From a virus, in the IMG/VR virus record IMGVR_UViG_3300021598_001044, positions 1-28,488 of that record: 28,488 nucleotides of DNA. One strand, given 5' to 3'. Under the pieces are notes generated by a model. That model was not told where the DNA came from. It saw only the letters and a program-made list of their open reading frames with translations, and ran no database searches. Below, piece after piece: positions 1-28,488 of the stretch (its first letter is position 1; every line of letters begins with the position of its first letter). The translations under genes and the position numbers were made by a program.

Positions 1-644
1 CCCATCTCAATACTTTTTTGTAATACTTGAAAATGGCGGGAGATTAAGAAAGGTTCTCCCCCATATATTTCAAATAACTCAACATTAGGTAATATAGTAT
101 TCAAATCGGTCCAAAAATTTTCATTATAATCAGGCCATTGCATTACTTGTTTTCTATCTGCGTTTACTTTTTGTCCAATATCAGTAACTACGTCAGAACC
201 ATATATATCCTTATGTTCCTTTACCCAATTACTAGAACTACCTGGGCTACAAATTCTACATTTTAAATTACATGTGTTACCTAATTTGAGGTCAAGAAAT
301 TTTATCTCACATACAGTATTTTCTGAGTTAATTCTTTCTGGTGTAAAAGTTTCGTGATTTATATTCCATCTTTTATTTTCACGTATTCTTTTACTTTCTT
401 TACCAAATTCTTCTTCCTTCCAACAGGCAGCACAGGCAGTGGGTTTTTTACCTTCTAATAGAGAAGTTCTTAAATTTCGGATAGAAGAAGAATTCCATAC
501 ATCTGATAAGGTGTCTTTACTAAGGGAAAAAAATTCTCCTGTATCCTTTGTATAAAATTCTTGACTCATACAGCAAGGTGCAACAAAACTGTCCGACCGT
601 GCCTCTAAATGCACAAATGGAAGAATACAAAATGTTTTACTCAT
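1..644 (-). CDS. Radical SAM protein with N-terminal Twitch/SPASM-like domain (partial, 3' end outside window)
   Basis: The reverse complement from ATG 644 translates without a stop to the window edge, about 214 residues. It begins MSKTFCILPFVHL and has a Cys pair (APCC) near residue 26, then a CAACWKEE motif, giving the Cys-rich N-terminal module shared by its neighbours. The radical SAM cluster motif is CNLKCRIC (CxxxCxxC), followed by SPGSSSNW and later GGEPFL, the glycine-rich motif that contacts SAM. The family cleaves SAM with a [4Fe-4S] cluster to make a 5'-deoxyadenosyl radical. The substrate is unknown. The C-terminal part lies beyond position 1. The upstream gene's stop overlaps this start by 8 nt, so translation is probably coupled. 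This is the last visible member of a six-gene tandem series. Confidence 0.9.
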   Translation of the reverse strand, partial: MSKTFCILPFVHLEARSDSFVAPCCMSQEFYTKDTGEFFSLSKDTLSDVWNSSSIRNLRTSLLEGKKPTACAACWKEEEFGKESKRIRENKRWNINHETFTPERINSENTVCEIKFLDLKLGNTCNLKCRICSPGSSSNWVKEHKDIYGSDVVTDIGQKVNADRKQVMQWPDYNENFWTDLNTILPNVELFEIYGGEPFLISRHFQVLQKSIEM

Positions 645-1875
645 GAAACATAAAACTCAATTCAGGAAATGTAGAGGTAAAAGATTCCTTTCTAATCTTA
701 TCTAGATGTTTAGTGAGGCTTATAAACTGCTCATGATTTACTGCGTCAAAGGGAGCAGTAATATAATTTTTAGCCAATTCCCATCTATCTAACATGGTCT
801 TACCACAAAGTTTATTTTTCGTGAGAAAGTCAATTTTTTCCTGATATTTTTCTGCTACCTGTAAACGAAAATCTAAAGGAACAACATTTGCTTTATACCA
901 AAGAGGATCAGTTACAATGTTTATATTCATATTATCATATGAAATAAAATTATTATCTATCATGTAATCATAGTACTCAACTAAGGTTGCAAAATTAAAA
1001 ACGCTCAACGTTACACCAATAATAAATTCGACATGTGGAGTTAATGTTTTAATATCACGAATATTTTTTTCTGCTTTGGACCAAGTCAGTCCTTTTCTAA
1101 TGTACTCCGCTCTGGGACCCCATGAATCTAAAGAAGCTAGTACAACAACTTTATCAAATTTCTTCCAATAATCACAGATATGTGTATTTTTAAATACAAC
1201 ATTAGATAAATTGGTGTTATATATCAGATTGATATTTGTTTTGTTGTGTTCAATTAAAAGATTTAAAAATTTATAGTGCTCTTCCATCAGTAAGGGCTCA
1301 CCGCCAGCAAAATACACACTTTCTATTGTAGGTATTATTTCTTCTATCTGTTCCCAAAAAATTTCCCTGGGAATATCGGGTTTAGTTACAACAACACTTC
1401 CCGCAGGTTTGCCTAAAAGAGTATTATGGTCTAATGCCCACTTACTACTAAGCTCAGGGCCACATGTTCTACACCGTAAATTACAAAAATTACTAAATCT
1501 AAAATCAACATAGGGAAGATTCATCTTCTCAACTGTGCCATCTTCTAAAGTCTCATCTACTTTATCAATGTGATGGAAAAAATTACGAGTTATGTCAGTG
1601 CGAAGGCTATTACCACCAAATTCTTCTATCTCGTAGCATCTGCTGCATTCAGGAACATATTCATCGTTTAACATTGCTAAACGATTCTTTTTCATTTGAG
1701 GTGAATTCCATAGATGCTTCAAAGAATTTTCTTTAGAAAGAACCCCTAACGGAGTTTGTGGGTCAGATGTACAACACATGTATGTGTTGCCGTTAGGCCA
1801 TGTATGCATATGTATCCACGGTATTAAACAAAATCTTTTACTTTCTTTTAATAGCTCTTTGTTAAACATGTTCAT
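637..1875 (-). CDS. Radical SAM protein, N-terminal Twitch/SPASM-like type (second of array)
   Basis: 412 aa. The N-terminal cysteine module has C16 in CLIPWIHMH, C34/C35 in YMCC, and C77/C80 in CSRCYEIEE; W56-N57 in a LWNS motif is typical of SPASM-like domains. The radical SAM motif CNLRCRTC uses C131, C135 and C138 and is followed by GPELSSKW. AGGEPLLM near residue 190 is the SAM-binding GGE motif. ASLDSWGPRAEYIRKG is a motif repeated in all full-length paralogs here. The auxiliary-cluster module precedes the radical SAM barrel instead of following it. The start overlaps the upstream gene by 14 nt and the stop overlaps the downstream gene by 8 nt. The reaction is unknown; sulfatase-maturase-like or peptide-modifying chemistry is possible but not shown. 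Confidence 0.93.
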   Translation of the reverse strand: MNMFNKELLKESKRFCLIPWIHMHTWPNGNTYMCCTSDPQTPLGVLSKENSLKHLWNSPQMKKNRLAMLNDEYVPECSRCYEIEEFGGNSLRTDITRNFFHHIDKVDETLEDGTVEKMNLPYVDFRFSNFCNLRCRTCGPELSSKWALDHNTLLGKPAGSVVVTKPDIPREIFWEQIEEIIPTIESVYFAGGEPLLMEEHYKFLNLLIEHNKTNINLIYNTNLSNVVFKNTHICDYWKKFDKVVVLASLDSWGPRAEYIRKGLTWSKAEKNIRDIKTLTPHVEFIIGVTLSVFNFATLVEYYDYMIDNNFISYDNMNINIVTDPLWYKANVVPLDFRLQVAEKYQEKIDFLTKNKLCGKTMLDRWELAKNYITAPFDAVNHEQFISLTKHLDKIRKESFTSTFPELSFMFHE

Positions 1876-3028
1876 CTAATACACTGTTAAAGGTTATGAA
1901 TTTTTCTCGCATACTTTCTATGCTAGGTTTTGACAAATGATTTTTTACATTATCGAAATCCCATGAGTACATGATGTTCCGACACTGCTCTATTATAACA
2001 CTCTTTTTATGTTCTTCTAGATGCCATGCTTGTTGAAATACTGGATCATAAACCCAGTTTATGTGTATTGGAATTTTTTCTTGATGAACTATAAAATCAT
2101 AAAATTCAGCTATATGTTCAATATTATATAGGCTAACAGTTTGTACGACACTTAATTCTATCCAGGATTCCTGTTTTAATTTCCGTAGATTTGCCAACGT
2201 TGTTTCCCACACACTATTGGTTCTGATGTATTCATTTCTTTCTCCCAAATCATCTATGCTTGCACTTATAGTACACTTCTTGAATTGTTTCCAGTAGGCT
2301 AATAATTCATCATCAACATTAGTGAGATTTAAATTGTACCAAAGTTCAATATTATTATTTAATCCGGTCTCAATGAGTTTTTCAAGATAGGAAAAATGTT
2401 TTTTAATTAATGTGGGTTCTCCTCCATTAATGTATATTCTTTTAACATTGTGTGAATGAGATAGCAAATCATCCCAGAAGGTATCACTCTCATACCATGT
2501 GCCACGTTCAATATCTCCATATTTCGTGACGAACGAAAGTTTATGTTCTAACATTTTATGGTCGCGTATCCATTTGGTACTACTTGCAGGATTACATGTT
2601 CGGCATCGAAGATTACACACATTACCCAAGCGAAGTTCGATGAATTCAAAGTCAAGGGAAATAGTACCGTCAGAGTTAGTGTGTTCTACAATATCATCAG
2701 AAAAATATCGCTCATTTTCTTCAATTCGTTTACTTCGTAGTCCCATGCGCTCATCATCATAACAGCGTTTACATGAAGCGGGTTCAACACCGTTTAACAT
2801 TTCTAAACGAACCTGACGATAATAATCACTATTCATGATTTCATTGATGCTGTTCGTGTTTAACGAAAGCCACTCAACCTTATCTCCTTGAAAATTTCTT
2901 GCTCGACTTGCTCCACCTGTGTGGTCTGAAATGCAACACAATGTACAACCACCGTGAGGATGTGTGGCCAAATGTTTCCAAGGCAATGAGCAAATTTTAC
3001 CGTACGGATTGTCTATTCCACCAGTCAT
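1862..3028 (-). CDS. Radical SAM protein, N-terminal Twitch/SPASM-like type (third of array)
   Basis: 388 aa, the shortest complete paralog. N-terminal module: CSLPWKHLATHPHGG then LCC, and CKRCYDDE. Radical SAM motif: CNLRCRTC followed by NPASSTKW. SAM motif: NGGEPTLI. Downstream there is SASIDDLGERNEYIRTN, matching the S-x-D-x-x-G...EYIR signature of its neighbours. Domain order is the same as in the others: Cys module, radical SAM barrel, C-terminal tail. Overlaps of 14 nt downstream and 32 nt upstream make independent transcription unlikely. It groups by eye with the 637-1875 and 2997-4385 genes (PW...CC signature), not with the two 516-aa copies. Substrate unknown. Confidence 0.93.
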   Translation of the reverse strand: MTGGIDNPYGKICSLPWKHLATHPHGGCTLCCISDHTGGASRARNFQGDKVEWLSLNTNSINEIMNSDYYRQVRLEMLNGVEPASCKRCYDDERMGLRSKRIEENERYFSDDIVEHTNSDGTISLDFEFIELRLGNVCNLRCRTCNPASSTKWIRDHKMLEHKLSFVTKYGDIERGTWYESDTFWDDLLSHSHNVKRIYINGGEPTLIKKHFSYLEKLIETGLNNNIELWYNLNLTNVDDELLAYWKQFKKCTISASIDDLGERNEYIRTNSVWETTLANLRKLKQESWIELSVVQTVSLYNIEHIAEFYDFIVHQEKIPIHINWVYDPVFQQAWHLEEHKKSVIIEQCRNIMYSWDFDNVKNHLSKPSIESMREKFITFNSVLDEHV

Positions 3029-4385
3029 ATAATTCTGTATCCTGTTTGTAAATATCTTCGATAGTATATAGTTCTCCGCGAACTTTATCTAATTGTCGAT
3101 GCCAATTTCTTCCATTAAAGAATTTTTCTTCGGCATCTGAAAATTGTTCCTGGAAGGTCGGGCGCTTCTTCATCTCGTTTAACGTGTTTATTAGTGAGTA
3201 GCTTTTACCTGTTGCCCGAGGTGTCATATATGCCAATAGTTCGTCAATTTTTCTATCTAGAATATGTCGTGGCCATGCAAAAGGACTCAACACAATATCG
3301 GGATGAAATGCAAACATAATTTTTGTTTCAATACGCACATTTAATTCCAATGATAAATCAAACAAATCTTTTAATGCAAACATGCCTGGTCCTGTAATAG
3401 TCAAGTCAAACAACATTCTATCTTGACCACCTGGAATTTGTAAACCTTGTTTGAAATTGTTTAACCATATATCCCATTTAATACCTTTACGAATATATTC
3501 AACAATGTCGCCCGTGCCATCAATACTGGCACACATCAACCAATCTTTAAATTGTGGGAGATAGTCATATAAGTTCTTGCCATAGTATTCCACACGACTT
3601 AAATTGCTATTATATCGAAGATAACAATTTTTTGCACTACCGTTTTTAATCATTTCCTCCAATGCCCACCAATGTATCTCATACATCAGCGGTTCCCCTC
3701 CGACCCAGTAACATTCCTCAACAATGCCGCGAGAAATGGCATCACGAAATTCAGGCTCCACAACATCAATCTGGAATTTCTGCATCTTCTCTTTGACTTC
3801 AGGAATCATGAAGGGCTGGTGTTCAGGTGTCCAGAACCCATGTTTCTTCTTTTCAGCCTCCCAGGATGAACTAAGCTGTTCACCACACATTCTACATTTG
3901 AAATTACAAATGTTAGAGTACCGATAATCAAATGAAATGGGTTCCATAGTTGTGAATCCTGTTTCATCCGTCTTGGTAAATGCCTCTTGAATCTTGTGTT
4001 GAAATAACGCACCCGTGAACCATTTACGATAACTACTAACACTCAAAATGTCATCGTTACATACATCACACTGAGGGATACGTTCACCTGCCATGAGTTT
4101 TTTACGAATATCCTTCATGTACTCACTATTCCAGTGTTCCTTAAGTGACACAGGATTGAAATCATCTGCTGATGTTTTTGATGCTTTTACTTCACCATAT
4201 CGTTCATCATTTGATGCATCAATGTATTGTTTTTGAAAACTATGTTCCTCACGGCTGGCACAACACAACCTACGTTCTCCTTGCGGGGAGATGTAGGTGT
4301 GTGTCCAAGGTGCCATACAAAATACTTTATTTGGACTCTCAGGATCCAGCTGGCCATGTTGCCAGATTGGAAGAATCTTACTCAT
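2997..4385 (-). CDS. Radical SAM protein, N-terminal Twitch/SPASM-like type (fourth of array)
   Basis: 462 aa. A short N-terminal extension precedes CMAPWTHTYISPQGERRLCC and CDVCNDD, the cysteine module. The radical SAM motif is CNFKCRMC followed by GEQLSSSW. VGGEPLMYE is the SAM-binding motif, and ASIDGTGDIVEYIRKG matches the paralog signature. An insertion between the radical SAM cysteines and the GGE motif makes it longer than the previous two. Its stop overlaps the next gene by 32 nt and its start overlaps the upstream gene's stop by 8 nt. It probably comes from ancient duplication within a phage cluster, since similarity to its neighbours is now mostly confined to motifs. Function unknown beyond radical SAM chemistry. 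Confidence 0.93.
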   Translation of the reverse strand: MSKILPIWQHGQLDPESPNKVFCMAPWTHTYISPQGERRLCCASREEHSFQKQYIDASNDERYGEVKASKTSADDFNPVSLKEHWNSEYMKDIRKKLMAGERIPQCDVCNDDILSVSSYRKWFTGALFQHKIQEAFTKTDETGFTTMEPISFDYRYSNICNFKCRMCGEQLSSSWEAEKKKHGFWTPEHQPFMIPEVKEKMQKFQIDVVEPEFRDAISRGIVEECYWVGGEPLMYEIHWWALEEMIKNGSAKNCYLRYNSNLSRVEYYGKNLYDYLPQFKDWLMCASIDGTGDIVEYIRKGIKWDIWLNNFKQGLQIPGGQDRMLFDLTITGPGMFALKDLFDLSLELNVRIETKIMFAFHPDIVLSPFAWPRHILDRKIDELLAYMTPRATGKSYSLINTLNEMKKRPTFQEQFSDAEEKFFNGRNWHRQLDKVRGELYTIEDIYKQDTELYDWWNRQSVR

Positions 4386-5928
4386 TGGCTCCTAACTCAT
4401 CCTTGAGGGTATTCCATCCATGAGATGTATCTTCATCATATCCTGCCGTAGTGGCAGGATCTCCTGCCATGTCATGTATAACATTTAATTCCTTACGATA
4501 CCGATTATTCTTGATTTCATCTTCTGTTGGCACCGGAACATCAATACTATCAATGAAGTCTACAAATTCCTTCGGAAATGTTTCACGGAAATTTTTTCCT
4601 CGACGCACATCATATTGTAAGTAGAAATTTTTGAAATCATTATACAACATGTCCTTCTCGGCAGTATTTTTATGTGGTGTGTCAACACTATCAAGATAAT
4701 CAATTAGTCGCTCCACATGAGCTTGCTCCCATGGGCTTAATAGTGTGAGACCGTTCATATCCTTCTCTCCTTTCACAAGAACAGCATCAAGCCAAATTCG
4801 AAGTTTATCACGGAATTTCTCCTTCATGTCTTTGGGCAGTACAGCTGCACTTTGAAATGATGGGAAACGAAGAATGTTTAATGACATGTTCATGTACTGA
4901 CGACCATATTTTCTCTTGAACTCAAACATATCATCCATAAATTCTGTGATTGATGATAAACACAGGCTGTTAATGGTCATCATCATATGTAAACTTTCAA
5001 GATTACCCTCAGAAATTAACCGATGTAAGTTGTTCTTCCATTCCTCATATTTCATACCATCACGAATATATTCGGAATGTTTACCCACTGATTCATTTGA
5101 AGTGTAAATTTGAAAACGAGGTACATGATGACTAGCCTCAATCAACTTGTCCAGTGTTTCTTGTTTTTTCGGTACAAGATTTGAGTTCATGGCAAATCGC
5201 ATATTTCTACCACGTTCCGGATTTTGCTTGAACCAATCAAATAACTTCCAGACTGACGGTGCCATCAAAGGTTCGCCGCCTGTGATACGGATTTCTTCAA
5301 GATTATCTGCCAAATCTGATTCCCACCAACGCCAAAATGCCTTGACATACGGATTCTCATCCTCGTGACGATATCCTTGAGCCCAGGGTGCAACATCAAT
5401 GAAATGTCCTCGTCCATCACTTACAATATTTCTATATGGACCTAAAGTTTTAATGTCTTTCACCCAGGTTGTTGAGAAGGCAGGGTTACAATATGAACAT
5501 GCAAAATTACAAGTCCGTTCAAAAGAAATTTCTAGTGTACGAAGCGTAACATCATCCTGCCAATTCATTGTACTGGCACGAAGAATGTCCGCATCCTTGT
5601 AAATTTCTGTTTTGTATACTCGGTCAGAGACATTGTTTCTTCCGATATCTTCCACCTTCCAACAATACTCACATTCTGCTGGGCGTGTACCTTCTTGCAT
5701 GTACTTACGCATTAGCTTTTTATGTTTTGTGTTGTGAATGGCAGAAGGATTTGCTTCCAATTCTGCGACATCAATGTTATGACCAGGAGGATGGTGACAA
5801 CTTGTAGTCTGTCCATGTCCCAACCAAATGGTTGCATTATACCATTTGGCAGCACAGAAACTTGGGCTGACACTATCAATCATTCGTTTCTTGAATTCTA
5901 AGAAGTTTTCATCTGAACGTCTAGTCAT
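4378..5928 (-). CDS. Radical SAM protein, 516-aa subtype A (fifth of array)
   Basis: 516 aa. The N-terminal module differs from the preceding four: CAAKWYNATIWLGHGQTTSC followed by HHPPGH, then CEYCWKVED. The radical SAM motif is CNFACSYC followed by NPAFSTTW. TGGEPLMAP is the SAM motif, and SNESVGKHSEYIRDG replaces the SxDG signature with SNES. With its 516-aa upstream neighbour it forms a subtype marked by AKW, SC(H/Y)HPP and a long C-terminal region ending in a KNFRETFPKEF-like segment. The stop overlaps the next gene by 8 nt, and the start overlaps the upstream stop by 4 nt (ATGA). Substrate unknown. The HHPP motif after the second cysteine may affect auxiliary cluster ligation, but this is inference. 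Confidence 0.93.
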   Translation of the reverse strand: MTRRSDENFLEFKKRMIDSVSPSFCAAKWYNATIWLGHGQTTSCHHPPGHNIDVAELEANPSAIHNTKHKKLMRKYMQEGTRPAECEYCWKVEDIGRNNVSDRVYKTEIYKDADILRASTMNWQDDVTLRTLEISFERTCNFACSYCNPAFSTTWVKDIKTLGPYRNIVSDGRGHFIDVAPWAQGYRHEDENPYVKAFWRWWESDLADNLEEIRITGGEPLMAPSVWKLFDWFKQNPERGRNMRFAMNSNLVPKKQETLDKLIEASHHVPRFQIYTSNESVGKHSEYIRDGMKYEEWKNNLHRLISEGNLESLHMMMTINSLCLSSITEFMDDMFEFKRKYGRQYMNMSLNILRFPSFQSAAVLPKDMKEKFRDKLRIWLDAVLVKGEKDMNGLTLLSPWEQAHVERLIDYLDSVDTPHKNTAEKDMLYNDFKNFYLQYDVRRGKNFRETFPKEFVDFIDSIDVPVPTEDEIKNNRYRKELNVIHDMAGDPATTAGYDEDTSHGWNTLKDELGANE

Positions 5929-7475
5929 CTATTGTATGCCTCATGTTTACATTCTAAAAAGAATTGTTCGTATTCTGGGAAGGTTTTCACAAAATTTGTA
6001 TTTCTTCTCTTATCGTGTTCTTGAATGAAACGATAAAAGTTTTCTTTATTGTCACGAAGTTGTTGACTATCTATACCTTCCTCCATCAAGGCTAGATTAC
6101 GCTTCAACTTTAAAATTTCATATGGCTTGAATCCCGTGAATGTCTCGGAGTAATCTTCACCCTGAACATTGTCTTCCATGAATTTAATGATATCCTGTAT
6201 TTTTTCAACACCTTCCGGTCCTGCATTTTGAATCATGAACCATGTGGGATATCGAAGAACTGGAATATCAAACCAAATTCTCTGAAATTTCTTTTTTACA
6301 AAAGGAGGATGTACAACACCGTGTGTGGGAGCAACTTCTACAACATAATCTTGTTGGTGCTTACCTCCAAATTCTTCGCGCAGGTCTAGGATCATCTGTA
6401 AAAACTGTTTCAAACTAGGAATACTGAGAATATTGAATGTATTGATGAAACTTACACTTGTATGTCGTGTTTCTCTCAAAAACGTTCTCACATTATTCAG
6501 TAATCTTGGAAATTCCATACCATGACGCATATACTCAGCTTGCTCACCATAACCATCACAACTCACAAATAACATGAAGTGTTTGAAGGCAGATTGAATA
6601 TACCAGTTGTTATTCGTTTCAGGATTTACGTTGTGTGTATCTTCAAAAACACGGATGGTTTCCATGTCTTTAACTGTGCTCATGAATTTTTCAAATAATT
6701 CTTGACGCGGAGGACACATGTTAGAAGTAATGGATAACTCTATCTGTCCATGGGGGTGATTGTTAACATAGTCTAGAACCTTATAGGTATTGGCATCCAT
6801 TAAAGGTTCGCCGCCCGTCATTCGAAATACACGGAGATTATGATAAATTTGTGGCCACCAGTCCCAAAATGCCTGAACATACGGATTATCTTTCTGTGCA
6901 ACGTCCAAAGGCATCAAATTCATATTTTCTAACGCCTTAACATCATTGTGTTCAAAATTTTTCAATGCATAGGGACCAAATGTTTTGACTTCATCATGCC
7001 AGGTGGTACTTAAATGCGGGCTGCAGTACATACACTTGAAATTACAGGCTTGATTGAAGTTTACCTCAACATATCTTGGCGACACATCCCATTCAGCCCC
7101 ATTTTTCACAACCTCATCAAATACAGGTGCAGCCCACCATTCACTACTTCTATAATGACGGTCGCTCATATGCCCCTCTACACCTCCGCCGGGTGCATCT
7201 TCCATTTTCCAACAATAAGAACAACCAGCAGGACGTTTTCCCTCCATCATCATCCGTCGTTCTTCAATTTTTTGAGGTGTATTATGTAACACACCCGGAT
7301 TCTTTTTCAAAAGTTCAACCGGGATGGAATGTGTGGGCGGGTGATAGCAACTCTGTGTTCTTCCTTGAGGCAAATGTAGAGAAACCTGAAGCCATTTTGC
7401 AAGACACATTGAGGAACTTACACCATTCAATTTTTCACGCATTATTTCTGCGCTATTATGATATTCTATAGTCAT
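5925..7475 (-). CDS. Radical SAM protein, 516-aa subtype B (sixth of array)
   Basis: 516 aa, equal in length to its downstream neighbour and clearly paralogous to it. N-terminal module: CLAKWLQVSLHLPQGRTQSC followed by YHPPTH, then CSYCWKMEDAPGGG. The radical SAM motif CNFKCMYC is followed by SPHLSTTW. TGGEPLMDA is the SAM motif, and VSCDGYGEQAEYMRHG is the EYIR-type signature. The C-terminus carries KNTNF-like and TFPEYEQFF elements also seen in the other 516-aa copy. The start at 7475 has no clear Shine-Dalgarno sequence and follows a 35-nt gap after the methyltransferase, so expression probably depends on read-through from upstream. Substrate unknown. Confidence 0.93.
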   Translation of the reverse strand: MTIEYHNSAEIMREKLNGVSSSMCLAKWLQVSLHLPQGRTQSCYHPPTHSIPVELLKKNPGVLHNTPQKIEERRMMMEGKRPAGCSYCWKMEDAPGGGVEGHMSDRHYRSSEWWAAPVFDEVVKNGAEWDVSPRYVEVNFNQACNFKCMYCSPHLSTTWHDEVKTFGPYALKNFEHNDVKALENMNLMPLDVAQKDNPYVQAFWDWWPQIYHNLRVFRMTGGEPLMDANTYKVLDYVNNHPHGQIELSITSNMCPPRQELFEKFMSTVKDMETIRVFEDTHNVNPETNNNWYIQSAFKHFMLFVSCDGYGEQAEYMRHGMEFPRLLNNVRTFLRETRHTSVSFINTFNILSIPSLKQFLQMILDLREEFGGKHQQDYVVEVAPTHGVVHPPFVKKKFQRIWFDIPVLRYPTWFMIQNAGPEGVEKIQDIIKFMEDNVQGEDYSETFTGFKPYEILKLKRNLALMEEGIDSQQLRDNKENFYRFIQEHDKRRNTNFVKTFPEYEQFFLECKHEAYNR

Positions 7476-7510
7476 GAGTGCACATATTTAAAAGTTTGTA
7501 CAGTAAAAAA

Positions 7511-8125
7511 TCACTTCACACCTATAATCATAAAACGAGTAAATTGTTTACAATCTAAAGATCCAGTCATACGAACATTCATTAGAATGAACGGCGCATA
7601 AAATTCTTCCAACGTGTCTACACAATTAACATGTTCATCACAATCAAAATAGTTATTGCTTTGCAAAGCAATAACAGTATTATTGGGTATTTTTCTATAC
7701 CAGGTATCAAGAATTTTTTGGTTTACGTGTTCAACTGAAGTATTAATTACCAAAGAATCATCGCTATAATCAGAAAAATTTTCCATTTTTTCTGTGATAA
7801 AGTTTATTCTAGAATCATGATTACATAATGCAGCTCCTATTGCTGCACATTCAGGATCCTGGTCAATAGAAAAAACTTTCACATGGGGATATGTATCCAC
7901 TATCATTTGTGATAGAATTCCGTACCATCCCCCGAATATGTATACGTTTGAAAAATTTTTAGTGTTGGTATTACAAAGATTTTCCACTAACCAAACCTTA
8001 CTTTTAATTTGGCTCTCCCAAAAATTTTCTAAAATACGATATTGTTTAGAAGAATCATGTTGATAGCTACGAATAACATTCATCCATTGAATGATTCTTT
8101 CAGGTGCTATTGTAACAGTTTTCAT
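7511..8125 (-). CDS. Class I SAM-dependent methyltransferase-like protein
   Basis: 204 aa. NVYIFGGWYGILSQMI near residues 60-76 fits motif I of a Rossmann-fold methyltransferase (GxxYG type). KVFSIDQDPECAAIG fits the acidic motif II that holds the SAM ribose. LVINTSVEHV resembles the motif IV region, where the catalytic residues usually lie. The protein is compact and has no recognisable target-recognition domain, so DNA, peptide and small-molecule substrates all remain possible. Its ATG overlaps the stop of the 35-aa ORF as ATGA. It sits at the head of the radical SAM array, so joint action on one substrate is plausible but unproven. Confidence 0.75.
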   Translation of the reverse strand: MKTVTIAPERIIQWMNVIRSYQHDSSKQYRILENFWESQIKSKVWLVENLCNTNTKNFSNVYIFGGWYGILSQMIVDTYPHVKVFSIDQDPECAAIGAALCNHDSRINFITEKMENFSDYSDDSLVINTSVEHVNQKILDTWYRKIPNNTVIALQSNNYFDCDEHVNCVDTLEEFYAPFILMNVRMTGSLDCKQFTRFMIIGVK

Positions 8126-8229
8126 GGATAAATGAATTCATCGTTATTGTTCTTTTTTTGTCTGTAAAATTTATAATCTAGCAACTTTGTGATAAGCCAA
8201 TCAACAATTTTATCTACAATTTTCATCAT
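8122..8229 (-). CDS. 35-aa peptide coupled to GMP reductase and methyltransferase genes
   Basis: A short ORF starting ATGATG at 8229 overlaps the GMP reductase stop (TGA at 8228-8226). Its own stop TGA overlaps the methyltransferase start as ATGA at 8125-8122. The peptide starts MMKIVDKIVDWLITKLLDYK and ends in a polar NNNDEFIYP tail. The first 22 residues look like an amphipathic helix. The double start/stop overlap, the same coupling seen elsewhere in the window, is the main evidence that it is translated. No family is recognised. It could be a membrane-associated peptide, a small regulator, or a substrate peptide for the neighbouring methyltransferase and radical SAM enzymes; the last is speculation. 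Confidence 0.6.
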   Translation of the reverse strand: MMKIVDKIVDWLITKLLDYKFYRQKKNNNDEFIYP

Positions 8230-9236
8230 CGCACCGTATATTGCTCCAAAGAGCGGTTAAGGACATTGTTTACTTGGATGAATTGTGCCTTTTCAGACAT
8301 TTCCGAGATATTTATCGCGTCAATATAGGCACATGTTGAACGAATTCCGCCTAAAATGTCAATAACAGTGTGTTCTACTAGTCCCTTGTATGGAATTTGT
8401 ACGACACGCCCCTCGGAAGCGCGGTAATTTTTCACTTGATTGTGCTTTTGTTGAGCTGCATGGCTGCTCATGCCGTAAAAAGTCACTTTTCCATCACGAA
8501 TTTCTTGTTCCGACTCATCATGGCCGGCAAAAATACTGCCTGCCATCACCATTTGTGCTCCTACGGCCAGTGCTTTTGAGAAATCACCAGGAAAAACACA
8601 CCCGCCGTCGCTCTGAACGCCGCCTCCTACGCCTTCAGCAGCAGGAACACACTCCATGAGAGCAGAAAATTGCGGATAACCCACACCCGCAACACGCCGT
8701 GTAGTACATACAGCACCGGTTCCAATGCCCACGCGCGCTAAATCTGCGCCTGACAGGATCACACGCTCAACTGCCTCAGGTGTAACTACGGTTCCTGCCA
8801 TGATGAAGGCGTCAGGTATGCTCTCGCGCACACGCGAAACGAAATCATAGAAGGTGTTCATGTAACCATTCGCCACATCAATGACAATTTTCGGCTTCAA
8901 TCCCTTGTTACGCATATATTGTGACACATCCAACGCCTTACACAGGTCATCATCACTCATACCAATTGTTAAGAAGGCATGAGAGATATCTTCTTGCACC
9001 ATCCAATCATCTAACATGTGATGTTTTGTAATGGCAGTAAACATATCAAACTTCTTCAATGCGCGATGCATACTAAATGTACCGACACCATCCATATTGG
9101 CAGCAATGATGGGGACACCCGTGATGGATGTACCCCACTTGCCTTGGATTGTTGTAGTCACATCTACCTGACTACGTGATGTAATGTCAGAAAATTGTGG
9201 CACAATTAAGACATCATCAAAATCCAACTTGACCAT
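8226..9236 (-). CDS. guaC: GMP reductase
   Basis: 336 aa, the usual length for GMP reductase. It converts GMP to IMP and ammonia with NADPH. The IMPDH/GMPR barrel is evident from LDFDDVLIVP at the N-terminus, PIIAANMDGVGT, the active loop GIGTGAVCTTR with catalytic C177, and the phosphate-binding DGGC and AGSIFAG regions. FYGMSS and YRASEGRVVQIPYKG match GMP reductase rather than IMP dehydrogenase, and there is no CBS insertion. It lies leftward of the DsbA-like gene with a 1-nt gap and overlaps the 35-aa ORF. With the PurA gene at 13817-14839 it would recycle guanine nucleotides toward adenine nucleotides in the infected cell. IMP dehydrogenase activity is the less likely alternative. Confidence 0.92.
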   Translation of the reverse strand: MVKLDFDDVLIVPQFSDITSRSQVDVTTTIQGKWGTSITGVPIIAANMDGVGTFSMHRALKKFDMFTAITKHHMLDDWMVQEDISHAFLTIGMSDDDLCKALDVSQYMRNKGLKPKIVIDVANGYMNTFYDFVSRVRESIPDAFIMAGTVVTPEAVERVILSGADLARVGIGTGAVCTTRRVAGVGYPQFSALMECVPAAEGVGGGVQSDGGCVFPGDFSKALAVGAQMVMAGSIFAGHDESEQEIRDGKVTFYGMSSHAAQQKHNQVKNYRASEGRVVQIPYKGLVEHTVIDILGGIRSTCAYIDAINISEMSEKAQFIQVNNVLNRSLEQYTVR

Positions 9237-9237
9237 A

Positions 9238-9498
9238 TTATGACGCCTTCTTGGTTACAGTTTCATACAACTGCTCAAAATCCTTATGCAGTTCAACTTC
9301 TTCACTGTAATTGCCCTTGTGGTAGGTGCGTGCCAACTTGTTGAGCACCTTACGATTCAATTGTAGGTCGTCGCAGACATCGTTCTTTAATGTTTTCATC
9401 AGGTCACGCTCCGCCTCAACGCGGGTCATGCTGGCCGAAATTTCCTTTAAGGCATCAAGTAACTTCAGCTTATCTTCAGGTGATGCAGGTAGAGTCAT
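9238..9498 (-). CDS. dsbA: T4 DsbA-like double-stranded DNA-binding / late-transcription protein
   Basis: 86 aa, close to the length of T4 DsbA. The second half reads DDLQLNRKVLNKLARTYHKG, then an acidic stretch and FEQLYETV. It lines up with the C-terminal half of T4 DsbA (DELGVDGKMFNRL...YHKDN...ELYDTV, from memory). In T4 this protein binds DNA near late promoters and helps late transcription. A Shine-Dalgarno-like GAGGAACA lies 8 nt upstream of ATG 9498. The first 23 nt overlap the 3' end of the amidase gene. Assignment is by motif resemblance; the N-terminal half is too short and divergent to add support. Confidence 0.7.
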   Translation of the reverse strand: MTLPASPEDKLKLLDALKEISASMTRVEAERDLMKTLKNDVCDDLQLNRKVLNKLARTYHKGNYSEEVELHKDFEQLYETVTKKAS

Positions 9499-10000
9499 GT
9501 TCTATGTTCCTCAAGTCAAAGTTTTTCCCTGGGTCATGTTTTCTGCCCCGAGGCCATGCAATATCTGAATGACCTAGTATGGGTTTCTCAACATTATCAG
9601 GATACCGCAATCTAATATAAGATAATAAATTTTTCAAGCTCTCGTACTGCTTACAGCTATAATTGGTGGAATTTGTTCCTTGTAGTGCAATGGCTATGCT
9701 AAAGCCATTCCAACCAAACATACCACCCCAACGTGAATCGCCTGCATGTTTTGCACTATGGCGTAAATCCATGAATTGAAAAATTGACCCATCAGTTTGG
9801 ATGAAATAATGGTATGCCAATTTTCTTGCCCGTAAAACCAATCGTGTTGCACTCGCATTTAAATTCCCTCCATCATTATGAATAACAACATAATTTTTTG
9901 TTGTGTCACGGGGAACCTTACCCGGCAAGAAATTCTTTTTTATCTTTGGTTCTGCCGCTGCGAGTTGTAGCATCACTGCTAGTGATAGTGTTGCCAGCAT
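9476..10000 (-). CDS. N-acetylmuramoyl-L-alanine amidase (amidase_2/PGRP fold) with signal peptide; likely endolysin
   Basis: 174 aa. Residues 1-16 (MLATLSLAVMLQLAAA) form a Sec-type signal or signal-anchor. The amidase_2 core follows: YVVIHNDGG with the first zinc histidine, LAYHYFIQTDGSIFQF, HSAKHAG, SIAIALQGTN, then GHSDIAWPRGRKHDPG, which supplies the second histidine and a terminal Asp ligand. The enzyme would cut the amide bond between MurNAc and L-Ala in peptidoglycan. An export signal implies Sec-dependent release rather than holin-gated release. A strong AAAGGAG lies 7 nt before ATG 10000, supporting this start even though the gene begins 83 nt inside the PspC gene. Confidence 0.87.
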   Translation of the reverse strand: MLATLSLAVMLQLAAAEPKIKKNFLPGKVPRDTTKNYVVIHNDGGNLNASATRLVLRARKLAYHYFIQTDGSIFQFMDLRHSAKHAGDSRWGGMFGWNGFSIAIALQGTNSTNYSCKQYESLKNLLSYIRLRYPDNVEKPILGHSDIAWPRGRKHDPGKNFDLRNIEHDSTCIT

Positions 10001-10184
10001 CTAGTTCTCCTTTTGTGGGGATGATGAACCAGGCGGCAAAATATGCAATCACAATGGGCACCGGGGTGAACAATAGGCAAAATGCTGCAATGCGTACGAC
10101 AGTAACATCCCAATCGTACATCTCACCAATACCGCCACATACTCCCCCAAACTTCTTGTTAGTTTCACTTCTATACCATTTCAT
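9918..10184 (-). CDS. PspC-domain membrane protein
   Basis: 88 aa. The N-terminal part KKFGGVCGGIGEMYDWDVTVVRI followed by a hydrophobic segment (IAAFCLLFTPVPIVIAYFAAWFIIP) is the PspC domain, with the GVCGGI(A/G) signature and one or two membrane passes. In bacteria PspC is part of the phage-shock response to inner-membrane stress. GGGAG 7 nt before ATG 10184 is a good ribosome-binding site. The tail after about residue 57 is polar and basic, and its last 83 nt are read in another frame as the start of the amidase. The start overlaps the UvsE stop by 14 nt. It might buffer or mimic host membrane-stress sensing before lysis (inference). Confidence 0.85.
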   Translation of the reverse strand: MKWYRSETNKKFGGVCGGIGEMYDWDVTVVRIAAFCLLFTPVPIVIAYFAAWFIIPTKGELDAGNTITSSDATTRSGRTKDKKEFLAG

Positions 10185-11079
10185 GTTGTATCTCCCGATA
10201 TTTCATCAGTGCAAGTTCTTTCGCCTTGGTCTCAAGGTCTATGTCAATATTTAGTCCATAATCATCAATGAAGTTGAATGCATAATCAGAATGGGCACGA
10301 GGATTGCCCTGTACATTCTCATTGAGATTTTTACTTTCGCTGTAGTGAAACAGCGGCGTACAATCCCACGTGGTTGCTGCCAAATGCGCGGCACCATGAC
10401 TTGTCATACCATCAGGATGAAAGGTATGATGAAAATAGTCAAAGGTGATGGGTGTATTGATTTGTGAATAAATGTCATCATACAATTGCTTAACCGAGAA
10501 GGCATTCGCCTTGTCATCATTCTCCACAACCAATCGCTTTTGTGTATCTTCCTTGAGCATATGGAATCGGTCAATGAATCGGTCAATGACATCCTTACTG
10601 TAATTCATCCCGACATGAATGTTTAGTGGATAATAATGATTGGCAGGTAATTGCATCATAGCCATCAAATCATTGTGATGATTCAAGTCATGAATAGAAC
10701 GCCGAGCCACCTCATCCTTCACAGTGCCGAGTTTGACAAAATGGTCAGGATGAAATGAGACACGTTGACCACTGTCACGAATAATTTTACCGGCATCCTT
10801 CATGATATCTACAATGTCAACCATGTCAGGTAAATCATCAATCACATATTCTGAATTCCATGGGAAGATGTTACTGCCAATACGAAACACCTTGATGTTA
10901 TTTGCAACATTCCAATTCAAGATAGCCACCAAGTCCTTGGCATTCTGTAAGGCTAAAGCGGACGTGCGAACCAAACCTGTATCCTGTTGGAATGAGGCCT
11001 GGCGCATCGTCCGCCCAGTGGTGATTTTTTGCTTACCTAGTGTGACATTGATGCAACAGTAACCTACCTGATGTGGCAT
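10171..11079 (-). CDS. uvsE: UV damage endonuclease, UvsE/UVDE family
   Basis: 302 aa, typical for UvsE. The N-terminus carries GYCCINVTLG; then come GRTMRQASF, NAKDLVAILNWNVANNIKVFRIGSNIFPW, SFHPDHFVKLGT, NIHVGM and LVVENDDKA. These are conserved metal-binding segments (His, Glu, Asp) of the TIM-barrel UVDE family. HHTFHPDG and HYSESKN supply further ligands. The enzyme nicks DNA 5' of UV photoproducts without needing a glycosylase. It is the first gene after the promoter at 11107-11135. GAGGTG lies close upstream of ATG 11079. It suits a phage exposed to sunlight. Confidence 0.93.
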   Translation of the reverse strand: MPHQVGYCCINVTLGKQKITTGRTMRQASFQQDTGLVRTSALALQNAKDLVAILNWNVANNIKVFRIGSNIFPWNSEYVIDDLPDMVDIVDIMKDAGKIIRDSGQRVSFHPDHFVKLGTVKDEVARRSIHDLNHHNDLMAMMQLPANHYYPLNIHVGMNYSKDVIDRFIDRFHMLKEDTQKRLVVENDDKANAFSVKQLYDDIYSQINTPITFDYFHHTFHPDGMTSHGAAHLAATTWDCTPLFHYSESKNLNENVQGNPRAHSDYAFNFIDDYGLNIDIDLETKAKELALMKYREIQHEMV

Positions 11080-11106
11080 AACACCTCACGATTAGAGTCA
11101 TATTGT

Positions 11107-11135
11107 AATATAACACCTTTAGGTGGTGTTGTCAA
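11107..11135 (-). promoter_or_regulatory. Sigma70-type promoter upstream of uvsE
   Basis: Reverse strand: TTGACA (11135-11130), 17-nt spacer, TATATT (11112-11107). The spacer carries an ACACC/GGTGT dyad. The start codon of uvsE lies 27 nt after the -10 box, leaving room for its Shine-Dalgarno site. It shares the -35/-10 layout and the TATATTACA context of the promoter family at 19-26 kb, and probably drives uvsE through the radical SAM genes. Confidence 0.85.
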
Positions 11136-11142
11136 GGCATCA

Positions 11143-11256
11143 CTACTTAGATTTTTTAGGTTTGCGAAGATGTGGTTTCACGCGAACCTTCTTCACAGTT
11201 CCTGTTTTCTTATTCTTTATTTTACGCCAAACTTCAGCGATATATTTATTCGCCAT
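11143..11256 (-). CDS. 37-aa Lys/Arg-rich protein
   Basis: ATG at 11256 overlaps the TAA of the preceding 30-aa gene (TAATG), and the ORF runs to TAG at 11145-11143. It begins MANKYIAEVWRKIKNKKTGT and continues with a basic tail (VKKVRVKPHLRKPKKSK), so about two residues in five are Lys or Arg. Short, soluble and strongly cationic, it could bind DNA or RNA. No family is recognised; ribosomal-protein-like or nucleoid-like roles are possible. It is the last gene before the uvsE promoter. Tight overlap with the gene before it is the main support. Confidence 0.6.
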   Translation of the reverse strand: MANKYIAEVWRKIKNKKTGTVKKVRVKPHLRKPKKSK

Positions 11257-11348
11257 TATCTCTTTCTGCGAATATTGCGTGCTCGACGCTTTTTGCTACC
11301 AACCTTTCGCCGGCCTTTACGTGGACGGTTCTTGTGTGGGTGTGGCAT
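11256..11348 (-). CDS. 30-aa extremely Arg/Lys-rich protein
   Basis: ATG at 11348 overlaps the sulfotransferase stop as ATGA, and the ORF ends TAA at 11258-11256 (TAATG with the next gene). The peptide begins MPHPHKNRPRKGRRKVGSKK and ends RRARNIRRKR; about half its residues are Arg or Lys, with two early His and no acidic residue. The composition suggests nucleic-acid binding, like protamine or very small ribosomal proteins. No family is recognised with confidence. An AGGAGG-type ribosome-binding site (AGGAGGAATG) immediately precedes the start and supports translation. Confidence 0.62.
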   Translation of the reverse strand: MPHPHKNRPRKGRRKVGSKKRRARNIRRKR

Positions 11349-12040
11349 CATTCCTCCTGTTTATCAGTTGAATTATTTTTTAAAGTTTCTGGATATAGAA
11401 TTTCAAAATCTCCAGAATATAGAGGTTGTAGTATTTCAACAATCTTTTGAAGAAGAACTATATTATCTCTTGAAAGAATAGCATTTTTATTAAAACTCCC
11501 CGTATGCCATTCAAAAAATTTATCATGTATAACATGAGACAATGAGGTGATATTCACTATACGGTATTTTTTTGGGTCACCTTTTGTGTACTTGAAATAA
11601 TTTATTAGTGGCACCGTATGGGTATCATACTGTAGTAAATCATATAATTCATAATCCTTATATGAGGAAAGAAAATTATATGCACTTGAAATTAAATCAG
11701 GATGTTTGTTGAAAGATAATTTTAGAAATGCTTCTGAATATAACTTATCATTTGTTAAATTATATTTAAGATTACTAGCATCTACTTTATCCCTGTAGAC
11801 GAATACATTATACCAAGCCATAAATCTATCAACAGGATCTCTATAAATGAAATATCTTTCTTTTATAGAAAGGTCATCTATTAACTCATTAGATGACTCA
11901 TCACGTATAGCCAATTGTTTATATCCCTTTTTATTAAAAAAATTTTCTAAAAAAGTGGATCCGCACTTATTGGCATATACCCACAATATACCTCGAGGTA
12001 TAGAAAAATTTCCGAAAAAAGAAGGAAGTGTCTGATCCAT
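11348..12040 (-). CDS. Sulfotransferase family protein (PAPS-dependent type)
   Basis: 230 aa. VYANKCGSTFLENFF (residues 21-35) is the 5'-phosphosulfate-binding loop, like the PKTGTT/PKCGST motif. YFIYRDPVDRFMAWYNVF (63-80) is the 3'-phosphate-binding motif (RDPxxRxxS/A-x-Y). The size fits the compact sulfotransferase_2 group. Such enzymes move sulfate from PAPS to carbohydrate, lipid or protein hydroxyls. The acceptor cannot be read from the sequence; phage-modified host surface glycans are plausible. It sits in the same polycistron as a CysC-like kinase, which could make its PAPS donor. The stop overlaps the Arg-rich ORF as ATGA. Confidence 0.8.
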   Translation of the reverse strand: MDQTLPSFFGNFSIPRGILWVYANKCGSTFLENFFNKKGYKQLAIRDESSNELIDDLSIKERYFIYRDPVDRFMAWYNVFVYRDKVDASNLKYNLTNDKLYSEAFLKLSFNKHPDLISSAYNFLSSYKDYELYDLLQYDTHTVPLINYFKYTKGDPKKYRIVNITSLSHVIHDKFFEWHTGSFNKNAILSRDNIVLLQKIVEILQPLYSGDFEILYPETLKNNSTDKQEE

Positions 12041-12052
12041 CTTTATCCCATG

Positions 12053-12187
12053 TTAAACGTTATACGACACATTTTGTCGGATGCACTGTTCCTTAAGAGC
12101 CTCAACATGGTTCTTGCTCAATTCGGTTGCCATCTTCATCAATTCTGGGATGTTCTCCCGTGTAAGTTGCACTTCGTTTGGATGCAT
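12053..12187 (-). CDS. 44-aa hypothetical protein overlapping the preceding gene
   Basis: The start chosen is ATG 12187, which has GGAGAG 5 nt upstream. The protein reads MHPNEVQLTRENIPELMKMA and ends NVSYNV. It looks like a real polypeptide, mostly one amphipathic helix. The frame is open farther upstream (to an ATG at 12265), but that part has no ribosome-binding signal and overlaps the 72-aa gene even more. With the chosen start the overlap is still 86 nt, unusually long here, so one of the two proteins may end or begin elsewhere. No family recognised. Confidence 0.5.
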   Translation of the reverse strand: MHPNEVQLTRENIPELMKMATELSKNHVEALKEQCIRQNVSYNV

Positions 12188-12320
12188 TATAACTCTCCGT
12201 GTTAGGTAATCCGCTATACTCACAAATTTCTTCTTGTTTTCCAAAGATTCTATCCCAATTGTCATTGTAGATATTTTTATCTACACTTAACGGTCTGGGT
12301 GCATCTCCTTTACCATTCAT
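12102..12320 (-). CDS. Conserved phage protein, MNGKGDAPRPLSV type
   Basis: 72 aa. The N-terminus MNGKGDAPRPLSVDKNIYNDNWDRIFGK resembles a short protein I recall as widespread in T4-like and marine phages (MNGKGSKPRP...NWDxIFGK). Its role is unknown. Start 12320 overlaps the QueC-like stop by 4 nt (ATGA). The C-terminal half is polar and acidic with a single terminal Cys. Its last 86 nt are shared, in another frame, with the 44-aa ORF. Confidence 0.75.
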   Translation of the reverse strand: MNGKGDAPRPLSVDKNIYNDNWDRIFGKQEEICEYSGLPNTESYNASKRSATYTGEHPRIDEDGNRIEQEPC

Positions 12321-12832
12321 AAATTATTCCTCTCAAATGCCCATGTTCTTTCAACACAACCAATACATTTACTGCAATGTGATATTTTATCTATGAAACA
12401 ACTATGTGTCATATTCAATAATTCTAATAATCCTTCATTTTTGTACATCTCAATGATTCTATCTTTTTGTAATCCTTTAAAAGGTAGAACTATTTTATTG
12501 TTATTTAAATATTCGCGTTTAGGTAAATGGTCCATATGTTCATTGCTGCCAATATATAACATATCAACTTCCACCTTTGCTAAATGTAGTGCCCATCTAA
12601 TAAACGTTCTATCCTTATCTTCTTTTGTATTCTTCACAGGGATTGTAAAAGGAAAATTCACACTAACATTATTATTTTCATTTATATATGTTACTATGTT
12701 TTCTATTCTGTCTAAGTTAATGGAAGGGTCAAGTACAGTATAAAGTTGTAACACATTATCTTCTTTAGACAATCGGTTCAACAACAAAGTACTCTCAACC
12801 CCTCCCGTAAAAAACAATCCAACTTTCATCAA
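12317..12832 (-). CDS. QueC-like PP-loop ATPase (7-cyano-7-deazaguanine synthase-like)
   Basis: 171 aa, shorter than the roughly 230-aa bacterial QueC. TGGVEST (residues 9-15) is the PP-loop pyrophosphatase motif, with Glu where SGGxDST enzymes have Asp. YIGSNEHMDH is in the expected mid-domain place. C145, C153, C156 and C159 (HSC...HCSKCIGC) followed by ER and AF form the QueC-type zinc site. QueC turns 7-carboxy-7-deazaguanine into preQ0, used for queuosine tRNA or deazaguanine DNA in some phages. I see no FolE, QueD, QueE or DpdA here, so the substrate may differ. It overlaps both neighbours by ATGA. Confidence 0.78.
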   Translation of the reverse strand: MMKVGLFFTGGVESTLLLNRLSKEDNVLQLYTVLDPSINLDRIENIVTYINENNNVSVNFPFTIPVKNTKEDKDRTFIRWALHLAKVEVDMLYIGSNEHMDHLPKREYLNNNKIVLPFKGLQKDRIIEMYKNEGLLELLNMTHSCFIDKISHCSKCIGCVERTWAFERNNL

Positions 12833-13047
12833 TCTTGTAAATCTTTATCTAATCCAAAAGAAACGTAATTATACCATAGACGTTCATGGAAATAATATAA
12901 GGCAATCTTTGTGATGACTTCCACACCACCCACTGATACACCAATTTTCCAACTACCGGAAATTAATCCGGCAATTATCATGGTGTCTATAGTACCTAGT
13001 ATTCGCCAACTAATGGCTTTGGCAATGTGTCGTTTACGCTGAACCAT
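12829..13047 (-). CDS. DUF2061 family membrane protein
   Basis: 72 aa. HIAKAISWRILGTIDTMIIAGLISGSWKIGVSVGGVEVITKIALYYFHERLWY contains the conserved DUF2061 features: AISWRxxGTxDT, an internal Glu, a TK pair and YYxHERLW. Two hydrophobic stretches suggest two membrane passes. The function of the family is unknown. Its ATG overlaps the CysC-like stop (TAATG) and its stop overlaps the QueC-like start (ATGA), so it is translated with the sulfur/PP-loop genes. The direct link to the kinase hints at anion or sulfur handling, but that is inference. Confidence 0.88.
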   Translation of the reverse strand: MVQRKRHIAKAISWRILGTIDTMIIAGLISGSWKIGVSVGGVEVITKIALYYFHERLWYNYVSFGLDKDLQD

Positions 13048-13820
13048 TACAATCCCATCTCCTTACGCACGTTAGTTGCCGAGATGGATTCTGTTTGGGC
13101 ATCTAGATGAATTTGTTCCACCTTGTACCCAACATCTCGCCCATAATACACACCGGTGATGTTAGGAAGATAATAGATGTGATACCGTCCTTCATACTTG
13201 TCGCGCAATTTTTCATCAATGAAATTTTCAACTTCATATGAAGTAAACGGATTCTTTGCATCCGTGCCGTGAGTGTCACGGATACCAATCAACACCTGCC
13301 CTTCCTTTTCCAAGATGGTTTCAAACAACTTCACATGCCCATCATGGAAGGGTTGAAAACGTCCAATCATCAATCCTGTGGGTGCCTTCCAATTGAACAC
13401 AGGCCTCGGAGCAAACGTCTTTTCAATCTTGGCAACAATGTCATCTGTCTGAACATTTACATCGCCCCAAGCTGTGATTTCAACATCAACAAAATCTGGG
13501 CGAATAAACACCTTATTGGTATCTTCAAATCGTCCTGCCTCAATGGTGTTCATGAACACGACGAAATCAGGTTCAAATGCCCAGCGCGTATCTGGTGTGG
13601 GGCATACAAAATCAGCAACACTATATTCCGTGTTGGCTACATGTGATAAGTCGCGCATGCGTGAAGCCTGACGAATTCTTCCTTCTTCTGAAAAGTCCCA
13701 ATCATTGAACATCTTACGCACTTCATCGGCATTGAAATATGCCGCCTTGAGCTTTTCAGCAAGCACCTTTGCCAAGGTGGTCTTGCCTGAACCAGGTAAT
13801 CCCATAACTAAAATTTTCAT
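13047..13820 (-). CDS. CysC-like kinase fused to HxGH-type nucleotidylyltransferase
   Basis: 257 aa from ATG 13820, chosen because it overlaps the PurA stop as ATGA and has GGAG just upstream; an in-frame ATG 24 nt earlier lacks this. Residues 1-140 form a P-loop kinase: GLPGSGKT (7-14), FNADEVRKMF and FSEEGRIRQASRM resemble adenylylsulfate kinase (APS to PAPS). Residues about 145-257 form a nucleotidylyltransferase: GLMIGRFQPFHDGH with HDGH at 159-162, and ISATNVR (246-252). The second domain looks like an NMN/cytidylyl-type enzyme rather than classical ATP sulfurylase. The fused protein may make an activated sulfate or another nucleotide donor, perhaps for the sulfotransferase in the same operon. 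Confidence 0.82.
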   Translation of the reverse strand: MKILVMGLPGSGKTTLAKVLAEKLKAAYFNADEVRKMFNDWDFSEEGRIRQASRMRDLSHVANTEYSVADFVCPTPDTRWAFEPDFVVFMNTIEAGRFEDTNKVFIRPDFVDVEITAWGDVNVQTDDIVAKIEKTFAPRPVFNWKAPTGLMIGRFQPFHDGHVKLFETILEKEGQVLIGIRDTHGTDAKNPFTSYEVENFIDEKLRDKYEGRYHIYYLPNITGVYYGRDVGYKVEQIHLDAQTESISATNVRKEMGL

Positions 13821-14839
13821 ACTGTCTCCGGTGAAGTTGACCAAACAATGCTATTCAGTTTATACTTATATTCATTACGAATTGTCCTTTCTACAAATCG
13901 CCTAAAATCATCAACATTACGGAACATATGATTTGTTCCTTGATGCACAACACCAAACACACCCACTACTTCCAATACATCCACCTTGTTGATAATTAAA
14001 TCTGTAACGTCATTCACATGCATGGCTTGAATGACATCATCAAGATGTAACCAGCGCACCTGTCGCTTTCTGCCTGTCGTGGCGCCAAATTCTTGCCCCA
14101 CTTCTTGAATGGATGCAAACACAGCATCATCTTGTGTGTAATGTGTTTTAAATCCTGAGTAGGTTTCATATGCCTTCATGACACCATACACATTGCGCCA
14201 TGTGCGCGGAGCAATACCATTCAATGCCACGGCGCCTGTTGTGCAATGTGAACTTGTGACATAGGGATAATCTCCCCAATCAATGTCAATTTGAAATCCT
14301 TGAGCTCCCTCACACAATACAGTTAATTCACGCGGCATCTGAAAAAAATATTGGGCAACATCAATTACGCCATAGGGCCGGGTGAAATCATTGAATGTAA
14401 CTAAATCACCCAGACGATTTCCTGTACGGGCATACTTGTCCCGATAGGTGGGACCAATGCCTTGGCGTGTTGTCCCAATTTTATTATCTTGACCATCTTC
14501 GGCAATATGGGCGGGTGCCGTGATGTGACAACGCTTATCAACATAAATGTTGGTTTCAAATCCCAATTTCTTCAACATGTTAATTTCTTCAACCAAGGCT
14601 GGAATATTTACGACACACCCAGGACCAATAATGCAGGGAATGTTGTAGAACACCCCCACAGGAACTTGATGTGTCACCACCTTTTGTCCTTCATGATAGA
14701 TGGTGTGTCCGGCATTGGCGCCGCCATTGAAACGTAAGACTACATCATAGTCACGCTGTTTTGCCAAATGATGTGACACCTTACCCTTTCCTGTGTCACC
14801 TGCCTGTAAATCAATTACAATGTCTGCATGTTTAATCAT
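13817..14839 (-). CDS. purA: Adenylosuccinate synthetase, short archaeal/phage type (PurA/PurZ-like)
   Basis: 340 aa, close to archaeal and phage enzymes and about 90 aa shorter than bacterial PurA. The P-loop is LQAGDTGKGK (residues 11-20): the catalytic Asp of GDEGKG is kept (D15), but Trp and Glu of WGDEGKG are Ala and Thr. FNGGANAGHT keeps the catalytic His. Further on are IGTTRQGIGPTY, EGAQGFQIDIDWGDYPYVTS and TTGRKRQVRW, the IMP and GTP sites. PurA joins IMP and aspartate using GTP. PurZ, used by 2-aminoadenine phages, has (as I recall) Ser for that Asp, so retained Asp argues for ordinary IMP use. It lies between the Fe-S carrier and the CysC-like gene. Confidence 0.9.
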   Translation of the reverse strand: MIKHADIVIDLQAGDTGKGKVSHHLAKQRDYDVVLRFNGGANAGHTIYHEGQKVVTHQVPVGVFYNIPCIIGPGCVVNIPALVEEINMLKKLGFETNIYVDKRCHITAPAHIAEDGQDNKIGTTRQGIGPTYRDKYARTGNRLGDLVTFNDFTRPYGVIDVAQYFFQMPRELTVLCEGAQGFQIDIDWGDYPYVTSSHCTTGAVALNGIAPRTWRNVYGVMKAYETYSGFKTHYTQDDAVFASIQEVGQEFGATTGRKRQVRWLHLDDVIQAMHVNDVTDLIINKVDVLEVVGVFGVVHQGTNHMFRNVDDFRRFVERTIRNEYKYKLNSIVWSTSPETV

Positions 14840-14858
14840 AATATAATCCTATGTGTAG

Positions 14859-15179
14859 TTATGCCGAGAAACTTGACCCACATCCGCATCCGCCTGTGGC
14901 GTTGGGATTTTTAAATGTAAATCCGGATTCCGTCAATGTCTTGACATAATCCAATTCAGCACCTTCAAGATATTGCGCTGAGAAAGGATCAACAATGATT
15001 TTCACATCGGCGGCGGCATCAATGAGCACATCATCATCGGCAGCAACATCTTCCAACATGAGTGTATATTTAAATCCTGAACATCCGCCGGGCATGACAC
15101 CCATGCGATAATGTTGAACATCATGCTCCTTGTTGGCACGGAGTTCTGTGATGGCGTTATCAGTTACGTGAATATTCAT
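14859..15179 (-). CDS. A-type iron-sulfur carrier protein (IscA/ErpA/HesB family)
   Basis: 106 aa, the standard length. The three ligands are visible: C33 in MPGGCSGFKY, and C98 and C100 in GGCGCGSSF near the end, as in IscA/ErpA. VDPFSAQYLEGAELDYV is the family's other landmark. These proteins carry Fe-S clusters or iron to apoproteins. ATG 15179 overlaps the stop of the zinc-finger gene (TAATG). In this genome it could help mature the six radical SAM enzymes at 1-7475 (inference). Confidence 0.93.
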   Translation of the reverse strand: MNIHVTDNAITELRANKEHDVQHYRMGVMPGGCSGFKYTLMLEDVAADDDVLIDAAADVKIIVDPFSAQYLEGAELDYVKTLTESGFTFKNPNATGGCGCGSSFSA

Positions 15180-15412
15180 TATCGTCCTCGGTTAACAAAA
15201 CGAATTAAAGTTTGTACTGCTTGTGTGTTTTCTGGGCGGACAAATTCCAATCGTCCTGCCGTCTTGTGGTCATACACCATGGCGCCTACATATTTCTGAA
15301 CACCCGAACATCCTTTCTGAACACCCGAACATCCCACACATGTTTGTGTGTCAGGGAGTATTTCAAGACGTGCATTAGGAATATAACATTTGCAACGAAC
15401 ACAAGTGCGCAT
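15179..15412 (-). CDS. DksA/TraR-like four-Cys zinc-finger protein with internal 7-aa duplication
   Basis: 77 aa from ATG 15412, chosen because GGAGGTG lies just upstream; an ATG at 15424 overlaps that site. Cysteines C4 and C7 (MRTCVRC) with IPNARLEILPDTQTCVGC make a C4 zinc finger with the IxxxRLExxP spacing of DksA/TraR C-termini. DksA-type proteins act on RNA polymerase. GCSGVQK occurs twice in tandem from a perfect 21-nt duplication, adding a fifth Cys beside the finger. It is the first gene after the promoter at 15442-15470. It may regulate host transcription, but it lacks the DksA coiled coil. Confidence 0.75.
   Translation of the reverse strand: MRTCVRCKCYIPNARLEILPDTQTCVGCSGVQKGCSGVQKYVGAMVYDHKTAGRLEFVRPENTQAVQTLIRFVNRGR
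15293..15334. repeat. Perfect 21-nt tandem duplication inside the zinc-finger gene
   Basis: The unit TTTCTGAACACCCGAACATCC occurs at 15293-15313 and again at 15314-15334. It keeps the reading frame and duplicates GCSGVQK. It probably arose by replication slippage. It repeats the last Cys of the finger, so copy number could vary among relatives. Confidence 0.95.
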
Positions 15413-15441
15413 AAACACCTCCATGATGAAAATATATCTAT

Positions 15442-15470
15442 AATATATCTATGTTACGTGAAAATGTCAA
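15442..15470 (-). promoter_or_regulatory. Sigma70-type promoter for the zinc-finger/IscA/PurA/sulfation polycistron
   Basis: Reverse strand: TTGACA (15470-15465), 17-nt spacer, TATATT (15447-15442). The spacer is AT-rich and unlike the main promoter family. The start of the first gene (15412) is 29 nt after the -10 box. The stop codon of the upstream gene lies 3 nt before the -35 box. No other promoter is evident until 11135, so it may drive about 4.3 kb. Confidence 0.82.
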
Positions 15471-15473
15471 GTC

Positions 15474-16577
15474 CTAAATAAGCGAAAACATTTTAGGGCC
15501 CGCCTCAACTAGATTACGTAAATATGGTGAATATGTTTTGCCTGCCTTTGTGGTTCGTGAGGCAGCTTCCACCTTGGCACGAATTTGTACGATTAAGTTG
15601 GCGGGTGTCATAGATTCGGCATAGAGCTGAACTTTGGGATCTCCTGATTCTGAGACTTTCACAATGAGTTTGGCATTTTTCAAACGAGTGGAGTAAATGT
15701 TAATGAAGTCAGCATCAGAGAATTTTAAATTTTTATATTTTCTATTTTCCAACTTCACCAATTCAATACTGGCATCACCCAACGTGGCACCTTGATATAC
15801 CAATTTGGCAATGTTCTCATAGAACGGTTTATTGTTACTAGAAACAAATTGTTTCATTTGCACTGCGGCTTCTTTATACACAGCGCCCACAGCGGTTTTA
15901 ATCATATTTTTCAGTGCTGCCAAACGTACATCTTCGCGGCTTGAAAACAATTCTTTTTTATCATAACGAAGTGTGGCATTATATTCATTTTCTAGATGTG
16001 CGATGTTCAATCCTAGAATGTCTTTCCAGAGTTTTGTTTGCTTTAGAAATTCATCACCTGAGATTTGTGCAAACTGCTCGCCTCCACCCACCTTCAATGA
16101 AATTTGTCGCTTATACGGTTTATTATTCACCGTGATTTTAATATCCGCCTTAGTACCCTTTTGATCCCCTACACCATCAGAAATAATGGCAACATCATCA
16201 GGTGTTTGATTGCCCAACAATTCAATGATTTCAGATTCCCATGTATCCTCCACATACTGAATTGCGGAATCATATAAATCATTCACTACAGTTCTATTGT
16301 TTCGTTGTTGCAATAACATCTTGGCAGGAGTGGGAATGTTTACATAGAAACGAACATTATCTAGCACCACCTTACCCTTCACAGCGGAAATATCATTTAA
16401 TGTATATGACACCATTGTGGCTTTGCTAAAGAAATCATCCAAGACATCATCCACTTGAGCATGGATTAATTTTGGAGCATCACCTTGTTCACGTTCCACT
16501 TGAAGAAATTTTGCCACTAGAGTGGCACCCAGTATGGCTTCCGCCACATCACCTCGATTGAATTTCTGTATAGTCAT
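15474..16577 (-). CDS. Hypothetical phage protein with possible PD-(D/E)XK nuclease core
   Basis: 367 aa. The N-terminus FNRGDVAEAILGATLVAKF resembles an (F)xRGxxAEAxxGA segment I associate with uncharacterised phage proteins. In the middle, GTKADIKITVNNKPYKRQISLKVGGGEQFAQISG has Asp, then a beta-strand with S-L-K, and QFAQ. This fits a D...(E/Q)xK metal site of restriction-endonuclease-fold proteins. The rest is helical and rich in Lys. No family name can be given with confidence. A DNA-processing role is plausible. Its stop is 3 nt from the next promoter, and its start overlaps the upstream gene's stop by ATGA. Confidence 0.6.
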   Translation of the reverse strand: MTIQKFNRGDVAEAILGATLVAKFLQVEREQGDAPKLIHAQVDDVLDDFFSKATMVSYTLNDISAVKGKVVLDNVRFYVNIPTPAKMLLQQRNNRTVVNDLYDSAIQYVEDTWESEIIELLGNQTPDDVAIISDGVGDQKGTKADIKITVNNKPYKRQISLKVGGGEQFAQISGDEFLKQTKLWKDILGLNIAHLENEYNATLRYDKKELFSSREDVRLAALKNMIKTAVGAVYKEAAVQMKQFVSSNNKPFYENIAKLVYQGATLGDASIELVKLENRKYKNLKFSDADFINIYSTRLKNAKLIVKVSESGDPKVQLYAESMTPANLIVQIRAKVEAASRTTKAGKTYSPYLRNLVEAGPKMFSLI

Positions 16578-17212
16578 AAAGTTTCATCCCGGATAATGTC
16601 GTAATAGAATTTGTTACTATCTTCCGTGGAATATTTCGGTGTGTTCTCCACACGATATTTCTTATCGGAGATGAGGCGGTGCACCACCAAGTCTTTCTTC
16701 ACCGTGAAGCTGGGATCAAAGAAGCGCATTCGATTATTGGGTTGAATGGCGAAATGCCCGGAATCCAACTTTATCACATGCCCGCATTTATGATTGTCTG
16801 CTGTTTCGGCATAGCCATAGCGCAATTCTGAATAATCACCCTGACTCCAATCTATGGTGAATAGATATTCACCCGCATGTTTCACATTGTCTCTATCATA
16901 ATAGATGCATGACAAATGGCTCAAGGCGGCAAATGTGGTTACACTCACGTTGTAGCTGAAAGAATTCCAGAGTTGCAATTGTTCCAAAGGACGATGTTCA
17001 CATTCCTGCCAGCACAAGGCACTGATGGGCACACCCCACCAGACACCCCCATCTTCCATGAGAATGTTGAACAACGTGGCTTCACCCGGCCGGCTCATAA
17101 TGGCGAAGGCAATGCAGGGATAATATTCACCCCACCCGCGTTCATGATTTTGAAGATATTCCCCGCGCACCAAACAACTCATCACGGGAATGTTGGCGTT
17201 TAAATAGGCCAT
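16574..17212 (-). CDS. Conserved T4-like phage protein, MAYLNANIP type
   Basis: 212 aa from ATG 17212, selected because the MAYLNANIPVMSCLVRGEYL start looks like the N-terminus of an uncharacterised protein I recall from T4-like aquatic phages. The longer frame to 17293 would run far into the zinc-ribbon gene. Recognisable blocks are GWGEYYPCIAFAIMSRPGEATLFNILMEDGGVWWGVPISALCW, LQLWNSFSYNVSVTTFAAL, GEYLFTIDW and QPNNRMRFFDPSF. It is soluble and aromatic-rich, with no catalytic motif that I can name. It overlaps the zinc-ribbon gene by 13 nt and the next gene by 4 nt. Function unknown. Confidence 0.8.
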   Translation of the reverse strand: MAYLNANIPVMSCLVRGEYLQNHERGWGEYYPCIAFAIMSRPGEATLFNILMEDGGVWWGVPISALCWQECEHRPLEQLQLWNSFSYNVSVTTFAALSHLSCIYYDRDNVKHAGEYLFTIDWSQGDYSELRYGYAETADNHKCGHVIKLDSGHFAIQPNNRMRFFDPSFTVKKDLVVHRLISDKKYRVENTPKYSTEDSNKFYYDIIRDETL

Positions 17213-17436
17213 TTGTCTCGGGGACAGGCACCGGGGCCCTTGGGCGAGTAAATCTTCTTGGTGATGGGACATCCACAGGCACCGCACTTCCACATTTTAA
17301 TGACGGGCATGAATTCACGTTCATCACAGGTATCGCAAATGTTCGCTCGCTGATTGGCGACATGTTCTTGTTCAGGCGTGGGTTTCCGTGCCCGATGCCA
17401 TGACACAATGATTTCTGAAATGTCAGGTATTTTCAT
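17200..17436 (-). CDS. Small zinc-ribbon protein
   Basis: 78 aa. ANQRANICDTC gives the first Cys pair; KMWKCGACGCPITKK gives the second, with extra Cys; GACPRDKW is the tail. This pattern (NxRxxICxxC ... CxxCGC ... CPxxKW) occurs in short proteins of many T4-like phages. They probably bind zinc and may contact nucleic acid or another protein. I see no good Shine-Dalgarno sequence before ATG 17436. The gene follows a 79-nt gap containing an inverted repeat. Confidence 0.82.
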   Translation of the reverse strand: MKIPDISEIIVSWHRARKPTPEQEHVANQRANICDTCDEREFMPVIKMWKCGACGCPITKKIYSPKGPGACPRDKWPI

Positions 17437-17481
17437 AAGAGAGGGTTCGTGTTAAAGTGGACATTGTTATTTATCTGAGGC

Positions 17482-17520
17482 GGTGAAACATGATATTTCG
17501 TTGTGAAACGATTTTTCACC
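17482..17520 (-). terminator. Inverted repeat just after the lipoprotein stop; possible terminator or processing site
   Basis: GGTGAAA (17482-17488) and TTTCACC (17514-17520) are exact complements, with a second smaller pairing of CGTTT/AAACG inside. On the minus strand the hairpin begins at the lipoprotein stop codon. A run of five A or T follows only weakly, so a classic intrinsic terminator is not certain. A GATAAATA sequence nearby (rc of 17469-17476) resembles a T4 late -10 but is imperfect. Confidence 0.4.
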
Positions 17521-17869
17521 ACCCGGAACTACATCCCCGAATTCTTCCCAGGATGGACACGGTGGCATCATCACCCCATCGCGGATGTGTGGTGCTCCCG
17601 GTGTGATAATCACGATATGTCATGAATACACGAAGAAGTCCCGGGGCAGGCAGAGATTTTCTAATGTCCCAACACACCACGCGCCCCACCTGAGGCGTGA
17701 CGGGAATGCTCAAAGTGTTGACACCCGACACCCAGGTGTCATTCACCACCCCTTCCCAGGCAACATCACTTTCAATGCGCACAATGTATCCTGACATGTT
17801 GGGTGCCAGAACATACATGGGGAAACAGGCAGAGAGAAACACACAACACAGTATCATGTATTTTTTCAT
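17516..17869 (-). CDS. Small lipoprotein
   Basis: 117 aa. The N-terminus MKKYMILCCVFLSACFPMYV is a lipoprotein signal with lipobox LSAC and C15 as the predicted lipidated residue. The mature part is short and beta-rich (YIVRIESDVAWEGVV, TLSIPVTPQVGRVVCWDI, LLRVFMTYRDYH), ending GCSSGW. It should reside in a host membrane facing the periplasm. Phage lipoproteins of this size include outer spanins and superinfection-exclusion proteins, but I cannot assign either. Its ATG overlaps the stop of the membrane-protein gene upstream by 4 nt, suggesting a joint role. Confidence 0.75.
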   Translation of the reverse strand: MKKYMILCCVFLSACFPMYVLAPNMSGYIVRIESDVAWEGVVNDTWVSGVNTLSIPVTPQVGRVVCWDIRKSLPAPGLLRVFMTYRDYHTGSTTHPRWGDDATVSILGRIRGCSSGW

Positions 17870-18075
17870 GAAAACACTCCAACAATGATGAGAATGATGA
17901 GATGAATGATGTAATAGATGATGCCCAACAACAACACAATGGGTGAGAAAAAGAACAATGTTGTGGAAAGAATGGCGAGAATGGGAGGAACATCATGTCC
18001 CTGAGATTTTCGATACAACACCCAGGGTAACAGGGTGATGCATAACAGAAAGATGGAAAACAGTATAAGAGTCAT
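17866..18075 (-). CDS. 69-aa membrane protein (two predicted transmembrane segments)
   Basis: 69 aa. Two long hydrophobic runs are visible: TLILFSIFLLCITLLPWVLY, and ILAILSTTLFFFSPIVLLLGIIYYIIHLIILIIVGVF, separated by the polar loop RKSQGHDVPP. The second run could cross twice. It overlaps the lipoprotein start by 4 nt, so the pair is probably made together in the envelope. It may be a holin or an exclusion protein, which would fit the size, but there is no diagnostic motif. No clear ribosome-binding site before ATG 18075. Confidence 0.68.
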   Translation of the reverse strand: MTLILFSIFLLCITLLPWVLYRKSQGHDVPPILAILSTTLFFFSPIVLLLGIIYYIIHLIILIIVGVFS

Positions 18076-18221
18076 GTTTTGCTGGGAAAAATTTTTTCTA
18101 TAGGGAATTCTGACAATGTATGGAGTTTTTCATGTGAGGGGGAAAGACACGATACCTGTCAATAGGGGGTTTATGTCGCCTTACACACTATGGATGACTA
18201 GAGATTTCCCTACCTCGGTTT

Positions 18222-18308
18222 TCATGTCCTGTCCAGAACATATATCATAACGCCGCCTGCCAGCACTCCTATCGCTAGGATCATCATCAGGATGAGGACA
18301 TTCATCAT
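18222..18308 (-). CDS. 28-aa single-pass membrane peptide
   Basis: Starts ATGATG at 18308, overlapping the stop of the 40-aa gene as ATGA. It reads MMNVLILMMILAIGVLAGGV and ends MIYVLDRT, essentially one transmembrane helix. Such tiny membrane peptides are common in phage early or lysis regions. The start/stop overlap is the main evidence that it is translated. A longer frame to 18515 exists, but it runs over the 40-aa gene and has no start signal. Confidence 0.58.
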   Translation of the reverse strand: MMNVLILMMILAIGVLAGGVMIYVLDRT

Positions 18309-18427
18309 GATGTCACCCCTTGGATGACATCCTTCGCGCGCAGCACCAATTCCGCAAGCAGAATGCCTACAAGGGATCCAGTCAGAGTGGCGCCGAGAAA
18401 TGCAAAGAAATAGGTCACGTTGTCCAT
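18305..18427 (-). CDS. 40-aa single-pass membrane protein
   Basis: ATG 18427 has AGGAG 7 nt upstream, overlapping the end of the preceding gene. The peptide begins MDNVTYFFAFLGATLTGSLV and continues GILLAELVLRAKDVIQGVTS. Its Gly-rich hydrophobic core suits one membrane helix with a short basic/acidic tail. Its stop overlaps the start of the 28-aa membrane peptide. The two probably form a small co-translated membrane pair. No family recognised; holin-like or host-membrane regulator roles are possible. Confidence 0.66.
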   Translation of the reverse strand: MDNVTYFFAFLGATLTGSLVGILLAELVLRAKDVIQGVTS

Positions 18428-18429
18428 AA

Positions 18430-19143
18430 TTAGCTCCTGTTGCGTGTGATGATGACAAACCCATTGTGGTCGTGCTTCTTGGCTTCCCCCTTGCCTCGGA
18501 GTCCCACCCAGACACCCTTGGGGTCCAAGAACCTCAGGTCATGTTCGTCGCCGTCGATAACCGGGCGACCCTTGTATGTAGTAGGGAGCGGCTCGCCCTT
18601 CTTGGTGTCGAACACCACCGCCACGTTGTATCCCTGGAAAAACATCTCCTCTACGTCACCATCATTGCTTTCGCTGCGTGAGAACGTGAGGTGATAGTTT
18701 GCGGGGATGTTTCTGCGGTTCGTGTGCTTGGTGTAATCGTAAAATTGCACCTGCGGAAATGCTGCCATGATGTTTTCATACTGGACACCCTTCACCATGA
18801 CGGGGACCAGTTCCCAGCGCACGTCGGAAGTGAGGTTGAACCGGAATGCCGGGGTGAGCTGCAACCGCTTTGCCTTCCGGATGGCAGCTTCCACGTGCTT
18901 CACCAGCTCCGTGAGGAACTCAGGACGCTCCTCGAAAAACCGCCGGGTCTTGGCGATCCGGGCATCCTGCGTGCGCGTGAACCTGCCATGCCCACTGGTG
19001 TAGAGGCACGCCGTGGTGCATCCTTCGCTCGCGGAACTGCACACCTGATACCCCGAGATCCGCGCCGGGGCAAAATGGATGCCGAAGCTCTTGTACCCGA
19101 GGACTTCGCCCTTCACCAGCTTGGGGTTCACTTCCGTAAACAT
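18430..19143 (-). CDS. Conserved phage protein with GCTTACLYTSG cysteine motif
   Basis: 237 aa from ATG 19143, which overlaps the preceding gene's stop (TAATG); the frame is open for ten more codons but without start signals. Landmarks: CSSASEGCTTACLYTSGHGRFTRTQDARIAKTRRF, FRFNLTSDVRWE, VQFYDYTKHTNRR, YHLTFSRSESN, NVAVVFDTKKGEPLP and LRFLDPKGVWVGLRGKG. I recall similar uncharacterised proteins in unrelated phages and plasmids, possibly related to the gene-product-88 group, but I am unsure of the name. The closely spaced Cys residues may bind metal. The dense conserved motifs suggest an enzyme. The gene is GC-rich compared with the left of the window. Confidence 0.75.
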   Translation of the reverse strand: MFTEVNPKLVKGEVLGYKSFGIHFAPARISGYQVCSSASEGCTTACLYTSGHGRFTRTQDARIAKTRRFFEERPEFLTELVKHVEAAIRKAKRLQLTPAFRFNLTSDVRWELVPVMVKGVQYENIMAAFPQVQFYDYTKHTNRRNIPANYHLTFSRSESNDGDVEEMFFQGYNVAVVFDTKKGEPLPTTYKGRPVIDGDEHDLRFLDPKGVWVGLRGKGEAKKHDHNGFVIITRNRS

Positions 19144-19316
19144 TAGCGGGTCTCCTTGCAGTGAGCATTCCACTTATCGGCTGCCTGAGCCATGCGAACC
19201 AGCTCCTGCTCAATATCCGCGGTCGCAGTGCGCGAGTTTCGGACAAGGTAGAGGAGAACGGGAACCAGTGATTCCCACGTGGGCGTTGCGTCGATGGTCT
19301 TGGTCGTTTTAGTCAT
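19143..19316 (-). CDS. 57-aa hypothetical protein, probably from a leaderless mRNA
   Basis: ATG 19316 lies 7 nt after the -10 box of the promoter at 19324-19352, so transcription should begin at or next to the start codon. It reads MTKTTKTIDATPTWESLVPV and ends WNAHCKETR, with a helical, acidic C-terminal half. A longer in-frame extension through the promoter is not credible. Its stop TAA overlaps the start of the next gene. Function unknown. Confidence 0.65.
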   Translation of the reverse strand: MTKTTKTIDATPTWESLVPVLLYLVRNSRTATADIEQELVRMAQAADKWNAHCKETR

Positions 19317-19323
19317 ATAGCGT

Positions 19324-19352
19324 AATATAGCACCCTGGGAACCATTTGTCAA
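19324..19352 (-). promoter_or_regulatory. Family promoter P1 (leaderless gene 19143-19316)
   Basis: Reverse strand TTGACA (19352-19347), 17-nt spacer beginning AATGGTTCCC and ending GGTGC, TATATT (19329-19324). ATG is 7 nt downstream. A TAAGTGC/GCACTTA dyad lies 8 nt upstream of the -35 box. Confidence 0.88.
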
Positions 19353-19360
19353 GCCCTGGC

Positions 19361-19385
19361 TAAGTGCTTGATGTATATGCACTTA
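19361..19385. repeat. 25-nt dyad (TAAGTGC...GCACTTA), copy 1
   Basis: Perfect 7-nt arms separated by 11 nt, immediately upstream of promoter P1. The same 25-nt layout recurs at 19400, 21408, 22512 and 26420. Confidence 0.85.
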
Positions 19386-19389
19386 CGGG

Positions 19390-19432
19390 CGCGAGGGGAT
19401 AAGTGCTTACGTCCCATGCACTTAGCCTCGCG
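19390..19432. repeat. Extended dyad (copy 2) at the end of the ATPase gene
   Basis: The inner 25-nt TAAGTGC/GCACTTA dyad (19400-19424) is enclosed by CGCGAGG (19390-19396) and CCTCGCG (19426-19432). The stop codon of the ATPase gene is inside the arm. The hairpin could end or protect the ATPase transcript, but no U-tract follows on the minus strand. Confidence 0.75.
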
Positions 19433-20261
19433 TCAAGAGAACCCGTCCCATGCGCTCCCAGTCCGTGGGGTGACTCTTGGCAAGCGCGCAGAGCTTCATG
19501 ACCGTACGCAGACTCAGCTCACGCAGGTCGTCCCGATGCTGCTTAATGAAGGCGAGAATCTTATTCCCAACGTCTGGCTTGACATTTTCCCGCGCAAAGA
19601 GCTTGCCGCCCGTGGCAATGTGCTCGATCCAGAGACTAATGGCCTGACGGTCATGGAGACGCAGATCCAAGTAGAGGCTACGTGACATGAGCGCCTCGAA
19701 ATGCGTGACATACTTATTCCCGCCCATGTCCACATACTTCTGGAAGTCAAGGTTGGAAATGAAAATGAATGAGCCGTGAAATTCATAGCTCTGCGGAACA
19801 TCATCCTGCTTGAGCGTGTGACTGTCCTTGAGCCAGGACACGCGGCGATTGGCGCTGGAGTCGCAGAGCGCCTTGAGGATGTTGAGTGCGTCCTCATCGG
19901 TGAAGATGCTATCGGCGTCATCCAGGACAATCACGTTGCCGTGCTTGCGATTGCGATACCCGAGCTTGTAGAGCTCGACCGCGCTGATGGCGCCCGACAC
20001 CGACTCCGTGACAATGTTCGGGGTGTTCTCAAGGATGTTGCTCACCGTGTAGGTCTTGCCTACGCCTGGGGCACCCGTCACCACCATGCTGCGAATGTCA
20101 CCCTTGGTGCTACCCTGCGTGAGCTTGCCCAACATGTCGAAACGATCCTTGAGGTCGGTGAGAACCTCGATATCGGTGCGAGCCTTGACAGTCGCCTTCG
20201 AGGCGCGCTCGGCGAGCATCTGCTTGGAGGGACGACCACGACGCTTAATCTGGAGAGACAT
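19422..20261 (-). CDS. AAA+ ATPase with N-terminal AT-hook-like motif
   Basis: 279 aa. Residues 6-13 (KRRGRPSK) match an AT-hook core (RGRP). Walker A is GAPGVGKT at 63-70; Walker B is VIVLDDAD with D115-D116; sensor 1 is FIFISN; and an arginine finger is probable in MSRS. The C-terminal part is a helical lid. The protein looks like a compact AAA+ loader or remodeller, perhaps for helicase loading or DNA handling. It has its own promoter P2 and AGGAACT before the start. Its stop lies in a hairpin. High GC relative to the left half of the window. Confidence 0.85.
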   Translation of the reverse strand: MSLQIKRRGRPSKQMLAERASKATVKARTDIEVLTDLKDRFDMLGKLTQGSTKGDIRSMVVTGAPGVGKTYTVSNILENTPNIVTESVSGAISAVELYKLGYRNRKHGNVIVLDDADSIFTDEDALNILKALCDSSANRRVSWLKDSHTLKQDDVPQSYEFHGSFIFISNLDFQKYVDMGGNKYVTHFEALMSRSLYLDLRLHDRQAISLWIEHIATGGKLFARENVKPDVGNKILAFIKQHRDDLRELSLRTVMKLCALAKSHPTDWERMGRVLLTRG

Positions 20262-20302
20262 AGTTCCTGGGATGTGTGTTGTGTTGAGTGACTATACTGC
20301 GT

Positions 20303-20331
20303 AATCTAGCACCGTTTCAACCATTTGTCAA
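20303..20331 (-). promoter_or_regulatory. Family promoter P2 (AAA+ ATPase)
   Basis: Reverse strand TTGACA (20331-20326), 17-nt spacer AATGGTTGAAACGGTGC, TAGATT (20308-20303). The start codon is 41 nt downstream with AGGAACT before it. The stop codon of the preceding gene is 3 nt from the -35 box. Confidence 0.85.
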
Positions 20332-20334
20332 GCC

Positions 20335-20517
20335 CTACTCCTCAGAGTAGGATCCTGAATAGATGGCTTCGCAGTCATCATACCCCCACCCGTCGCCTGG
20401 GGCATCATAGGAGTAGCAAGCCTCCGTCTGGCACTTCTCCGAGCAAAACTCCGCACTTCCCGTGAAGGTCCCCACCTCATGCTCGCCGCACACCTTGCAC
20501 ATCGGGACATGGTACAT
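20335..20517 (-). CDS. 60-aa Cys-rich protein, probable zinc finger
   Basis: 60 aa. MCKVCGEHEVGTFTGSAEFCSEKC has two Cys pairs (CxxC and CxxxC) spaced like a treble-clef or MYND-type zinc finger. A further Cys and an acidic, Tyr-rich tail ending SGSYSEE follow. AAAGGAG lies 8 nt before ATG 20517, a strong ribosome-binding site. The gene has its own promoter P3 and a 27-nt leader. Function unknown; phage zinc fingers of this size often bind host proteins or RNA. Confidence 0.75.
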   Translation of the reverse strand: MYHVPMCKVCGEHEVGTFTGSAEFCSEKCQTEACYSYDAPGDGWGYDDCEAIYSGSYSEE

Positions 20518-20544
20518 GCTTAATCTCCTTTAAGTGTATACTGT

Positions 20545-20573
20545 AATATAGCACCCCAGGAACCATTTGTCAA
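20545..20573 (-). promoter_or_regulatory. Family promoter P3 (zinc-finger gene 20335-20517)
   Basis: Reverse strand TTGACA (20573-20568), spacer AATGGTTCCTGGGGTGC, TATATT (20550-20545). The gene start is 27 nt downstream and carries AAAGGAG. Confidence 0.88.
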
Positions 20574-20576
20574 GCC

Positions 20577-20753
20577 CTAGGCGTAAATGGGTTTCGACCA
20601 AATTTCCCGGTCCAGGCGCTCATTCAGGAGCTGGCAGAAGTGCACCGCCATGTGCTTGAGTTCGGGGTTCCACGTATTAATCGTGGAGTTGGTGCGCACG
20701 TCCACGACGGCGATGCCGTCGGGGTATTCTCGGATTTGGTAAATGTTCATCAT
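20577..20753 (-). CDS. 58-aa hypothetical protein, probably from a leaderless mRNA
   Basis: Starts ATGATG at 20753, only 7 nt after the -10 box of P4. It reads MMNIYQIREYPDGIAVVDVR and ends REIWSKPIYA. The first half is beta-like and the second half helical (HMAVHFCQLLNERLDR). The frame continues upstream through the promoter to a TTG inside the -35 box, which I reject as a start. Its TAG stop is 3 nt from P3. Function unknown. Confidence 0.68.
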   Translation of the reverse strand: MMNIYQIREYPDGIAVVDVRTNSTINTWNPELKHMAVHFCQLLNERLDREIWSKPIYA

Positions 20754-20760
20754 ACCATGT

Positions 20761-20789
20761 AATATAGCACCCGGGGAACCATTTGTCAA
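20761..20789 (-). promoter_or_regulatory. Family promoter P4 (leaderless gene 20577-20753)
   Basis: Reverse strand TTGACA (20789-20784), spacer AATGGTTCCCCGGGTGC, TATATT (20766-20761). ATG follows the -10 box by 7 nt. Confidence 0.88.
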
Positions 20790-20793
20790 GTGC

Positions 20794-20985
20794 TCACCAG
20801 GATCGGGGTGGGTGCCCCCGCTCCACTGCCTGATAATAGGTTTTCAGGAAATCCGCGGCAGCGCGCGCCTCGGTGTAGGTGCGGTACACGGTGTCCTGCG
20901 CCAGACCCGTCACCATGTTAATGACGTACCACGTGGAGGCGAAGCCCTCAACCTCAGCGAACCGATTAATGGTGTATGTTTTCAT
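20794..20985 (-). CDS. 63-aa hypothetical protein, probably from a leaderless mRNA
   Basis: ATG 20985 lies 7 nt after the -10 box of P5 (TATATTACAGTATATG). It reads MKTYTINRFAEVEGFASTWY and ends GHPPRSW, with a helical RTYTEARAAADFLKTYYQAV segment. The layout (beta strands, then one helix) is like that of the 58-aa gene downstream, so the two may be distant paralogs. The TGA stop lies 5 nt from P4. Function unknown. Confidence 0.68.
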   Translation of the reverse strand: MKTYTINRFAEVEGFASTWYVINMVTGLAQDTVYRTYTEARAAADFLKTYYQAVERGHPPRSW

Positions 20986-20992
20986 ATACTGT

Positions 20993-21021
20993 AATATAGC
21001 ACCGGATTCCGGGTTTGTCAA
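20993..21021 (-). promoter_or_regulatory. Family promoter P5 (leaderless gene 20794-20985)
   Basis: Reverse strand TTGACA (21021-21016), spacer AACCCGGAATCCGGTGC, TATATT (20998-20993). The spacer contains the dyad CCGGAATCCGG. The TGA stop of the 114-aa gene is within the -35 hexamer. Confidence 0.87.
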
Positions 21022-21362
21022 GCCCTGGGGTTGGGAATGGTTTCCAGGAAGTCATCCCGCCAGTCCCCGAAGGTGAAGTTGGCAGGCACCACCCGGGATC
21101 CAATGATGTACTCCCGGAACAAGGCGTTGTCCGTCTCCACCTGCGGAGCCACGGCATCCAGTACATACTGGATCTCCAGCCCCGTGGACTCTGCGTCCAC
21201 GTTGAGGATCAGGTAGTCCGATCCCCCCTTCGCCTTCCAGTAGGGGTTCTCCCCATCCACATCCCCTTCCGGCGTGAAGGCGTAGTTTTCATAGCACTGC
21301 GTGGACACCAGGAGCGCGGCAGTCATCACGCGCACATCATCGGAGTAGGTGTTATTCATCAT
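21018..21362 (-). CDS. 114-aa conserved phage protein, probably from a leaderless mRNA
   Basis: Starts ATGATG at 21362, 7 nt after the -10 box of P6. It has ALLVSTQCYENYAFTPEGDVDGENPYWKAKGGSDYLIL and ALFREYIIGSRVVPANFTFGDWRDDF. The TQCYENY...WKxKGG arrangement resembles small phage proteins I have seen in other genomes, but I cannot name it. It is acidic and soluble. Its stop codon (TGA) is part of the -35 box of P5, so gene and promoter overlap. Function unknown. Confidence 0.75.
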   Translation of the reverse strand: MMNNTYSDDVRVMTAALLVSTQCYENYAFTPEGDVDGENPYWKAKGGSDYLILNVDAESTGLEIQYVLDAVAPQVETDNALFREYIIGSRVVPANFTFGDWRDDFLETIPNPRA

Positions 21363-21369
21363 ATACTGT

Positions 21370-21398
21370 AATATAGCACCGTTTCCCCCATTTGTCAA
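21370..21398 (-). promoter_or_regulatory. Family promoter P6 (leaderless gene 21018-21362)
   Basis: Reverse strand TTGACA (21398-21393), spacer AATGGGGGAAACGGTGC, TATATT (21375-21370). ATG follows the -10 box by 7 nt. A 25-nt dyad (21408-21432) begins 9 nt upstream. Confidence 0.88.
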
Positions 21399-21407
21399 GC
21401 CCTGGCG

Positions 21408-21432
21408 TAAGTGCTTGATTTACATGGACTTA
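21408..21432. repeat. 25-nt dyad, copy 3
   Basis: TAAGTGC (21408-21414) and GGACTTA (21426-21432), one mismatch from a perfect dyad. It contains the stop codon of the 59-aa gene and lies 9 nt upstream of P6. Confidence 0.8.
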
Positions 21433-21609
21433 GCGCATCATCTCCATCATATGGAGCTTGGCGAGGCGCTGCGCCTTGTATTTCTCCTTGGTGGACACGC
21501 GGTTGCGCTTTTTATCCCGCTCCCAGGCTTGGAACTCTGCCTTGGCATCCGCCATGGCCTGCTGATATTCCTTGCCTTCGTACAGTGCACCGAGAATGCG
21601 TTCCGCCAT
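21430..21609 (-). CDS. 59-aa hypothetical protein
   Basis: Start ATG 21609 was chosen because the preceding gene stops 1 nt before it (TAACATG) and a GAGG lies upstream. It reads MAERILGALYEGKEYQQAMA, followed by a long charged helix with KKRNRVSTKEKYKAQRLAKL, and ends MMEMMR. It is probably one or two helices. The longer frame to 21771 overlaps the 57-aa gene and has an unlikely composition. Function unknown. Confidence 0.65.
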   Translation of the reverse strand: MAERILGALYEGKEYQQAMADAKAEFQAWERDKKRNRVSTKEKYKAQRLAKLHMMEMMR

Positions 21610-21610
21610 G

Positions 21611-21784
21611 TTAGTTTGCCTCTGGAAAGGGGTATGCTGCCTTGAGTCGCGCGCCTGACACCAGGTGGATGCGTCCATCCTGATCCTTGAACCAATAGGT
21701 GACATCGGTGCCACCGAAATCCGAAAACCGTTCCATCTTGCCCGTCCGCCACACACCCGTGGCATCCTCAAATCGCCAAAGCAT
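21611..21784 (-). CDS. 57-aa hypothetical protein with beta-rich fold
   Basis: Reverse-strand ATG 21784 to TAA 21613-21611. It reads MLWRFEDATGVWRTGKMERF and ends AAYPFPEAN, with FGGTDVTYWFKDQDGRIHLV in the middle, a likely small beta sheet. Its ATG overlaps the stop of the upstream 70-aa gene (TAATG), and its TAA is followed 1 nt later by the next ATG. The two junctions plus the natural-looking composition make it a real gene. Confidence 0.68.
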   Translation of the reverse strand: MLWRFEDATGVWRTGKMERFSDFGGTDVTYWFKDQDGRIHLVSGARLKAAYPFPEAN

Positions 21785-21996
21785 TACTGTTCCTCTAGGA
21801 GTTCAGGATAGTATTCCGAAATTTCTGCGAGCAGCACCTCATTGCTATATTGCGCATAATCTTCCCGCAGCTTTTCCAGTGCATACACCATAAGCGAGTC
21901 GCCATCCATGTCATGCACCATGCACTCGGCAAATTGGTAGATGAGACTTTCACGGTTCTGCGCAATTTGGTAGATGAGATTTTCACCATTTTTCAT
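21784..21996 (-). CDS. 70-aa hypothetical protein with internal repeat
   Basis: ATG 21996, with GAGGA upstream, reads MKNGENLIYQIAQNRESLIY and continues QFAECMVHDMDGDSLMVYAL, ending YYPELLEEQ. ENLIYQIAQNR and ESLIYQFAECM are adjacent repeats of 11 residues, visible in DNA as two TTGGTAGATGAGA copies 33 nt apart. The protein is acidic and helical. It follows the 52-aa gene by 1 nt and overlaps the next start. Function unknown. Confidence 0.68.
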   Translation of the reverse strand: MKNGENLIYQIAQNRESLIYQFAECMVHDMDGDSLMVYALEKLREDYAQYSNEVLLAEISEYYPELLEEQ

Positions 21997-21997
21997 A

Positions 21998-22156
21998 TTA
22001 GTTATCCTCGCTGATTTCCACGGGTTCCTCGACCACATACTCCCAGTGCGACGGCATGGGAGTGTAATGCGTCAACTGCGTCTGCACCTGCTGCCACGCT
22101 TCCTCTTGTGTCTCGGCCTGAATGTTGAACCACACGGGAACCTGGAACGTTTTCAT
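21998..22156 (-). CDS. 52-aa hypothetical protein
   Basis: ATG 22156 overlaps the stop of the DUF7249-like gene (TAATG). It reads MKTFQVPVWFNIQAETQEEA and ends VEEPVEISEDN. A beta strand, then an EEAWQQVQTQL helix, then another strand. This beta-alpha-beta pattern recurs in short phage proteins. The extended frame to 22282 overlaps the DUF7249-like gene and is rejected. Function unknown. Confidence 0.68.
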   Translation of the reverse strand: MKTFQVPVWFNIQAETQEEAWQQVQTQLTHYTPMPSHWEYVVEEPVEISEDN

Positions 22157-22446
22157 TAGACACACTCCGCGGCAGCGTCTGCCACCATGTGCTCCGCGAT
22201 TTCCTCCCAATCCACCTTGCTGAGGAAACTCTCCGCGAGGTCGAGCGCGAAGCCCTTGGCGTCCTGCCCGACAATGTCCCAAACATACTCCTCGAGGCTC
22301 ATCCTCAGGTCGCCCACCACATCGGCGATGCTGTCAGCATCCGTGTTGTAGATCCGGTATCCGAAATCCTCGATGGTCATCCCATCCAGCATCTCCAGGT
22401 TCACGCGCCACGTTTCGTAGTTCATCCAACCGTTGTACTGGGACAA
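22156..22446 (-). CDS. DUF7249-like phage protein with TTG start
   Basis: 96 aa. The N-terminus SQYNGWMNYETWRVNLEM matches the YNGWxNYETWxV motif of a small phage family (DUF7249, from memory). The rest is acidic and helical (DVVGDLRMSLEEYVW, ALDLAESFLSKVDWEE). The start is TTG at 22446, supported by AAAGGAGAACAGC directly upstream. It has its own promoter P7 with a 27-nt leader. The family has no known role. Its stop overlaps the next gene's ATG. Confidence 0.85.
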   Translation of the reverse strand: MSQYNGWMNYETWRVNLEMLDGMTIEDFGYRIYNTDADSIADVVGDLRMSLEEYVWDIVGQDAKGFALDLAESFLSKVDWEEIAEHMVADAAAECV

Positions 22447-22473
22447 GCTGTTCTCCTTTTGAGTGTATACCTA

Positions 22474-22502
22474 AAGCTACACTGGTTTCCACCATTTGTC
22501 AA
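22474..22502 (-). promoter_or_regulatory. Family promoter P7 (DUF7249-like gene)
   Basis: Reverse strand TTGACA (22502-22497), 17-nt spacer AATGGTGGAAACCAGTG, TAGCTT (22479-22474), the weakest -10 of the set. The TTG start is 27 nt downstream with AAAGGAG. A perfect 25-nt dyad lies 9 nt upstream. Confidence 0.78.
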
Positions 22503-22511
22503 GCCCTGGGG

Positions 22512-22536
22512 TAAGTGCTTGATTTCCATGCACTTA
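22512..22536. repeat. 25-nt dyad, copy 4
   Basis: TAAGTGC (22512-22518) and GCACTTA (22530-22536), perfect arms. The stop codon of the 101-aa gene is in the right arm. Confidence 0.85.
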
Positions 22537-22839
22537 GTAGGCCTCAGCAACATCCTCGCGTTTATATCGCGGTCCCCAATAGGGGGTGATGTCATAGCGT
22601 GCATTATGGCATTCTGCGCAAGTGTACAGCTTTTCATGTTTTCGCAAAATCACGCTCCCATCCTTTCTGCGATGCCCCGTATGCTGGGCCTCATGCACCC
22701 CGCAGTATTGGCACATGGGGCGCCCACCTGGGCTGAGCCTGACCCGGGATTGTAACCGTTGCTTGCGCGCCTCGCGCTCTGCCGCGAGTAGAGCCTGGGT
22801 GCCCGTGGGGGGCTTGGGTTGTATGCGTCTACGCATCAT
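22534..22839 (-). CDS. 101-aa protein with four-Cys zinc finger
   Basis: Starts ATGATG at 22839, right after the preceding gene's stop. The N-terminal third is basic (MMRRRIQPKPPTGTQALLAA, then EREARKQRLQSRVRL). MCQYCGVHEAQHTGH and LYTCAECHNARY form two CxxC pairs about 32 residues apart, with His residues between, a likely zinc-binding fold. It may be an HNH-type relative that lacks the catalytic His/Asn, or simply a nucleic-acid-binding finger. Function unknown. Confidence 0.72.
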   Translation of the reverse strand: MMRRRIQPKPPTGTQALLAAEREARKQRLQSRVRLSPGGRPMCQYCGVHEAQHTGHRRKDGSVILRKHEKLYTCAECHNARYDITPYWGPRYKREDVAEAY

Positions 22840-22840
22840 G

Positions 22841-23023
22841 TTACCAATCGTTCCTGAGGCGTTCCTGCTCATCCTCATATTCCCACCGGGCGTCCCAGTA
22901 TTCCCGGGCGGTGAGCCCCGCCTCATTGCTGGGGCCATGATAGTAGCCGCCCATGAGGGACTGATCCTGCTGCGCCTGCTGCGCCTGCTGCGTCTGTTCG
23001 GTTGTGTTGTCGTTTTTCATCAT
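22841..23023 (-). CDS. 60-aa Gln-rich acidic protein, probably from a leaderless mRNA
   Basis: Starts ATGATG at 23023, 5 nt after the -10 box of P8 (the second ATG is 8 nt after). It begins MMKNDNTTEQTQQAQQAQQD, then has the more ordered LTAREYWDARWEYEDEQERL segment, ending RNDW. The first six codons are nearly the same as in the 61-aa gene upstream (MMKND), suggesting local duplication of promoter and start. Function unknown. Confidence 0.65.
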   Translation of the reverse strand: MMKNDNTTEQTQQAQQAQQDQSLMGGYYHGPSNEAGLTAREYWDARWEYEDEQERLRNDW

Positions 23024-23028
23024 ACTGT

Positions 23029-23057
23029 AGTATACACTAGGGGGCACCATTTGTCAA
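23029..23057 (-). promoter_or_regulatory. Family promoter P8 (leaderless gene 22841-23023)
   Basis: Reverse strand TTGACA (23057-23052), spacer AATGGTGCCCCCTAGTG, TATACT (23034-23029). The TGA stop of the upstream gene (23056-23054) lies inside the -35 box. ATG is 5 nt after the -10 box. Confidence 0.85.
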
Positions 23058-23239
23058 GCCCTGTGCATCTTCACCGTGTAATCCTGCAACAGCTCGCCTA
23101 GATCCGTGAAACGCATTTCATCATCCATGATGTCGGCGATTGCCGTTGCCAGCATGCGCGTGATTTGCGTTTTTTCTGCCTCGGACGCCTCGGGATGGAA
23201 CGTCAGCTCGAGGCGGAGTTCGGTGTCGTTTTTCATCAT
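23054..23239 (-). CDS. 61-aa hypothetical protein, probably from a leaderless mRNA
   Basis: Starts ATGATG at 23239, 5 nt after the -10 box of P9. It reads MMKNDTELRLELTFHPEASE and ends DYTKMHRA-like (LLQDYTVKMHRA). The strand LRLELTF followed by a helix AEKTQITRMLATAIADIM suggests a small alpha/beta fold. It ends in the TGA that is also part of P8. Function unknown. Confidence 0.66.
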   Translation of the reverse strand: MMKNDTELRLELTFHPEASEAEKTQITRMLATAIADIMDDEMRFTDLGELLQDYTVKMHRA

Positions 23240-23244
23240 ACCGC

Positions 23245-23273
23245 AATCTAGCACCCCAGGAACCATTTGTCAA
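23245..23273 (-). promoter_or_regulatory. Family promoter P9 (leaderless gene 23054-23239)
   Basis: Reverse strand TTGACA (23273-23268), spacer AATGGTTCCTGGGGTGC identical to P3, TAGATT (23250-23245). ATG is 5 nt after the -10 box. Confidence 0.86.
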
Positions 23274-23310
23274 GTCCTTTTGGAAAATATTTTTTTCGAA
23301 TTTCCAGGTG

Positions 23311-23374
23311 TCTTAGTGCTGAGATTCCCAGTGCTGAAATTCCGAAATTCCAAAAAAATACCTCAGCACTAAGA
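23311..23374. repeat. 13-bp perfect inverted repeat around the terminator
   Basis: TCTTAGTGCTGAG (23311-23323) and CTCAGCACTAAGA (23362-23374) are exact complements with a 38-nt spacer. They share the GTGCTGA/TCAGCAC core with the terminator stem, so two mutually exclusive folds are possible. No ORF fits in 23274-23409. Confidence 0.85.
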
Positions 23375-23389
23375 TGCTCAGCGCTGAGG
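23352..23389 (-). terminator. Intrinsic terminator of the 76-aa gene, within an inverted-repeat cluster
   Basis: On the minus strand CCTCAGC (23389-23383) pairs with GCTGAGG (23367-23361), followed by TATTTTTTT (23360-23352), a classic hairpin plus U-tract 21 nt after the stop of the gene ending at 23410. The loop includes the palindrome CTCAGCGCTGAG (23377-23388). A competing 13-bp pairing joins 23362-23374 with 23311-23323. Confidence 0.75.
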
Positions 23390-23409
23390 TACCTGAGGAT
23401 TTCCCAATT

Positions 23410-23640
23410 TTAAAAATCCCGGCGCTTCATTTCGCGGAAAATCTCGTCGGCGGTGGCATCCTCCACGCGGACATCATGTTCGCCTGACACATCCACGAAC
23501 CGCCTCTTGCCCGGCGCCGCCTCCAGGTCCTCCCGGTCCTGCTGCTCCTGGGGGGTCCCGCGCTGTCGAGCCGCCAACTTGCGCACTTTCCGCATCAGGG
23601 CCTGCATTTCACGGTCAGCACGCGCTCCAGAATTTCCCAT
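23410..23640 (-). CDS. 76-aa charged hypothetical protein
   Basis: ATG 23640, chosen because AGGAG lies 6-7 nt upstream; an ATG 6 nt earlier overlaps that site. It reads MGNSGARADREMQALMRKVR, then KLAARQRGTPQEQQDREDLE, and ends IFREMKRRDF. It is highly charged and mostly helical, with a GEHDVRVEDATADEI segment. It has its own promoter P13 and a terminator after it, so it forms a one-gene unit. Function unknown. Confidence 0.7.
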   Translation of the reverse strand: MGNSGARADREMQALMRKVRKLAARQRGTPQEQQDREDLEAAPGKRRFVDVSGEHDVRVEDATADEIFREMKRRDF

Positions 23641-23671
23641 AGCCATCTCCTGTGTGTGGGGTATATCTCTG

Positions 23672-23700
23672 AATATACATGATGTTCCATGATATGTCAA
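23672..23700 (-). promoter_or_regulatory. Promoter for the 76-aa gene (23410-23640)
   Basis: Reverse strand TTGACA (23700-23695), 17-nt spacer TATCATGGAACATCATG, TATATT (23677-23672). The start codon is 31 nt downstream with AGGAG. The spacer differs from the main family. Confidence 0.83.
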
Positions 23701-23816
23701 GATGCGTGGGTACATGGGGTTACGTATCATCATGTGCGGGGTGCGTGTTAGATGGTGCGCGCTACATGGTGCGGGGTGCGCATTGCGTATAAGAGAACGT
23801 GCACAACCCGCACACC

Positions 23817-23857
23817 ACCCGCATTTTTTCCCGCAGAATAACCCGCATTTTTTCCCG
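23817..23857. repeat. Two exact 17-nt direct repeats ACCCGCATTTTTTCCCG
   Basis: Copies at 23817-23833 and 23841-23857, 24 nt apart start to start. They lie in a longer run of CCCGCA elements. They are not part of any ORF and could be iterons, protein-binding sites or T-tract ends of rightward hairpins. Confidence 0.85.
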
Positions 23858-23939
23858 TGATATATCCCGCAATAACACCCGCAGTTCTGGTCACAGTGGT
23901 CATGGGGAGCAGGCGGGGGATTACTTCATTTCAAACCCT

Positions 23940-23947
23940 TATAAATA
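23940..23947 (+). promoter_or_regulatory. TATAAATA, matching the T4 late promoter -10 consensus
   Basis: The plus-strand octamer equals the T4 late promoter element. It lies 160 nt before the deaminase gene, and a DsbA-like late-transcription protein is encoded at 9238-9498. A single 8-mer in an AT-rich spot can occur by chance. Confidence 0.35.
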
Positions 23948-24003
23948 GTCTATTATCCACAATCTCTAGTCTTAGTACATCTCATTTCTTCTGGTGTTCT
24001 CTC

Positions 24004-24032
24004 TTGACTTCCTTCATCTCGCAGACTATCTT
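24004..24032 (+). promoter_or_regulatory. Rightward sigma70-like promoter for the deaminase pair
   Basis: Plus strand TTGACT (24004-24009), 17-nt spacer, TATCTT (24027-24032). It is the only rightward candidate with correct spacing before 24107. The hexamers are weaker than those of the leftward promoters. Confidence 0.55.
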
Positions 24033-24064
24033 TCTTGTTTCTGGCATTCTCTGTGTTCTTTTAT

Positions 24065-24081
24065 TATCATGTCTCATGATA
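24065..24081. promoter_or_regulatory. Operator-like dyad before the deaminase gene
   Basis: TATCATG-TCT-CATGATA, perfect 7-nt arms, between the rightward promoter and the start at 24107. A repressor site or small mRNA hairpin is possible. Confidence 0.45.
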
Positions 24082-24106
24082 CTGTTTTTCATATATACAA
24101 TACTCT

Positions 24107-24559
24107 ATGACACTTTCCAATCATAAGTCTCAGATGCATCCTGGGGACATGCGCTTCTGTATTCAAACCATTCGAGCATTATCTCAACGCAGTCGGGCTG
24201 TTCGTGCCCGTGTGGGATGTGTCATTTGGCATCGTCCCTCACGGCGCATCATTAGTGTGGGATATAATGGAACCCCTGCAGGAGCTGACAACACCATGGA
24301 ACGTGACAATAAAACGTTAGATACTGTGATTCATGCCGAAATGAACGCCTTACAAAAGCTGTTTTGGTGGGAGCGCTGGTTCATGTTGTCTGACTGCACA
24401 TTGTTTGTCACGCATACACCCTGTGTCACCTGTGCTCAGGCCATACTCGCCACGAACATTTCTGAAGTGTTCTATTTGGACAATTATGGGAGTTCCATGA
24501 TGACTCAGACGTTATTTCGTGAACAACATCGACATTTCATGCGCATTTTGGAAACATGA
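24107..24559 (+). CDS. dCMP deaminase (deoxycytidylate deaminase)
   Basis: 150 aa, rightward. The zinc-dependent deaminase core is clear: VGCVIWHRPSRRIISVGYNGTPAG, HAEMNAL (zinc His and catalytic Glu) and THTPCVTCAQAIL (zinc Cys pair). GYNGTPxG is typical of dCMP deaminases. It converts dCMP to dUMP, feeding dTMP synthesis for phage DNA. The start is uncertain: ATG 24107 is the first in frame, while later ATGs at 24134 and 24149 would give a more usual N-terminus (DMRFCIQTIRALSQRS), and no site has a strong ribosome-binding signal. The stop overlaps the next gene as ATGA. Confidence 0.9.
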   Translation: MTLSNHKSQMHPGDMRFCIQTIRALSQRSRAVRARVGCVIWHRPSRRIISVGYNGTPAGADNTMERDNKTLDTVIHAEMNALQKLFWWERWFMLSDCTLFVTHTPCVTCAQAILATNISEVFYLDNYGSSMMTQTLFREQHRHFMRILET

Positions 24560-25035
24560 TTTATCTGTTTCAGCGTGATGACATCTGGTATCTCTCGGAT
24601 CAGCATCCGCGCATCTCACATCCTGGGAGTGAACTGCTCGGGGTGTTCAAGAAGATACAAGATGCCCAACGATACTGCGAGAAACAACAGCATCCCGTCA
24701 CATCCTTAGTGAACACCACGTGGACAGGCATCACCCCGGCGGGGCGTGAAAAGATGCGTGACGCCAAGCGCGGGAACAAGAATCCCAACGCCTCGGGATT
24801 ATCTGATGCACATAAACGAAAAATCGCCGCCACCATGAAGAAGCAACGCCGCGGGGAACATCATCATTTCTATAATATGCACCATACTCCTCGGTCGAAA
24901 TTGAAGATTAGTCTGGGCATGAAGCATCGAGGACCGAGACGCTGGGCGCTCAGTCCTGATGGTCGGGAACATTTCATGTATCTCCCCTTCACGTTACCTG
25001 ACGGCTGGTGCTGGGGACGAAGAAGGCGCCGTTAA
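24556..25035 (+). CDS. NUMOD3-like DNA-binding modular protein
   Basis: 159 aa. After an N-terminal part with FKKIQDAQRYCEKQ, the segment GREKMRDAKRGNKNPNASGLSDAHKRKIAATMKKQRRGEHHHFYNMHHTPRSKLKISLGMKHRG has the repeated Lys-rich helix plus G-x-x-N-P/N pattern of nuclease-associated modular domain 3 (NUMOD3), used by phage homing endonucleases to grip DNA. The tail ends in DGWCWGRRRRR. I see no GIY-YIG or HNH catalytic core, so it may be a domain left from a homing nuclease or a DNA-binding protein. Its stop overlaps the convergent gene's stop by 4 nt. Confidence 0.65.
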   Translation: MIYLFQRDDIWYLSDQHPRISHPGSELLGVFKKIQDAQRYCEKQQHPVTSLVNTTWTGITPAGREKMRDAKRGNKNPNASGLSDAHKRKIAATMKKQRRGEHHHFYNMHHTPRSKLKISLGMKHRGPRRWALSPDGREHFMYLPFTLPDGWCWGRRRRR

Positions 25036-25220
25036 TCCCAGACTGGGTGTTTCAAAGCGCGTTGCTGGGCATACATGAGGCGCTTCTGGGCATTGTTTCT
25101 ACGCGGTTCCACGAATTTCAGATGCTCCGTGACACTCCCCGTGGGCGTCATGCTTTTCTGAATTTTCTCCACGCGCTGATAACGTTCATATTCCTCGTCC
25201 AAATAGTCCCACTTTGACAT
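25032..25220 (-). CDS. 62-aa charged hypothetical protein
   Basis: ATG 25220, with GAGGA upstream, gives MSKWDYLDEEYERYQRVEKI and an ending of RALKHPVWD. It is acidic at the start and basic afterwards (EPRRNNAQKRLMYAQQRALK). It overlaps the rightward NUMOD3-like gene tail to tail by 4 nt, leaving no room for a terminator between them. The frame is open to 25238, but that part overlaps the 32-aa membrane ORF. Function unknown. Confidence 0.65.
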   Translation of the reverse strand: MSKWDYLDEEYERYQRVEKIQKSMTPTGSVTEHLKFVEPRRNNAQKRLMYAQQRALKHPVWD

Positions 25221-25224
25221 GTGG

Positions 25225-25323
25225 TTAGTCCTCGTCATCCAGTAGAGCGTGAATTGCCATAATGGTGCATCCCACCAGAAATACTGCGAGACCCCACCAC
25301 CCTCCCTTGTCCTTGTTTTGCAT
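25225..25323 (-). CDS. 32-aa single-pass membrane peptide
   Basis: ATG 25323 overlaps the stop of the upstream gene (TAATG). It reads MQNKDKGGWWGLAVFLVGCT and ends IMAIHALLDDED: a basic N-terminus, one hydrophobic helix, an acidic C-terminus. The TAA at 25227-25225 is 4 nt before the next ATG. Junctions and charge pattern support it as a real gene. Function unknown. Confidence 0.62.
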   Translation of the reverse strand: MQNKDKGGWWGLAVFLVGCTIMAIHALLDDED

Positions 25324-25571
25324 TAGAACCCCCAATGTGTCACGCGCTGCTGCAACTGCTGTTGCTTGGGCGTGTGTGAAATGGTGACCCAGGCATCGGC
25401 AATGTGTGCCTCAATGATGTCATGGGCATAGACGCTACCCGTTTCCGTATATACTCCTTCCACCGTGGCCACGCGGACATCACCCTTGCGATTATCCTGA
25501 ATTGTGGCATACCACCCATTTCGCAGCAACACACGGTCACCCTTCTTGAGGTCGTTCGTCTTAACAAGCAT
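25323..25571 (-). CDS. Conserved phage protein, LKKGDRVLLRNGW type
   Basis: 82 aa from ATG 25571, where AGGAG lies 6 nt upstream; an ATG two codons earlier overlaps that site. The conserved block LKKGDRVLLRNGWYATIQDNRKGDVRVATVEGVYTETGSVYAHDI forms a small SH3-like beta barrel, and I recall this pattern in many aquatic T4-like phages. The tail is Gln-rich (KQQQLQQRV). Function unknown; a nucleic-acid-binding or structural adaptor role is possible. Confidence 0.8.
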   Translation of the reverse strand: MLVKTNDLKKGDRVLLRNGWYATIQDNRKGDVRVATVEGVYTETGSVYAHDIIEAHIADAWVTISHTPKQQQLQQRVTHWGF

Positions 25572-25580
25572 GTTCATCTC

Positions 25581-25769
25581 CTATGGTAGATAACAATCAT
25601 GGCAGAGTTGCCCGACACCTGTAACATAAAACAATCGCTCTGAAATGTCAAGCCCCACGGGAACACCTGTGTCAACCTGACATTGTACACACAATTCCGT
25701 TTTTCGGATTTGTCGGGCAATGAACATGCCATCCACCCGATGTCTCACTTTGCGAAATGTGCGCTTCAT
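25581..25769 (-). CDS. 62-aa four-Cys zinc-binding protein
   Basis: ATG 25769 overlaps the stop of the SWIM gene as ATGA. It reads MKRTFRKVRHRVDGMFIARQ, with a basic start, then ELCVQCQVDTGVPVGLD and GQLCHDCYLP. The two CxxC pairs make a likely zinc knuckle. Inside the gene a TTGACA-17-TATGTT sequence (rc of 25623-25651) could act as an internal promoter for the next gene. Function unknown. Confidence 0.72.
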   Translation of the reverse strand: MKRTFRKVRHRVDGMFIARQIRKTELCVQCQVDTGVPVGLDISERLFYVTGVGQLCHDCYLP

Positions 25770-26035
25770 GTTAAATATTCGGCGGAATGCTTGCACTTTT
25801 TCCGAAATGTAAATCCTGGACAATCGCATGTCACGTTTCCTGAATCATAAATGGTGATGAGATATTTACCTACATGCTTCGTGGTCTTGTTACTTTTTGG
25901 TTCCGCGGGACGAATCCAGCAAATGTCCTGTAATGTGGTACCCTGAGGCACTTCAACCCAATTCGGCACCACCCAGGTTTTTCCACGTAGTGTGGTAATG
26001 GCAGGAGCATGGATGCTGATGATGTCAATGGGCAT
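25766..26035 (-). CDS. SWIM-type zinc-finger protein
   Basis: 89 aa. TCDCPGFTFRKKCKH near the C-terminus is a SWIM finger (CxCx8CxH). The N-terminal part has beta strands (KTWVVPNWVEVPQG, GKYLITIYDSGNVTCDC). SWIM fingers bind DNA or proteins; small phage versions are common and uncharacterised. The start is 5 nt after the stop of the 104-aa gene and lacks a strong ribosome-binding site. The stop overlaps the next ATG. Confidence 0.82.
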   Translation of the reverse strand: MPIDIISIHAPAITTLRGKTWVVPNWVEVPQGTTLQDICWIRPAEPKSNKTTKHVGKYLITIYDSGNVTCDCPGFTFRKKCKHSAEYLT

Positions 26036-26040
26036 GATGA

Positions 26041-26355
26041 TTACCGCTTATAGAGATAGCCGCCGTGGGGATCAATACGTTCCCGAAGAACGTCCATGTC
26101 TGTGGCAAGATTGTACCGCGCATCCTTGGCGGGCGCCGCCCATCCTGCCGCCTTGTAGAGCATACCATCCTCACCCACAAAGGCATGAACCGACCGATTT
26201 CCATGCTTACCTGCCGACACCACACGGTGATACTTACGTCCCTTCATGATGTAATACTTATCGGGCTCCAGATTGGGATAATACTTGGCGTAATACGTGT
26301 TCACCGCCTGAATGAGAACGTCAAGATACTCCTGAATGAGCAAATCCGTGTTCAT
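26041..26355 (-). CDS. 104-aa conserved phage protein (SVHAFV...AAPAKxARYNL type)
   Basis: ATG 26355 has AGGAG 6 nt upstream and is the first start after the promoter at 26382-26410. The block KYHRVVSAGKHGNRSVHAFVGEDGMLYKAAGWAAPAKDARYNL resembles a small protein I recall in many T4-like aquatic phages (SVxAFVxxxxGxxxKxAxWxxPAKxxRxNL). The N-terminal helix LIQEYLDVLIQAVNTYYAKY precedes it. Function unknown. The frame is open to 26403, but that region is promoter and leader. Confidence 0.8.
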   Translation of the reverse strand: MNTDLLIQEYLDVLIQAVNTYYAKYYPNLEPDKYYIMKGRKYHRVVSAGKHGNRSVHAFVGEDGMLYKAAGWAAPAKDARYNLATDMDVLRERIDPHGGYLYKR

Positions 26356-26381
26356 ATCATCTCCTGTGAAGTTATATATGA

Positions 26382-26410
26382 AATATAGCACGACAGGGAC
26401 CATTTGTCAA
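26382..26410 (-). promoter_or_regulatory. Family promoter P10 (genes 26041-25032 leftward)
   Basis: Reverse strand TTGACA (26410-26405), spacer AATGGTCCCTGTCGTGC, TATATT (26387-26382). The gene start is 26 nt downstream with AGGAG. A diverged 25-nt dyad lies 9 nt upstream. Confidence 0.87.
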
Positions 26411-26419
26411 GTCCCTGTC

Positions 26420-26444
26420 TAAGTGCTTATAAATCAACAACTTA
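26420..26444. repeat. 25-nt dyad, copy 5 (diverged)
   Basis: TAAGTGC (26420-26426) at one end and CAACTTA (26438-26444) at the other. It has the same length and the same distance to the -35 box as copies 3 and 4, but the right arm has mismatches. Confidence 0.6.
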
Positions 26445-26452
26445 CAGCATCT

Positions 26453-27082
26453 CTACAGAGTGGAATTCTCCATGATGGGGAACTTTTCTGCGAGAGCAAG
26501 ATAATTTCGATATAATTCGGAACTATGATCCTGAGTATCTTGCCATAACATACGGAACACACCGCGACTCTTAATCACACGCATAATCCGATATCCCAGT
26601 GATGCTTTTTCATAAAAGGGTGTGACATATCCTTCGGAGTCAATATGATGCATTGTACCACAGTGATAGAACCATGGCGCAAAGGGAATCTTCGTGACAA
26701 TATCACCATCATTCACCCACCGATGATGTGGGAAGGGTAGTGTGTTGAAATGATTAATGAATGTACGATTTCCCACACGAGGACTTCCATATGTGAATAA
26801 TCCTGCTGGGTTTGGGAGTGTGTCATCTGTGGCGAACCGATATGCCATAATGGTAGCCATTGCGGCACCTAAGCTATGTCCTGTAAACCAAACTTTTTTC
26901 TGTGTGTGTTGGGCGAGTGCCATGATGGGTTGCCAAATTTTATCAACATAATGGTTGAAGCCAATATGTAATTTACCATGTGCCACTGTGGTTTTGGAAA
27001 TACTTAAATCGGCTTTCACATCAGAGAATTGTTTTACTTCTGTGCCACGACAGGCAACGATGAAATTGTTATCATTATACAC
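26453..27082 (-). CDS. Class 3 lipase-like alpha/beta hydrolase, N-terminus likely frameshifted
   Basis: 209 aa from GTG 27082. FIVACRGTE is the oxyanion strand. GHSLGAAMA (nucleophile Ser) and FTYGSPRVGN are the class 3 lipase signature. NDGDIVTKIP carries the catalytic Asp, and the HHIDSEG region a candidate His. The protein would hydrolyse ester lipids. The only in-frame start is a GTG, at YNDNNF, within the first family strand. The same frame is open another 36 nt upstream (FSQTLVVVYND) with no start codon. An ATG-led ORF in a neighbouring frame (27140-27075) supplies the missing start if one T of a T5 run is skipped. Truncation, an assembly error or programmed shifting are all possible. 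Confidence 0.82.
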   Translation of the reverse strand: MYNDNNFIVACRGTEVKQFSDVKADLSISKTTVAHGKLHIGFNHYVDKIWQPIMALAQHTQKKVWFTGHSLGAAMATIMAYRFATDDTLPNPAGLFTYGSPRVGNRTFINHFNTLPFPHHRWVNDGDIVTKIPFAPWFYHCGTMHHIDSEGYVTPFYEKASLGYRIMRVIKSRGVFRMLWQDTQDHSSELYRNYLALAEKFPIMENSTL

Positions 27083-27140
27083 AACTACTAAGGTTTGCGA
27101 AAAAGGCGCTTTGTTCTATTAATGTTTTTTCAGAAATCAT
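27075..27140 (-). pseudogene. Detached N-terminus of the lipase gene (21-codon ORF in another frame)
   Basis: ATG 27140 overlaps the stop of the upstream large gene as ATGA, the junction style used throughout. It reads MISEKTLIEQSAFFANLSSC-V. Skipping one base at the A5/T5 run (27100-27104) converts it to MISEKTLIEQSAFSQTLVVV and fuses it in frame to the lipase. This is a single-base frameshift, natural or a sequencing artefact. Confidence 0.6.
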
Positions 27141-28488
27141 AACGTTACCCGTGAGCCAATCAGTAAGAAGTTTAGAGGTTTTTGTTTAGGTGTAATCATG
27201 ACGCGATGTGCCGCTGTCACACCAAAGCGGCGTGACAATTTATAATCCCATCCACTACCCAACATCATGCTAACATCTGTGTTTGTTGTGAGTCCCGTCA
27301 TGGAATTATATGCCACAGGACTACCCATTAAAAATACTTGAGGTGTGACTGTTACCCGAGGATTTATGATGATGGGTGGGTGCATCCAGAATGCCACTGC
27401 CGATGTTGCCCAACTTGTATTGTACCCGTGAGTTTCTACAACTAAACTATCAGGCATATATGTTAATGGTACTTGATATTTATCAAAGAAGATACGACGA
27501 ATTTCTGCACTGTCTGTAACGACATTACGTTGTCCATTGGGCATGAACAATCCAATGGCACCTAAACTGACACCATATACACCATATCTAGGATTGGGTT
27601 TCACCCAAGTATACCCCGTCATTTGCATCAATGTACCTTTTAAATAGGCACTGGTACTACCAAATGAGTGAATGGTACTGAGTTTTCCTTTTTTGAAACT
27701 CATCTTGGTATATGACAATGACAAGGCACCTTGGTCTAATGTAGACCACAACATAGTAGTGGCACCATAACTCTTGTCCCCTGCCAATGAGGATTGTGAA
27801 ACACCCACAGTAATGATTTGTGACACACCGCCCGCGGGATCCTGTCCTGTTGTTAAGTCGGATGCCACCATAAGAGGATTGACCCGTGCCTCATTCTTTT
27901 TCTTTTCATCCTTTTTATCTTCTTTCTTTTCTTCTTTTTTCTCTTCGGATTTTTCTTCTGATTTACTTTCCGATTTGCTTTCTTCGGATTTACTTTCCGA
28001 CTTACTTTCCGAACTACTTTCTGACTTAGCTTCTGCTTTAGTTTCCGTTTTGGTTTCACCACTTGAACTACTGGAACTGCTTGATGATGAACTACTTGAC
28101 GAAGAACCACCTGATGATGAGCTACTAGGTGCCGGAGCGTCAGGCTTAGGTGCCGCCGGAGTTGGGGGTGGTGCTGTAGGTGCTGCTGAAGTTGCGGCAC
28201 TTGATGCGGCGCCTGAGGCAGCAGAGCTAGCAGAGCTACTTGCCGCTCCTGATGCCGCACTTGATGCCGCCGATGACGCTGCGCTGGATGCGGCACTCGA
28301 AGCCGCCGATGATGCCGCACTTGATGCTGCGGCACTTGCCGCTGCTGTAGCAGCCGCCGCAGCGGCTTGTGTTGCTGCCTGTGTGGCGGCTTGTTGCACA
28401 ACAGGATTGTTTGTAACAGGACATGGAGTACTCATAATTAATTGATTAATCCATGTCATTAATTCACCAGCAGCTGCCTGCTGTGCCG
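27137..28488 (-). CDS. Low-complexity Ala/Ser and Lys/Glu protein with beta-rich C-terminal domain (5' end outside window)
   Basis: An in-window ATG at 28459 gives 440 aa, but the frame stays open to the edge (AQQAAAGELMTW...), so the real start is probably upstream. Order: short N-terminus (INQLIMSTPCPVTNN), an Ala/Ser repeat tract of about 80 residues (SAASSAAS units), a Pro spacer, a Ser run, a Lys/Glu/Ser charged tract, then about 245 residues of alternating strands (ITVGVSQSSLAGDKSYGATTML, LSLSYTKMSF, YGVYGVSLGAIGLF, VTVTPQVFLMGSPV). The C-terminal part looks like an outer-membrane barrel or a phage surface protein. The tract could be a flexible spacer. No family recognised. Confidence 0.75.
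   Translation of the reverse strand, partial: AQQAAAGELMTWINQLIMSTPCPVTNNPVVQQAATQAATQAAAAAATAAASAAASSAASSAASSAASSAASSAASSAASGAASSSASSAASGAASSAATSAAPTAPPPTPAAPKPDAPAPSSSSSGGSSSSSSSSSSSSSSSGETKTETKAEAKSESSSESKSESKSEESKSESKSEEKSEEKKEEKKEDKKDEKKKNEARVNPLMVASDLTTGQDPAGGVSQIITVGVSQSSLAGDKSYGATTMLWSTLDQGALSLSYTKMSFKKGKLSTIHSFGSTSAYLKGTLMQMTGYTWVKPNPRYGVYGVSLGAIGLFMPNGQRNVVTDSAEIRRIFFDKYQVPLTYMPDSLVVETHGYNTSWATSAVAFWMHPPIIINPRVTVTPQVFLMGSPVAYNSMTGLTTNTDVSMMLGSGWDYKLSRRFGVTAAHRVMITPKQKPLNFLLIGSRVTL

Follow-up and report, generated by a model that had tools for sequence, protein, structure and literature searches.

The window, i.e., the whole stretch of 28,488 nucleotides analysed here from the viral record IMGVR_UViG_3300021598_001044, contained six radical SAM genes at positions 1 - 7475 of the minus strand, transcribed in the order A to F, with neighbouring genes overlapping by 4 (A/B), 8, 32, 14, and 8 (E/F) bases. 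This agrees with the tandem, overlapping arrangement described in an earlier, sequence-only reading of this DNA. Genes A (5925..7475; 301 bits against NCBIfam model NF033640) and B (4378..5928; 308 bits) each encode an SC-type protein of 516 amino acids, A being the subtype of the first position and B the one commonest in the second. The other four proteins were of the CC-type, namely C (2997..4385; 462 amino acids; 323 bits; SPASM domain PF13186 at residues 23 - 110), D (1862..3028; 388 amino acids; 333 bits) and E (637..1875; 412 amino acids; 395 bits), the latter two with PF04055 and an N-terminal PF13186, and a partial F (1..644; 201 bits), which is cut by the window end to 214 amino acids and counts 398 amino acids when complete in a relative (L086:14540-15736; 355 bits). 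All six proteins, partial F included, passed the whole-protein cut-off of NF033640 (N_Twi_rSAM; 170 bits), with scores of 200.6 to 394.6 bits and E-values of 4e-59 to 5e-118, so that the family match is not due to chance and the family named earlier was the right one.

The six-way alignment revealed that the CxxxCxxC motif, the GGEP motif, and four N-terminal cysteines were all invariant. PF13186 fell within residues 6 - 110 of C, D, E, and F, placing the auxiliary module before the radical SAM domain, at the N-terminus; A and B were without a PF13186 match, yet possessed the four N-terminal cysteines. Indeed, C24, C43, C85, and C88 of A were kept together with C144/C148/C151 in all 30 aligned A rows, as were C25, C44, C86, and C89 of B with C140/C144/C147 in all 25 aligned B rows. 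The gathering score of PF04055 was exceeded by B, C, D, and E, while A scored 23.7 against 29.5 and partial F was unmatched. Two finer signatures from the earlier reading did not hold throughout, as the N-terminal PW motif ascribed to the CC-type copies is PF in F, and the supposedly shared EYIR/EYMR reads EYQR in complete F. None of the six proteins reached the cut-off of any NCBIfam RiPP maturase model, the listed models scoring far lower (for D, 21.0 versus 300 for SkfB TIGR04403 and 18.7 versus 340 for PapB NF047865). Similarly, the top score among the six for viperin (NF038283) was 24.7 bits versus a cut-off of 180, and B scored 14.6 bits versus 400 for BlsE (TIGR04466).

A near-identical, T4-like record of 124 kb supplied the end of F, followed by an SGNH-like gene, a seventh N_Twi enzyme (G; 224 bits against NF033640), and a carbamoyltransferase. 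This record encodes a T4-type major capsid protein Gp23 (E 8e-143), in line with the phage origin proposed before; in record G001, the array is located far from the Gp23 capsid gene. Six copies is thus correct for the window only, since G follows and the whole 124-kb record contains eight NF033640 matches. The array therefore comprises at least seven related radical enzymes in a T4-like bacterial virus, and its order is common to many aquatic viruses.

This order was examined in 170 viral loci, being the rows listed from three protein queries (80, 79, and 12 distinct, one shared; among the matches listed), which overlap one another and form 140 groups by shared DNA. Each copy took the class of the window gene that was its top BLAST match, irrespective of position and with low-confidence labels included. 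Among the matches listed, the first copy was of the A-type in 102 of 106 dereplicated loci led by the upstream gene family c1; in the same set, A preceded B in 86 of 87 cases and the first B preceded the last C in all 77. Hence, the gene order shared among phage genomes, which had been put forward as a check, is conserved, and the order of distinct subtypes favours the multi-step pathway suggested with it. In a tree, A, B, and C formed nearly separate groups (two changes each versus a shuffled mean of 18 - 22), a separation that is partly by construction because the labels came from BLAST against the window's copies, and FastTree flagged long branches. The two cysteine subtypes noticed in the window are genuine and also hold generally: under a simple motif rule, 329 of 347 copies of A, B, and G were of the SC-type and 500 of 522 copies of C to F of the CC-type (repeats and low-confidence classes included; 25 further copies were without a class). 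N_Twi arrays are widespread among uncultured viruses; 29 virus records carried 4 - 21 matches each, of which only the copy number is informative, as the records were picked from loci with N_Twi genes. Copies of the E/F-type varied in number and place.

The copies appear intact rather than decayed. Among those of confident class and 380 - 620 amino acids (repeats counted), CxxxCxxC was present in all 763 and GGEP in 732. In addition, comparison of L086 with one relative, L169, gave dN values of 0.04 - 0.19 for A to G and dS values of 1.6 - 2.7 for B, C, F, and G, dS being saturated and not computable for A, D, and E. With respect to this relative, the six window genes show strong purifying selection, and motif retention and low dN argue against recent decay. 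Cultured phages do not offer ready models for A and B, as tblastn returned no match for either in 50,697 records; with the other queries, D and G not being among them, all matches were distant and E-, F-, or C-like, coming from Vibrio phages and from one virus fragment of single-cell origin. Two such distant relatives, QD01_267 and QD01_278 of Vibrio phage QD01, which grows on V. natriegens Vmax in the laboratory, scored 132 and 134 bits and thus fell short of the family cut-off.

Upstream of A, at a distance of 35 bases, a class I methyltransferase-like protein is encoded (family c18; 7511..8125, minus strand), with a sub-threshold match to Methyltransf_25 (16.3 bits versus a cut-off of 27). 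Among the matches listed, its family occurred in 21 sources and directly before a radical SAM gene in 14. A further protein (family c31; 11348..12040, minus strand) had no match in NCBIfam, Pfam, or PHROG and was labelled sulfotransferase-like from P-loop-like and RDP motifs seen by eye; in L169, its gene abuts a methyltransferase-like gene and the array A-B-C-D-E-F-G. Neither this label nor the SGNH label has Pfam support in the phage of the window. An A-type Fe-S cluster carrier (14859..15179, minus strand; PF01521, E 1e-19) possibly supports the array, though not in general: it was found in only three of 14 array-bearing records tested, and a dedicated Fe-S supply was rejected as part of the system on this count. 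The window also holds GMP reductase, adenylosuccinate synthetase-like, and QueC-like genes. T4-type late promoters (TATAAATA) were rejected as well as an indication of late expression, with one exact site in the window versus 1.49 expected by chance.

The usual upstream neighbours of the arrays were a protein of predicted GT-A fold (c1) and two GT8-like proteins (c2). Among the matches listed, c1 was present in 136 of 171 sources, directly before the first radical SAM gene in 98 of 131 c1-led loci, and c2 in 121 of 171, often paired. The c1 model (pLDDT 91) had a glycosyltransferase as its best structural match (Z 9.9; 137 residues; rmsd 3.1), although Foldseek alone gave no match under E 0.001; D63 and D65 were invariant in 25 rows. 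Family c2 matched glycogenin (GT8; E 8e-8). A further family, c5, was rejected as a known glycosyltransferase, without a convincing PDB profile match (one row, E 0.86). Gene presence was tested in 22 of the 29 virus records, which may be fragments. Carbamoyltransferase (PF02543) was found in 20 of 22, versus three of 14 cellular controls; carbamoyltransferases act on small molecules too. NDP-sugar epimerase (PF01370; 19 of 22, 18 over the cut-off) and DegT (PF01041; 13 of 22) also occurred in all 14 controls. In bacteria, a Bacteroidetes gene run was headed by an N_Twi gene (389 bits) and continued with a carbamoyltransferase and, by eye, sugar genes. A Rhodocyclales ORF combined Sulfotransfer_3, TPR, Methyltransf_11, SPASM, and Radical_SAM, its end scoring 218 bits against a custom N_Twi profile (not NF033640). 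Polysaccharide-type genes were present in the two bacterial loci examined closely.

This gene company suggests the remodelling of sugars rather than the making of a known product. We favour, with a probability of about 0.55, paralogous radical SAM enzymes that form an ordered series and tailor a phage-encoded glycan. The family, the intact cluster motifs, the selection, the conserved order, and the gene company are observed, whereas the sugar substrate, the kinds of reaction, a single step for each enzyme, and the place of the glycan are inferred. Each enzyme would carry one [4Fe-4S] cluster at CxxxCxxC and cleave SAM to a 5'-deoxyadenosyl radical, which would take a hydrogen from a sugar, either a free NDP-sugar or a glycan residue. 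The N-terminal Twitch cluster, ligated by the four cysteines, may accept or return an electron, epimerisation, oxidation, and deoxygenation being possible outcomes, and the CC-type copies have an additional cysteine that is a candidate for donating hydrogen. Glycosyltransferases, the methyltransferase, the sulfotransferase-like protein, and the O-carbamoyltransferase would assemble this glycan and add its decorations; it may be located on the tail fibre of the virion or on the infected-cell surface. More tentatively, and on balance doubtful, T4-like phages in natural waters may run a radical glycan assembly line encoded by an ordered operon of at least seven N-Twitch enzymes, in the order A, then B, and later C. 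Each would alter a single growing glycan by a radical reaction of its own, the SC- and CC-types being responsible for redox and epimerising steps, and otherwise unknown sugars would be displayed on the virion or infected cell.

Several observations speak against glycan tailoring. In the 124-kb record of the window's phage, c2 was without a match and the sole c1 match was a weak one (E 3e-25), lying about 50 kb from the array. Similarly, G005 and G016 had arrays without a c1 or c2 match, and G025 lacked c1 and had only a weak c2 match. The 91 immediate bacterial neighbours included, among the 25 commonest families, four carbamoyltransferase, three GDSL, four PhyH, and three adenosine deaminase genes, and sugar genes occurred among the distant genes of the same loci too; this count, set against 91 genes sampled from 163 distant ones, omits five MAG loci of viral layout (L191, L195, L199, L205, and L206), a further six loci in which N_Twi gave no match, and genes below 150 or above 750 amino acids. 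The structural model of B (mean pLDDT 88.2) speaks for glycan tailoring in that the sugar-substrate enzymes BlsE (7vob) and DesII (8hzv) are among its top PDB matches (Z 12.8 each), but the peptide enzymes anSME (Z 12.6) and SkfB (Z 12.4) follow within 1 Z; owing to this tie, the matches indicate the radical SAM fold only.

The tie also fits an array that modifies side chains or backbones of virion or other proteins, as RiPP maturases and anSMEs do, with the structural-looking c4 or a small gene between c2 and c1 as substrate. Many Twitch/SPASM enzymes act on peptides, and many viral loci have c4 and other genes of structural appearance, as judged by eye, a few genes upstream of their arrays. 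This is nevertheless unlikely given the RiPP model scores, the distance from the capsid gene in G001, the polysaccharide-type genes in the two bacterial loci, and the position of c1 and c2, which, where present, are nearer the array than c4. Less probable still are diverged duplicates with overlapping roles, forming a diversifying cassette against varying hosts rather than a stepwise pathway: the 4 - 21 copies per record, the variable E/F-type copies, and the radical SAM cassettes that are given in PMC7029224 as the difference between the host recognition clusters of two related pelagimyophages are in agreement with it, whereas the relative order of A, B, and C is the same in almost every locus having them, and the three nearly separate in the tree. 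Nucleotide or DNA-base hypermodification, prompted by the three nucleotide-type genes near the array and by carbamoyltransferases, which can act on bases, is very improbable and was rejected as the main reading, since adenylosuccinate synthetase occurred in only two of 22 array-bearing records and the same ordered array stands beside structural-looking and glycosyltransferase genes in many other viruses.

The family was described earlier as of unknown function, which holds for the N_Twi_rSAM model itself; the conserved order and the sugar context shared by viruses and some bacteria narrow this to a testable proposal. Several uncharacterised radical enzymes are thereby on offer, whose steps are probably close together within a pathway. 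Should the glycan reading be true, uncultured phages spend many kilobases on surface chemistry, be it their own or that of their host, with consequences for adsorption and exclusion.

Among known systems, BlsE and DesII are the best fold matches of B, but with an identity of 14 - 16% only. BtrN and anSME have an auxiliary cluster domain beside the radical SAM barrel, as does the array; it is C-terminal in those Twitch/SPASM enzymes and N-terminal in the array. The family already has a name, and marine phages were known before to carry many radical SAM genes. The marine T4-like genome TARA_ERS488813_N000010 carries an A-type Fe-S carrier alongside 12 genes of the radical SAM superfamily, interpreted by its authors as Fe-S cluster use (Nishimura 2017, PMC5332604); the N-Twitch family, gene order, and sugar context are absent from the accessible part of that description. 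Similarly, radical SAM cassettes lie in the tail-fibre and glycosyltransferase region of the pelagimyophage host recognition cluster and are a stated difference between two related phages (Zaragoza-Solas 2020, PMC7029224), with no family or role given in the accessible text; the array of the window's phage is far from the capsid gene. Within the literature searched, as far as its texts were accessible and with subscription papers and preprints outside its scope, none of the matches listed calls such arrays N-Twitch or gives a function, and the ordered array, two cysteine subtypes, and sugar context were not found. Finally, the complete proteins among the six and G match almost the whole profile of NF033640, whose name and description give no function; the viral arrays are distinguished by 4 - 21 matches per virus record, a conserved order, and two cysteine subtypes.

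The first part of the window (1-7475) was occupied by six minus-strand ORFs, encoding, in order of transcription, the radical SAM enzymes A (5925-7475), B (4378-5928), C (2997-4385), D (1862-3028), E (637-1875), and F, which runs up to the window end and is truncated there. As the sequence-only reading had proposed, these are tandem, overlapping genes of the N-terminal-Twitch family; all six exceeded the cut-off (170 bits) of the N_Twi_rSAM model NF033640, a named subfamily for which the model states no function, with scores of 200.6 to 394.6 bits, and successive genes overlapped by 4 to 32 bases, which is consistent with translational coupling. In a six-way alignment, four N-terminal cysteines, CxxxCxxC, and GGEP were invariant, the other copies being only 24-32% identical to E. 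The six copies attributed to one operon are indeed present within the window, but the array runs on past it. In a near-identical 124-kb relative (L086/G001), F is followed by an SGNH-like gene (assigned by eye; no Pfam match), a seventh N_Twi enzyme, G (NF033640 score), a carbamoyltransferase (Pfam), and a DNA-ligase-like gene (by eye). In the relative L169, a sulfotransferase-like and then a methyltransferase-like gene precede A to G, which run in alphabetical order and are succeeded by a further N_Twi-like gene; the whole series is uninterrupted by other genes. G001 carries a T4-type major capsid protein Gp23 (E 8e-143), indicating a T4-like phage; Gp23 was retrieved in 15/22 array-bearing records, G001 included.

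No decay to pseudogenes, an outcome named beforehand as speaking against the array, was found. Indeed, between L086 and L169, dN of A to G was 0.04-0.19, versus a dS of 1.6-2.7 in four genes and saturation in three, and CxxxCxxC and GGEP occurred in 763/763 and 732/763 confidently classed copies of 380-620 aa, respectively. The never-varying cysteines of A (30/30 rows) and B (25/25) were the four N-terminal and the three radical SAM ones, a number sufficient, judged from sequence, to hold a single auxiliary cluster plus the SAM cluster. The two cysteine subtypes seen earlier held up, as subtype (simple motif rule) tracked copy class (best BLAST match to the window's own copies): 329/347 A, B, and G copies were SC-type and 500/522 C to F copies CC-type. 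Gene order was conserved too. Of the 131 loci having two or more N_Twi genes after a c1 gene (predicted GT-A fold), dereplication left 106; the first copy was A-type in 102/106 and the second B-type in 69/106, A preceded B in 86/87 loci having both, and the first B lay ahead of the last C in 77/77. Adjacent same-strand pairs overlapped or touched in 474/532 cases; the number and place of E and F types were less fixed. In a FastTree phylogeny of 165 rows, the classes were nearly separate (1-6 changes each), a result to be read with caution since each class label came from the best-matching copy in the window; bacterial rows were dispersed (15 changes).

Such arrays are common among uncultured viruses. 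Three IMG/VR scans gave at least 170 loci, forming 140 groups by shared DNA, each locus with at least two N_Twi-like ORFs (profile built from A-F); in total, 882 such ORFs, repeats included, occurred in 176 sources, among which the window itself and five pieces of it. NF033640 matches numbered 4 to 21 per record, at least one over cut-off in each, in 29 whole records picked from loci already known to hold N_Twi genes. Among 50,697 phage records (tblastn), A and B had no match, and C, E, and F had distant relatives only (21-27% identity), carried by Vibrio phages and by one single-cell fragment of marine origin. Vibrio phage K566 possesses three clustered copies (202, 193, and 154 bits; two over cut-off) and Vibrio phage QD01 two, both below it. 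In the latter (L258, 3714-7377), two radical SAM genes are grouped with a QueC-like and a nicotinate phosphoribosyltransferase-like gene, near a gene annotated as heptosyltransferase. Furthermore, five contigs under bacterial MAGs labelled Pelagibacter, Rickettsiales, and Betaproteobacteria (L191, L195, L199, L205, and L206) combine N_Twi genes with viral-layout-like gene sizes and are probably phage contigs inside bacterial bins. Earlier papers report 12 radical SAM genes alongside an A-type carrier in one T4-like genome (Nishimura 2017, PMC5332604), radical SAM cassettes in a host recognition cluster (Zaragoza-Solas 2020, PMC7029224), and prevalent radical SAM genes in Tasman Sea viral samples off Australia (PMC7150976); array order, cysteine subtypes, and a sugar proposal were not encountered in the portions of the literature searched.

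A common viral layout consists of structural-looking genes, c4 (structural-looking), c3, two c2 genes (GT8-like), a small gene, c1, A, B, and the remaining copies, often closed by a carbamoyltransferase. The c1 family gave no match in Pfam or PHROG, nor under E 0.001 by Foldseek alone; its model (pLDDT 91.4), with D63 and D65 invariant, matched glycosyltransferases and other GT-A-like nucleotidyltransferase folds, a Leptospira glycosyltransferase being the top structural match (Z 9.9, 137 residues). The c2 family matched glycogenin (E 8e-8). Carbamoyltransferase occurred in 20/22 array-bearing records versus 3/14 cellular controls, and c1 and c2 (one weak) in 19/22 each; NDP-sugar epimerase (19/22, 18 over cut-off) and DegT (13/22) were also found in all cellular controls. 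An A-type Fe-S carrier was present in 3/14 array-bearing records and adenylosuccinate synthetase in 2/22.

In bacteria, one genome scan yielded 70 loci, of which five viral-looking ones and six without N_Twi match were left out and 59, all with a match, were kept. Among the 25 commonest Pfam families of each set, 91 immediate neighbours comprised Carbam_trans (4), PhyH (4), other radical SAM (4), GDSL (3), and adenosine deaminase (3), and 91 distant genes of the same loci PhyH (5), Epimerase (5), and UDP-glucose dehydrogenase (3), indicating that whole loci hold sugar genes but that near neighbours are only weakly distinctive. In L203 (Bacteroidetes), the gene sizes of which are matched in L213 and L234, a carbamoyltransferase follows N_Twi, and the genes after it were assigned by eye to glycosyltransferase and sugar-nucleotide types; in L231 (Oligoflexia), the N_Twi genes are surrounded, again by eye, by genes for an ABC exporter, a sulfotransferase-like protein, and APS-kinase/CysN/CysD-like enzymes. 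Fusions, identified by our own N_Twi profile rather than NF033640, are telling as to gene company: a 1637-residue ORF of L248 (Rhodocyclales) joins Sulfotransfer_3, TPR, Methyltransf_11, SPASM, and Radical_SAM, and the four scanned Elusimicrobia ORFs contain TPR repeats, then the N_Twi part. One Elusimicrobia MAG (CAIRTQ01, bin-0981) contained 33 N_Twi-like ORFs (own profile), most of them long and the four scanned ones included, on nine contigs (L197, L201, L202, L204, L207, L210, L218, L219, and L221).

Elsewhere in the window, GMP reductase-like (8226-9236), QueC-like (12317-12832), and adenylosuccinate synthetase-like (13817-14839; PHROG 2-aminooxy adenylosuccinate synthetase) genes are grouped near one another, possibly as a base-modification set unrelated to the array. 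A 440-aa protein (27137-28459) contains long low-complexity stretches rich in Ser/Ala and Lys/Glu/Ser. In the record of the relative phage, ARAGORN reported a tmRNA (marked tmRNA*), its tag ending in ALAA, at L177 3774-4126, which corresponds to G001 about 22774-23126.

Radical SAM enzymes cleave SAM at a first cluster to generate a 5'-deoxyadenosyl radical, the species responsible for hydrogen abstraction; their auxiliary clusters transfer electrons. Family, cluster motifs, constraint, order, and company of the array were observed directly; in the proposed mechanism, the substrate may be a sugar, each class would perform one step, the second cysteine of CC-type copies may serve as hydrogen donor, and the glycan would be displayed on the cell surface or the tail fibre. 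This glycan proposal is weakest in the window's own phage, G001, in which the array lies far from the capsid gene, c2 was not found, and the c1 match is weak and far from the array; methyltransferase-like, sulfotransferase-like, and carbamoyltransferase genes are located near the array in place of c1/c2. Three other array-bearing records (G005, G016, and G025) are also without c1. The model of B (pLDDT 88.2) comprised a Twitch part, then a radical SAM barrel, and was alike to all four of its best VIA matches, BlsE and DesII (Z 12.8 each), anSME (12.6), and SkfB (12.4); since these scores are tied, the fold does not decide between a sugar substrate, as in BlsE and DesII, and a peptide substrate, as in anSME and SkfB.
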